Positions 1 through 64,000 of a stretch of 64,000 bases of DNA are shown here, piece after piece. This DNA is from Mugil cephalus. Taxonomy: Eukaryota; Chordata; Actinopteri; Mugiliformes; Mugilidae. Position numbers and translations under genes: made by a program. Where the stretch lies: positions 33,076,690-33,140,689 of the forward strand of contig NC_061771.1 of NCBI RefSeq assembly GCF_022458985.1, read 5' to 3'. Numbering within the stretch: the stretch's first letter is position 1; the number at the start of each line of letters is the position of its first letter. Under the pieces are notes generated by a model that saw only the letters and a list, made by a program, of their open reading frames with translations, searched no databases and was not told the origin of the DNA.

Positions 1-500
1 GGTCTTTGGCTAGAAAACAGCTAAAACGTTTAGCTCAAAATGGTTAGTTTAAAACCCAATTAGCTAAATAAAGAGTGAAAAACTCTGGACCAGGTCCAGT
101 CCGGACCCCTTAGACCTCATGACCTCCCTCCATATCTCCAGAGTCTTTGTGCTGCTCCCTGGCAGATTGGAGCCTTTTTTCCCGGTTGTCCTTCCTGATT
201 AGTGGTTTTCTGTTCAGTCCCTTGAGTTCCCTTCACATTGTCCATGGTGTGAAATGCTCTTCCTTCCACTATTAAACACAGCCCTGAGTTCTACTGCTGC
301 TTTTCTTCCAAACGTTTCTCCATCAATCAGGATTTATTTCTTCCTGGTAGAACATGGTTCTCCACCATCCTTCCAGTCTGGAATAAAGGTCTTAAGCCAG
401 TTTTAGTCGTTTCTAGATGTTTCCTCTGCTTGATGCAGCCAATGATTTGACCCTTCTCCACCAGACTAACATCTCCTCCACCAACAAATCTTCCCTCCTC
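1..500. other. No gene recognised
   Basis: No ORF with recognisable motifs. The stretch is AT/CT-rich unique-looking sequence. A single copy of the 20-bp unit that is tandemly repeated downstream sits at about 460-479. Confidence 0.5.
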
Positions 501-620
501 CCACCAGACTAACATCTTCTCCTCCAGACTAACATCTTCTCCACCAGACTAACATCTTCTCCTCCAGACTAACATCTTCTTCACCAGACTAACATCTCCT
601 CCACCAGACTAACATCTCCT
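501..620. repeat. 20-bp minisatellite, six units
   Basis: Six head-to-tail 20-bp units around the core CAGACTAACATCT fill exactly 120 bp. The first five bases alternate between CCACC and CCTCC in successive early units, giving a 40-bp higher-order period. The last two units share a CTCCT ending. The array ends in CCACCACCACAGG. Confidence 0.85.
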
Positions 621-1884
621 CCACCACCACAGGATGTGTCTTTATACATGGTTGTTGAGGAAATGAGAAGCTCCTCATTGCATCAGTTGGTCTTAAATAA
701 CTTGATGAACTAATGATCCACCAGGAGGCTCTGGACTATTTAACCTCAGTTAACATGTATATTCCAGTGGAACCTTGAATAGGTTTTCCTGCTTAAAACG
801 CTGTGAAACAAACAAACAAACAAATAAAACACAATCCAGCGTTTTAGAGAAAAGTTAAAGTCAGTGTGAGTTCTTTATGTCCACATTAAACCAGTCGTGG
901 GTTTTCGGGACGTCTGATCAAACGGGGGTTTTATGTCCGGGCCCCTGACTGGAAAACATTTCTGCGTTAATGAAACCGCTTACTGCAAAACTAAACTTTA
1001 AATACGTCTTAAAGCAGCAGAAAGAGACGTGAAGTACCAGGATTACGTTCCCGTTTGAAGTCGCGGCTCACACACATGACGGAGGCCACCGCCGTGGTTT
1101 TATAACTGGAGACATTCAGAATGTGGAGGGGGCAGGTTAGCGGGCGGCTTAACGGGCTACTTACCTGGACTGCTCACACAATAAATCGTGGTCTCCAGAA
1201 GGTTTTTCATGGTCAGACACTAAACGTAGCATCACTTCATGCTCATGTCAGAAAATCACATAAGGACCTTTTTCCTGCTGTGAAACCTTCAGAGTGTGTC
1301 TTCCTGTTCCAGACACAGGTTCATTATTCACTGAAGGAAGTAGCTATAAACCAGAGGAACATTTTAGTTTTAGTTTTAGTTTCTACTTTTCAGGATGACC
1401 CTGAAAACCATAAACTACTCAGTCTTGTGTGGTACATAAGAACAAAATACTTTGTCATAAGAATAAAAACACTTAAAAAAGAGAATAGTGCAATAATTAA
1501 CATTCAAAACTGTCAGTTACAATTAAGACAATATATATATATATATAAAAAAATCAATAAATATTCACTTAAAATGATCATAAATACTAAAAGTACATAT
1601 AAAAGGTCAGGACTGGTGTGACAAAGGAAAACGAATGGAACAGGTTGAGTATTATGGGCTGGGGTCCAAAGTAAACAACAAGGACAACAGAAACAACAAC
1701 GACATAGATCATCACGGTGTGTCAACAATACTGTCAACAACAAAATGATGATAATACCTATGGCAACAATGACAAAGAAGAGGACGACAACCTCAACAAT
1801 GACAATGACAACAATGACACCCACAACATCTGCAATTTCAACGGCAGCAACAACAATGTCAGTGGAGACAATGATAAACTAGTG
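621..1884. other. No gene recognised
   Basis: Non-coding appearance. It contains an (AAAC)n-like run near 808-825, an (AT)n stretch near 1530-1545, and a CAACAA/GACAA-rich imperfect trinucleotide tract at about 1675-1880. That tract gives artefactual open frames on both strands. No splice-flanked exon was recognised. Confidence 0.45.
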
Positions 1885-2208
1885 TTGTGGGGTCTGTCAG
1901 GCTTCAGAGACGCTACATCTCTGGTCTTTTAATAAAATGCTATGCTAATGCTAATGCTATGTGTGGTCAGATGTTGAGTCTAATTCCAGGTGTTTCCTCC
2001 TTGTTGCATCTTTAGAGGTGAAGTCCAGACAAACTTTAGACAAACGTTTGGTCTCAGACACGTTGATGGTTCACTTCCATCCATGCAGCAGTAGAGCTAA
2101 GGATGCTAAGCTAATTAAACACTCACTGGAACCAAATGAAGCACTCAGATCAGTCTGGTTACTACCATTAGCATTAGCCCTGTTAGCATCATGGTACCAG
2201 TATCCGTA
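1885..2208. repeat. Dispersed ~330-bp repeat, copy A
   Basis: Begins near GTGGGGTCTGTCAGGC and runs to CAGTATCC. It matches 17786-18136 along its whole length with scattered substitutions and small indels. This copy has an extra GCTAATGCTAAT stretch; the other has an extra AAAACTGACGTGATGTCACAG segment. Direct orientation, about 16 kb apart. No coding capacity and no family recognised. Confidence 0.75.
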
Positions 2209-3425
2209 TCAGTGTCCATCTCTACGTCAAGCGTAAAAATGTTTTAGAAATGTAGGTTTTTCTATTACTGGATTTTTATTTACTTTATTTAAAGCAAAAA
2301 CAACATAAATAAATATTTCAATAATATATATTTGTCTTATGCTATGAAACGCTTTAAACTGAGAATCTTCAATCTGGACAAAGACAATTAAAACAACATA
2401 AAACACAACAACAGCAACAATGACAACGACTGACGATGACGACACCAACAACAAACAAAGACGACAACAGCAGTAACGACCTTATTACTGCTTGAATTAT
2501 TGCTGCTGCTTTATTAAACGTGGTTTGAGTTGAGAATCTTCAAAGTGTCTCTCTTGGCTTCCGTCATTGTTTCGTTCATGAGGTCGACACCTGGAGCTTC
2601 TCTCAGAGTCTTCAGGAAGTTTCCCACATATGTCGAGCACTTGTTGGACACGTTTCCTTCACTCTGAGCTGCAGCTCATCTCGTCTGGATTTAGGGTCAG
2701 TCTGTGATTGTGTCGTTTCAGCTTCGTGTTTCTATCTTTGAGGTTTGGTTTTCAGCTACATTCGGTCTTCAGACAGGTTCGAATCCTCAGGAGCAACTCA
2801 ACGTTGAAACATTCACGACAACAAATAAAGTGTCACATTTGGATTCGTCAATACAAAGTAGATAAATGTCTCCTTGGACATGTCAGTGATTAGTAGCAAC
2901 AGTGATTTTGATGGATTTTTTAATTTTTTTGTGTTGTCATTATGACAAGTGCAGCTTGCAACAGCAGTTTCAATGGATGTCAATGGGTTTCAATGGGAGT
3001 GATATTTTGAATTGGAATAAAAAAAGTAAAAAATAAATTTTAAAAATACATCAAAATCAGTCTGATCATTGACATGTCCAAGGCTCTAATAATCCCCCCA
3101 AGAAAAATCCACTTTGAATGTAGATTATTGAAAATATTCATTTTTTTTAAAGATGCCATCACAAACACTGACATATAAAGGGTTAAACGTCAGAAAATAA
3201 TAATAATAAAAAACTTTGTGTGATTAGAACTGAAGTGGATTAAAGCATTTATATAAAACAAAAGTAGAAAAAAAAACATTAGCATGGTATTTTTAGGGCG
3301 TTTTTGAAGACGACACCTTTGTCCTTTAATGGTAACGACTTTAAAATCAGGTTTGAGGGTTAAATAAAATAATTATTCAGTTCACGATGTGTGTTCATTT
3401 AAATCCAGTGATTTAATGTGAGAAA
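2209..3425. other. No gene recognised
   Basis: A CAACAA/GACGAC-rich imperfect tract lies at 2390-2470, followed by AT-rich sequence. No motif-bearing ORF seen. Confidence 0.45.
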
Positions 3426-3570
3426 TCAGAGAATCAGAATCAGCTTTAATGGCCAAGTATGAGTGCACATACAAAGAATATGACTCGGGTCACTTTGGAA
3501 CAGAAAACCACTTAAATAAGCATAAAAATAAAATAATGGCAGAGGGAACACGACCCTTCTGGGCGCCATC
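3426..3570 (-). repeat. LINE 3'-tail-like fragment
   Basis: The string AATCAGAATCAGCTTTAATGG followed by CCAAGTATGAGTGCACATAC resembles the reverse complement of fish non-LTR retrotransposon 3' ends (compare the AATCAGAATTACTTTATTGA-type end at 29811 here). No RT-coding part is attached. Confidence 0.45.
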
Positions 3571-5820
3571 CTGGAGGCACATTATTAAAACTAATTCATG
3601 TTTACTTTAGAACATTTTGCAGCACTTTTGGACTCAATCACGGTGACTGATGACGATTTCCTGGTTCAGACCTTTCCATGAAGACCATGTCCCACAACTG
3701 CACGACGACAGACACTTCTGATTTTATAAAATAAGCGTCTCCTTTTATTATTTACTCATTTATTCGCGTTGTGTCCCACCTACAACAACCAGAGAGACGT
3801 TGGTCAGTTAAACATCTGCCAGAGTCCACCGATGGTTTGAAGCTCCACGCAGCACAAAGAGAAAGGGGATGCATCAATTACATCCTGACCAAATCCAGTT
3901 AACCTTTTGTTTCTGGGGCCAGAGACACTGTGCCAGGGCCAGGGGCCAACCACGACGCAACAAACACACACATGGGCACTAACAACACTGGTCCACACAC
4001 ACAGGCCTGTGGTGCAGATTAAGTGAATTAACGATGGTCCAGGACCTGGTCTGGACATCGTCACCGAGGCATCTGGTCAGCGCTGCCTTTCTCTGCCGAT
4101 GTCTCTCCACGTCTCCCTCTTATTTGCCTCTTGTTTACCCAGAGCTGCATTCTCCAGATAACAGCCTCATGCTAATCAATGCTACTGGTTTTAAAGGAGC
4201 TGGAGAGGTTGAACCATTCAACGTGTTGCGTGTTTCTGTTCCAATCTTCTTTTCTTAACCACGAGGATCCCATGACTCTATAATTACACTATTAATTTTC
4301 TGAAATCCGTATTAGTCCGATATGTTAACAAAATAAAACACCATCTATTTGATGATGAGCTGCTTTTGTGTTTTACGATAAACTGTTGCAGAAATTTAAT
4401 CTGGTGGGAAAAGACCATTTTTTTTATCATCTCAAAGCCTCACAAAATTACTGGTAACATGGTGATAGAATATATGAAAGTCCCACTCACAGTTTTACTC
4501 CTCTCAGGAACGAGTTCAAAGACGATAAAGACAATAGGACATGAGGGACCTTGGTGGAGAGACTGAAGACAATAAATGGGCACAACTGTGGTTGGTTGTG
4601 GTAAATATGTGAGAGAGGAAAGGGGCAAACTTACACACTATAACATATCACATAGATACTATTACACACCATAGAGATTGTATAGGATGGAAGTTTTGGG
4701 TGATGAACTGGAACCTTCCTTCACTGTTTGTGGGAATGTGTTTTAATATAAGTTAACTTTTCTAAACGTCTTGACGAGTCATTTTGACACAAGTTTTGGG
4801 ATTACGGTACATACAGGAGGATAATGACCCACACTAGGATCATTTTCTTGTATCTCCTGCCTTATCTTGTACATGTTCATAAGACAAACATTTGTTGAGT
4901 GTGTTGCTAGGGTGATGTAATTGTGTATTATCTGTTCCTGTATAGAGAAACTTGCTAATCTTGCCACGTAATAAGCCTCTGAAAAACACAATAAAACCTT
5001 AAATTCAATACTGTTCCACAATATTACAGATTAACCGGTAAAAGGCATCATTGTATAAAAACTTTATGTTAATGATGGTTCTTTAAAACATAACTGGTTT
5101 ATATGGATTTATATTGACATGAAGGAAACTAATGAGATGTCAACCCATCAGCCAGATCATTATGACCACTGACAGGGGTAAATAACATTTAAACCATCTT
5201 GTGACAATTCAGTGTCCTGCATTTATTCATGTGGATGTAACTTAGACATGTAGCTAGACCAGACCAGGTAGACCCCCACCCCCCCACCCCATAGCATAAC
5301 ATAACATAAACCACTTTAAGTCGTGGCGTTCCTCAGGGATCTCTTCTCGGCCCCTTACACATGTGACCATTGGGATCTACCGAGCTATTACCCCACTCAC
5401 AGCCAAGATCAGATCAGTTCACCAGGACTAGACCGGACCAGGACCCCTATACCCCCCCACCCCCCTCCCTTAGGTCCATTCTCTGATGAGTCACCTACAC
5501 GATGTTAGGATATTGTGTAGATTTAGTCAAAATGTGGAAACTTAACTAACTTAACTAAAATCATTGTGCGGTTCTTCTACACATAAAAAGTTCTTACTAC
5601 AAACACGTACCGGTAGAGAGCCATTAGTGCACTGCAGCGCTGCAAGGCCCTGACGTTTTTTAATAAGATATTTTTCCATTGATGCCGAGACCAATGTTTG
5701 ATGGTTATATAAATATAGAGTTTGACTTATGAATATGATCGAGCTAAATATGGACAGGTTATAATCTGAGGCTACCAGCCAACCGTAATATTTACATTAA
5801 CAATAAGGCTTAATATGAAG

Positions 5821-5822
<2 letters not shown>
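3571..5822. other. No gene recognised
   Basis: Two C-rich patches (5268-5290 and 5452-5468) and short unsupported ORFs only. No conserved motif or exon-like splice pattern recognised. Confidence 0.45.

Positions 5823-5893
<71 letters not shown>
5823..5893. repeat. (GT)n microsatellite, ~71 bp
   Basis: Uninterrupted GT dinucleotide run of about 35 units. Confidence 0.97.
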
Positions 5894-5894
<1 letters not shown>

Positions 5895-6013
5895 ATAGGG
5901 GGGATTTAGGGTCAGTATACTGTATTTATATGTAGAGCAGTTCTTTGCCAAGTGTTGGTGCCGAAGTAAGAAGCTAGTGAGCAAGTTTAGATTTATTTCA
6001 CTCTCTCAAGTGC

Positions 6014-6052
6014 GCACACACACCCACACACACACAACCACACACACACAAC

Positions 6053-6083
<31 letters not shown>

Positions 6084-6108
6084 ACACACACACAGACACA
6101 CACACACT
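6014..6108. repeat. (CA)n imperfect microsatellite
   Basis: CA repeats interrupted by CC and AGAC variants. With the GT run 120 bp upstream, this forms a complementary GT...CA pair that could fold back. Confidence 0.95.
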
Positions 6109-6499
6109 CCGTGCCCAGTGGCAGGTTTAAGTATGAATTTGTCTCGGTGCCAGTCACTTTCCTTCCATTAGAAACACAGAGCAGCTGGCATTTCGAAAGT
6201 TTACGTAATCTCTCACACCATCGGGGTTTTTTTTGGAACACCCGCCACGGTCAACAGTCGCAGCGTCCAGGTATCGTAGCCAATCACTGTAAATCTGAGA
6301 CCTAGATAACTCCAGATAAATCCTGGAACACAGGACAGAAAATGAAACGCAGCCGCGAAACTGTCTTTACTTTAGTCTTAGTTCGATATTCTTGTTTTAG
6401 GTGCATGTTTAGATAAATTACCTCGGTCCTGCAGAACGCTTTTTAAAAAAAATACATTAATGATTGAGGACCTTCACAGATCCATCCCTCCATCAGTCC

Positions 6500-7022
6500 G
6501 TCCATCCGTCAATCAATCAATTTTATTTTATTTGTTTGTATAGTTTTTCACAATAATCAAAATGTACCCAAAGTGCTTTAAATCAAATCTATAAAACAAT
6601 ACATAAAATTAATGCATAAAAACACAACTGGAAAGTGCTACAGTGCTGCGGGGAATTAAAAGGCTTCTAGAAGGACATAAAACAGAAAAGATAAGAATAA
6701 TAAAATGCAACTAAACACAAGGCGGTCCTAGTCAGAACTGAATGCGGGTCTAAAACAGCAAGTCTTCAGCTTCAGTTTAAAAAGCCTGAGACCAGAAGGG
6801 GGGTGAACCAACGGCCCACTGGTTGTTTCTGGACCCGGGGAATCTACCAGAAACTAACCTGAACAACGTAGAGCTCTGCCATGATCACAGAGTTAAAATC
6901 TCTGACAAGCAGGAGGCCGTTAATGGCATTAAAAACTAACAACAGAAGTTTAAAACCTATTCTAAAATGAACTGGAAGCCAGCGGAGCGACGTCAGCACA
7001 GAGGTAACGTGCTCCAGGTGTA
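6500..7022 (-). repeat. LINE/L2-type 3' region remnant (minus strand)
   Basis: Read on the minus strand, 6970-7022 gives a LTSLRWLPVHFRIGFKLLLL-like stretch. That corresponds to the conserved LHWLPV..RI.FK segment at the end of the L2/Rex-type LINE ORF2. The part toward 6500 holds an AAAGTGCTTTAAA-type motif common in fish LINE 3' UTRs. Many stops; decayed. Confidence 0.6.
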
Positions 7023-7024
7023 TC

Positions 7025-7745
7025 AGTCTGAATATCGATAGTATCGATACCAAGGCAAGTATCGGTATCGGATCGATACTAGCATGCTGACATCGATCTT
7101 TTGTTCCAGTTTCTTTTCTATACGTCCAGTAAGTTTATCCTCACAGAGTTCATGCATTTCCCTTTCTGAGCAATTTTTATATTTATTGTAACATTGTTGC
7201 TTTTGTTTACTTATTTTGATCAGCTGACTTATCTTCCATTGCTGTTGTGTCGTTTACACTGTATTTTGTTATATTGTTCCCTTTTCTCCTTCTTTTAATG
7301 TTTGGACGTAGAACAAGGGGAATTAATACATTTTTGTTAAATACTTTTATATTGTAATTAGTTCATGGAAACAGGTTAATTACACTAAAATATTTGTTCT
7401 GTGATTTCTCATAATTATAATCAATGAATTAAATTCAAAGTTTCGAAGTTATTCAATAATCAGTATCAGTATCGCCATACCAGCCCAGTGTTGGTATCGG
7501 ATCGATACCAAAATTCCCAGTATCGCCTTCCCCTTTGCATTTTACCAACAGGCGCCCTCTTGTGGCCGTTGTGTAGCGTTATGACTGTGCAGATTGTTAT
7601 CATCTCTGTAAAACCAGCTGCAGGATGGAGGCTGTGCTGGATGCTGTTATAGTTAATACAAACTGTTATCGGTATCGATATCTGCGATAACTAGACCTGT
7701 ATTTACTTGGTATCGGATCGGTTCCCAGTATCGCCCTCTCCTAAC
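7025..7745. repeat. TATCGGTATCGATAC-rich dispersed repeat
   Basis: Clusters of GTATCGGATCGATACC-type palindromic strings occur at 7027-7082, 7458-7530 and 7668-7735, separated by AT-rich sequence. The pattern suggests a decayed short transposon with clustered self-complementary motifs; family not identified. Confidence 0.5.
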
Positions 7746-8170
7746 ATGGTCGTACTGTGGAGACGTGTATCTGAGGCCGACATAGAGGATTTCACAGTCT
7801 GGACTCATGAAGACCTGGATCAGGTCTCCCGACCACTGAGCTTCGCTTTGAGCTAAAAATACAAAACGCAGTCGCCGTCTGCTTGACTTTAATCACACAA
7901 CAGTGACACAACAGTGGACTTTAAACCTGGGTCTTTACGCTCTTCCGTGTGTTTTCTTTTTGAGTTGACTCACAGCGTTGTTGTGCGTATTTTAGTCCGT
8001 GTGCAGAAAGGATAAGAAGTGCTATCTGAACCCAACTCTTTCCACGATGAGGTCACCGCAAACGCACAAGAGCCGTTGTGTTTATGTGGAATAACTTAAC
8101 ACACAGTTGGACCCAGAGTCTGGTTCCCATGGTGTTAGTAGTAGCAGCCGAGCAGGGCAGCAGATACGAC
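7746..8170. other. No gene recognised
   Basis: No motif-bearing ORF seen. A short (TG)n tract follows at 8171-8199. Confidence 0.4.
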
Positions 8171-8293
8171 TGTGTGTGTGTCTGTGTGTGTGTGTGTGAC
8201 AGCGAGGTGCCAGTGTTATCAGCAGAGCAGTAGGAAGGTTGTACTCCACTAACAGGAATGTCTCTCATCAGTCCTGACACAGTCCAGCTGCCT

Positions 8294-8296
<3 letters not shown>

Positions 8297-8334
<38 letters not shown>
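8297..8334. repeat. Poly-C tract, 38 bp
   Basis: An uninterrupted run of 38 C residues, unusually long for a homopolymer of G/C. It follows a (TG)n stretch at 8171-8199. Confidence 0.95.
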
Positions 8335-9307
8335 ACCTCTCACACACATACACACAATTTAAAAAAAGAAGCAGCATTAAAATGTAAAGTGGTTAAAGTC
8401 TGACACGGTCGTATTCGTTAACCTCTGACCTCCACACCGACGGGAAACTCAGGAGACGATGAACCCGTTGGACATTAACATTAGTGTGTTGTTGTAAACA
8501 TGTAAACAGCCGCGTACGTTCACTGTGTCGTCACCTGGAGGGTCTGAATATTTCATGTTCACATCATCGTTTTTAATATTATTTTGATGTTTGTTAAGGA
8601 CCTGGTACAAACACATGATGTGATTAGCTTGAAGCTAAATGAGGGTGTAGATGCAGTAGTTGTACTTCTAGTTTATACTATGTATTAGTATATAGTATAT
8701 TATTGTGTCTTGTCAGTGTATAACAGTATTTAACACCTCTGTGTGTTTTTATCTACATGTTCATTGATAATTTAGTTGTGTTTTTTTGCAGTGACATACA
8801 CCACATGGGTTGTACTCTGTTTTTCAGAGTGAAACGTTTTATTATTGTTTGTGTGTTTTTAGTGTAGTTTTAGGTTCAGTGTGTTAATACAGTTTGTCAC
8901 ACATGTGAGGCTGAGATGAAATAAATGACACAAGGCAACAAGGTGAAATAAGGCCCAGAACATGGACTATAAACACCAGGAGTCAGTTTATTATGTGTCA
9001 TTTTCACATGTGTTAGTCGTGTTATTGTGCACAAATAATTCATGTGCACCAAGTTAAAGATCTAAATAAAATAAATCCAAACGTCACCAGCGTCCAGCTT
9101 CAGTTTCCTGTGTTCAGGTGTAGACGATGAACTCACATCCATCTCTGTTTCTACTCGTGGTTGGATCAGTGTTCACACCTGGACTCACTGGCTGCAGTAC
9201 AGGTCATAAGCTCCACCCCCTCCGTGCTTGTGGGCGGGGCTTGAACCAAAACACATCAAATAACTTCTAGGTTCTGTCCTTTTAGGGACTTAATATAATG
9301 TTGATGA
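8335..9307. other. No gene recognised
   Basis: AT-rich, with TAGTATA-type short repeats near 8680-8705. No exon-like pattern recognised. Confidence 0.4.
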
Positions 9308-9460
9308 CTGTGAAGGTTCTCAGTCATCCAGGTCATGGTAATCCAAAAAAGCGTTGAATAAGGTCAGCTGGACTTGTAGAATTTCTTGAAGACGTTTCGC
9401 CACTAATCCGAGTAGCTTCTTCAGTTCTGATAAACTAGTGGGAAATTGAGGTTTAAATAG
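9308..9460 (-). mobile_element. Penelope-like element terminal fragment
   Basis: From CTGTGAAGGTTCTCAGTCAT to GGTTTAAATAG this is nearly identical to 36526-36679, the outer end of the minus-strand PLE arm. Two visible differences are CACTAATCC for CACTCATCC and CTGATAAAC for CTGATGAAC. No RT coding follows. The next ~200 bp may be the rest of a divergent PLE tail. It is a solo terminal fragment with the same outer end as the full copy. Confidence 0.8.
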
Positions 9461-9895
9461 TTTGTTTTTTGACGCTATGGAAACAGGATGTGACATCATG
9501 ATGATTGACAGTTGCCGTTGACAACCGTGAGAGATAAGGTTCTATGGTTCTGACCTCAACAGTTTTTATGATGAACCACAACAACTCATTTAAAAATCTG
9601 TTCCCTTTTAGAGTCGGTGACAGGAACAGATGAGCTCTACAGCTCAGAGTCTCGATACATATATACACATATACTCATATTAACCAGGGTGAGGTTGAAA
9701 AAACGGCGAAAACAAAAGACGAACAGATAAAAAACGAATCAGTGATGATGATGTTATTCACGACATTTTAAAAAATGCTGCAACTGAAGTTTATGCAACA
9801 CGACCGAGCACGACCGACGCTGCAGCCCGGCCTCAGCAGCCTGTGCAGGGAGTGGAGGGTTATTCTTCTTTAACTTCATCCTTTACTGGTCCCTT

Positions 9896-9955
9896 TCCTC
9901 TTCTTTCTCTTCCTTCTCTTCTTTCTCTTCTTTCTCTTCCTTCTCTTCCTTCTCT
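9896..9955. repeat. Polypyrimidine (TTCTCT/TTCCT)n tract
   Basis: Pure C/T mirror-like repeat of TTCTCTTCC-type units, read on the minus strand as a Lys/Arg-rich artefact. A potential triplex-forming sequence. Confidence 0.9.
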
Positions 9956-10082
9956 GGGTGGCGTGGACCCGGCTCGGTGCTCGTACCTGTTTTAGATCCA
10001 TGAAGATGATGGCATCCATCAAACCAAACACAGGAAGCTGATTTGGCTTAACAGCGTAATCACTGGCGCCAGACGTGGCACC

Positions 10083-10085
<3 letters not shown>

Positions 10086-10122
<37 letters not shown>

Positions 10123-10131
10123 GTGTGTGTG
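10086..10131. repeat. (GT)n microsatellite
   Basis: GT run with one GC interruption. Confidence 0.95.
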
Positions 10132-10605
10132 ACCTCCAGTTGGCCAACAAACACCAGCAGTGACAAAAATCAGTCTCAGAAAAGCAGCGTTTAGCGGCTT
10201 CAGTTTGTGGGAGGGTGAAAAATGGAGAAAGTTAATCAATTAAAAATCATGGCTGAATAAATCATTTATCTACAGACACGTCGAGACTTTGAGGAGTTTC
10301 CTGAATCAGACTGAAGCAGAAGAAGTTTTCAAAACCAATTTTAACCCAATGATTTTCATAGAGTTATTATTTATAGATGAATCACATTAATGCGCGTCTC
10401 TCTGCTCCTGTAACAGTTTCACGTCTTGAATGGACGTTAATGTTGAACGACCCGTTAGAAACGTGTCCAGCAGCAGGTCTCTGTGGTCAGTGTCCCGTTA
10501 AGACGTCGCCCTCGACGACGCGCCTCGTTAGGGCAGGTCATGTGACCCGTTGTCATCCATTATCTAGTAACGGGCCCAGATAACAGGCTTGTTTAGACTG
10601 CAGCC

Positions 10606-10612
<7 letters not shown>

Positions 10613-10673
<61 letters not shown>
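10613..10673. repeat. (GT)n microsatellite
   Basis: Uninterrupted GT run of about 30 units. Confidence 0.96.
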
Positions 10674-10674
<1 letters not shown>

Positions 10675-10852
10675 ATGATAATTTGCTGTGGCTCCAGTCT
10701 GACACCTTTAAATGGTCGTCATCAGAAACCATATGTTTGTAACACAGCGTTTATCCGTAACAGGCCTCTCAGCAGCACTGATCCGTCTACAGCTAAATCC
10801 TCTTCACTTTAAAAAGCCGACGACCCAAACAGCAGGAATCACCCGCTCCCTG

Positions 10853-10941
10853 TCCTCTTCTTCTTCCTCTTCTTCTTCCTCTTCTTCTTCCTCTTCTTCT
10901 TCCTCTTCTTCTTCCTCTTCTTCTTCTTCTTCTTCCTCTTT
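10853..10941. repeat. (TCT)n/(TCC) microsatellite
   Basis: Trinucleotide TCT array in which a TCC interrupts regularly every few units, giving a TCTTCTTCC higher-order pattern that later becomes pure TTC. The long poly-Ser frame over it is a repeat artefact. Confidence 0.95.
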
Positions 10942-13222
10942 CACCAGCTCACAACATGAAAACAAGATTAATGGGTTAATTCACCAACGTTAAATAACAT
11001 CAGAGGCCACACGAGCTTTGTGTTCACTGACATTTTAATTCTAAATACCTGAAAATGATTCAGTTTTATTTAATTATTCAACCGATGACCTTGAATACAA
11101 AGTTCAGTGTTTTTATTTTTGTGATGCAGAGGATCTGATTAATTACGTATACGAACCTCAGACAGTTTACACTCGAACAACTGAGTTAAATCAGAATTTG
11201 TCAACATTTGTTGTGTTTCCATCCATTCCTCCTAGAAACGCACAAAACCTAAATATCTCTAAACACACACATTTATAAAATAAAACCTCTCAAATATCTA
11301 AAACATTTCTACTCCACCATGAGGAGGTTTTTCAGACATAACCACTTTTTTGTCGTGTCCCCGTCACCGGGGCGTCATGTGACCAGTTCATCTGAATCCA
11401 TCTTCCTCAAAAATGTAGAGAATTATGTGATTTCACCAGACGAGACTTAACCAGAGTTAAAGCTCATCACTAAACACCTACCAGAGGAAACACGTGCAAA
11501 TAAAGACATTTATTTGCATTTTCCATTATTTCTTGATGAACATTTATTTTCCTTATTTACACATTTAAAATAACTTTTCGTTCATTGATTCATCCACTGA
11601 TTCATTCATTCATAATACATGTTTCCCATACAGTCACGACACTACGGTGGCCTGTCAGGGTCAAATTTACTCCACAGTCTCAGAACGAATCAAAAATATT
11701 TTATTCACGTTTTAAACAATGTTGTGCTGATGTTGTGTCTCCATCCAAAGACGTGCGAAGCTAATTGAGTTGATATATTTTTACAACTTTTTAAAACCTG
11801 AAGTTTGTGCTCTTGATTTTTTAGACCATGGAAATATACAGTTATTTAAAGAGATTTGGTCCAAACCCGTAAAGTGAACTCCAGGCTGAACTTTAGAAGA
11901 GCGAACTCACAAAGTTAGATGGAAATGAAACCGTTTCCTTTAACCCTCCATCATTCTGCTTTATGAGGCAGCAGCAGCTTCATGAACCATTTTCTTCTGG
12001 TTCCATTGATAAAAGTCATTATAAGATCCAACCAACACATTTTATCAGATGAACCCAACAACTTGTTATTTTTTAACTGTGTTCCAGCTTTGATTCCTCC
12101 AGAATAAAACCACTCAGAGAGATTCTGACTGTTGTGACAGAAACTTCAGAGTCTTGTCTTTGAAAAGAGACTGAGACCATGAATGAGCTCCAACATGTTC
12201 ATGAACAGGATTCAGTTTATTTTGGCGTAAATAAAAAACAAACATCATGCTCTTATGTGATGTGTCATATACCATCTAAATAGTTTTTACTAGTTGGGAC
12301 AGAATCATAATTAGAGGCTTTTATTAAGACCTAATTAATCGAAATGCGTCTCCTGAGGTGCCAGTAAGAACCCAAATTAACTAATTAAGACCAACGTCTT
12401 TTTGTCGGATCAAGTTCTTTATTTTGTTCCATTTGCTCTTCGTTTCCAGGTCTTTTAACTCATCTGTAAATTCTCATCTGGTGATTTCCTTTAATTCTCT
12501 GAAACTCTCGTCACTTTGATAATGGATTCAGATGAACTAGTCACATGACCTCCTGTAACATCTCCAGGGAAACGACAAGAAAGTGTTTCCAACATACTTT
12601 TATATCGACACGTCTGAAAAACCTCCTCATGAGAGCGTAAAAGGTTTTAGATTTAGACGTGTGAAACGTTTCCATTACCAGGTTTTATTGCGATGTTGGA
12701 GGAATAGAAACTGTTGACTGGTCATCTACTAATTCTAAAAGGCTTCTGTGTGAAGTTGACGCCGTAGCCTGACACTTGGTATCTGTGTGTTTCCTCTCTA
12801 GTATTTTGTGTAAAGGTGAGAAAACGTGAAAGTCCTACTTCAGGGATTTTAAGGGAAACTGTTGAGATCTGATCTTAGTTTTGCAGCATGTAAATAAACA
12901 TCATTCCATCAGTAGAATATTCTAACAGTGTCTGATGGATTCACATGTTGTTTCAGAACCAAGAACACTTGTTTTGTTGTGTTTATGACTCAGGACATGG
13001 TACTTAATGTGGAACAAGCTGTGACTGGGACTTGAATTGAAAGCACACGTTCAATCAAACATACGACCCAAGATACAGGTAGAAAATAGAAACAGAGACA
13101 AAATAAAGACAGAAACCAAAAAGATCAAAGACCAAAAAGCAAAACATACACTCGGACCAGGCACCAAGAGAAAGGAACACAGAGGCTAAACAGAAGGAGA
13201 ACAATGAGGCACAGGTGAGACG
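10942..13222. other. No gene recognised (2.3 kb)
   Basis: AT-rich, stop-rich in all frames, with no motif-bearing ORF and no microsatellite. If a host gene spans this area it is represented only by intron or regulatory DNA here. Confidence 0.4.
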
Positions 13223-13294
13223 CATCAGGGCGGGGCCAATCATCAGGGCGGGGCCAATCATCAGGGCGGAGCCAATCATCAGGGCGGGGCCAAT
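13223..13294. repeat. 18-bp tandem repeat with GC box and CCAAT
   Basis: Four 18-bp units of CATCAGGGCGGGGCCAAT; the third has one G-to-A change. Each unit joins a GGGCGGGG (Sp/KLF-type) box directly to a CCAAT box. The surrounding ACAGGTGAGACGCATCAGGG sequence resembles the reverse complement of the dispersed repeat at about 32440-32500. The array is probably an expansion inside a transposon-derived repeat rather than a host promoter. Confidence 0.85.
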
Positions 13295-13634
13295 AATCAG
13301 TTCTAGGTAGCCATTTATCTGAATTACCTGCTGCTGAAAGTGTTTCCAACAGTTTTTTGAAAAAAAAAAAACACTTTAAAATAAAAAAAGGTTTTTTTTT
13401 ATTAGAAGTTATTGAACCAATTCTCTAAACATAATTAACTACACAACTCAAATGTCAACGACAGGCCTCTTCACACTGACGTTGTGTGTTTGCACATGTG
13501 TGGGAGTGTGTGTGTGTTCAGGGGGTCACGGAGGCCGATGGGGGTCACTGTGTTAAAACAGGCAGACAGAAAGTTGGTGACCTTTGACCCTGGCTTGTGC
13601 CTAGGTCAAAAAGTGCAGACCCTTGCCTTCCAAC

Positions 13635-13658
13635 GCACACACACACACACACAGACAG

Positions 13659-13703
<45 letters not shown>

Positions 13704-13710
13704 CACACAC
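13635..13710. repeat. (CA)n microsatellite
   Basis: CA run interrupted by AGACAGAT and AGACACG. Confidence 0.95.
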
Positions 13711-13831
13711 AGGCCTCCTCCCGTAATGGTTGTGTGGTGTGGTCTATTTCTGGGTTGTGTCTCCGGTATAAATAGATTCACCTTTGCTCCGTCACACTGA
13801 AAATCAAAGGAGCCTTTCACACAATAACAAG

Positions 13832-13874
<43 letters not shown>
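13832..13874. repeat. (CA)n microsatellite
   Basis: About 21 uninterrupted CA units. Confidence 0.95.
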
Positions 13875-13876
<2 letters not shown>

Positions 13877-16207
13877 AACACACGTGGTCTTCACTTTATT
13901 ATCTTTTATTAATAAATCTTGACTTAAACTAAAGAAACAACATTAAACTCTGAACATTTAATTTAGTGGAACAGATGTAATAAAGTCTTTGTTTTTATTT
14001 CATTTTATCTACTTCAGCATCTTATATGTTTTTGACTCATTATCCTGATTCTGTTTAAAGTGTGAAGCTGTTGAACTGAAGTTCATCCTCATATAGAGAA
14101 GTTTTGGTTTTGTGTGTTTGGTACAGTTTTTTTTTTTTGTTTTTTTAATGTAAACTAATGTAAACAAATCAAAGACTGAGCTGTCAGGGCCACCGTAGAA
14201 AAATATTCCTGCCTCTACCAGCTGGTGGCGCTGTAACTAAGCCACTATCCAGTTTATGTCTTACAGGGAAAAAAGTGTTATATATAGAAAAAAGATGAAC
14301 TGTCTGTGCTGTCACTGTCGTCACCTCATGTCATTTTGCTTCGTTTTAGATTAAATTCAACTTTTTTCCACATGTTCATGTTCAGCTAAATGTAGTTTAT
14401 CATCAACCAGACGCACGTAGAATAAACAGAGTTTACTTATATATATGTATAAGATTCTGATTTGATTTGTTTGACACCAGCTCCGTCAGAAAGAAGAGGA
14501 AGAAGTCAGGATATCACAATAAAGCCACTGACAACTTTATCAATCAAGAAAAGTATCTATTAAATGAAGGTGTTGCCACGTACAAAACAAACTTTCCTTC
14601 CCTGTGTTACTCAGTGGATCGGCCTCTAGTGGGACGTTTATGAACAGTTATTGTTTTGAGAGACTGAGGGACATCACCATACACAGATTCTACAGATGGA
14701 TTAAATGGATAAAGTAGATGACACAGATACAGATGAACATTAAACAGGTCATAAATAATAATCCGTATCTGCCTAATGTTACTAATATTCGGTCCATAGC
14801 ACTAGTTCGCTACTTAAACCTGACCAGTATGTAAATGTGTTTTGCTCTTATTTATCTAGTTTCTTACCTAATTCTATCATTTTGTTTCTTCTTCTGGTTG
14901 GTTTGTGAAAGTGACTAAAGTCAGAAATAAACTGTGGAGCTGATAAAGCAGAGTCGGGGACAGGACTACGATGGCGATGGTGGAGGGATGATGGAGGAGC
15001 AGACAGGAGGAGGCCTGTCTGTGACCAGCTGATACAAAGATTAGCAGATTATTTCAGCCTGAGGTCGACACGTAGCACGAAGCCTCACACAGATGATTAT
15101 CTCAGACAGTTCCTCTGTGGCTGCGCTCATGTGTTCACTTAGTCACTTTAACATTGTTTCACAGACGTCATTATGTGCAAAGTGTTCTTCTAAACCGTCA
15201 TTTACTTTAAGCTGCAGACGTCATTTCATTTTAACACTTTTTATTTATTAATTAACTTTGTGTGAAGTCAGATTTAGAGATTTAGAGAAGATGTAGAGGC
15301 TCCTTGAATCAGTGTTTCATTTAGTTTAAAATGTGACCGTCACATGGATCCAGAGCCTGAAGAAGGACAATAAATGTACTCACACTCATCGTATAGAAAA
15401 ACAATAATCTGCAGCTTTCAAGATCCAAAAAACCCCAACAGGAATCAGACTGAACCTTAACTTTAGCTTCAGCTCCTCTGGCCCAGGACCACGTCCACAC
15501 TGTTAAGATGTGTTTAATGTTTATTGGATTATTTTATAGCATCATGAATGATGTTCAGCTCTTTCAGAGATTGTGTAAAACCGTCAAATCCAACAGAAAA
15601 GGAAACAAATTAACGCAACGTGAGAATGAAAAGGAGTCAATTTGATTCTCACATTTTATTTATTTTCCTGCTGATCTTAAATAAACGTCCTGTAAGTCAC
15701 AGACAGTGAAATCTAAAAGTTTAATAAAGTGAACCCTCCCTCAGCTGGGACCCGTGTCACGAAGCTTAGAGACTTTTATTTGATTTTTCTAACTCTAATC
15801 TATATGAAAAAATAAGACTAGCCCAGAATAATTTGTTCTGCAGGTGTTTGCTGCTCAAAGTCTCACCGGATGTAATTCATAAAGCTCCTTTCAGCCTGAG
15901 CCAAACATTTTTTTTTTTTAACCTGGCCACAGTGGAACGGGATGAAATGTTGAGTGTAGCTGAAATAACAACCGACCTGCATCCGAGGAACAAGACTCCG
16001 AACATTCAGACGTCTTTATTCCTCCGTCCGTGTCGGGGCGCAGCTCCTCTCTGATGTTTCAGCGACTAATAAAAACCTCTCCACAAAATATGCCTCTCTC
16101 ATCGTGTGCGTGATAAATCACCACCTGGATTCGGTATCCAGAGTTGTCAGCCTCCCCTATGACAAACACTTCCTGCTACTAAACCAAATGATACACTCCC
16201 TATCTGT

Positions 16208-16208
<1 letters not shown>
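13875..16208. other. No gene recognised (2.3 kb)
   Basis: Poly-T run at 14128-14146 and a TATATATG patch at 14438-14450. No coding or RNA motif recognised. Confidence 0.4.

Positions 16209-16246
<38 letters not shown>
16209..16246. repeat. (CA)n microsatellite
   Basis: About 19 uninterrupted CA units. A 20-bp poly-T tract lies downstream at 16436-16456. Confidence 0.95.
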
Positions 16247-16247
<1 letters not shown>

Positions 16248-16459
16248 CCATATGGTCTGAGACGTTTCCCACTTAGCATGTGCCTTCACATGCATGCGTG
16301 CATAGGAAGCCACATGTTGCGTAAGTGTCACGTACGTGCATAAAAAAACACGTGCATGTGTCCACGCGCACACACGTGCACTTTAAGCAGTAAAGAAACA
16401 CACGTTCAGATGAAAGCGCCGCACAATGTTGTGTGTTTTTTTTTTTTTTTTTTTTATCT

Positions 16460-17785
16460 ACACGCCTCGGTAGGAGGCAGGGAACCAGCTAGCAATACGC
16501 ACACACACACATACACACACATACTCGCAGGGCCGTTGACGAGTTGTGTGGCAGATATATGGGCTGGAATGTGGCCATAAAAAATAGTCGGACTCAACCC
16601 GAGCTTTTCCGCGCACAGAAACAACCTCATAGTGGAGTGGGAGGGCAGAAGTGGCTGAACAGAAAAATGGCTGCAGAGCTGTTAGGGTGGTCTGTTTGGG
16701 GATATTAAAATGTTAATGAAGCAGCTCTTAAATTCACATTTTAATTTTGGCCTCCTCACTGTTTCCATATAGTCGCGTAAGTAGAGACGTTTTTGAAAGA
16801 ACAACTCTGGGCAAAGATCAGACTTTATTCCACAGACTTTGTCCTGGCCTTAATTTGCAGTTATTGTCGTTCACATTGTTCTAAATCCACTTTCAGATGT
16901 GAAAATGCTTTAATTCTTCTGCTGACATGACGTGTGTAGTTACCCTGAAGTTAAAACATGGGAGATATTACTCTGGTTTCCAAAAAACAAGCTGTAAAAA
17001 GCTCAACTGGACTGGTGAAGGAAGACGACGCTCATCCAAGAAGCTGCTTCAGTTGTGAAGGACTGATCCAGATATTTAGTCATACATCTCCAACTGAGCC
17101 GACCACTGCAGCACAATAGTTTAGCACCACAACTATTCAACTGATGGTTGTCCAAACATCAAGTGTTTGCAAAACACACCGAGGACATTTGAGATGCAAT
17201 CACTCAAGACCACATTTCAGTTCAGTTCAGAAAATTATTCATCCCACGCAGGCGACTCACTTTCACGCTACTGTTTGTGAAGAAGAGATCGAGCACGTTC
17301 AAAACACGTCTTAATACGGTTGTTAGGACGTCACTGCTATAGAAGCCATCAACAACATAAGGACATGCAACAGAATTTGTCTCATATAGTGAGATGATGT
17401 CGTCACTAAAGCAAAAAACTCACTTGGAATAATTCAAAAAGTCTCGTTTGCAGCCTCCAGCGTCAAACATACGTCAAATCCAACAGAAGCTTCAGTGTCG
17501 ACCCAATAAAATGACAAAAACATACACAAAACATGTAAATATGATTCATTTTACTCACCAGAATTTGGGCCTGTTAGACAAAGGTAGCACCAGGTCTGGG
17601 TCTGGTTCAGGTTTTATCTGATACTTTAGAAACGGTGCCAGTGCTTAAAGAATGAAAACTGTCCAGAAATGGAGCCTGTTTATTTTTTAAGGCATTATGT
17701 GACATGCAAATTGAACAGAATATTAATTTAAATAATATAAGTAAAACTAAGACTAAGAAATAAATCCTGATGCTAATAAAACACG
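16460..17785. other. No gene recognised
   Basis: Short CA tract at 16500-16521; otherwise unremarkable, stop-rich sequence. Confidence 0.4.
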
Positions 17786-18136
17786 TCGTGGGGTCTGTCA
17801 GGCATCAAAGACGCTACATTTCTGGTCTTTAATAAAATGCTATGTGTGGTCAGATGTTGAGTCTAATTCCAGGTGTTTCCTCCTTGTTGCATTTTTAGAG
17901 GTGAAGTCCGGACAAACTTTAGACGAACGTTTGGTCTCAGACATTTTAAAGGTTCACTTCCATCCATGCAGCAGAAAAACTGACGTGATGTCACAGAAAT
18001 AGAGCTAAGGAGGCTAAGCTAATTAAACACTCACTGGCACCAAATGAAGCACCCAGATCAGTCTGGTTACTACCGTTAGCATCAGCACTGTTAGCGTCAG
18101 CAGCGTTAGCACCATTAGAGCCTTGTACCCAGTATC
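17786..18136. repeat. Dispersed ~350-bp repeat, copy B
   Basis: Direct-orientation partner of 1885-2208: the same GTGGGGTCTGTCAGGC start, the same AATAAAATGCTATG, CCAGGTGTTTCCTCCTTGTT and TTAGCATCAG-type strings, and the same CAGTATCC end. Confidence 0.75.
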
Positions 18137-18599
18137 CTGCTCATAGTTTCTGACCTGAAAGTTTCCTCGGCTGGGTCAGGCTAGCTAGCTCCGACCTTTT
18201 CTCACTATATCCAGCTTTTCCTTCAAAGACCATCATGAAAATGTCTTTCCTGCTTCAGGTTTCAGCTGCCAACAGTTTTAATTGTGATTGGATAAAAGAT
18301 CTAATGCAAAGTTACTCTGCCAGAAGCACCACAGCTGAGAAACAGACAAGACATGACATGAATAGAATAAGTTAATAAGATTAACAGGAAAACAGATGTC
18401 CGAATTGATTTACCATTATGTATAAAAACACTATATTGTTTGTGTTTTTGCTTTCAATTTTCAAACGTTCACAAACACTATCGGAAGTTTAGGCCGGCAG
18501 AGAAGACTTTTCTGGCCCTGACGTCCCACCACTGATGCACAGAGAGGGTTCATGGCCACAATAAGCTGTATCACAGAGGAATGTTTTAAATATAACCTT

Positions 18600-19062
18600 A
18601 AAAGTAAAGAGTCTGTCTGCCTGTCTCCCCAAAAGAGGGGCCTGATACATACCTCACATTCTACTTTTGGAAGCTCTAGGAACCCCTCGCTGTTGTATTT
18701 CAGATCAGCTTTTTAAAAGAGATCCACTTGGACTTCGTGATAATGAAACATTACAGTAGTCCAGTCTAAAAGTAGCACGCACCATTAACTGTTCTTTTCA
18801 CATTACCTGGAAACAGGAAGTTCCTAGTTTTGACAGTGTGGTGCAGGTGAAAAACGGAAACACTGGTAATTATTTTATTTGGAGATTAAAGGACATATCC
18901 TGGTCAAAAAGAACCTTATGAGAGTAACAATAAGATCTAATAGTGGTTCTCTGAGGGTTTAGTGACAAACGAGTCATCCAAGCCTTTATGTTTGATGGCA
19001 TTTACGGAGTTTGACATAAATACAGGTGGGTGTCATCTGCATAGAAATACACATTAAGCAGC
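18600..19062 (-). repeat. Fish LINE-associated interspersed repeat remnant
   Basis: TTACAGTAGTCCAGTCTAAA, CATATCCTGGTCAAA and GTCATCTGCATAGAAATA are strings I recognise as recurrent in dispersed non-LTR retrotransposon tails of teleosts. No open frame remains, and the family assignment is loose. Confidence 0.45.
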
Positions 19063-19063
19063 A

Positions 19064-19096
19064 TTTATATATATATATATATACACACATATATAA
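19064..19096. repeat. (AT)n microsatellite
   Basis: TATATA run passing into ACACACATATATA. Confidence 0.9.
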
Positions 19097-19099
19097 ATG

Positions 19100-21427
19100 C
19101 TACTACGTTTATTCTTATAAAATACAGAAGAGTAAGACGTCTTTTCATATTTAATTAATATGTGAACAGTGCAGTTTAGTCACATTAGTGGAGTGTTGAG
19201 AAAACACACTGACGTTTTAGACTGTGCAGACTTTGTTTAATATGTTTGAAAGACCTCATCATTGAGTAGCTTTACACCCACAACAGTGGCTGCAATAAAG
19301 GGGCAGAATGTTCCACAACCAAACCTCAGCTTGTTCCATTATGTTCCTACACAGATTTTCCTGTATATGCATGAATAATATGATCAAAGACACCTCTTGG
19401 GGCCGATGGTGGAGACTTCTACTCTTTCCTCCTGAATGATTCTCATTAGCTACAGAAACTGTGGAAACAAAACATGGCGTAAAAACAAGTGATTTCCAAT
19501 CAGTGTGCCACATTTAAAAGCGACAATCCCACTGCTGGTCTGAACTACAAAGTGATCCACAGTGACAGGAGGGGATGGTGTGTGGTATAATGGCACGTTT
19601 GGATTTCATACAAAAATAACAGTGTAAGTGATGTGAGGAGATCTTCGCTGGTCATTATCTGTGGTTCAGAATGCTTCCTGGATGTCATCTTTGTGCGAGC
19701 TTGGCAAGGCCTCCGCCTTTATGTATGTGTGTGTTGTGTGTGTGAGTGTGTGTGTGTGTGTCTGCTGTGCCTGGCTTCTAGGTTTATTATCCAGACAGGA
19801 CATAAAAGCTGGGTGGCCTTCGATTGGCCTGGTGTCTCCTCCACTCAAGATCAGGGGCCTTGGTCACCTGATTCTCATAAAAACAGGTTTATTAGCTGCT
19901 CTGAAGACAACTAGTTGTGTCTGTGTGTGTACGTGTACACCCTGTGAAAGAACCCTACGAGCTTGTTAACCGTTTTACGAAGCGTGCTGTTGTTGGATTT
20001 GTGCGTGCCATTTGATTTGAAGCTTCTCGATTGCATTTACAGAAAACCACAGTGAATAAAATGACTCTATGTGAATGTGATTCAAAACTCAGCTCTCACC
20101 TATTTAAGCTCAAGGCTCATTTATGCTCTGATTAAGTAGCATCACCTCACAATACTTTGCCCTAGAAACTAGCATAAACTGACCGTTTATAGTGACCCTG
20201 TGTTGGTTGTGTCTTCCCAACAGCACTCTGCTGTGGTTTTCTCACGTCAAAGTATTAGAAAGTGTTAATTAGTTGGTGCAGACTCTTTCTAATGTAGTAG
20301 CTAACATGCACCTTCCCCACAAATTTAACAGCGTCTCACAGCAAGTGATTGGTCCTCTTGGTAGTAGCGTGTTTTCCATGTAGTATTTCTGGCTTTGGAT
20401 CAGTAAGAATCAATGAAAGTTTCAGTCTCTGTTGTTGAAAGTGAAACAGGAAGTAAAAACAGAACTACATAGGTTACTGCATCTAGGTCCTGCAGTACAT
20501 CCTCTTCCTCTTGAGAAGCGACAATAATCCAAGTATCTTCTAGTGAGTGCATGCTGTAGATTATTAAAAAGAACTAAATCTCTGAAACTTCTTGTGTTTG
20601 AAGCACCGTGATTTCAGAACGGTTAACAATTTTAAACTCACATACATTACAAACAGTGTTTGCATGTTAGCATCCAGATGTTAGCATTTAGCTATAATCA
20701 ACACCGTACAAGTGTAGGGTATCACCAGGGCATCACAAGTAGCCAGTTTTAGGTACCTTTGTTCACACCTGGTATTAAAATGCATTTCAACTTGTGTCCC
20801 CAGCCAACACTTGAGATCTGATCTTAATTTTGTGCTGTATGCAATGATAATAATTTAACTCTTAATAGCATTAGTAGTAGTGTACCGCCGTGAGAGCCAC
20901 CACCTGTGCAGCAGCTGGGGAGTAATTTGGGAGTTAGGTGTTTGCTCAAGGCACCTCAGCGAACTGTGACCCTTCAGTCCCAGAGCTTCTTCTCTAACCA
21001 GTACTTCACAGCTCCCCAAACATCTGTTTAGTATGTGTGTGCACCGTTAATTCCATATTTTGGAACAAGCCGTAAACGTCTTTTATTCTCTAAATCTGAT
21101 TGAAAAGACACATGTCGAGTTATTTTTTGTCATTGCCATGACATTAGTTATTTTAGAATCTTGCACTAAACTCCGATTTGAACCGAAACTCTGAAAACTT
21201 TAAATACAAACAGCGGCCATTCTTAAAGAAATAACCAACATAACTCTACAGGCCGTTCGATCTTGGATTGTTCAAATGTGCAAATTGAAAGGTCTGAATG
21301 GGGCCACACCAAACCAACCAACGTTAGGCCTTTTGACCCTAGTTCATACAGAGTGTGCTGCACCTTCAGCACTGGTCAGACTCTTGAAGGCAGCTTTTCT
21401 GTTGATCCAGCATGTTAATCTGGTGGC
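19100..21427. other. No gene recognised up to the assembly gap
   Basis: Short GT patches near 19728-19765. No exon-like or RNA motif recognised. Confidence 0.4.
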
Positions 21428-21927
21428 NNNNNNNNNNNNNNNNNNNNNNNNNNNNNNNNNNNNNNNNNNNNNNNNNNNNNNNNNNNNNNNNNNNNNNNNN
21501 NNNNNNNNNNNNNNNNNNNNNNNNNNNNNNNNNNNNNNNNNNNNNNNNNNNNNNNNNNNNNNNNNNNNNNNNNNNNNNNNNNNNNNNNNNNNNNNNNNNN
21601 NNNNNNNNNNNNNNNNNNNNNNNNNNNNNNNNNNNNNNNNNNNNNNNNNNNNNNNNNNNNNNNNNNNNNNNNNNNNNNNNNNNNNNNNNNNNNNNNNNNN
21701 NNNNNNNNNNNNNNNNNNNNNNNNNNNNNNNNNNNNNNNNNNNNNNNNNNNNNNNNNNNNNNNNNNNNNNNNNNNNNNNNNNNNNNNNNNNNNNNNNNNN
21801 NNNNNNNNNNNNNNNNNNNNNNNNNNNNNNNNNNNNNNNNNNNNNNNNNNNNNNNNNNNNNNNNNNNNNNNNNNNNNNNNNNNNNNNNNNNNNNNNNNNN
21901 NNNNNNNNNNNNNNNNNNNNNNNNNNN
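21428..21927. other. Assembly gap, 500 N
   Basis: Exactly 500 N, a conventional placeholder length, so the true gap size is unknown. The right edge lies directly on a GT microsatellite, which probably caused the assembly break. Long open frames across it are N artefacts. Confidence 0.98.
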
Positions 21928-22224
<297 letters not shown>

Positions 22225-22680
22225 ACAACAGTTGTTGAGCTGTTGCTCTATAATAGCAGCACATTCTTGCCCATGACAATATATGAGGAAATATGGAAAC
22301 ATGTACAAGTATAAGAAACTAAAGTGAACATGAGTTATTGCACATTATCAGTATAAATGTGTTTGTAGGTGTGAGTTGTGAGGAGTTGTACAGGTTGATG
22401 GAATGATTTCCCTCAGCCTGCTGCTCCAGGACACAACACTGGCCCCACAGACTCAAACAACATCCTGACCATAGTCCTGCTGAACCGCCTCAGAACATAG
22501 AGGCGACTCTGGCCCTTCCTGTAGGGGGCGTCAGTGTTCTTCCCCCAGTCCAGTCTATTATCAGTGTGAACCCCAGATACTTATAATCCTCCACTATGTC
22601 CACATTGACCCCTGGATGGAAACAGGATCAGCGGCACCTTGGTCCTCCTCAGGTCCTCCTCAGGTCCTCCTCAGGTCCCC
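22225..22680 (-). mobile_element. Non-LTR retrotransposon (Rex1-like) RT 3' fragment
   Basis: The minus strand encodes a degenerate KYLGV...D..LDW..NT..PYRKGQSRLY.LRR segment, the conserved C-terminal part of a fish LINE RT. One visible string is GRTDAPYRKGQ-like around 22525. It is about 97% similar by eye to 30049-30510, including the tandem TCCTCCTCAGG triplication at the end. 5'-truncated and disrupted by stops. Confidence 0.65.
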
Positions 22681-22716
22681 AGTGTGAATGGTTGTTTGTT
22701 TAGCCGTGAGATAGAC

Positions 22717-22812
22717 TGGGGACCTGCCCAGGCCGGACCCCCCTCTCGCCTGCTGACAGCTGGGATGGACCCCCCCTCCAACGACCCTGTGAGGATAGGA
22801 GGTAGTAGAACA
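22717..22812 (+). repeat. RTE/Rex3-type LINE tail fragment
   Basis: GACAGCTGGGATGG followed by CCCTGTGAGGATAGG matches the CTGACAGCTGGGATAGGCTCC-type 3' tail common to RTE-family (Rex3) elements and dependent SINEs of fish. A related tail occurs at 34612-34690. Confidence 0.5.
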
Positions 22813-22879
22813 TGGGATATACACAATGTATGGAGTCACACTGTAAAAGGAAGTTGTTGCTTTAGTTAAATCCATTTTG

Positions 22880-24960
22880 TGCTACTCTCTGCAGACGGTG
22901 TAATGTTGAAGCCTCATCAAAACCAGAAGAATACTGACAATACTGTCAATTAATATAAACTGTGAGATCAGAAAAACAGACCTGTCTGAAACATGAAGAA
23001 ACTGAGTGACAAGTCAGCGTGTGAAGGATGTGGGATGGTCACACGGTCACAGCTGCACTTCTTATTTTCTGATATTACTGAGGGCAACAGTTTCGTCAGC
23101 GTACGGGGCAGAAGGACTGGCACAGAGTGGATATGTAAACGGCCTGGTGTCTTACAACATGTGTGACATATGGTATTTTACTGGTATAACCACAAAGTCT
23201 AAACATGTCTTTCAGTGCACCAGCTGAAACCCACTGAGAGGACGGGAAAAGACAGAGAAGTAGTTACTGCACTGGAGACTGGAAATCTGTGAATGTTATT
23301 AGTCATTTTAAAAGGACAAACAGTCCTTCACTTGTTGGACTGATGGTGTCTGGGTGTAAACACACGTCACCACATAAGCAGACGGAGGTCGACACGTGTC
23401 ACAAACCGGGTCAGTTATTATATCATTAGGAAATTATTTTAACATGAAAAGAATGAAGTCACAATTAACTAATAGAAGGTATTTAAACTTAAATAAATGA
23501 AAGGTAACGCTGAGAGTCAGTCATGTGCAGTATGTGAGCGAGTGGAATGTGTTGTGTGAGGTGTTGAATGCAGGAGGAAATAATACTTAGAAGGTGGAGG
23601 CCTGAAACCCTGTCTCAGTGTGGAAGCTGGAAAATGACAGAGAGCAATTGCAGATTAAACAGCCTTTAAAAGCTTTTCCCCCCGTGCACCCACAGGGGAG
23701 GCAAATCAGCCTGTCGACCTGCCCCCCCTCTACACAGAGAAACCACAGAGAAACAAGGCCGCCACAATGTGTTATATTTCCCTTTTATATGTCACGGAGA
23801 TCAGCCTGAAACCAGATGGTAGCAGATACAAGGTCACCGGAACATGGATCAGCACTTTTTCATTTTGGTCATGCAGCTGGTTTTGAAAATAAATGCATTC
23901 CCTGTTTAAAAGATACCGTTTTCTTCCTTTTATGGTTTTTCCTGTCATTTGCAGACATGGAGACTAACATCATGGTGCTGGATGAGCCATAACATGAGCA
24001 GATCCCAGACTCATGTCACTACGTTTCTATGAATGGTGTTTGTACACAGACACATTCAAAGACAGTTGTCTGTAGTGTCCTCCAACACAAACAGCACTAA
24101 CACAACATGTGTGGAAACGTTCACAGTGTTAATACAGAGTGGACTCTCCAGGTTGGTGTGGATGCTGATGTTGGTCAGGACTTTGACAGGTTCTGGTTTG
24201 TCCAGGTTCTGAGACAGTGTAAGTCTTCACAGAACTGTGACATGTGTTAACTTTGGTTTGCGTAATTTTATTCTGTTCACATGAGCTAAATGAAAAGAGG
24301 AAGGTGTCACACACCAAGCAGAAGTCCTCGTCTTATCTGCACCTCTTGATGACTCAACAAACACAACTCATTGTGGCTTAAGCAGCAAACACTGGTGTGA
24401 TCCAACAAACATGCACACTTCATACTTCTTCTTATTTCTGTGTCAGTAACATGTAGATATTCTAAGAAACTTAGCAGGAAGTTAAAAGCAACTTGCAGTG
24501 TCCCCGTCCTTCCACACAAGCTTTGAAAGGCCCCATCATGTCATGTCTCATTGTACCATATCATCCCAAAACGTCACTATGATCACAAAGTTAACCCCCC
24601 CCCACACACACACAACCACCTATGGGTTAGTCATGATATATAATAATACACCCTTGAGACTGCAGCAGCATCTTTTCACACACGGCCAACAGAACCAGAG
24701 GCGTGGACAGCTTCACATCGTTCTCCTCAGAAGGTACAGTTTCACTCCTCAGACAAAACAGCAAGAGTTTATCATGATTCATTAAACTATTCATCAACTC
24801 GTTTAACAGTTTCTCCTTAAATTCTAATTCTATAAAGCTCATCGTTAAATTGATGTTTTTCTTCTGATATTTAAAAAAGCTACAAGATCATATGTTTTAA
24901 ATTCCTGCATGGCAGTTGACTGAATCAATTCTGATTGAACCACTTTATTTTAACCCTGCT
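22880..24960. other. Upstream region of the deaminase-like cluster; no gene recognised
   Basis: No open frame with motifs. A C-rich patch lies at 24594-24603. The last few hundred bases should contain the promoter and 5' UTR of the gene that starts at 24969; no clear TATA box was identified. Confidence 0.4.
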
Positions 24961-24968
24961 CTGTGTAG

Positions 24969-25078
24969 ATGGCTGGCCTGTACTGGATGATGCTGACCTT
25001 CTTCCTGGCTGCTCCAAACAGCTCGGCTGCTCTAGACCTCGCTTGGCTTGCCGATGTTGTAAGAGCCATCAAGAACGA
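24969..25078 (+). CDS. Secreted AID/APOBEC-like deaminase (SNAD-like), exon 1
   Basis: First coding exon of the gene completed by 28473-29046. From ATG it encodes a short N-terminus and a hydrophobic core (WMMLTFFLAA) ending NSSA-A, a typical secretory signal peptide of about 21 residues, then LDLAWLADVVRAIKNE. The exon ends at AACGA|GTAAGT in phase 2, and the split GAG codon is restored exactly by the acceptor TTTCAG|G at 28473. The same exon architecture (signal peptide, phase-2 donor, ~110 nt) recurs at 31316 and 34903, which supports a tandem gene family. The intron is 3.4 kb and packed with LINE and MITE insertions. Confidence 0.8.
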
Positions 25079-25293
25079 GTAAGTCCTTTTTTATGTCTCG
25101 TCTCTCTTGTATTCTGATCTGAGATTTGACATGTACACAGAGACATTGATGTTGTTTTCTCCACTCGTATTGAGTTACTGTAATCCGAGTAATCTGAGTA
25201 AACTGCTCTCCTTTCTGGTTGTCCCAAAAAAAAAATTATAAATCTTTTACAATTACTTCAAAACTCGGCGACACGTGTGCTGACGAAGACCAG

Positions 25294-25765
25294 AAAGAGA
25301 GAGAGCACATTACACCAGTTTTAACATCACTCCATTGGCTCGCTGTGTGTTCTAGGATCCATTTTAAGTTCTTTTATTAGTTTATAATAGTGAAATTTGC
25401 CAGTTTGGGATTAAGAAAGTATCTGTCTGTCTGTCTCATTCTCTCACTCTCTCACTCTCACTCACTCACACAATGGTCTTGGTCCCTCATATTTATCAGA
25501 TCTGCTTTCACCATATCGGCCCCTGGCAGCCCTGAGCTCCTCTGGTAGCAGCCTGTTAGTGGTTCCTAGAGTCAAGACAAAAAAGTATGGTGGCCCAAGT
25601 CTATGGAACAACCTGCCAGAGGACCTCAGGGCTATATTGTCTTTAATGGTTAATATTCTGTGTTTCCTGTCCTTTAAAGACTTTGAAGTTTTGATATTTT
25701 TTAAAAGAGACACAAGACCCACTTTTTTAGCTTAGTTTTAGTTAGTCTCAAATGTCTATTTTAGC
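25294..25765 (+). repeat. L2-type LINE 3'-end fragment in intron
   Basis: The forward strand shows a degenerate LTSLHWLAV..RI.FK segment near 25325 and a VPR.KTKKYGGPSLWNNLPEDLRA-like segment near 25560-25630. These are the conserved terminal parts of L2-type LINE ORF2. A CTGTCTGTCTCATTCTCTCACTC low-complexity patch (25418-25470) interrupts it. Confidence 0.65.
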
Positions 25766-25784
25766 TTGATTTACGCTGGACTAA

Positions 25785-26733
25785 CACTCTATTCATTTAG
25801 TTTATTTATGTTGGTTGATCATTTAAACAGGAATGGTTTGTTTGAAGAGTTTCAGTCAGGTTTCAGAGCTCATCATAGTACAGAAACGGCTCTGGTTAAA
25901 GTTACCAATGATCTCCTCATGGCTTCAGACGATGGACTTGTCTCTATACTTGTCCTGCTAGATCTCAGTGCTGCATTTGACACTATTGATCACAGTATTC
26001 TACTACAGAGACTTGAAAGTGTGATCAAGATTACAGGAACTGCACTAGACTGGTTTGAATCATATCTGTCAGACAGATTCCAGTTTGTCCATGTAAACAA
26101 CAACTCTTCTATATATACCAAAGTAAGCTATGGAGTTCCTCAGGGTTCTGTGCTAGGACCAATATTATTCACATTATACATGCTTCCCTTAGGCAATATT
26201 ATTAGAAAGCACGGCATAAACTTCCATTGCTACGCAGATGATACCCAGCTATATTTATCCATGAAACCAGCTGAAACTAATCTGCTGGTTAAACTCCAAG
26301 CGCTTTAAAGACATAAAGGCTTGGATGACCTGTCATTTTCTACTTTTAAACTCAGACAAAACCGAAGTTTTTGTATTTGGCTCTAAACATGTCAGAGATT
26401 CATTATCTAATCACGTGGTTTCGTTGGATGGCGTTACCTTGGCCTCCAGTACTACTGTGAAAAACCTTGGTGTTATATTTGACCAGGATATGTCCTTTAA
26501 TTCTCACATAAAGCAGGTGACCAGGACTGTTTTCTTTCACCTTCATAATATCATCAAAATTAGGAACATCCTTTCTCAGATTGATGCGGAAAAACTATTT
26601 CATGCATTTGTGTCTTCCAGGCTGGATTATTGTAACTCGTTACTGTCTGGCTCCAAATACTCTTTAAAAAGCCTCCAGTTGATTCAAAATGCTGCAGCAA
26701 GAGCACTGACAGGAATTAGCAAGAGAGATCATA
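25785..26733 (+). mobile_element. L2-type LINE reverse transcriptase fragment (5' part)
   Basis: Non-LTR retrotransposon RT, truncated at its 5' end. Frame 25766-26308 shows [17 protein letters not shown], the [13 protein letters not shown] box, [14 protein letters not shown] and the catalytic CYADDTQLY. After a stop near 26308, frame 26325-26780 continues with LLNSDKTEV, NLGVIFDQDMSF and RLDYCNSLLSG...LQLIQNAAARALTG. The motif set is that of L2/Maui-type LINEs common in teleosts. It sits in the intron of the intact deaminase gene and is split by a MITE at 26734. The 3' part resumes at 27721. It is not autonomous because the endonuclease domain is absent and stops are present. Confidence 0.88.
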
Positions 26734-27720
26734 CACTGAAAATAATAACTCATAAGATTTACTTAAAAAATATATTGTAAGTATTTGCACGCAAATGATT
26801 TAAGTAAAATTTAATGCTGCAATATCAAGAAACACTCACTTGCAGGTATCAAATAAATTTTACTTACCATAAAACATAACAGTTGTGAAGATATTAAATA
26901 ACATTTACTTAATTACATCTCAGTTTTAAGTTATATTTATTTAAACAAATTAGGTAAAGTCTACTTGTTTTTCATAGGCAGGAATATCATTTTACTCAAA
27001 AATGTAAGTAAATTTTATACATCTGTAGCATTTGCTGTTATGAAGTAATTTAGTAGAGTTGAAATAACTGCCTAGTGTGACGGAAAAAAAAATTGTTAAC
27101 CCAAATTAGTGCAGACTGGTGAAAATATAGACAATTTATTATGAGTATCGATAGTAAAACGGACACATTTGGTATGGAAAGTATCAGTCGGCACGCCACA
27201 AAGTTGCTGTGGGCTTCACACTGCACAGCACAGCCATGCTACTAGCTGTGCTAACTAGCTTCATGTCAAAAAAAGAAAAGAAAGAAGACTGCCAGTGAAG
27301 TCTCTTTGTATTCGCAAGCTGGTGCTTATATATTATCATAAATTTAAAACAGAACAGTAATAACTTACCTGCAGAATGACTGTTGTTCATGCTACACCTT
27401 TCTCTGTGATCCAGCATGTAACGTACAGAGAGCCAGTCCTACTGTGCACATGCGTCGTGCATGCGTTTCAAAACGCCACTTTCAGAGTAAAGTTTATGTA
27501 GTATTTCTTGGTTTATGTACATACAACTATAAACATTTAAATTGTATGAGGAAACCTAAGTAGAACTTACTCTTCCCCCATAATTCATGTATTACATTAA
27601 TAAAATGTTTAATTCTACTTAAGAAACTCTACTTCTTACCGAATCTTAAAAATACAAGGTAGAAATTATGACAGTTACTCTAATAGAGTTTACTTCACCA
27701 AAAAGTCACCTTTTTCAGTG
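26734..27720. mobile_element. 987-bp MITE with CACTG termini and TA target duplication
   Basis: The L2 sequence ...GATCATA is interrupted and resumes as TATTACTCC, so TA at 26732-26733 and 27721-27722 is a target-site duplication. Left terminus CACTGAAAATAATAACT; right terminus, inverted, CACTGAAAAAGGTGACT. The shared CACTGAAAA is an imperfect terminal inverted repeat. The interior is rich in AAGTAAATTT/ACTTAAGT-type subterminal motifs in both orientations and has no transposase ORF. TA duplication fits Tc1/mariner- or ISL2EU-type transposition; the superfamily is not settled. Confidence 0.75.
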
Positions 27721-28141
27721 TATTACTCCAGTATTAGCTTCTCTTCATTGGCTCCCTTTAACATCTAGAATTGAATTTAAAATCCTCCTCCTTACATACA
27801 AGGCCCCGAAAGGCCTAGCTCCATCATATCTGATCTGGAGTGCTGTGTATCAGACCTGTGGAGCTCCATAAACTACATCTGTCCCAGTCTTCATGGCCTC
27901 CTCCAGTTGTCCACTCCTACCTAGATGAACTATTCACCAACCTGCCCATGATTCCTGTTATACTCACAAACTGTCACAGATCATCATCTATATGTTGTTT
28001 TATTATATTCCATGCGTTCCATAAAGCTTGATATGAGTATCTATGAGGCTGCTCTGGAGGTTTCAGGACGTTTGTAGAGAGTCGTGAGACAATTTGTATT
28101 GTTATTGGCGCTATATAAATGACAACTGAATTGAATTGAAT
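27721..28141 (+). mobile_element. L2-type LINE 3' part (resumes after the MITE)
   Basis: Continues the RT-derived ORF tail (PVLASLHWLPLTSRIEFKIL, then YKAPKGLAPSYL). It ends in a LINE 3' terminus with GGCGCTATATAAATGACAAC and an (TGAAT/CTGAAT)n tail typical of L2 elements. Numerous stops. Confidence 0.8.
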
Positions 28142-28472
28142 TCAACTGAATCTAATCGAATGTAATCGAATCAAACAATGGTCAGTTTGTTCTAAGGGAT
28201 CAGCAGTTTGTGAAATACTTAGACTAACATCCATACCACATTCAAAGTCTTTTAAATCCACTTTCTTCCACATTCTGATGCTCAGTTTGAACTTCAGCAA
28301 GTTGTCTGAATCACCTCTACATGAATAAATGCATTGAATTGCAGCCATTTGATTGGCTGATTAGCTATGTTTTGCTAACAAGCAATTGAACAAGTGTAGG
28401 GTTAAAGCATAAAGGCATGACATAATCTTTCAAATGATGTCACATACCTGATATTTAGTTTGTCTGTTTCAG

Positions 28473-29046
28473 GTACGGAACAAAAGGCATGTTCAGTCTG
28501 GCTGTCAGGATCCCATACGATGGGAACCTCAACCAGATCCTTCAGCAGGTTTTTACCAGTGATCCTCGGAACAACGTGAGGAATACGATCAACAATAATG
28601 AGGTGTACTCCGGCTATAGGGTGGTTGCTGCAAAAGTTAAGCAGCCTGATCATGCAGAGTCACGGGTCGTGGACCATTTGGACGATTTGTTCAGGCAGAG
28701 TAATGATAACGATAAGGATTTGTTGCTTTTCTATGTTTTTGCCTCCCCATGTGTCGAAAAATGTACAAATAAGTACAATCCTGGATGTATCCTGGAACGT
28801 ATTAAAAGCATCCAACAATGGAACAATTATGCTGTTGTGTTTTCAACAATATTCAAACCCAAGAATGGTTATTGCAACACGTCCACAGAGCGAAGCACAG
28901 CCCTTGAGCTGCTCGGTGGCTCAGTCGGTCTCAACAATATATTCAGATGTAGTCCGTACAAATGCACGTGCTGCTCCACTGGGACCGGAGTTGCAGACTC
29001 CTGTGTTTCAGATGACACCAACACAGGCCTCTACTTTTCACGTTGA
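28473..29046 (+). CDS. Secreted AID/APOBEC-like deaminase (SNAD-like), exon 2, intact
   Basis: Second exon of the gene starting at 24969; together they encode 227 aa after splicing, counting the split codon. The cytidine-deaminase zinc motifs are present: PDHAESRVV with H97-A-E99 (zinc ligand and proton-shuttle Glu), and YVFASPCVEKC with P129-C130-x3-C134 (remaining zinc ligands). The Cys spacing is PCxxxC rather than PCxxC. With a signal peptide in exon 1 and many Cys in the last third, this fits the secreted AID/APOBEC-like deaminases (SNADs) known from fish, which are linked to immunity. The substrate is not deducible. TGA stop at 29044-29046; an ATTAAA poly-A signal candidate lies at about 29669. 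No frameshift or missing catalytic residue seen. Confidence 0.82.
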
Positions 29047-29810
29047 GAGCACCATGCTCAAGACAAAGATGATGAGTTCTTGGGATTGCTGTGATTGAGG
29101 TCTGGAAAGGAAACTGATCCTAGATCACCCAAACCACAGACCCAGGGCTGAAACATCTTTTAAAATATCATTTTTTTCAGCTATACATTGTGTTTGCTGA
29201 AAAGCAGGAACTGCCACTATACCACACACAGAAATCTCCAGTTGTCTGTGTCTTGTGGTTTTAAATTTTTCTCCATTTTTGAATCACAGCTCAGAACTGC
29301 TCCTGTTTAGAGCCATGGTCTTATTTTACATATATCTGTACAGTACAGTGAAGGAAACATCTCTTCACATTCCTCCAGACTTGTTAAAAACATTAAGTGC
29401 ACATCAGTCCCATGAACCTCATGTTTCTTACTCTCATTTCTCTCATTTCCTGTGACTCTAAAGCATAGTGTAAAGTCTTATTTCAGAGCTCACATTTTCC
29501 TGAAAGGTCAGTGGTGTCAGCAACTGACTGACATATATCATTGTACAAATTTAACTCCATACAAAAGCCTGATGCAGATTAAGATGCATTTGTATTGTAG
29601 CACCTATGTAGCCATTCTCTTTACCGAACAATTATTACATCTTGTGAAGTTTCTGTCCTGTTGCTTTCATTAAATCTTATTTCAGCATCCAATTCCGTTG
29701 TTTTGTCTATTTGTAAATTAAACAACCCCTTGTGCTCTGTCACAGTTGCGTGTTAATTGGTGATACATATTTATTATAGATGTAGCACCACCTTGTGGCC
29801 AATTTCAGAA
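29047..29810 (+). other. 3' UTR/downstream region of the deaminase-like gene
   Basis: No ORF with motifs. Contains a candidate polyadenylation signal ATTAAA near 29669. A Rex1-like LINE insertion begins at 29811. Confidence 0.4.
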
Positions 29811-29947
29811 ACAGAATCAGAATTACTTTATTGATCCCAGGGGGAAATTACTTTTTGCTGCAGTAGTAGCTTCAATGTAGGCAATAAGAATAAGTAAGAG
29901 AATGTAAACATATAAGATATATGTATATGTGTATATGTATGTGTATG

Positions 29948-29989
<42 letters not shown>

Positions 29990-30510
29990 TATGTATATAT
30001 TTGTATGTATATATGTGTGTGTGTATATATATGTATATATGTGTGTGTACAAGAGTTGTTGCTCTATAATTGCAGCACATTCTTGCCCATGACAATATAT
30101 GAGGAAATATGGAAACATGTACAAGTATAAGAAACTAAAGTGAACATGAGTTATTGCACATTATCAGTATAAATGTGTTTGTAGGTGTGAGTTGTGAGGA
30201 GTTGTACAGGTTGATGGAATGATTTCCCTCAGCCTGCTGCCCCAGGACACAACACTGGCCCCACAGACTCATACAACATCCTGACCATAGTCCTGCTGAA
30301 CCGCCTCAGAACATAGAGGAGACTCTGGTCCTTCCTGTAGGGGGCGTCAGTGTTCTTCCCCCAGTCCAGTCTATTATCAGTGTGAACGCCAGATACTTAT
30401 AATCCTCCACTATGTCCACATTGACCCCTGGATGGAAACAGGGTCAGCGGCACCTTGGTCCTCCTCAGGTCCTCCTCAGGTCCTCCTCAGGTCCCCCACC
30501 AGCTCCCATT
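29811..30510 (-). mobile_element. Rex1-like LINE fragment plus internal microsatellite
   Basis: The minus-strand 3' end reads GGGATCAATAAAGTAATTCTGATT at 29811-29840, a typical Rex1-like tail. A (GT/AT)n array at 29921-30049 follows. Then comes the degenerate RT segment KYL.V..DNRLDWGKNTDAPYRKGQ read on the minus strand (about 30320-30400). Near-identical to 22225-22680. Inserted between deaminase copies 1 and 2. Confidence 0.7.
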
Positions 30511-31315
30511 GAGGTGCACATAGTTCTAAAGAAACTAATGAACAAAGTCAGCGAATAAAGTCATCTGTAGTATCTGTGGCGTTAAACAGCAGTTGGAGCT
30601 TTTTTTTTTTTTTTGTTGAACAGGATTATATACGACTTACTAATAAAAATAACATTTGGAGTTGACAAATACACATATATAGGTATAATGTAGAAAGCAG
30701 CATATTTCCAGACTATAGAGGCCTGGGGATCATCCCACCAACTCACAGCTGAAGAACCTGGTCCCTCCAGAAGGCCAGTCTTTTCTTAGGGGTCCACGTT
30801 CTGAAAGGGGGCCGAAGCTTTTAAATCAACAAACCATGAATTCATAAATGAAGTTGCCTGGATTCTTTGAATGCTGCTACGTCTCAGGATATAGGTCACA
30901 CCCATATGCTCTGCTGCACATTTTCTGCATTTTTCTTCCTTTTGATGACATTTCACTCTTGCACTAGTTTACACTTAGAAGGAAACAGACGTCGTTCTCC
31001 AACATAGCAGGTGAAAGAGTTTCACTAGATTTTTGTTTTTCATTTTAAAATGTCTATTCGTTGAATAATTGATGACCTGGAAAACATGATTGAATAAAGG
31101 ATTTATAATAGAAGAAAATACTGCTCTCAATAATTACATTGAACACAGTGTGTTAAATTTGTGTTGCTCTGATGCAACTGTGGCTGCAAACAGGGATAAA
31201 CGGATATGAGGCCATGGCCTCATGGAACAGTTCAGCTTAAAGAGGCGATGATACAGAGACCTATGAGGAAGTCATTTAATCCTCCACTCCTATGCTGTTG
31301 GTTAGAAACTCTCAG
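30511..31315. other. Intergenic region between deaminase copies 1 and 2
   Basis: Poly-T run at 30601-30615; no coding motif. The promoter of copy 2 would lie at its right end. Confidence 0.4.
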
Positions 31316-31424
31316 ATGGCTGGTCTGCGCTGGATGGTTGTAACAGTGACTCTGTTGATCCTCTCTGGGACCAGTTCAGCTGCTGTGGACCAGAAGCAGA
31401 AACAATAGAAGAAATTCTGAACAA
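31316..31424 (+). pseudogene. Deaminase-like gene copy 2, signal-peptide exon, frameshifted
   Basis: ATG then a signal peptide (WMVVTVTLLILSGTSSA) and AVDQKQKQ followed by an in-frame TAG. Exon 1 of copy 1 is 110 nt; this exon is 109 nt to its GTGAGT donor (31425). If the reading frame is set from the donor backwards, the end reads TIEEILNK, which flows into the 35-nt exon at 32572. A single lost base therefore explains the stop. The start and signal peptide are conserved; the protein is not expected to be made unless the assembly base is wrong. Confidence 0.7.
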
Positions 31425-31789
31425 GTGAGTCAACTTTCTGGTTCCGTGTCTGATAGTAAAATACTGTATGGCAGGGAAACATGAGTAAACTGAGTTGGAC
31501 TCTGTGGAGTAGTTACCATCTACAGTAAATGCTGCTCAGTGTGGAGGCGTATACAAGTGTACTGGCAAAAGACAAGTAATGAACTGCAGGAAAGATCATT
31601 TACCACCCAGAAGAAGGAAAATAATGAAAGTCCTCATCAGCTGAAGCGTGTGCAGGCGTAGCATTTCCCTGTAGTCAGACAACATTTTCCAACCCGGAGA
31701 TGTTCAAGTTAATCTGTGCATTATTTAGAGCCAACACTGATAAGAAGTAGCTCATTCAGCTTTTTTAGCAGCAGTCTGAAGAGCAGCTA

Positions 31790-32345
31790 ATATTCCTCTC
31801 AAATCAATCACATCGAAACTTTATTCATTCATACAAAATACAACACAAAGTGTTTGACACAAAATAAAACCCTTTAAAAGCCTTTATTTTAAAAATATCA
31901 ACAGTGTCTGCAGGTCTGATGTTCTCTGGCAGGCTGTTCCATAAATGAGGGCTGTAGTGGCTGAATGCAGCCTCCCCGTGGGTTATAGTTTTAACTTTAG
32001 GGATGATTAATAGGCCAGTGCCAGAGGACCTCAGGGTCCGCGGGGGTGACAGGGTAAAAGTAGGTTAAAAACTACTAAAAGAATCTTAACATCCATCCTG
32101 AAGCGCACAGGGAGTCAGTGCAGTGATATTAAAACCAGTGTGATGTGCTCCCGCCCTCTGGTCCTCATCAGCACACGAGCAGCTGAATTCTGTAACGGCT
32201 GCAGACCAGAGATGGTCTTTCTGGGAGGACCAGAGAGCAGAGCGTTAAATAATCCAGACGACAGGAGCACCTCCGTGTTAGCCTGAGAGAGAAACTGGCC
32301 GTAAAACTCATCCTTGTTACATTTTTTGATATGAGGAATAAGAGT
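31790..32345 (-). repeat. LINE 3' region remnant (minus strand) in copy-2 intron
   Basis: The minus strand gives LQPLQNSAARVLMRTRGREHITLVL followed by ISLH, the (LQ.VQNAAARVL...I.P.L..LHWLPV) segment of fish LINE ORF2. Toward lower coordinates lie the usual C-terminal and 3' UTR parts (TTCCATAAATGAGGGC as an exposed-end string, then an ACACAAAGTGTTTGAC-like tail). Decayed. Confidence 0.6.
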
Positions 32346-32364
32346 CAACTCAGAGTGTCATGAT

Positions 32365-32520
32365 TATATCCGTCTGTTCCATGTTTTGAGTTTCCTGTTC
32401 CTTGGTTTCCTGTTTATTGTACCTCCTTGTGTTTTCCTTTGATCGCTGATTGGTTTCTCATTGTGGCTCCGCCCTCATTAGTTTCACCTGTGTCTCCTCA
32501 TCCCTCTGCCCATGTGTGTA
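32365..32520. repeat. Dispersed repeat with GC-box-like core
   Basis: CTCATTGTGGCTCCGCCCTC followed by ATTAGTTTCACCTGTGTCTC is the inverted counterpart of the sequence around 13200-13240 (ACAGGTGAGACGCATCAGGG CGGGGCC). It is a single-unit version of the array at 13223-13294. Confidence 0.5.
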
Positions 32521-32571
32521 TATATGGCTCTGAAATATAGAAATATAATTTGTATTGTTTCCTTTGGCAGG

Positions 32572-32606
32572 ATAGACCAAGCTATGTGGACCAAAGCAGA
32601 CCAAGG
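32572..32606 (+). pseudogene. Deaminase-like gene copy 2, candidate 35-nt middle exon
   Basis: Preceded by the acceptor TTTCCTTTGGCAG and followed by the donor AAG|GTCAGT. Its length turns a phase-2 start into a phase-1 end, exactly what the acceptor at 33488-33489 needs. Spliced, it would read IDQAMWTKADQ leading into ELKRNQED. No equivalent separate exon exists in copy 1. Confidence 0.5.
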
Positions 32607-33489
32607 TCAGTTTGATCAGTTTATACTTCCATCATTATTACCATGTGCAGTAAATGTTCATTTACACCTACCATACACCTGTGTGTATTGTGCAGTTACC
32701 AGTCACTGAGAAGTTAAAATATGGTGGACTATTCCAGGGTATTTGTCCTACTGGATGCTAACACTGTAAAACATTACAGCCCCGTTAAGTTATGTGAATG
32801 TCTTAGTTCCCTTTATCTCCAATAGTCATGATGAGCTTTTGGTATTATATTGATTCAGGTTCATCAGGGTTTCAACAATTAAACTAAAATTAAAATAATC
32901 CTTTGACTGGACTTGGTGTTTATTTAGCTCATGTCTTCAGTTTTTGAGTTGGATAAAGTAATGGGGAGGAGGAGGACGATGTGATGAGAATACTGAGAAA
33001 CAGAGGCTGCTGCCATTTAGACATCTTTTAGATGAACAGAACTGTTACTATAAAACCATAATACCTTTGAAACAAAGCTCTATAAAAAGATTAAACCACG
33101 GGATTACAAGACCAGTCAAACCATTGGCACCATAATTGTAATGAGTGGGTGGATTTTAGCATTTTATCTACTACCAGAAAGGAATTGTAAAGTGGTTATT
33201 TTTGGTGAACCAAACATTAATGTCCTCCTCTGTGGACGGCATTAAGTGAGGTCTTTGTTCCATGCCAACACCGACCTTTGAACATCTTGTCAATATATCT
33301 GAAAATAAATGAACAAGTTGTGAGCTGAATCTACCTGGTGTTGAGATAAACTTTAAAACATTAATCATCAAGATGGGTAGTCTAAATTTAAACTATTTAG
33401 AAACGTTTGTTTGACATGAATATAGTAAAGTTGTTTAGTTCGTTCCATGGATAATGTGACTAATGTGAAGTGGTTTTAACTCATTGTAG
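32607..33489. other. Intron of deaminase copy 2
   Basis: No HAE-containing exon was found here or upstream, so the first zinc-motif half of the deaminase domain is absent from this copy. Confidence 0.45.
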
Positions 33490-34082
33490 AGTTAAAACGC
33501 AACCAAGAGGACGTGTCGGTTTTCTATGTCCTTGCATCACCATGTTCTAATAGATGTACAAGTGAAAAGAGTCAGTGGAGCATTCTGGGAAGCATTAGAC
33601 AGGTCATGATGTGGAGGAACGATGCTGTGGTTTTCTCTGATGTATTCAAGCCTCGTGATGGTTCAGACATTCCCGAGGAAGAACGTCGTAGAGCACTCGA
33701 ACGGCTTGGGGAAGACATCGGTCTTAGCAACATATTCCGATGCAATAAACAAAGCCATAATGAAATGCGCTGCACAAGCTGCTCCACTGGTGGTCACGTT
33801 ACACATCGTTGTCTCACAGATGGAAATCAACATTTACAATCTTGTCCCAGTTACAATTTGCCTTGTACTTCACTCATGGGTACATCCAAGCCCTGGAACA
33901 CAAAAGCTGCTGAATGTTTTTTCTCCTCACAAAATGACCCAAGGTTTAGCAGTGCAGACACTAGTAGGGTTACAGGGGATGAGAAGAATGAACCAGTTTC
34001 AAACTCATGTGTGGAGGACATCATAACGCATGCCTCAGTGAAGTTTATTTGTTGTATCTATCGTTGTCCCACAAGAAAATAA
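33490..34082 (+). pseudogene. Deaminase-like gene copy 2, C-terminal exon
   Basis: After the acceptor CATTGTAG the exon encodes VFYVLASPCSNRCTSEKSQW, then IFKP-equivalent DVFKPRDG and LGEDIGLSNIFRC, aligning throughout with copy 1 (FYVFASPCVEKC, IFKPKNG, LGGSVGLNNIFRC). The PCxxxC zinc half is intact. The C-terminus is about 75 residues longer than in copy 1 and ends at a TAA (34080-34082). Because the HAE half is missing and exon 1 is frameshifted, the copy is probably catalytically dead. A non-enzymatic secreted protein remains possible if the frameshift is an assembly error. AATAAA at about 34439. Confidence 0.7.
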
Positions 34083-34611
34083 CTGGGAAAATATCTTGCA
34101 ATGAGGCTACCTACCAGTAATTACCACTAAAATGAAAAACACTGATGCTTATCTTGGCTGTTTGTGTCTGTGTGTTGCCCCATAATAATAATATATTAAA
34201 ATCTTTAGTTTCTTTTGTTTCATTGTGTGTGTGCGTACCACTCAAACCACCCACTGCCTATATTCATGTCATCCATTATTGTTACTACACTAATACCTTA
34301 TTAATTGATTGCTTTCCTATCATGCCATATATACAGTGTCTTATTATACACTACTGTTTGTACCATATCCGGGTTTTATAAATGTTCCATGTCAATTGTT
34401 TCATTCCTGCCTTGTCAATCTTTGTGTTGTTTGTGTTGAATAAAAATAAAGAGTGAGGAGTCTCTATATTAAACACAAAACAGGGATCAGGAGTCTTTTA
34501 AAATGAGAGATTTGTAGCTTGATTAGCACAGGAGCAGGTCAGCCAGCCATTCATTCCCCCAGAGGGTTACCTCCCCGTATTTAATGATAACATTTAGAAG
34601 ATCGATGTTTG
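34083..34611. other. 3' flank of deaminase copy 2
   Basis: AT-rich; AATAAAAATAAAG at 34439-34451 is the likely poly-A signal region. No further gene recognised. Confidence 0.4.
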
Positions 34612-34690
34612 TCTTTGTCAACTTGTTCAGGTCCTACCCTGCCCCTGTGACAGCTGGGATAGGCTGTTACAATGGATGGATGGATGGATG
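34612..34690 (+). repeat. RTE/Rex3-type tail with (GGAT)n
   Basis: CTGTGACAGCTGGGATAGGC followed by a short GGATGGATGGATG tail, the characteristic 3' end of RTE-family LINEs or their SINEs in fish. Confidence 0.6.
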
Positions 34691-34902
34691 TTCATCCAGG
34701 AGACATATTATCATCAGTTGTTTAGAAATGCTCTAAATGACAAACTGCAATAACTTTTTTAAATCAAGTACAAAAAGATGCAATTTTAAATAGCTCATGT
34801 AAGCAAAACATGATGTGATATGTACAATGGGTTGTGTAATCAGAGATATCAGTATCTAGTTACAGATTTGGAACTTTACCGTTAAACTGAATTTGCACAC
34901 AG

Positions 34903-35009
34903 ATGGTTGGCCTGTGGCTGATTGTGGTGGCGTTTCTTCTGTCTCCTGCAGATGTGGCTGCTCAGGATCAGAACAAAGTTGAAGAAACTATAAAATGCAT
35001 TAGGAACAT
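34903..35009 (+). pseudogene. Deaminase-like gene copy 3, orphan signal-peptide exon
   Basis: ATG followed by a hydrophobic signal peptide (LWLIVVAFLLSPADVAA) and QDQNKVEETIKCIRN, ending at AACAT|GTCAGT in phase 2, the same phase and nearly the same length (107 nt) as exon 1 of copy 1. The start context GATGGTTGGCCTGTGG resembles copy 1's GATGGCTGGCCTGTAC. No matching deaminase exon was found between here and the segment starting at 35645. It is a remnant, or its second exon was displaced by the insertion of other repeats. Confidence 0.6.
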
Positions 35010-35644
35010 GTCAGTCTCTGCAGTGATGTGATTCTTGTGTACTGCCCTTCACTCATGTCGTCCAACAAAAGGTTGTAAATGTGATGGCGACGTTGGTGGA
35101 ACTGCATGACTGTCCAGCAGTTTACTCGGAAATGTGTGATGACTTGCAAACAAAGGAAGTAATTAGTTTGTCAAGAACAATTTTCTTTGTTTTTCCAGGA
35201 TATGTACTACATGTTCCTACAAACTGTGTTAATATCAGCAGCCAAATAATGGTAGTAGTGGCAGCTTGTTGACAAATCTTCCCATCACCCACCGATAACA
35301 TTTGCTCTGTATCCTGTGTCCTGCCCAGGTCCAGTCCATCTGGTACTGGGCTCTCTGGCTGGGAGCGTCCCAGGTGGGGTCCTTCATAACATGCGTCAAG
35401 TGTTTCAGGAAAACCCTAAAGAAAACAGTCACTAAGACGAGCTTCAGCCGAAGTTACACAACCTGCAAGGTTGTGCAAAGATAAACAGTGGCTACAACAT
35501 CAGAGACAGAGAAAGTGGAGTGAATGTGTATTTGTGTTTGAAAAAGTGTTCAAACCCAGAAATACCAGCGGCATTGACAAGTAACAATTTATTGGGGCAA
35601 CATCTGGAATCGGGCAAGCAAATATTTATCTTCTTCATATCTAG
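35010..35644. other. No gene recognised
   Basis: Short ORFs on both strands without motifs; no second deaminase exon seen. Confidence 0.4.
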
Positions 35645-36525
35645 TTCATGAAGGTAAATATGTTTTAAAAATGGTTGATTATAACATGTTAAAAAACTGT
35701 ACTTTCAAGAGTCAGAGATAAAAGGGTGTAGTTTAAAAATCTAATAATTTTGGTTGTCAGAAAGTCAAGAGACCACGTTTGTTGTGATGTAGTGCAGCAT
35801 CTTTTATTATCTCATCTTTGTATGTGACATCATCCGATCCAGTCCGCACGTGTTTCAGGTAGGAGGAGCTTAGAGTCACCGAAGTGCGCGACAGGTTCGC
35901 ACCAACAGAGGCTGCTTCTTTCCTGGCGTCCGAGCAGGAAAGTCAGCGGAAAAACTTCCAGGACTGACGGCGAGTCGTCATGTGGTGGATGTGGGTGAAC
36001 TCTGGAAGCTGCCAGAGGTAAATTCGTGTGTTTTAAGGTGCTAGGTGCTGTTGTTTATTTTTAATGTGAAAAACCGAGTTGAATCGCTAATTGCTGCTAG
36101 CCTTTAGCTTAGCCTCCTCGCAGGCTTCCACTCTGTTTATTCTGCATTGCAGCTAGAAATTGCTAATTTCTGTAAGAAATACTGTGGGTTTTTCGCCATG
36201 AAATAGCCTGTAGCTTAGTTACTAAGCGTAATTGTGTGATTCAGGATATTTGCCATAAGAGGGAGAGAGTGAGGACCGGGAGAGAGAAACTGTAGCTGTT
36301 GTACTTGAGCGTGGTTCATCGCACGTGTTCCTGCTCGCGCCATCTTGCCATTGCCTCCTCCCCCCATCGCCATCTCTGACTGTGAGGGTTCGTGAGTACA
36401 CTTACATTGTGCACCTTTTTGTTTCTACTGGTTACCGCCAGTGAAGCGGCCATTTGTTTCCGGCCTCACGAGCATTGACTGGACCTGAAACGGTTTTATT
36501 TAGGTTAAGATAAAAAGCCCTGTGT
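35645..36525 (+). repeat. 1.13-kb duplicated segment, copy 1 left part (PLE target)
   Basis: Matches 48641-49520 closely and continues, beyond the PLE insertion, at 40488-40765. It carries a GC-richer stretch (35880-36020) ending CTGCCAGAG|GTAAATTCG, a good splice donor. GAGAGAGTGAGGACCGG and CGCCATCTTGCC strings follow. This layout resembles a transcription-start region with a first exon, possibly the 5' end of a mobile element. No protein family recognised. Confidence 0.75.
36509..36525. repeat. Target-site duplication, left (17 bp)
   Basis: GATAAAAAGCCCTGTGT, identical to 40471-40487 on the other side of the PLE palindrome. The empty paralogous site at about 49500-49517 has it once, as GATCAAAAAAGCCCGGTGT. 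Confidence 0.85.
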
Positions 36526-36608
36526 CTGTGAAGGTTCTCAGTCATCCAGGTCATGGTAATCCAAAAAAGCGTTGAATAAGGTCAGCTGGACTTGTAGAAT
36601 TTCTTGAA

Positions 36609-36629
36609 GACGTTTCGCCACTCATCCGA
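36609..36629 (-). ncRNA. Hammerhead-ribozyme-like core (minus arm)
   Basis: Mirror copy of 40403-40423. See that entry for the base-by-base comparison; identical sequence on the opposite strand. Confidence 0.3.
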
Positions 36630-36828
36630 GTAGCTTCTTCAGTTCTGATGAACTAGTGGGAAATTGAGGTTTAAATAGGAAAAAACTCTGTGGGTAGCAC
36701 CCACCAGAAACTTGCTTGACCAGAAACTGGGGTCACTAATTGCCATAATGGCTGATACTTACCTGTCCTTGAATGGGGGGAACTGTGTGCCTAGGCTAAC
36801 TTACCCTATGAATAGAGCTCTAACGAGG

Positions 36829-38499
36829 CTATTGTCCATGGGAACCTGGGGGCTCAATGTGTGAATGTTGTTGAAACTTCTTTGGGACAGAAGTCAAAAC
36901 TGAATTATAAATAGTTGGTAAATTAAATCTCAGTCCACCTCCTCTGTTTAGAGAAGGTTTCTCCATTTTGACATAGATGGCTTCCTTAACTCCTCTCTCA
37001 AACCATCTGTCCTCTCTGGCCAGGACTTTGACGTTGTTATCCTCAAAGGAGTGTCCTTTGTCCTTCAGGTGGAGGTGGACTGCTGAGTCGTTTCCTGATG
37101 AGCTGGCTCTCCTGTGTTGGGCCATGCGCTTGTGTATGGGTTGTTTGGTTTCCCCAATGTACAGGTCTGTACATTCCTCGCTACACTGAACCGCGTACAC
37201 TACATTGCTCTGTTTCTGTCTAGGTGTTTTGTCCTTGGGGTGGACCAGTTTCTGTCTTAGGGTGTTTCCAGGTTTGAAATAAACTGGGATGCGGTGTTTA
37301 CCAAAAATTCTCCTTAGTTTCTCTGATACCCCAGCTATGTAGGGGATGGTGATGTTCTTCCTTCTGTTTTGTTCCTCTTCCCTGTCCTTCCTGGGATATC
37401 TTTTTGAGCCTTTGACAAAGGCCCAGTTGGGATATCCGCATGTCTTGAGGGTTTGTTTAATGTGTGTTCCCTCCTTGTCCTTGCCATCCTGTCTGGTGGG
37501 GACAGTCTGTGCTCGGTGCTGGAGGGTTCTGATGACTCCCAGTTTGTGTTCCAGGGGGTGGTGTGAGTCAAATAACAGGTGTTGATCTGTGTGTGTGGGT
37601 TTCCTATATACTTCTATGTTGAGGCTTCGATCTTCTTCAACACGTACCAAACAGTCCAAAAAGGCCAGACAGGCCCCGCTGATGTCCTCCCTGGTGAACT
37701 TGATGTTGCTGTCCACTGTGTTGATGTGTTTAGTGAAAGATTCCACCTCCTTTGTCTTGATTTTAACCCAGGTGTCGTCCACATATCTGTACCAGTGGGT
37801 GGGAGTGGAACCTGCAAAGGTGTCCAGAGCTCTGGTCTCTACTTCCTCCATGTAGAGATTGGCCACGATCGGTGACACTGGGGACCCCATCGCACAGCCG
37901 TGTTTTTGCCTGTAGAAACCTCCATTGAACTCAAAGTAGGTGGTGGTCAGGCACAGGTCGAGTAACACACAGACTTGTTCTGGGGTGAGGTTGGTTCTTG
38001 AGGCCAAGGTGTCATCCTTTTGTAGTCTTTTCCTTACTACATCCGTGGCTTCTCTCGTGGGGATGCAGGTGAACAGAGAGGTGACATCAAAGGACACGAT
38101 GGTTTCTTCTGGGTCCAGTGTGATGTCCTTGACTTTGTTCACAAAGTCCCTGGAGTTTTCGATGTGGTGTGGGGTGTTGCCTACTAATGGAGAGAGGATG
38201 GATGCCAAATGCTTGGCAATGTTGTATGTGACAGAGTTGATGCTACTGACAATGGGTCTGAGTGGGGCTCCCTCCTTGTGTATTTTGGGGAGACCATAAA
38301 TACACGGTGTGGCTTCCCCTGGGTACAGACGGTAATAAAGGAGTCTGTCGATGACCTTTTCCTTTTCCAGTTGTTGTAGGTAGTTTATTATTCTGGTTTT
38401 GTAGATGTTGGTTGGGTCGCGTCTCAGTGTCTCATAAGTGTCTTGGTCGTTGAGGAGGTTGTTCATTTTTGCCTGGTAGTCCACCGTGTTTAACACCAC
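36829..38499 (-). CDS. Penelope-like reverse transcriptase/GIY-YIG protein (minus arm)
   Basis: Open frame of 556 aa. RT domain in the first ~300 residues: YGLPKIHKEGAPLRPIVSS, IVSFDVTSLFTCIP, CAMGSPVSPIVANLYME and the catalytic HWYRYVDDTWVK (YVDD). The C-terminal GIY-YIG endonuclease appears as VVYAVQCSEECTDLYIGETK followed by RMAQHRR. This is the Penelope/Neptune arrangement, lineage of vertebrate PLEs. Starting at VLNTVDY puts the N-terminus right at the palindrome centre, so part of a natural N-terminus (usually longer in PLEs) is probably missing. No stops or frameshifts inside. Function: nicking target DNA and priming reverse transcription of the element's RNA. Confidence 0.92.
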   Translation of the reverse strand: MVLNTVDYQAKMNNLLNDQDTYETLRRDPTNIYKTRIINYLQQLEKEKVIDRLLYYRLYPGEATPCIYGLPKIHKEGAPLRPIVSSINSVTYNIAKHLASILSPLVGNTPHHIENSRDFVNKVKDITLDPEETIVSFDVTSLFTCIPTREATDVVRKRLQKDDTLASRTNLTPEQVCVLLDLCLTTTYFEFNGGFYRQKHGCAMGSPVSPIVANLYMEEVETRALDTFAGSTPTHWYRYVDDTWVKIKTKEVESFTKHINTVDSNIKFTREDISGACLAFLDCLVRVEEDRSLNIEVYRKPTHTDQHLLFDSHHPLEHKLGVIRTLQHRAQTVPTRQDGKDKEGTHIKQTLKTCGYPNWAFVKGSKRYPRKDREEEQNRRKNITIPYIAGVSEKLRRIFGKHRIPVYFKPGNTLRQKLVHPKDKTPRQKQSNVVYAVQCSEECTDLYIGETKQPIHKRMAQHRRASSSGNDSAVHLHLKDKGHSFEDNNVKVLAREDRWFERGVKEAIYVKMEKPSLNRGGGLRFNLPTIYNSVLTSVPKKFQQHSHIEPPGSHGQ

Positions 38500-38532
38500 T
38501 GTGCATCGCCAGCAGACAAAGGGAGATGCACA

Positions 38533-40203
38533 GTGGTGTTAAACACGGTGGACTACCAGGCAAAAATGAACAACCTCCTCAACGACCAAGACACTTATGA
38601 GACACTGAGACGCGACCCAACCAACATCTACAAAACCAGAATAATAAACTACCTACAACAACTGGAAAAGGAAAAGGTCATCGACAGACTCCTTTATTAC
38701 CGTCTGTACCCAGGGGAAGCCACACCGTGTATTTATGGTCTCCCCAAAATACACAAGGAGGGAGCCCCACTCAGACCCATTGTCAGTAGCATCAACTCTG
38801 TCACATACAACATTGCCAAGCATTTGGCATCCATCCTCTCTCCATTAGTAGGCAACACCCCACACCACATCGAAAACTCCAGGGACTTTGTGAACAAAGT
38901 CAAGGACATCACACTGGACCCAGAAGAAACCATCGTGTCCTTTGATGTCACCTCTCTGTTCACCTGCATCCCCACGAGAGAAGCCACGGATGTAGTAAGG
39001 AAAAGACTACAAAAGGATGACACCTTGGCCTCAAGAACCAACCTCACCCCAGAACAAGTCTGTGTGTTACTCGACCTGTGCCTGACCACCACCTACTTTG
39101 AGTTCAATGGAGGTTTCTACAGGCAAAAACACGGCTGTGCGATGGGGTCCCCAGTGTCACCGATCGTGGCCAATCTCTACATGGAGGAAGTAGAGACCAG
39201 AGCTCTGGACACCTTTGCAGGTTCCACTCCCACCCACTGGTACAGATATGTGGACGACACCTGGGTTAAAATCAAGACAAAGGAGGTGGAATCTTTCACT
39301 AAACACATCAACACAGTGGACAGCAACATCAAGTTCACCAGGGAGGACATCAGCGGGGCCTGTCTGGCCTTTTTGGACTGTTTGGTACGTGTTGAAGAAG
39401 ATCGAAGCCTCAACATAGAAGTATATAGGAAACCCACACACACAGATCAACACCTGTTATTTGACTCACACCACCCCCTGGAACACAAACTGGGAGTCAT
39501 CAGAACCCTCCAGCACCGAGCACAGACTGTCCCCACCAGACAGGATGGCAAGGACAAGGAGGGAACACACATTAAACAAACCCTCAAGACATGCGGATAT
39601 CCCAACTGGGCCTTTGTCAAAGGCTCAAAAAGATATCCCAGGAAGGACAGGGAAGAGGAACAAAACAGAAGGAAGAACATCACCATCCCCTACATAGCTG
39701 GGGTATCAGAGAAACTAAGGAGAATTTTTGGTAAACACCGCATCCCAGTTTATTTCAAACCTGGAAACACCCTAAGACAGAAACTGGTCCACCCCAAGGA
39801 CAAAACACCTAGACAGAAACAGAGCAATGTAGTGTACGCGGTTCAGTGTAGCGAGGAATGTACAGACCTGTACATTGGGGAAACCAAACAACCCATACAC
39901 AAGCGCATGGCCCAACACAGGAGAGCCAGCTCATCAGGAAACGACTCAGCAGTCCACCTCCACCTGAAGGACAAAGGACACTCCTTTGAGGATAACAACG
40001 TCAAAGTCCTGGCCAGAGAGGACAGATGGTTTGAGAGAGGAGTTAAGGAAGCCATCTATGTCAAAATGGAGAAACCTTCTCTAAACAGAGGAGGTGGACT
40101 GAGATTTAATTTACCAACTATTTATAATTCAGTTTTGACTTCTGTCCCCAAGAAGTTTCAACAACATTCACACATTGAGCCTCCAGGTTCCCATGGACAA
40201 TAG
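38533..40203 (+). CDS. Penelope-like reverse transcriptase/GIY-YIG protein (plus arm)
   Basis: Identical in amino-acid sequence to the minus-arm ORF and arranged head-to-head with it, start codons 33 bp apart across the palindrome centre. Carries the same YVDD RT catalytic box and the C-terminal ECTDLYIGETK...RMAQHRR GIY-YIG endonuclease. The 3' UTR (40204-40470) includes CCTATTTAAACCTCAATTTC and the hammerhead-like motif. Both arms being 5'-truncated at the same base suggests one event made the pair. Without a promoter or full N-terminus the protein may not be competent. Confidence 0.92.
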   Translation: MVLNTVDYQAKMNNLLNDQDTYETLRRDPTNIYKTRIINYLQQLEKEKVIDRLLYYRLYPGEATPCIYGLPKIHKEGAPLRPIVSSINSVTYNIAKHLASILSPLVGNTPHHIENSRDFVNKVKDITLDPEETIVSFDVTSLFTCIPTREATDVVRKRLQKDDTLASRTNLTPEQVCVLLDLCLTTTYFEFNGGFYRQKHGCAMGSPVSPIVANLYMEEVETRALDTFAGSTPTHWYRYVDDTWVKIKTKEVESFTKHINTVDSNIKFTREDISGACLAFLDCLVRVEEDRSLNIEVYRKPTHTDQHLLFDSHHPLEHKLGVIRTLQHRAQTVPTRQDGKDKEGTHIKQTLKTCGYPNWAFVKGSKRYPRKDREEEQNRRKNITIPYIAGVSEKLRRIFGKHRIPVYFKPGNTLRQKLVHPKDKTPRQKQSNVVYAVQCSEECTDLYIGETKQPIHKRMAQHRRASSSGNDSAVHLHLKDKGHSFEDNNVKVLAREDRWFERGVKEAIYVKMEKPSLNRGGGLRFNLPTIYNSVLTSVPKKFQQHSHIEPPGSHGQ

Positions 40204-40402
40204 CCTCGTTAGAGCTCTATTCATAGGGTAAGTTAGCCTAGGCACACAGTTCCCCCCATTCAAGGACAGGTAAGTATCAGCCATTATGGCAATTAGTGAC
40301 CCCAGTTTCTGGTCAAGCAAGTTTCTGGTGGGTGCTACCCACAGAGTTTTTTCCTATTTAAACCTCAATTTCCCACTAGTTCATCAGAACTGAAGAAGCT
40401 AC

Positions 40403-40423
40403 TCGGATGAGTGGCGAAACGTC
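40403..40423 (+). ncRNA. Hammerhead-ribozyme-like core in PLE tail
   Basis: TCGGATGAG-TGG-CGAAAC-GTC matches the hammerhead layout C-U-GAUGAG / stem II / CGAAAC / (G)UC cleavage triplet, except that U4 of CUGAUGA is G here. The stem II loop is very short, and the ACGT around stem III is self-complementary, which would suit a dimer rather than a monomer. Hammerhead motifs are known in the terminal repeats of PLEs. Stem I pairing is not convincing from the sequence. The same string is preserved in the solo end at 9308-9460 apart from CTAATCC, which changes GGATGAG to GGATTAG. Confidence 0.3.
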
Positions 40424-40470
40424 TTCAAGAAATTCTACAAGTCCAGCTGACCTTATTCAACGCTTTTTTG

Positions 40471-40487
40471 GATAAAAAGCCCTGTGT
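40471..40487. repeat. Target-site duplication, right (17 bp)
   Basis: GATAAAAAGCCCTGTGT, same as 36509-36525. The host segment resumes directly as GAATGTGTGCGTGGGC. Confidence 0.85.
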
Positions 40488-40765
40488 GAATGTGTGCGTG
40501 GGCTGGTGGACATTGAGTTTGCTGGTCGTTGTGACGAGATTCTATTTGGGTTCATCCGAGATCATTTGGGAGTTAAAGGTACCAGAGGATTATTTGAGAG
40601 TTTTGAATAGTATAATGTCAACAGTGAACAAGTTACAAATTTATGAATGTAATAAATTTTCCTTTTGAACTTAACATTCTGTGTGGTAATTACCAAAGTG
40701 ATATTTTAGTTAAACAGATTAACAGAACTTTTATGTTAAAGGGGAAGTACAACCTTTGTGTTTAC
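40488..40765 (+). repeat. 1.13-kb duplicated segment, copy 1 right part
   Basis: Continuation of 35645-36525 after the PLE. Matches 49518-49772 with a ~20-bp deletion difference (GACGAGATTCTATTTGGGTT is absent from the other copy). Confidence 0.75.
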
Positions 40766-41035
40766 TACTTAGAATTTATTGGAGGCACCGCCAAGTTATT
40801 TTATATCATTATCACAGTTATCACATGTAGCTCCAGACGAACTCAGGCCCTGTCCCACTTTACTACAACACCCCCTTTTATTTGTCTGTTTTCACTGGCT
40901 ACATGGGACTTGGGTTACATAAATATGTTTTGAGTTCCCTGTTTTATTTTGATGGCTCACAGATCTACAGAGATCACTGGTCAGAAAAACAGGCCTCCAA
41001 CTGCACAGGTTGATGAGCCCATATCAACATATGTA
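40766..41035. other. Unassigned sequence
   Basis: GGAGGCACCGCCAAG and following sequence look like retroelement flank; no ORF of note. Confidence 0.35.
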
Positions 41036-41475
41036 GTGTGACGACCCCTGTCGTGGGCGTCTGAATTGTGAAAATGACGTATGGTGGGTGTGTCTCAGTA
41101 CCGTTCCAAAACTGACTGAACTCACGCAGCCCTAGTCTTCATGAGGGTACGTGTGATGGGTATTTATGCACTGGAGACCGCTGGCATGGGAAAGCGACCA
41201 TTAACTGGCAACAAACCTATAACCACGGCCATGCTCCTGAGACAGAGCTCTAACCACTTTCACCGCAGCACTACTGGAGAGAGAAAGGAGAAAAAAGAAA
41301 AAACCAAGCGAAGCCCAAAGGAGCAATGCCACTAAAGCCTGACTGGGGAAAATGGCTCCAACAGTCACCGTGACCACCAGCCAACACTCAGCCAACCTCC
41401 AGCCCAATGTTCAACTCAGTTTAATTGACCCAACCTTTAGGACAACAGCAAACAATGTGCACACTAATAAAAGCT
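41036..41475 (+). repeat. LTR-like segment upstream of recombinase-SET copy 1
   Basis: Begins TGTGACGACCCCTGTCGTGG, the TGTGACG start seen in the gypsy-type LTR at 58818, and includes AATAAAAGC near its end. Positions 41090-41460 are repeated in inverse orientation at about 56690-57010. In both places the segment is followed by the same recombinase-SET intron sequence (CCAAATACATTGCTTCTAC). It may be a hitch-hiking LTR or the true 5' flank of the recombinase-SET unit. Confidence 0.5.
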
Positions 41476-43307
41476 ACTAAATCAATGGGGCGCACGCACG
41501 CACATAACACAACGCCGTAGTACATCTACTTACGGTGCTTTATTCAAACATGCCGCAGAGGGATGGCACAATGGATGCCAAATACATTGCTTCTACAATA
41601 TTAATGAAATACTGAGTCACTTTGACAATATGCTGAGCTAACAACAAGCGCATGTATCCTGCTGCACTGATGTGACACCAGAGAGGAGGATTTACTTTAG
41701 AAGGATCTTGTCCACATGGGAAGATTTCTGTTGGTCTTAATCACTGGTGATAATGAGAGAATAAAGGGCACCCACTGCTTATTTGTTTACTTTTGAATTT
41801 GTTCTGAATGAATGTTTGTGTGCATTTTAAACCAGGAGTCCATTGTGTTTACACAATATAGTCTCTTGATTCTTGATTCTGTAATTCACACCTTGTCTTC
41901 TGTGTTTTCCAGACAGCAGAGTGGTTGGAAAGGAAGAATTCTGATGGCAGAGTCTGTGTTGGTGTCAGCAGGCACAAGACGACCACGATGCAAATAGCTA
42001 CATTTGCCCTGACTGGGGAGGAGGAGGCAGTAAGTTCTCTAACAGGCTGAAATGGCTCACCATGTGTTACAGCGACACATTTAGCAACTCCACAGACATT
42101 AACTTCATTCATATTCTGTCTCCACAGATATTTCAGGCATATTTTAAACATATCCGCGCAAAGTCTGTCGACCAAGTTTTAGACGATGAAGGCAGATTTT
42201 TCCTGTCCAAATGGGGCCAGCCCATTGCAAGTGCCACCAATGATGTAGCTCGTCTGCACGAGTAGTAAGTAACAACAGGAGGCCATGCATATGCTGTGTG
42301 TACTGTGCAGATCAAGAGGGTTGGGGAGAGAAAGAGAAAATGAAAATGATGCAGAAGAGAGGCAGAGAGGAAGAGAGTGATTTGGAAGAGAAAGGAACAG
42401 AACATGACGGCGTTTCTCTCCAAATTCCCAGTAACATTGAATGGGCAGCCTCCCTGCAAGCGGACCAGAGTCAGTGCTGGGTTCAGTGAAGGCAGGGTGC
42501 TGTATGACAGGTGGAGGGTTATGCAGCGTGGCATGCGGGAGGATCATCTCTTGTGTAAGTGTAAATACGTAGACACTCAATGATTAGGTTGGGTATACAT
42601 GACATCTAAAGCTCACAAGTGTGCAACTTTAATGTGAATGTTCTCTCCTCTGTTACAGCCGTGTTTGTGAGACGAGCACCCACGGTTCAGACTGTGGCAA
42701 GGCGCATCGAGAAGGAGGGCTGGAGTGGCAACACTCCCCAAGCACAGCTGGTAGTGTCCAAGTGGCGTCCACCCACTCAGACACAGGTGGAAAGTGACCC
42801 AAGGATCATAAAGAAGGTCACCACTCAGAAGTGGTCAGGTCTGACCATCAAGGATTTTGGTGAGCCAAAGGGGAAAGGTATGTGCAAATGTCTTGTGAGC
42901 ACAGTCAAAGCCTAACACAAATACAATCATATCGTGAACAGCCTCATTAATCTCACCTCCCTTTGCCCACAGGAGTTGTTGCCACCAAGTGCTTTTCAAA
43001 GGGCTCCATAATCTGCGATTACCATGGCAGGGTAATCACGAAGGCAGAGGGGAAAAGAATGATGCAGAGCATGGACAACGAGATGGGCTACCTTTTCTTC
43101 TTTCAAAAGCTCTGCGTGGACGCCCAGACATTCCCCTGTGAGTGTCATCCGCACATGGAGACAGTGGGACGGCTCATGAACCACTCAAAGAAAAGGTTCA
43201 ATGCAAAGCCCCGCCGCTGCAAGCTAAAGCAGACTGCAGCTGCAGAAGACTCCTTGTTTTTCGCCTGGAGTCCTGTGTCTCTGACCAGTAAATCTGTGGA
43301 TCTGTGA
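41476..43307 (+). mobile_element. Tyrosine recombinase-SET element, copy 1 (partial)
   Basis: Exons recognised: 41913-42029 (TAEWLERKNSDGRVCV..., recombinase core), 42128-42264 (IFQAYFKHIRAKSVDQ...ARLHE), a fused remnant ending 42554, 42659-42877 (VFVRRAPTVQTVARRIEKEG), and 42973-43307 (SET domain start). Splice sites around these are intact. The exon holding the catalytic Tyr is missing: intron sequence joins directly, near 42345, to the middle of the next exon. All upstream exons (zinc finger, RPGAVEGM box) are also absent. The unit begins within the intron before the TADW exon, right after the LTR-like segment. The SET portion keeps GVVATKCFSKGSIICDYHG and GRLMNHSKK but loses GEEIRFDYG because the last part is replaced by unrelated sequence ending in SVDL. 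Non-functional as a recombinase. Confidence 0.75.
42973..43307 (+). pseudogene. KMT5A-like SET domain, C-terminally replaced (copy 1)
   Basis: Acceptor CCCACAG at 42966-42972. Encodes GVVATKCFSKGSIICDYHG, CVDAQTFPCECH and GRLMNHSKKRFNAKPRR (Asn of NHS at 43179-43181), matching KMT5A's GVFATKQFSRG, YHG, CVDA and GRLINHSK in order. After KPRRCKLKQ the frame departs from the family and ends at TGA, losing the tyrosine-bearing FDYG motif needed for activity. Confidence 0.8.
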
Positions 43308-44130
43308 TCTGAACAGAGGTGAGACTCTCAAGCACATGTATCCTGCTGCACTGATGTGAAACCAGAGAGAAAGATTAACTTGGATCTTGTCCACATGGGA
43401 AGATTTCTGTTGGTCTTAACAATTACAATGAGAGAATAAAGGGCACTTTGTGTTCATTCTTTTGTTTTTTATTATTTGTAGTAAGCGTAGTAACAACGGG
43501 AGGCCACTGTGCAGATCAAGAGGGTTAGGGGTTAATGACGTATACTGAGCCTTGCATTCAATAAATATGATTAAGAGAAAATGAAATCATTCAGTGCTGA
43601 GAGTGAATGGATTTGTGCTCCTTTGCAGCTTTGGAACTGGAGATTGCCAACCCTTTCTGAAGGGAGCAGGAGCAGCAGACTGGTGTGGCTCGGTACACGG
43701 CCCATTCAACCTCCGTTGCAAAGCAGCATTACCGGATGAGGACGCGCCAGGAGACCGGTGTCACTGGGAACGTGCTGCAGAGCTTTAGAAGGTATGCATG
43801 GTGGTCTGAAACACAGAGAAAGTCCTGTGTTCTCACTGCGGCGTCTCCCTTCTAACCAATGCCTCTCTCTCTCTCTCTCTCTTTCAATGCAGCTCAAAGA
43901 CATTCTTGTCAAAGCCCTCAGCGAGCTCTTGAGGAGCAGTAAACACATTGGTCTTCAAACCTCAGACTTTCGTTCTTGGGCAATGAAAACATCTGAATTT
44001 TCAGTCCTTCAGTCCGACTTGTGGGACCCTCCAGGGATGCTTCCAGGACTGTCCAGGGACATTCAGGATAAGCCGGACAAAACAATTTCCCTGCATTGTT
44101 GGGCCCAGCCACGCATTTAGTTCCAATTTC
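43308..44130 (+). mobile_element. Recombinase-SET element scraps
   Basis: 43320-43480 repeats the intron string CATGTATCCTGCTGCACTGA...GACAATGAGAG found at 41660-41770. 43480-43550 repeats the intron after the ARLHE exon. 43625-43791 is a degraded version of the catalytic-Tyr exon (AGACTGGTGTGGCTCGG..., TTGCAAAGCAGCATTACCGG) with frameshifts. A (CT)n run lies at 43861-43884. 43894-44120 holds an open stretch beginning LKDILVKALSELLRSSKHIG with no family assigned. The fragments are out of order relative to the full unit. Confidence 0.6.
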
Positions 44131-44172
44131 CGATTCCACACAGAGATCAAAACGGATCTCTGTGTGGAATCG
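44131..44172. repeat. Perfect 18-bp hairpin
   Basis: CGATTCCACACAGAGATC and its exact reverse complement separated by AAAACG. It sits at the left edge of the fold-back element. Confidence 0.9.
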
Positions 44173-44490
44173 GTGTGGAGTCAGTGCTCACTGCGCCCTC
44201 TATCAGACAGCAGTGGACACATTGGTGGACTGGTGGAGGGGACAGGTGACTTCCCTCTCTCTAAACTGGAGTTACATGAGGAGACGATTCCAGCTGCAGT
44301 CTGTCCCCCCCTGAAAATGCCTTAAACACAGAGACATGTTTTGATCTGTACTAAAGGCATTTTCGGGGGGAAAGACTGCAGCTGGAATCTCATGTAACTC
44401 CAGTTTAGTGGGAGGGAGCTCCTCTGTCCCCTCCACCAATGTCTTTGTATGTATGTCTGCTGTCCAAGAGAGGGTGCAGTGAGCACTGAT
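44173..44490. repeat. Fold-back (inverted repeat) element
   Basis: Left arm 44180-44320 (CAGTGCTCACTG...GGACTGGTGGAGGGGACAG...CTGAAAATGCCTT) and right arm 44350-44490 (AAAGGCATTTTCGG...CTGTCCCCTCCACC...GCAGTGAGCAC) pair imperfectly around a ~30-bp loop. No ORF. Confidence 0.75.
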
Positions 44491-46025
44491 TCCTCAGGGC
44501 ATGTGTTGGGCTTATCTTTGTTGGCCTTGTCCAGGTCGTTTTGTCCCCTACACCACTCTCATCAATAGGAATCTTCACGATTTCACTGCAGATGGGGCTC
44601 TGTATATCCTAAACCTCTCTCTGTTTTGGGAGCTCCCCTGTCCCCTCCACCAGTCCACCGATGTCTCTGGATGGGTTGTTATTTTTCACCTCCAAGAGGC
44701 TAGCTCTGTCTGTGGTGGCGGTTGAGTATGCGAGCTGGAGCTGAAGGAGGTGGCTCCTCAGGGCATGTGTTGGGCTTGTCTTTGTAAACCTCTCTCTGTT
44801 TTGGGAGCTCCCCTGTCCCCTCCACCAGTCCACCAATGTCTTTGTATGTATGTCTGCTGTCCAAGAGAGGGTGCAGTGAGCACTGATTCCTCAGGGCACG
44901 TTGTGGACTTATCTTTGTTCGCCTCATTCAGGTCGTTCAGGTCGCCTGGCAGAGGCCCTACACCTCTGCAGTATTCCTGCAGTCGACCACACACCAGACC
45001 GTGGAAAAAAAGGAGAAAGACAATATTAAAAAAATTCACGTGGAAAAGGCAGTAACTAGATAATAATAGTCAAGTGTCTTAATCCATAGAACGCATTGTG
45101 ATTTGAGGCAGACGTCCTGCACCTCTATTGGTTAGCTCTTGCTGAGGTCTTGACAGTGTTAATTGCTGCCATCTACCAGGGGTAAGTGGTGAGTTTATCT
45201 TTGTTGGCCTCATTCAGGTCATTCAGGTCTCCTGGCAGAGGCCCTAGGCCTTTGTGGCCTGCACCTCTCTCATCAATAGGAATCTTCACAATTTCACTCC
45301 TCCTCCAAACTCCTCTGTCACCTGGAAGGAGTCTTCAAATCCCTCTGGTGGGAGTCATCATCAGCATCTGAAGACTGTGATAAAACCAAAGACATCTCTT
45401 GTTAGCTAACTGTTGGAATATCCGTCGTTTAGTGTAGGATATCTTCCAGTAATGGTTGATAAGCTAGTAAATTTTGTCCATAAGTGTATAGTATAGTATA
45501 GTGTAGCCATCACCCTTCTATGTCCACCATGTTCATACTTTTTTAACAGAAAAATACTTCATTGGGGAAAACATACACAAACATCAACGTAACACACCAA
45601 CAGCAATCACTTGAATCAACAAAAATAAAAACTAGGTACATATGAACAATTTACAAATGAAAAAGTGGTGCAGTTAACGGTTAACTCACACTGCATTAAA
45701 GCACTTAATTTAATAACAGTTAATATTTACAAGGTATCAAAAATACTAAAATTCGTACTATTTGCTGATGCCACAAATATTTTTGTTCAGGCGGGATTTT
45801 CGGGGGGACAGACAGGCCTTGTCCAGGTCGTTCTGTAAGTTTTGTCCCCTACACCACTCTCATCAATAGGAATCTTCACGATTTCACTGCAGATGGGGCT
45901 CTGTATATTCTAAACCTCTCTCTGTTTTGGGAGCTCCCCTGTCCCCTCCACCAGTCCACCAATGTCTTTGTATGTATGTCTGCTGTCTCAGAGAGGGTGC
46001 AGTGAGCACTGAATCCACACTGATT
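44491..46025. repeat. Cluster of ~200-bp repeat units related to the fold-back
   Basis: Strings such as GGGAGCTCCCCTGTCCCCTC, CTCTCATCAATAGGAATCTT and AATGTCTTTGTATGTATGTC recur at 44500-44690, 44755-44900, 45185-45310 and 45815-46020, in the same orientation with variable internal deletions. Unique AT-rich sequence (45380-45780) separates the last two. Family not identified. Confidence 0.7.
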
Positions 46026-47668
46026 TGCTTCGTTGTTTAAACATGGCCTGGCCTGTTACACGTGGAAAATGCAGTAACTAGATAAGCATGTGGGACTTTT
46101 TTCAGTCAGCTTGGCTCAACATAAAGACTAGATATTAGGTGACCAGGTGGCCATGGCTCTCTATGAAGCTCCGTAATTGTCTCTTTTTGTGGTTTTACGA
46201 GGGTTTACTTGTATGTGCAACAAAGCTACTGTAAGTAATTTGCTTGTGGACTATTAAAGTATGTCGAGGTCTAATGTCTGTTACCTGTGTATTATTTAAA
46301 AGCATGCAGTCTGTGTGTGTGTGTGATCAGAGAGAATTCTGCACACATGCCTCTGCAGTGATCTGACACTGAACAGTGGAAATAAAACGCGGAACTCAAA
46401 CACGTTCAAAAATAAAAGACAAGATCACAGTAGCATGATATCCTTCTGTTTAATGTACACTGAATATACACTATACAAGGGAAAAGGGGAGGGAAAAGAC
46501 AAATAAAAATATTCCACTTGGAAAGAGCAGTAACTAGATAAGCATGTAAGACTTTACTCATATAACAACAAAAGCAACCATTCAAGATGGCGTGCTTTTC
46601 TTCCTAAAAGTAGGTTGTTACGGCAGTATTCATGACTCGTGAGCCTATAGCTCGGGCTCTTTCACAGAGACACCTGCTGCTATATTTGAACAGATATTAG
46701 GTCACAGGTTTAGTGCAAGCAAGGCAGGAGGCGTAATTGGAGTTCTAACAATTCACTGTATATTTTGCAGCACTCAGGCCAAGTCCCCCCTGGTAGTCCT
46801 GGGGAGAGGCAGGAGGGGCGTTTATCGCCTACACTAAACTATAAACTAAATTCACTAGCTCATTGACAACACTTATTGGAAGATATCCGTTTTTTTTTTT
46901 TGTTGTTTTTTTGCGCAACGGGACACGCCATGCTCTGTAAGGACTTGCACATGAGAAAAAGTTTGGTCTGCAATAAAATAGAACTATATCTGTGCTAATA
47001 TATCTCCACAATAAACAATATACATTTTGTACAGTGATTGATGTATTTTGTACAGCAGTTCCTCCACAGCTAATCTGAGAGGTATTTAAACAGCCAGTAA
47101 ATAAAAATGAAATTTTGCCACATAAACATTGTACACATTAATTCATTGTAAATCTAAGGGGCAGAAGTCCAGGTTGAAAAGTCAGTGTCAGTCTTCAAGA
47201 ATATAGGGACCTTGTGGACCATTTAATTTAATCATACCAAATGAAGAAATATTCATGAAGAATATATGTCTGTGTCTTTGTAGGATACAGCGAGAGACGA
47301 GGCCCTAGAATGCGCTGTTGGTTTTGCTGACAGGTGTCAGTGAAGATAGTCCTCATGAGGGTCAGAGTTCAGTAAACCTCCAGCCCATCTCCACTGCCAT
47401 CATTCTGGAGGGAGGTATCATCATGGATCGTATTAAAAACTTACCTCAGGCAGTTTGTCTGTTATTTGGGCTTACATAGGCTTACACAGGTAATAACAGC
47501 TAAATAGATAAGAAATGGGAGAGAGGGAGAAAAGAAGGACAAGGACCCATTCAAGGAAATTGGTTTGTTTAATTTAAGTGAACTAAAAAAAAATAAAAAA
47601 ATAAAAAAAAAGAGTGAGTAGCAAATATACAAGTATAGTAGGTATATAGTAATTCTAAGTAGGGTATA
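46026..47668. other. No gene recognised (1.6 kb)
   Basis: AT-rich with poly-A/T runs (46893-46912; 47586-47612). No motif-bearing ORF. Confidence 0.4.
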
Positions 47669-47975
47669 TCTAGGCTAAGTTATCCTATGAATAGAGCTTC
47701 CATGGACAATAGCCTCGTTAGAGCTCTATTCATAGGATAAGTTAGCCTAGGCACACAGTTCCCCCCATTCAAGGACAGGTAAGTGCCATTATATCATTAT
47801 GGTAAATAGTGACCCCAGTTTCTGGTCAACCAAGTTTCGGTGGGTGTTACCCACAGAGTTTATTCCTATTTAAACCTCAATTTCCCACTCTTCAAGAAAT
47901 TCTACAAGTCTAGCTGACCCTATTCAACGCTTTTTTGGATTACCATGACCTGGATGACTGAGAACCTTCACAGAC
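47669..47975 (+). mobile_element. PLE 3' fragment with folded-back 5' end
   Basis: 47720-47975 matches the 3' UTR and outer end of the plus PLE arm (40210-40470), with a deletion that removes CACTAGTTCATCAGAACTGA through the hammerhead-like core, and it extends through TTACCATGACCTGGATGACT to GAGAACCTTCACAGACA. At its left edge, TAGGCTAAGTTATCCTATGA (47669-47688) is the near-reverse-complement of TCATAGGATAAGTTAGCCTA (47731-47750), so this truncated copy also begins with a short inverted duplication. Confidence 0.8.
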
Positions 47976-48640
47976 AATGTCAGTGAGGATATTTTATTGC
48001 ATTATTGGTGGAGTTATTACATTACTGGGTTTTATCACATTTTCAATAAAGTTAACTGCAAATTTTATTACATTTTCAGGTGTGAGCGACCGAGCTGCAA
48101 AATAGAGGAGTCGCAGGTGGATTTTGAAAAATGAGGGCTTTATTTACCCAACAAATGAGAAACAAATTACAAAAACAAATAATTAATTCCAGACCTATAG
48201 AACAGGTCAAACAAACAAAACTAAACTCAGGCTATGATAAAGTATCCTGGCAAACCAACGGCCTTAACAAACCTCATCGGACTGAACAAACAAATAGTGG
48301 CTGATCAGGCCAAGTACACAAAAGAGGGAACATCATAACACTAACACAATAACTAACAACAAAAGAAACAACACAGGACAGCTAATTTACCAGTTAAATA
48401 AACTTCATTTTAAACCAAACTCAAACTATTCAAATAACCAAATTTAACCTGATGAAATACACCAAACTAGTGAAACTAAAAAACCCCACTCCCCCCTGCT
48501 GAAGCAGGCTCTTGGTTTGGCCTTATTGGCACTTCCTGTATTTAAACAGACCCAGCCAGATACCCCCCAGCAGCAGAAGCAAGGAACCCCTGGCACCGTT
48601 AAAACAGAAAAATGGATTAGAACAACTTAATAAATAATAG
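47976..48640. other. Unassigned sequence
   Basis: Contains GTGAGCGACCGAGCTGCAAA and an oligo-A-rich region. It looks repeat-derived but no family was recognised and there is no ORF. Confidence 0.35.
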
Positions 48641-49772
48641 TTCATGAAGGTAAATATGTTTTAAAAATGGTTGATTATAACATGTTAGAAAACTGTACTT
48701 TCAAGAGTCAGAGATAAAAAGGGCGTAGTTTAAAAATCTAATCATTTTGGTTGTCAGAAAGTCAAGAGACCACGTTTGTTGTGAAGTAGTGCAGCATCTT
48801 TTATTCTCTCATCTTTGTATGTGACATCATCCGATCCAGTCCGCACGTGTTTCAGGTAGGAGGAGCTTAGAGTCACCGAAGTGCGCAACAGGTTCGCACC
48901 AGCAGAGGCTGCTTCTTTCCAGGCGTCCGAGCAGGAAAGTCAGCGGAACAAACTTCCAAGACTGACGGCGAGTCGTCATGTGGTGGATGTGGGTGAACCC
49001 TGGAAGCTGCCAGAGGTAAATTCGTGTGTTTTAAGGTGCTGTTGTTTATTTTTATTGTATAAAAACCCGAGATGAATCGCTAATTGCTGCTAGCCTTTAG
49101 CTTAGCCTCCTCGTAGGCTTCCACTCTGTTTATTCTGCATTGCAGCTAGCAATTGCTAATTTCTGTAAGAAATACTGTGGGTTTTTCGCCATGAAATAGC
49201 CTGTAGCTTAGTTACTAAGCGTAACTGTGTGATTCAGAAAATTTGCCATAAGAGGGAGAGAGTGAGGACCGGGAGAGAGAAACTAGCTGTTGTACTTGAG
49301 CGTGATTCATCGCACGTGTTCCTGCTCGCGCCATCTTGCCATCGCCTCCTCCCCCCATCGCCATCTCTGACTGTGAGGGTTCGTGAGTACACTTACATTG
49401 TGCACCTTTTTGTTTCTACTGGTTAACGCCAGTGAAGCGGCCATTTGTTTCCGGCCTCACGAGCATCGACTGGGCCTGAAACGGTTTTATTTAGGTTAAG
49501 ATCAAAAAAGCCCGGTGTGAATGTGTGTGTGGGCTGGTGGACATTGAGTTTGCTGGTCGTTGTGATCATTTGGGAATTAAAGGTACCAGAGAATTATTTG
49601 AGAGGTTTGAATAGTATAAGGTCAACAGTGAACAAGTTACAATTTTATGAATGTAATAAATTTTCCTTTTGAACTTAACATTCTGTGTGGTAATTACCAA
49701 GGTGATATTTTAGTTAATAAACAGATTAACAGAACTTTTATGTTAAAGGGGAAGTACAACCTTTGTGTTTAC
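48641..49772 (+). repeat. 1.13-kb duplicated segment, copy 2 (empty PLE site)
   Basis: Aligns with 35645-36525 plus 40488-40765 but without the PLE palindrome; at about 49500 the sequence runs straight through GATCAAAAAAGCCCGGTGTGAA. It retains the CTGCCAGAG|GTAAATTCG donor and the GCGCCATCTTGCCATCG string. Confidence 0.8.
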
Positions 49773-50407
49773 TTCATCACTACTGATTCCACTGATTTTC
49801 ACATCCCACCGGTTTAACCCGTTATGTTTTGGGTATTCGATTATTTTCTGTGAAATAAAGTACTGGTTAATTCCCTCCCGCTCTTGTCCCTCCCATGTGC
49901 TTTGTTGTAACAAATGGGGACTCGTCGGCGTCTCAGTTACGTTACCTTTTTTGAGTTTTGTTACGGAGTAGCAAGAGGTCCTTTGCTCACCTGTCAGGGT
50001 TAGGTGACATGCTGTGGAGGCGCATTTCTGGAGGTTCCCGTTAGGTTTACGGCACTTTCTCCTTTGGGATTGTGTCCGTTTGTTTTTTTTCATAGTGTTG
50101 TGGGGAGCAGCTAGTGTTGGTTGCGCAAGCAACCATCTTGGGGGCACTCCGTGGGATTGCTTGTGGTGGTCCCGCTGGTTTTGTGCTTAATCGACCCGCT
50201 GCAGAACCGCATGAAGACCAGGGTTGAGTTTAGTCAGATTCTGGGTTAGGCAGTTAGGGGAACGCTCTGGGGGGCATTGTTGCTCATTTGTGCATCCAGC
50301 AGTGTCGATCCGGCTCTCAGGTGAATATGGATAGTTTGTTAGCTTTTTACGAAGCGCCTTGTGCAGTGTTTTTGGAGTGTGCAGTTCCCAAGTTTTGAGA
50401 ACTGCAC
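49773..50407 (+). mobile_element. Gmr1-like gypsy element 5' part (LTR end, leader, gag start)
   Basis: AAATAAAGTACTGG then TTGTTGTAACAAATGGGGAC and TCGTCGG resemble an LTR poly-A region, LTR 3' end and the GGGGGCTCGTCC-type leader of vertebrate gypsy elements. An ATG at 50327 opens a 23-codon gag-like frame (MDSLLAFYEAPCAVFLE) ending at TGA; most of gag and protease is deleted. LTR limits not determined. Confidence 0.5.
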
Positions 50408-51055
50408 GTGATGAAAGTGGTCACCCTGGCGTGTAAAAAATCTGTCGGTGCTCAAACAATTTTTTTTTTTTTTCTGGCCACAGGCCAAGAAAGATGTAAG
50501 ATGCCTTTGCCTAGTGCTAAGTCGGGTTCTAAGTATCTGTTGACTGTAATGTGTCAGTGTACTCGTTACCCAGCTGCTTATCCGCTTTGTTCCATCACCA
50601 CCAAAGCGGTAGTTAAAGCAGTAGCACAGTTTATTTCAGTGTTCGGAATACCCAAGGTCATACAGAGTGATCGGGGGTCGAATTTTACTTCGCATATGTT
50701 TGCTAAAGTGTTAAATCTGCTGGGAGTGAGCCACAATCGGTCCACTCCGTATCGTGCGCAAAGTAGGGGTGCGTTAGAACGATTCCATCAGACGCTGAAA
50801 TCCCTGCTGGGGCAGGCTCAGGTGAAAATGAAAGCCCGGTATGACCAGGGTACGGTGCGCCATGAATATAGTCCTGGGGACCAGGTCCTCGCGCCGACAC
50901 CGCTGGTCACGTCACCATTTCAGGCTAAATTTCTTGGCCCGTATACTGTGTCTGAAAAAGTTTCTGGTGTTAACTATTGTGTCGCTACACCAGGTCGAAG
51001 AAGGTCGTCTCTGCTATATCATGTGAACCTGCTGAAGCCGTATTACCAGAGGTGA
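50408..51055 (+). pseudogene. Ty3/gypsy (Gmr1-like) integrase, internally deleted
   Basis: Integrase core: GSKYLLTVMCQCTRYPAAYP, VFGIPKVIQSDRGSNFTS (second Asp of the DDE triad) and PYRAQSRGALERFHQTLKS (the Glu). The segment with the first Asp is lost; a poly-T run at 50461-50473 marks the junction. After KSLLG the frame skips to QAQVKMKARYDQG, a deletion of the usual C-terminal stretch, and ends FLGPYTV...LLYHVNLLKPYYQR, the normal integrase C-terminus of these elements. It lies upstream of RT on the same strand. Confidence 0.8.
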
Positions 51056-51243
51056 GTGCGTAAAAAGTGACATGGGTCCAGCGCTCGCCGTGGACGCCTG
51101 TGCTGTGGTGCAGGAGAAAGACGGCGTTCCTGAGCCTGATAACAGTCTGTTGAGTGGTAGGTTAAAGAATTCTGAGTCTTTGTGTTATCTGCATTCCCGG
51201 TTGTTACACCTGAAATTAGATCAGACTGCGGTTTTGCACAGAC

Positions 51244-51930
51244 ATGAGGAAGGTTAATTCTGTCACTAAATCCGATTCATTCCCGTTGCCACGCATGGAA
51301 GATTGTGTAGATAGTGTGGGTTCTGCCAAGTTTGTGTCAAAGTTTGAGCTTCTGAAGGGGTATTGGCAGGTTCCCTTGTCGGGGCGCGCGAGAGAGAGAT
51401 TGCTGCTTTCGTTACTCCTGCAGGTCTCTACTCATACACCGTTATGCCCTTTGGTTTAAAGAACGCTCCGGCCACCTTTCAGCCTCTAATGAACCGGGTT
51501 GTGCACGGATTAGACGGCTGTTCAGTGTATTTAGATGATCTGGTTGTGTATAGTGACACATGGCATTCACATCTGCAATGAGTAAAAGATTTGTTTGCGA
51601 GGTTGGCTGAAGCACAGTTGACAGTAAACTTGACCAAATGTGAGTTTGCTAGAGCCACTGTTACTTACCTGGGCCGTGTGGTTGGTCAGGGTAAAGTTTT
51701 TCCTGTGCAGGCCAAGGTGCTGGCTGTGTGCGAGTTCCCACAGCCTACTACAAAGAAAGAACTCCAGCGGTTTTTGGGTCTAGTCGGTTATTATAGAAGT
51801 TTTTGCAGAAATTTCACTACGACTAGTCAGATGGTCTCTCTTTTTACGGGGTCATGATTTAGACATACGCCACATTAAAGGGCAAGATAATATCCTGGCA
51901 GACGCTTTGTCGAGGGCGCCTCTGCCTTAG
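51244..51930 (+). pseudogene. Ty3/gypsy (Gmr1-like) reverse transcriptase/RNase H remnant
   Basis: [32 protein letters not shown], then after a frameshift near 51400 [30 protein letters not shown] (YLDD catalytic box), a stop at 51579-51581, NLTKCEFARATVTYLGRVVG and KKELQRFLGLVGYYRSFCRN. A final short piece IRHIKGQDNILADALSRAPL (51868-51927) is the end of RNase H; the bulk of RNase H is deleted. RT following integrase is the order of the Gmr1 clade, not of ordinary Ty3/gypsy elements. Confidence 0.85.
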
Positions 51931-52538
51931 AGGGCTAGGTTGGAGTGGGTCTTGTGTAACTGTGTTCATGTAATATTTGTACTCTGCTCTTGCTTTGTCT
52001 CCTCTTCAGCCTTACTCTTAAATAACTTCTCAGGTACCAGAGTTGCCGAGGACGTTTGTGTTAGGTGACAAGCAGGTCAGGTTACATTATTGGATTGTTG
52101 ACACTGTCACATGATCCACAGCTGTAAATTGATTATGTAATATTTTGAAGGTATTTTTTTTGAGGATTTTGTTGTAACCCCTGAGCTGGGTTGTAACAGT
52201 AGTTTGGAGCTCCACCAGTGGGAAACAGTGAACTCCAGTCCAGAGGCACTCACAAGAAGTTGGAGGGGAGAGAGACACTGGTTAGAAGGGAGACCCCACA
52301 GTGAGTATACAGGATTTTCTCTCGGTTGTGGTTCAGTCTCCCCTCTGTTCAGATCACAGTCTGCTGGTCAAAATGGATCTGTGTGTTTACTGCCATGTCG
52401 TGGGTGTTCAGAGGGGAGATAGAGGGACACACAGGGGTTAACATGATGTACAGCAGTAACAGCACAGACTTGAAGTCTGAACGTGACTAGTAACAGAAAA
52501 CAAATGATATAAATGCCTCACCACTGTACAGTGCTGGA
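51931..52538. other. 3' part of gypsy remnant and 3' flank of recombinase-SET copy 2
   Basis: 52140-52200 has GTTGTAACCCCTGAGCTGGG, possibly LTR-derived. 52255-52400 matches 43800-43860 and 43285-43330 in inverse orientation (AGACACTGGTTAGAAGGGAG; CTCTGTTCAGATCACAG), so the flank of the two recombinase-SET copies is shared. Confidence 0.45.
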
Positions 52539-52936
52539 TCAAGAATCCAGCCATTCCAGGTCCAGTCCTTCCCCTGAGAATGACTGCCTGCACACGCCGT
52601 AGTCAAAGCGGATCTCCTCACCCACTTCGATGTCCTTGCTGGCCAGGAGGAGGATGGTGTCTGTTTCTCCTTGGGGTAGCTTTAGCTTGCAGCGACGGGG
52701 CTTTGCGTTGAACCTTTTCTTCGAGTGCTTCATGAGCCGTCCCACTGTCTCCGTGTGCGGATGACACTCACAGGGGAACGTCTGGGCGTCCACGCAGAGC
52801 TCTTGAAAGAAGAAAAGGTAGCCCATCTCATTGTCCATGCTCTGCATCATTCTTTTCCCCTCTGCCTTTGTGATTACCCTGCCATGGTAATCGCAGATTA
52901 CGGAGCCCTTTGAAAAGCGCTTGGTGGCAACAACTC
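52539..52936 (-). CDS. KMT5A-like SET domain exon (copy 2)
   Basis: Last exon of copy 2, ending with its own stop codon. In order it shows GVVATKRFSKGSVICDYHG, CVDAQTFPCECHPH, GRLMKHSKKRF, TILLLASKDIEVGEEIRFDYG and a C-terminal LEWLDS. KMT5A, which monomethylates histone H4 Lys20, has GVFATK.FS.GD, YHG, CVDA, GRLINHSK, LILIASRDIAAGEELLYDYG and a terminal WL at matching places, so the resemblance spans the whole domain rather than generic SET motifs. The cofactor-binding Asn of NHS is Lys here (codon 52730-52728, AAG), a likely inactivating change since the other two copies keep NHS. Confidence 0.85.
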
Positions 52937-53701
52937 CTGTGGGCAAAGGGAGGTGAGATTAATGAGGCTGTTCACGATATGATTGTATTTGTGTTAGGCT
53001 TTGACTGTGCTCACAAGACATTTGCACATACCTTTCCCCTTTGGCTCACCAAAATCCTTGATGGTCAGACCTGACCACTTCTGAGTGGTGACCTTCTTTA
53101 TGATCCTTGGGTCACTTTCCACCTGTGTCTGAGTGGGTGGACGCCACTTGGACACTACCAGCTGTGCTTGGGGAGTGTTGCCACTCCAGCCCTCCTTCTC
53201 GATGCGCCTTGCCACAGTCTGAACCGTGGGTGCTCGTCTCACAAACACGGCTGTAACAGAGGAGAGAACATTCACATTAAAGTTGCACACTTGTGAGCTT
53301 TAGATGTCATGTATACCCAACCTAATCATTGAGTGTCTACGTATTTACACTTACACAAGAGATGATCCTCCCGCATGCCACGCTGCATAACCCTCCACCT
53401 GTCATACAGCACCCTGCCTTCACTGAACCCAGCACTGACTCTGATCCGCTTGCATGGAGGCTGCCCATTCAATGTTACGGGGAATTTGGAGAGAAACGCT
53501 GTCATGTTCTCCGTTTCTTTCTCTTCCGAATCAGTCTCTTCCTCTCTGCCTCTCTTCTGTGACTGACCAGCCCTCCCGTCAGTTGAATCCTCAGGAGAAG
53601 ATCTGCAAGATTAAAAAGGTTACTAACCACTGACAATCAGATCAGACCTCTTTATGGCAAATAATGACTCAATGTTGTGTGTATCAGACCACCGTGCATA
53701 C

Positions 53702-53899
53702 CCTCTTAAGCTCTGCAGCAGGTTGCTAGTGACAACAGTCTTGTGAAGTGTCCTCATCCGATAATGTTGCTTTGCAACGGAGGTTGAATGGGCCATGTAG
53801 TGCGCCACACCAGACTGCTGCTCCTCTGTGAAGGTGTTGGCCGCCTCCGTTTCTACAACCCTCCTGATCTCCCGACTCGTCACATTCTCACATTTGTAG
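53702..53899 (-). CDS. Tyrosine recombinase catalytic exon (copy 2)
   Basis: 198-nt exon encoding CENVTSREIRRVVETEAANT then GVAHYMAHSTSVAKQHYRM. SREIRR corresponds to the second catalytic Arg box, and AHS...HY to the His/Trp box plus the nucleophilic Tyr of phage-integrase-type enzymes. The exon has the same length in the plus-strand copy (63220-63417). Its acceptor is mutated here (CCAA for GCAG), so normal splicing would skip or misuse it. Confidence 0.8.
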
Positions 53900-54763
53900 T
53901 TGGAATGGAGCAGAAATCTCAGATGACACATCCACTCACTGCACTGAATGATTTCATTTTCTCTTTCTCTCCCCAACCCTCTTGATCTGCACAGTACACA
54001 CAGCATATGCATGGCCTCCTGTTGTTACTTACTACTCGTGCAGACGAGCCACATCATTGGTGGCACTTGCAATGGGCCAGCCCCATTTGGACAGGAAAAA
54101 TCTGCCTTCATTCTCTACTTCTGGGTCGACGGACTTTGCGCGGATATGTTCAAATTGTGCCTGAAATATCTGTGGAGACAGAATATGAATGAAGTTAATG
54201 TCCGGAGTTGCTAAATGTGTCGCTGTAACACATGATGAGCCATTTCAGCCTGTTGGAGAACTTACTGCCTCCTCCTCCCCAGTCAGGGCAAATGTAGCTA
54301 TTTGCATTGTGGTCGTCTTGTGCCTGCTGACACCAACACAGACTCTGCCATCAGAATCCTTCCTTTCCAACCAGTCTGCTGTCTGGAAAACACAGAAGAC
54401 AAGGTGTGAATTACAGACATCAAGAATCAAGAGACTATATTGTGTAAGAACAATGGACTCCTGGCTTTAAATGCACACACATAATACACAGCCATTCATA
54501 TAAAACAAAAGAATAAGCAGAGGGTGCCCTTTATTCTCTCATTATCACCAATGATGAAGACCAACAGAAATCTTCCCATGTGGACAAGATCCTTGTAAAG
54601 TAAACACTCCTCTCTGGCTTCACTTTAATGTGAGCATGGCTCTGTCTGTGGCTGCGGGGGACGGTGCATGTCTGAGATTGCTGCAAGGTGTGAACAGATT
54701 TTAGAGTAACACTGTTGTTACTAGATTCTGGCTGAGCCTTGTTTTAAGGGGAAAAGTACTTAC

Positions 54764-54969
54764 TGTCATTCCTTCCACTGCTCCTGGTCTCTGGAAGTGC
54801 CCCAAGATCATTATGGCCTCACAGTAATAGCGCAAATGTGTTACCGCATCCTCACTTGGTGAAATGAAGCGATTTAATAGTTCCATGGTATTGAGCGTCT
54901 CCTTCCTTGCAACAGTCAGTACCTTCTGACCGTCCTCGATGCTCTTCTGCCCCCATGAAGTACTTATAC
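54764..54969 (-). CDS. Tyrosine recombinase Arg-box exon (copy 2)
   Basis: Starts at acceptor TTATTCAAG and encodes GQKVLTVARKETLNTMELLN then YYCEAIMILGHFQRPGAVEG, ending MT at GTAAGT. RPGAVEG fits the first catalytic Arg motif of tyrosine recombinases (R-x-G-E/A-x-x-x-L/M). Joined to 55421-55124 best through the donor ATAT|GTAAAA, which keeps the frame and restores a Cys codon. Confidence 0.7.
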
Positions 54970-55878
54970 CTTGAATAAAACACAAGACCACAATGAGGAG
55001 CAGCACTACATGTTTCTGTATCACATAACCTCAGTGTAGAGCGGACTGATGAGTATCAGTGACACAAGAGAACTCGTAAAAGGAGACAAAGAGTAGGCAG
55101 ATTAACAACTGACCTGGTTTTACATATGGCCTTACTGTTTTCCTTGGCCACTGACTTTCTCGTGACACAGAGGTAGTCGATGTAGGTCTGGCACTTCCTG
55201 TGGAAGTCTGGGTCCTTCACACCAACATGAAGAAAGGTCTTCGCATACTGCACAAACCGGATCATGTTCTTTATGTAGTTGAGGATCGTGGCCGGACTCA
55301 ACTTGGCAAGTTTCAGGTCTCGCAGGTAATCGCTGACTTCAGTGCTTTTAGTGAGGAAATCTAAGCTCACTTCATCCCCTTCAGGCTGGATGTATCTCAG
55401 CATCCTGGAGACATTGTCCACCTGTCATGAAAGATGAAGAGAAGCGTGAAATGGTGCAAGAAAGCAGAGCCATGTGTGCTGAACTCTCTCTGACACAGAG
55501 TGCATCTTTTTAAATAATATCCAGTGGTCTAGTAAGTCTCGTCTTATCTCTCTCCCTCACTCACTCACTCACACATACTGTGGAGCTTCAGAAGAGCATA
55601 GATTCAGGGTTATCTCTTACCTCCTGTTGGCAGTTTGGCACATTTAAGAAGTCGATCAAATGCCTCTTGAACCCCATCAGCATTTTACAATCGACTGGGA
55701 ACTTCTGGTAGAGGCCCCTTGTCTGCATGTTCATCCGCACACAATTCTGGGAGAACTGAGGTGGATTTCTGAAAGAACAAAGCAACGTTAGTTTCAAATC
55801 TGCAGACTGCAACCTTGGTGAAACTGAAGCTGATCACTGTTTGAACTGGTGTGTGTCACACCGATGCGATGAACTTAC

Positions 55879-56262
55879 CTTTGCCATGGTGGGTCATGTG
55901 AGCCAGCATCATCATCGTGGGAATCAGTGGACCCCTCTTCACCAGTGCTTGAAGGCTCTACAGCACTGGCAGGTTCCTCCGTGGCAGCTGCACTCGCTGG
56001 TGGCATTTGGATGGGCTCCAAGTCTGCTGGGTTGGGGGCGTTGGCCATGAAAAAAACCCTGGTGTGAAGGTCCTCCAGCAGAGCCAGTGTTGTTGCTCTG
56101 TCTGGGGAGCACTTGCACATGGTATTGTAGTCCCAGTTTCGGCCACCGCGTGTCCACGCCTTCATAGAGTCCTTGGCCCTCTTCAGCTCTGTCTGCCTCT
56201 CTTCATGACTGCTGTTCTTCATGCAGACCCGGGAAAGGTGGAGCGTTCCCCGGCCAACCAGT
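55879..56262 (-). CDS. Zinc-finger/acidic linker exon (copy 2, 5'-chimeric)
   Basis: Encodes HLSRVCMKNSSHEERQTELK, a basic region (WTRGGRNWDYN), then an acidic low-complexity linker rich in PASAVEPSSTGEEGST and DDD, ending PPWQ-R at donor CAAAG|GTAAGT. The CxxC half of the finger seen in copy 3 (HCLLCEKPQD) is missing because the sequence upstream of the CCACCTTTCCC junction comes from another exon of the same unit. Confidence 0.65.
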
Positions 56263-57036
56263 CTGCTGTCTGAAAAACACAGCAAGACAAGGATTGAATT
56301 ACAGACATCAAGAGTCAAGGGACTATATTGTGTAAACACAATGGACTCCTGGTTTAAAATGCACACGCATAATACACACAAACATTCATATAGAACAAAT
56401 TCAAAAGTAAACGAGTAAGCAGAGGGTGCCTTTATCCTCTCATTATCACCAGTGATTAAGACCAACAAATCTTCCCATGTGGACAAGATCCTTAAGTAAA
56501 TCCTCCTCTCTGGTGTCACATCAGTGCAGCAGGATACATGCGCTTGTTGTTACCTCAGCATATTGTCAAAGTGACTCAGTATTTTATTAATATTGTAGAA
56601 GCAATGTATTTGGCATCCATTGCGCCATCCCTCTGTGGTATTTGAATAAAGCACCGTAAGTAGATGTTGCTGTTGTCCTAAAGGTTGGGTCAATTAAACT
56701 GAGTTGAACATTGTGCTGGAGGTTGGCTGAGTGTTGGCTGGTGGTCACGGTGACTGTTGGAGCCATTTTCCCCAGTCAGGCTTTAGTGGCGTTGCTCCTT
56801 TGGGCTTCGCTGGGTTTTTTCTTTTTTTTTCTGTTCTCTCTCCAGTAGTGCTGCGGTGAAAGTGGTTAGAGCTCTGTCTCAGGAGCATGGCCGTGGTTAT
56901 AGGTTTGTTGCCAGTTAATGGTAGCTTTCCCATGCCAGCGGTCTCCAGTGCATAAATACCCATCACAAGTACCCTCATGAAGACTAGGGCTGCGTGAGTT
57001 CAGTCAGTTTTGGAACGGTAGTTTAGTTAGAGGGGA
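56263..57036 (-). repeat. Shared 5' flank of recombinase-SET copies (inverse of 41.1-41.9 kb)
   Basis: On the minus strand this reads LTR-like segment (57010-56690), then CATCTACTTACGGTGCTTTA, then the recombinase-SET intron, then the first bases of the TADW exon. This is the same order as 41090-41930 on the plus strand, lacking ~60 bp (ACAATGTGCACAC...GTAGTA). Confidence 0.65.
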
Positions 57037-57297
57037 TTGTGTGCTCTGTTTGTGGTCCTGTTGGGCTTTGTGTTGTGTTCAAGAGGTAACAGTAGTTTGT
57101 CTTTTCTTTTCTTTTTTTCTTCTCCTAAAAGACGTGCCACGGCTGAATGTTTTAGGGCCTGTCTGAGGTGCTTTTGGACAGGTGCACAAAGGAGCAGGAA
57201 AAAAAAAAACTTTGATCACTATGAGGTTGAAATTTCTGATAAAAGACTAAAGGACAACATAAAAGGCATTTTGAAGAAACCGATCAGACGACAGTGA
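57037..57297 (+). pseudogene. Gmr1-like gag N-terminal scrap
   Basis: Open stretch ending NFDHYEVEISDKRLKDNIKG ILKK. (H)YEVE(V/I).DKRLK.NIK.ILK is, as I recall, a recurrent gag N-terminal motif of fish gypsy elements. The rest of gag is absent; the L2 LINE begins directly after. Confidence 0.45.
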
Positions 57298-57305
57298 AGT
57301 GAACT

Positions 57306-58668
57306 TTCCACCTGTGTCATGTCTCACTTTAACTGTCTAGATCTGACAGAACTTGACAATATTGTTGGTCACCAACCTGCTGCCTGGATCCTCTCCCAAC
57401 TGCATTTTTCAAAACTGTCTTTAACTCCCGAGCACCAGAGGTTCTACATGTCATTAACTGGTCTCTTCAGTCAGGTATATTTCTCACGTCACTAAAAACA
57501 GCTGTCATCAAACCACTCCTGAAGAAGAACAATCTGGATCAATGTGTCATTGCAAATTACAGGCCCATCTCCAACTTACCATTTCTTAGCAAAATACTTG
57601 AAAAAACAGTTTACATTCAGCTCAAGAATTATCTGGCATCAAATAGCCTTTTAGACACTTATCAGTCTGGTTTTCGTCCCCACCATAGCACAGAAATGGC
57701 ACTTATTAAAGTTATAAATGATCTACGTATAAACACAGATTCCAAAAAACTCTCGATTCTTGTTCTACTTGATCTTAGCTCTGCATTTGACACCGTTGAC
57801 CACAAAATCTTACAGGAAAGGCTTGAAAGGTGGGTTGGCTTGTCTGACCCAGTTCTAAATTGGTTCAGAACCTACCTTTATGATCGGCAGTTTTATGTCT
57901 CCATTGGTGAATTCAATTCGAACAAAGTGAACTTTATATGTGGGGTACCTCAAGGGTCAATTCTTGGACCACTGCTGTTCAGTCTCTACATGCTTCCACT
58001 CTCTCATGTCATACGCAAACATAATCTTAGTTACTAGTCCTAGTTAGTAATGGTTTATTCACTGGTCTCCCGAATTCAAGTATTCAGAGGTTACAACTAA
58101 TTCAAAATGCAGCTACACGTATTCTGACTAGAAGCAAAAAATATCAACACATCACACCCGTTAAATCTTTGCACTGGTTACCTGTTAGAACGAGAATCAA
58201 TTTCAAAACACTGCTCCTGGTTTATAAAGCACTACATGGTCTTCCACCTCAGTACATCACAGATATGCTCATCACTTACACCCCAGCAAGAACACTTCAG
58301 TCAACAGGCAGTGGCCATTTACTCATCCCTCGCACCAGATCCAAAGAAGGGGAGGCAGCTTTTAGTGAATATGCCCCACAAACATGGAACACCTTGCCTG
58401 ACGCAGTTAGACATTTACATCAGTAGCCATCTTTAAACACAGATTAAAAACCTTCTTTTTCCAACAGCATTCTGCTGAGCTGTGTGTGTGAGTTTAAGTG
58501 TGTATGTGGTGACATATATATGATTGTTTACTTGCACTTATACCTTTCAATTGATTCCAAACTGATTTTTATGGCACTGTTTGTATTGTAACTATGTTTA
58601 CCTCTTGTAAAGCACATTGAGTCTGCCTTGTGCATGAAATGCGCTTTATAAATAAAATTGAATTGAAA
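57306..58668 (+). mobile_element. L2-type LINE, internally deleted, with complete 3' end
   Basis: RT motifs: LKTAVIKPLLKKNNLD, NYRPISNLPFLSKILEK, YQSGFRPHHSTEMALIK, LVLLDLSSAFDTVDHK, ICGVPQGSILGPLLFSLYML. It then jumps near 58030-58050 past the YADD box to GLPNSSIQRLQLIQNAATRI, LHWLPVRTRINFKTLLLVYK and GEAAFSEYAPQTWNTLP. The 3' end GCGCTTTATAAATAAAATTG + AATTGAA is the standard L2 terminus. The loss of the catalytic YADD makes it dead. Confidence 0.88.
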
Positions 58669-58817
58669 GAGGTCTTTACTGTGTGTGTTTTCCTCTGACG
58701 TTGATGGCAGACTTTTCTTACTTTAGTTTGAGTTGGAGACCACCGGTAGTCCTGTTTGGCGTCATGTTTGAGGTTATACCTGTGTTTTTTTTATTTAATT
58801 AGTGGGGAAAGCGCAGG
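58669..58817. other. Unassigned spacer
   Basis: No ORF; between the L2 3' end and a gypsy-type LTR. Confidence 0.35.
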
Positions 58818-59050
58818 GTGTGACGGCCCATGGCGTGGCTGACTCTCTGTTTCCCTCTTGTTTCTTTTGGCCGGTGTCTCCATCTCGTTTTGGTTTAACT
58901 TTATGGGGTAACCTTCCTTTTTTCTTCCCCAGTGCGAATCTTTCAATAAAGTTTTTCTTCTTTTGCAACCTTTCCAATCCTTGTGTGGCGTCCTTATGTG
59001 TTGTGGTGTCATTGAGCCTAAGTGTTACTTTAATTTCATGAGGCCGTAAC
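58818..59050 (+). mobile_element. Gypsy-type LTR plus leader
   Basis: Begins TGTGACGGCCCATGGCGTGG, carries AATAAAG (58947), ends near GGCCGTAAC and is followed by CTTTTTGGGGGCTCGTCCAC, the leader/primer-binding signature of vertebrate gypsy elements. The same TGTGACG start is at 41036. Confidence 0.6.
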
Positions 59051-59999
59051 CTTTTTGGGGGCTCGTCCACTTCTAATGCGCTCTGGAGGCTGATCATTTG
59101 TTACGCTGCTGATGTTGTGGTGTTGTACCACAGATCAGTGTTATCTATAGGGAAGATGCAGACAGGCTGGTGTGTTGCAAACTGTGTCTGGATTTACATT
59201 GTGCGATTGACATTTTCTTTTGTTGCCTGCCGTGTCTTTTGAGCGTGATTAGGCTCCTAGGCTGAAAAACAGTGCACTCTTGTTTGTACCTCCCAACAGT
59301 TTGGGATAGTGTCTGGTGCACTTTCTTCCTCTGGTTGCTGTTCTCCCAAGTATAGTCTGAGTGTTTGGGTGTGTGAGTACACTCACATGGATGCTGCATC
59401 TTAGCTGGAGTTTGCTTGTTGTTGTCTGTGTGACAAGCAACACGGTCCTCTCGCTCTCCAGTTCATTCTGATGACTTTCACATAAATCTGTGTTTTCGTT
59501 CAGTCCCTCCATTGAACTTTTTGAGCGCATCGCCAAAGCATTGAAATGGCCGAAGGGAATTTGCTTTTACAGTGTGTTTATAGGGGCAACGTTTAGGACG
59601 CGTATGCATCGTTGCCATCACAAGCCAGCCTTGATTATGATGACGTGTGTTGCTGTGCTAAGGGCTCGCGAGCTTTTGTCTGAGGCGAATCATCAGAGAT
59701 TCCATAAGCTTAAAAAGACAGACACTGTTGCATATGTTGAGTTTGACAGAGATGAACAGGCCACTGTGACCCCCCCCTCCCCCCCCCCCCAGAATGTTTT
59801 AAATCCACATATCTGGGGTCCCTGGAAAGCACAGACCATGACCTTTATTTTGATGTTACAACAAAATCCCACCATGCTGGCCTGAGATAAACAGCTTATG
59901 AAGAGAACAACATTTAACATGTACCAGGTCATCGCCCAGGTTTGACCTTACATGACCAGACTGCCCCCCCACTCCCCGCCAGAATTTTTTCATCGTTAC
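59051..59999 (+). other. Probable gypsy leader and gag remnant
   Basis: Frame 59490-59885 begins FSFSPSIELFERIAKALKWP, which could be a gag N-terminal remnant, but no zinc knuckle or protease follows. C-rich tract at 59769-59790. Assignment is weak. Confidence 0.35.
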
Positions 60000-60479
60000 A
60001 TCGCAGCAAGGTAGCTGCTCTGCTACGTACGAAACCCTGACCCAGAATCAGGTCGTCTGCAAGTGATTTAGCACCAGGTTCTCCACAAACATGTATTGCG
60101 AGATGGGAGGGGGCGACCATTGTCCGGCCGCGCCCCAGCCCCATCACAAGCGGCTCTCCTTCACCGGCACGGTCGCCGGCTATCCGAGACCAACCGAAGA
60201 TCCACGGCGCTACGGTATCGTTACGTCTAGGCGGGATTCTGACTTAGAGGCGTTCAGTCATAATCCCACAGATGGTAGCGTCGCACCATTGGCTCCTCAG
60301 CCAAGCACATACACCAGGGGGCTTGACGCCAGAAACGAGAGCCCGCTCGGAGCTCGAACTCCCCGCCTCACCGGGTAAGTGAAAAAACGATAGGAGTAGT
60401 GGTATTTCACCAGCGGCCGAGGCCTCCCACTTTGTTCTACACCTCTCATGTCTCTTCGCAGTGCCAGACTAGAGTCAGG
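60000..60479 (-). rRNA. 28S rRNA 3'-region fragment with internal deletion (pseudogene)
   Basis: Read on the minus strand, 60479-60317 begins GACTCTAGTCTGGCACTGCG and runs through AGAGACATGAGAGGTGTAGA, GGTGAAATACCACTACTC and the CCCGGTGAGGCGGGG region. At 60317/60316 it jumps to TGGTGTATGTGCTTGGCTGA, then GGGATTATGACTGAACGCCT, CTAAGTCAGAATCCCGCC and GGTTTCGTACGTAGCAGAGC. Both are large-subunit rRNA sequence; roughly 500 nt between them are absent. The match stops at GCTGCGAT, a few tens of bases before the true 28S 3' end. A dispersed fragment, not a functional rDNA unit. Confidence 0.88.
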
Positions 60480-60600
60480 AAAACTAAATGAAATCCCTCT
60501 GATATTGGGCTACACAATGTTGATAGCCAGGAAAATGCTTCCTAGATGAAGCATGGTCATATTTTTACCCTCAGTATCAACCACTGATGTTATGTTATGA
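60480..60600 (+). repeat. ~120-bp direct repeat, copy 1
   Basis: AACTAAATGAAATCCCTCTG, ATAGCCAGGAAAATGCTTCC and CAACCACTGATGTTATGTT recur at 60856-60975 with few changes. Confidence 0.8.
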
Positions 60601-60851
60601 AGTGCTTTTTCATTATGTGTGGACATATTCTGATACAACAAATACAATCCAACAAATAACAAATGTAACATAAAGATGTTTTCCTTCTTTCTGCCAGCGC
60701 TGAGTCTAAGATGGAGCTTCACCTGCAAACAGAAAACAATAGAGGCCCATTTTCTCTAATGGCTCATCACCCACAGTCCTTTCACAAGACCAGTGTCATG
60801 GGGGGTTGGTCTGGGGGGGTTGTTTGTCAGTAAAGTTATCATGAATGAAAT
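60601..60851. other. Spacer between the direct repeats
   Basis: No ORF or RNA motif recognised; GGGGGGTTGGTCTGGGGGGGTT is a G-rich patch at about 60800-60820. Confidence 0.4.
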
Positions 60852-60975
60852 GGAGCAGGAAACTAAATGAAATCCCTCTGATATGAAGCTACACCATGTT
60901 GATAGCCAGGAAAATGCTTCCTAGATGAAGCACGGCCATCTTTTTACCCCCAGAATCAACCATTGATGTTATGTT
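60852..60975 (+). repeat. ~120-bp direct repeat, copy 2
   Basis: Partner of 60480-60600; it leads directly into recombinase-SET copy 3, so this copy is probably the element's own 5' flank. Confidence 0.75.
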
Positions 60976-61069
60976 TCATTATGTGTGTCCATATGTATTT
61001 CACATGTGTTGAATGTGAATGTGGTGATAACGATTACACATCATGTCAACTCCCGCTTCCCTCTCACAG

Positions 61070-61498
61070 AAAGAAAGCAGATCGTCGTATCATCCACTGC
61101 CTGCTGTGTGAAAAACCACAAGATCTCCTCCCGCTCCACCTTTCCCGGGTCTGCATGAAGAACAGCAGTCATGAAGAGAGGCAGGCAGAGCTGCAGAGGG
61201 CCAAGGACTCTATGAAGGCGTGGACACGCGGTGGCCGAAACTGGGACTACAACACCATTTGCAAGCGCTCCCCAGACAGAGCAACAAGACTGGCTCTGCT
61301 GGAGGACCTTCACCACAGGGGGTTTTTCGTGGCCAACGCCCCCAACCCAGCAGACTTGGAGCCCATCCAAATGCCACCAGCGAGTGCAACTGCCACGGAG
61401 GAACCTGCCAGTGCTGTAGAGCCTTCAAGCACTGGTGAAGAGGGGTCCACTGATTCCCACGAGGATGATGCTGGCTCACATGACCCACCATGGCAAAG
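61070..61498 (+). CDS. Zinc-finger exon of recombinase-SET unit (copy 3)
   Basis: Acceptor TCTCACAG, then KKADRRIIHCLLCEKPQD and LLPLHLSRVCMKNSSHEERQ. The Cys-x2-Cys...His-x4-Cys spacing suggests a single C2HC-type finger, plausibly for binding element ends, as in DNA-transposon transposases. A basic WTRGGRNWDYN segment and an acidic Pro/Ser/Glu linker follow. Ends CAAAG|GTCAGT, phase 2; an upstream start exon must exist but was not identified. Confidence 0.7.
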
Positions 61499-61947
61499 GT
61501 CAGTTCATCGCATCGGTGTGACACACACCAGTTCAAACAGTGATCAGCTTCAGTTTCACCAAGGTTGCAGTCTGCAGATTTGAAACTAAAGCTGCTTTGT
61601 TCTTTCAGAAATCCACCTCAGTTCTCCCAGAATTGTGTGCGGATGAACATGCAGACAAGGGGCCTCTACCAGAAGTTCCCAGTCGATTGTAAAATGCTGA
61701 TGGGGTTCAAGAGGCATTTGATCAACGTCTTAAATGTGCCAAACTGCCAACAGGAGGTAAGAGATAACCCTGAATCTATGCTCTTCTGAAGCTCCACAGT
61801 ATGTGTGAGTGAGGGAGAGAGATAAGACGAGACTTACTAGACCACTGGATATTATTTAAAAAGATGCACTCTGTGTCAGAGAGAGTTCAGCACACATGGC
61901 TCTGCTTTCTTGCACCATTTCACGCTTCTCTTCATCTTTCATGACAG

Positions 61948-62355
61948 GTGGACAACGTCTCCAGGATGCTGAGATACATCCAGCCTGAAGGGGATGAAGT
62001 TAGCTTAGATTTCCTCACTAAAAGCACTGAAGTCAGCGATTACCTGCGAGACCTGAAACTTGCCAAGTTGAGTCCGGCCACGATCCTCAACTACATAAAG
62101 AGCATGATCCAGTTTGTGCAGTATGTGAAGACCTTTCTTCACGTTGGTGAAGAAAGACCGTTGCAGTCAGTACCTTCTGACTGCAACGGTCAGAAGGTAC
62201 TGACTGTTGCAAGGAAGGAGACACTCAATACCATGGAACTCTTAAATCGCTTCATTTCACCGAGTGAGGATGCGGTAACACATTTGCGCTATTACTGTGA
62301 GGCCATAATGATCTTGGGGCACTTCCAGAGACCAGGAGCAGTGGAAGGAATGACA
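61948..62355 (+). CDS. Recombinase N-terminal and Arg-box exon, intron lost (copy 3)
   Basis: Copy 2 has two exons here separated by a 154-bp intron. In copy 3 the end of the first (from VKDPDFHRKC on), the intron and the start of the second are gone. They are replaced by a 33-bp filler (62157-62189), the reverse complement of part of the second exon, yet the reading frame is preserved from VDNVSRMLRYIQPEGD to HFQRPGAVEGMT. Confidence 0.75.
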
Positions 62356-63219
62356 GTAAGTACTTTTCCCCTTAAAACAAGGCTCAGCCAGAATCTAGTA
62401 ACAACAGTGTTACTCTAAAATCTGTTCACACCTTGCAGCAATCTCAGACATGCACCGTCCCCCGCAGCCACGCACAGAGACATGCTCACATTAAAGTGAA
62501 GCCAGAGAGGAGTGTTTACTTTACAAGGATCTTGTCCACATGGGAAGATTTCTGTTGGTCTTAATCATTGGTGATAATGAGAGAATAAAGGGCACCCTCT
62601 GCTTATTCTTTTGTTTTATATGAATGGCTGTGTATTATGTGTGTGCATTTAAAGCCAGGAGTCCATTGTTCTTACACAATATAGTCTCTTGATTCTTGAT
62701 GTCTGTAATTCACACCTTGTCTTCTGTGTTTTCCAGACAGCAGACTGGTTGGAAAGGAAGGATTCTGATGGCAGAGTCTGTGTTGGTGTCAGCAGGCACA
62801 AGACGACCACGATGCAAATAGCTACATTTGCCCTGACTGGGGAGGAGGAGGCAGTAAGTTCTCCAACAGGCTGAAATGGCTCATCATGTGTTACAGCGAC
62901 ACATTTAGCAACTCCGGACATTAACTTCATTCATATTCTGTCTCCACAGATATTTCAGGCATATTTTGAACATATCCGCGCAAAGTCCGTCGACCCAGAA
63001 GTAGACGAGGACGGCAGATTTTTCCTGTCCAAATGGGGCCGGCCCATTGCAAGTGCCACCAATGTTGTGGCTCGTCTGCACGAGTAGAAAGTAACAACAG
63101 GAGGCCATGCATATGCTGTGTGTACTGTGCAGATCAAGAGGGTTGGGGAGAGAAAGAGAAACTGAAATCATTCAGTGCAGAGAGTGGATGTGTCATCTGA
63201 GATTTCTGCTCCATTGCAG

Positions 63220-63417
63220 CTACAAATGTGAGAATGTGACGAGTCGGGAGATCAGGAGGGTTGTAGAAACGGAGGCGGCCAACACCTTCACAGAGGAGCA
63301 GCAGTCTGGTGTGGCCCACTACATGGCCCATTCAACCTCCGTTGCAAAGCAACATTATCGGATGAGGACACTTCACGAGACTGTTGTCACTAGCAACCTG
63401 CTGCAGAGCTTAAGAGG
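63220..63417 (+). CDS. Tyrosine recombinase catalytic exon (copy 3)
   Basis: Intact acceptor CCATTGCAG and donor AGAGG|GTATGC. Encodes CENVTSREIRRVVETEAANT and VAHYMAHSTSVAKQHYRM with Tyr at 63356-63358. The exon itself is open, but the preceding donor is mutated, so it would not be joined normally to the upstream exons. Confidence 0.8.
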
Positions 63418-64000
63418 GTATGCACAGTGGTCTGAAACACACAACATTGAGTCATTATTTGCCTTACAGAGGTCTGACCTGATTGTCAGTGGTTAACCTT
63501 GAAACCTTTTTAATCTTGCAGATCTTCTCCTGAGGATTCAACTGACGGGAGGGCTGGTCAGTCACAGAAGAGAGGCAGAGAGTGATTCGGAAGAGAAAGA
63601 AACAGAACATGACGGCGTTTCTCTCCAAATTCCCAGTAACATTGAATGGGCAGCCTCCCTGCAAGCGGATCAGAGTCAGTGCTGGGTTCAGTGAAGGCAG
63701 GGAGCTGTATGACAAGTGGAGGGTTATGCAGCGTGGCATGCGGGAGGAGCATCTCTTGTGTAAGTGTAAATACGTAGACAGTCAATGATTAGGTCGGGTA
63801 TACATGACATCTACAGCTCACAAGTGTGAAACTTTAATGTGAATGTTCTCTCCTCTGTTACAGCCGTGTTTGTGAGACGAGCACCCACGGTTCAGACTGT
63901 GGCAAGGCGCATCGAGAAGGAGGGCTGGAGTGGCACGGCTTATGAACCACTCAAAGAAAAGGTTCAATGCAAAGCGCCGTCGCTGCACCATCCTCCTCCT

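Follow-up and report, generated by a model that had tools for sequence, protein, structure and literature searches.

The animal Cryptons (CryptonA/CryptonI, DUF3504), as presented in the portion of Kojima and Jurka 2011 cited here (PMC3212892), carry a eukaryotic tyrosine-recombinase domain and are without a C-terminal domain. Genes encoding KMT5A-like SET domains are numerous in some animals, with up to 65 in Hydractinia and 61 in sea urchin; the section of PMC10368294 that describes them gives most an N-terminal SET, mentions other domains in the longer ones and names no recombinase. In zebrafish, four SET genes lie in Region-2 of chromosome 4R, a repeat-rich block with abundant maternal 5S rRNA genes, and domains beyond SET are unstated in the relevant pages (PMC11075544). 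Cryptons and SET proteins are treated separately in the parts of PMC9406493 and PMC10380595 that bear on them. A recombinase-KMT5A fusion was not found in the literature searched, the scope of which left out subscription journals, preprints and Repbase.

The family described here, from Mugil cephalus, resembles each of these systems in part. It shares a eukaryotic tyrosine-recombinase domain with the animal Cryptons of PMC3212892, as that portion of the paper depicts them, but differs in having a C-terminal SET and no DUF3504 match, the direct comparison with a DUF3504 locus of the same genome (L038) scoring only 15.9, which is noise level. With KMT5A (SETD8/SET8), the H4K20 monomethyltransferase, it has in common the SET domain and, in most relatives, the NHS and FDY motifs; unlike KMT5A, its SET is joined to a finger and a recombinase, and one copy bears KHS. 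Compared by description, it recalls the Hydractinia and sea urchin expansions in its many divergent KMT5A-like SET genes, although its SET is C-terminal. The likeness to the zebrafish 4R genes is likewise one of description and not of sequence.

The window, C2:33076690-33140689, is the whole stretch of 64,000 nt that was analysed, in a genome of 634.8 Mb and 24 contigs. A further 180 kb (10,072 bases of it N) were fetched around SET-positive places, and the resulting 244 kb, window included, hold family copies at 12 places: c1 to c5 on C1, A to F on C2 and G on C18. Comparison of these sequences gives good support to the recombinase-SET fusion as an old gene structure of which one copy is open. 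The joining of a tyrosine-recombinase-like domain to a KMT5A-like SET, proposed in an earlier note on this DNA, is supported by the open copy c1, by dN/dS values below 1 in both halves between C1 and C2 copies and by a relic on C7.

Copy A (56269-52539, minus strand) consists of ten exons that form a single 799-codon frame with a stop at its end. AG precedes all ten exons and GT follows the first nine, which bears out the ten phase-compatible exons of the earlier note. Exon 1 (55879..56269; all exons of A on the minus strand) begins within a duplicated intron end, and for this reason the complete C-x2-C-x9-H-x4-C finger pattern is absent from A. The C2HC finger formerly ascribed to the joined unit is thus half lost in this copy, while the full pattern, read by eye, is present in copy C and c1. 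Exon 2 (55621..55768) is followed by a SAM-like, core-binding exon 3 (55114..55421) with a sub-threshold match to Phage_int_SAM_1. The recombinase part continues through exon 4 (54764..54962; box I, QRPGAVEG), exon 5 (54266..54382; the lysine of HKT), exon 6 (54033..54169) and exon 7 (53702..53938), which carries box II (SREIRR) and box III with the tyrosine (AHSTSVAKQHY). Exon 8 (53355..53602) encodes a charged linker and exon 9 (53032..53250) the linker before SET, the latter also present in c1, c2, c5, B, D and E. The entire KMT5A-like SET domain and the stop codon lie in exon 10 (52539..52936), where KHS stands at the NHS motif. Compared with c1, c2, c5, E, F and G, copy A is 2 nt short at the beginning of exon 4. 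The acceptor used by these relatives lies 7 nt upstream of that of A, which is open only by way of the shifted acceptor; several alternative acceptors for this exon were weighed by eye and the matter was settled by comparison with the relatives.

The motifs of copy A follow one another as RPGAVEG, SREIRR, AHS...HY, GVVATK, CVDA, GRLM.HS and GEEIRFDYG. The order previously reported therefore stands, with one correction: A reads GRLMKHS, and the GRLMNHS form is that of c1, c2, c5, B, D and E, whereas G has NHL and the motif is unreadable in C, F and c4. The SET domain of copy A is recognised by Pfam (E=1.3e-14), and the SET exon alone retrieves KMT5A from the PDB at 2.5e-14, with 14 of the 15 sequences at E up to 0.001 being KMT5A/SETD8. 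The fusion SET is 36% identical to a kmt5a-like gene on C8, so that a capture, if there was one, either is old or gave way to fast change. The C8 SET is apparently split by an intron before VDA, whereas the fusion SET occupies one exon.

Self-comparison of the window agrees with the earlier count of three units in both orientations, A being on the minus strand and B and C on the plus strand. Copy B (41913..43230, plus strand) retains exons 5 and 6, part of exon 8, exon 9 and part of the SET exon, with exons 1-4 absent and an exon 7 remnant downstream (43668..43815, plus strand). Copy C (61070..64000 and past the window end, plus strand) has an exon 1 (61070-61498) with the complete CCHC pattern, exons 2-9 with losses and a fused SET remnant; the losses affect exons 3, 4, 8, 9 and 10. 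Outside the window, c1 (C1:46609318-46613092) has all ten exons open over 816 codons and a complete finger pattern. Full-length copies with intact frames and defined termini had been suggested as a check of the idea; c1 supplies the open frame, and neither termini nor empty sites were recognised. Copies A to G as well as c2, c4 and c5 are each affected by a frameshift, a deletion, a stop or a change at a key residue: a single codon of c2 is broken, in exon 1; deletions are present in B, C, D and F; C and E each have a stop at the exon 6-7 junction; and G has four stops, one of them at the tyrosine. Copies c3 and c4 and exon 1 of c5 were considered as diverged paralogues, an idea set aside by eye since their homopolymer-like changes near assembly gaps suggest a poor consensus. 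The first coding exon of the family was not found in the copies examined.

The recombinase part was left unnamed by sequence searches of Pfam, PHROGs, NCBIfam and the PDB, in which all matches fell below curated cut-offs. Sub-threshold matches to core-binding domains were obtained (Phage_int_SAM_1 at 0.037, SAM_4 at 0.045, XerA at 0.04), the PHROGs matches were all weak and to families without a known function, and a match to TIGR02941 Sigma_B (2.8e-4, far under its 315-bit cut-off) was set aside as presumably due to chance. A search of the genome with PF00589 found nothing, PF12012 (DUF3504) was not listed for three family members at E up to 10, and in viral contigs, where the patterns picked out 7 stretches for the SET half and 6 for the recombinase half, no relative was confirmed. 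We compared profiles, using as reference an alignment of 46 viral-contig recombinases (80 loci were found with XerD, 48 were chosen and two with stops were dropped), a set gathered by likeness to XerD and for that reason not representative of all recombinases. With hhalign the family scored 33.5 against this alignment (P 4e-4, reported probability 34.9%), above all 120 shuffles (maximum 21.6 for 60 column shuffles and 25.3 for 60 local shuffles) and above the reversed profile (14.3), the linker-SET half (13.5) and the N-terminus (11.4). The DUF3504 locus L038 scored similarly, at 31.9.

The 46 XerD-like references all have R, H, R, H and Y, and 45 of them have K. The family residues, assigned by eye, are R, K, R, H and Y, with Arg in place of the first, box-II, His. 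Their spacings of 30, 89, 25 and 9 compare with 22-35, 62-143, 23-24 and 9 in the references, the R-H distance lying one residue outside; hhalign left box II unaligned. Wherever the box-II position is readable it is never His: c1, c2, c4, c5, A, C, E and G carry Arg, and a relic on C23 carries Gln. The complete R-H-R-Y catalytic set is hence absent from these copies. The box-III His is kept in c2, A, C, E and G, and c1 and c5 have Gln there. Together these comparisons support the middle part as what appears to be a very divergent tyrosine-recombinase-like domain.

We tentatively favour the reading of these copies as an old, clustered, multi-exon family encoding a single finger-recombinase-SET protein, derived from a recombinase-bearing element and a KMT5A-type SET and serving as a DNA-binding tether for the latter. 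The predicted product would comprise, in order, a CCHC finger, a core-binding domain, the tyrosine-recombinase-like domain, a charged linker and the KMT5A-like SET methyltransferase, and its most likely origin is the ancient joining of a recombinase-bearing element to a KMT5A-type SET. Because the box-II His is missing wherever it can be read, the finger and recombinase parts may now act mainly as a DNA-binding module. Such a module could tether the SET domain to particular DNA, where it would methylate a histone, probably at H4K20 as KMT5A does. The C2 copies presumably multiplied through segmental duplication, in regions that are rich in repeats and near rRNA sequences. If this is true, a vertebrate gene in which a transposon-type recombinase is combined with a histone methyltransferase would directly exemplify a chromatin writer that is targeted to DNA and assembled from mobile-element parts, and the family could be relevant to the so far unexplained presence of multi-copy KMT5A-like genes in other animals.

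Selection on the copies bears on a rather unlikely alternative, that of a dead gene family in which the fusion once worked and all copies are now pseudogenes spread mainly by segmental duplication. Between c1 and A, dN/dS is 0.33 in the recombinase (381 codons), 0.11 in SET (136), 0.69 in the linker (153) and 1.09 in the N-terminus (122). Recombinase and SET values are respectively 0.34 and 0.33 for c1-E, 0.56 and 0.41 for A-E, 0.54 and 0.25 for c1-G and 0.71 and 0.42 for A-G; c3 and c4 were left out of these estimates, and the N-terminal value for c1-c5 is affected by the poor consensus in c5 exon 1. These ratios suggest that the sequences were under constraint in the past, and the SET value of 0.11 for c1-A, like the 816 open codons of c1, argues against a family that is wholly dead. 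On the other side, A to G, c2, c4 and c5 are each damaged or altered and c1 itself has Gln at the box-III His. The recent pair c1-c2 shows no constraint, with 12 nonsynonymous against 3 synonymous changes (ratio 1.12), and exon identity does not exceed intron identity (0.953 vs 0.960 for c1-A, 0.873 vs 0.918 for c1-G). With exons no better kept than introns and the changes between c1 and c2 so distributed, present function is doubtful. Between c1 and A, synonymous divergence in the recombinase exons reaches 0.122, roughly threefold the intron divergence of 0.04.

That a Crypton-like transposon, active until recently, captured SET as a cargo shaping chromatin at its copies seems unlikely. It would account for the recombinase-like profile, for the relics on C7 and C23 and for an exon identity of about 95% between C1 and C2 copies and of 87-89% to the C18 copy. 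However, genome searches in which the best candidates were scored placed full-size copies only in the C1 and C2 clusters and once on C18, and neither termini nor target-site duplications nor empty sites were recognised around the copies; a gap of 500 N covers the left end of c1, so that element ends are possible there. No discrete insertions at unrelated sites were recognised either, the copies lying in clusters and duplicated blocks. Those on C2 are contained in duplicated homologous blocks of about 10 kb that include retroelement pieces, and homology among C1, C2 and C18 copies extends beyond the gene into satellite-like sequence. A 2.6-kb downstream probe had full-length matches only on C1 among the best 40 of 191 candidates; elsewhere the same 40 comprised pieces in the C2 and C18 clusters, one on C15 and short matches resembling dispersed repeats. 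The copies c1 and c2 flank a satellite array of about 24 kb in inverted orientation and share 98.9% identity over 6.3 kb. The missing box-II His and the lack of resemblance to the DUF3504 locus also speak against a recent transposon. Of the two proposals put forward by the earlier note, mobility of the unit finds no support here, and capture of a host gene by a transposon stays conjectural. The array between c1 and c2 (C1:46618407-46642970, L010-L013) consists of tandem units of about 1.3 kb, pieces of which also lie by G on C18.

Older branches of the family are represented by relics. That on C7 is broken; parts of exons 7, 8 and 9 and of SET still follow one another in the family order, at 47-54% amino-acid identity, and a second SET fragment lies upstream. 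The C23 relics hold pieces of exons 1-8, mostly at 50-70% identity over their better stretches. No SET of the family type was found on C23, and it was therefore either lost or decayed there or added after that branch. Two adjacent genes, a recombinase and a separate KMT5A-like gene, only apparently joined, might be read from the C23 relics without SET but are very improbable, since in both A and c1 the two halves are linked by their splice sites and phases, and the exon 7-8-9-10 order recurs in the C7 relic.

Several copies lie near rRNA sequences, an association noted post hoc with queries drawn from the clusters themselves. In the window, an internally deleted 28S rRNA fragment (59969..60507, minus strand) lies 5' of copy C and antisense to it, and 119 nt of it are also found 5' of c1 on C1, which is explained by duplication. 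On C18, copy G has 18S and 28S fragments at 1.6-2.6 kb on its 5' side; the C18 fragment recurs at four further genomic places, one of them 45 kb beyond the C1 cluster (chance about 0.002). The fetched C23 loci contain 5S genes in five of six cases and a U2 gene in the sixth (L032), and in L027-L030 the relic is preceded, 0.5-2.4 kb to its 5' side, by a 5S gene with the same orientation. Of the 47 best 5S matches scored among 18,731 candidates, 38 fall in the first 1.2 Mb of C23. Rfam, run over 40 sources, reported rRNA in seven (the window, L024 and L027-L031) and U2 in one; it reported no rRNA in the other C1/C2 cluster loci, the C7 relic (6 kb) or 14 unrelated loci. Insertion of the family into 28S was considered and rejected, Rfam having shown no 28S remainder at the other C1/C2 loci scanned. 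The first 1-2 Mb of C23 (L027-L032), a large 5S region with a U2 gene, recall zebrafish chromosome 4R.

An extension of our preferred reading of a tethered SET, and an improbable one, is that the finger and recombinase would guide the KMT5A-type SET to 45S and 5S rRNA gene regions. By marking H4K20 there, the enzyme would control whether rRNA genes are silenced, amplified or recombined, possibly in the germ line, and the family would be a counterpart of the zebrafish 4R SET/5S block. The position near rRNA sequences makes such a specific role testable.

The window has further features of its own. Retroelement fragments flank copy A on both sides, with a reverse-transcriptase match (RVT_1) at 57357-58037 and an integrase at 50399-51055. 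An assembly gap of 500 N occupies 21428-21927. A near-perfect inverted repeat at 36559-40473, with two arms of 1952 nt around an 11-nt spacer, may be a fold-back assembly artefact; each arm has a 569-aa frame, and RVT_1 was found in the arm scanned. Finally, open frames at 28459-29046 and 33480-34082 match SNAD1 (secreted AID/APOBEC-like deaminases).
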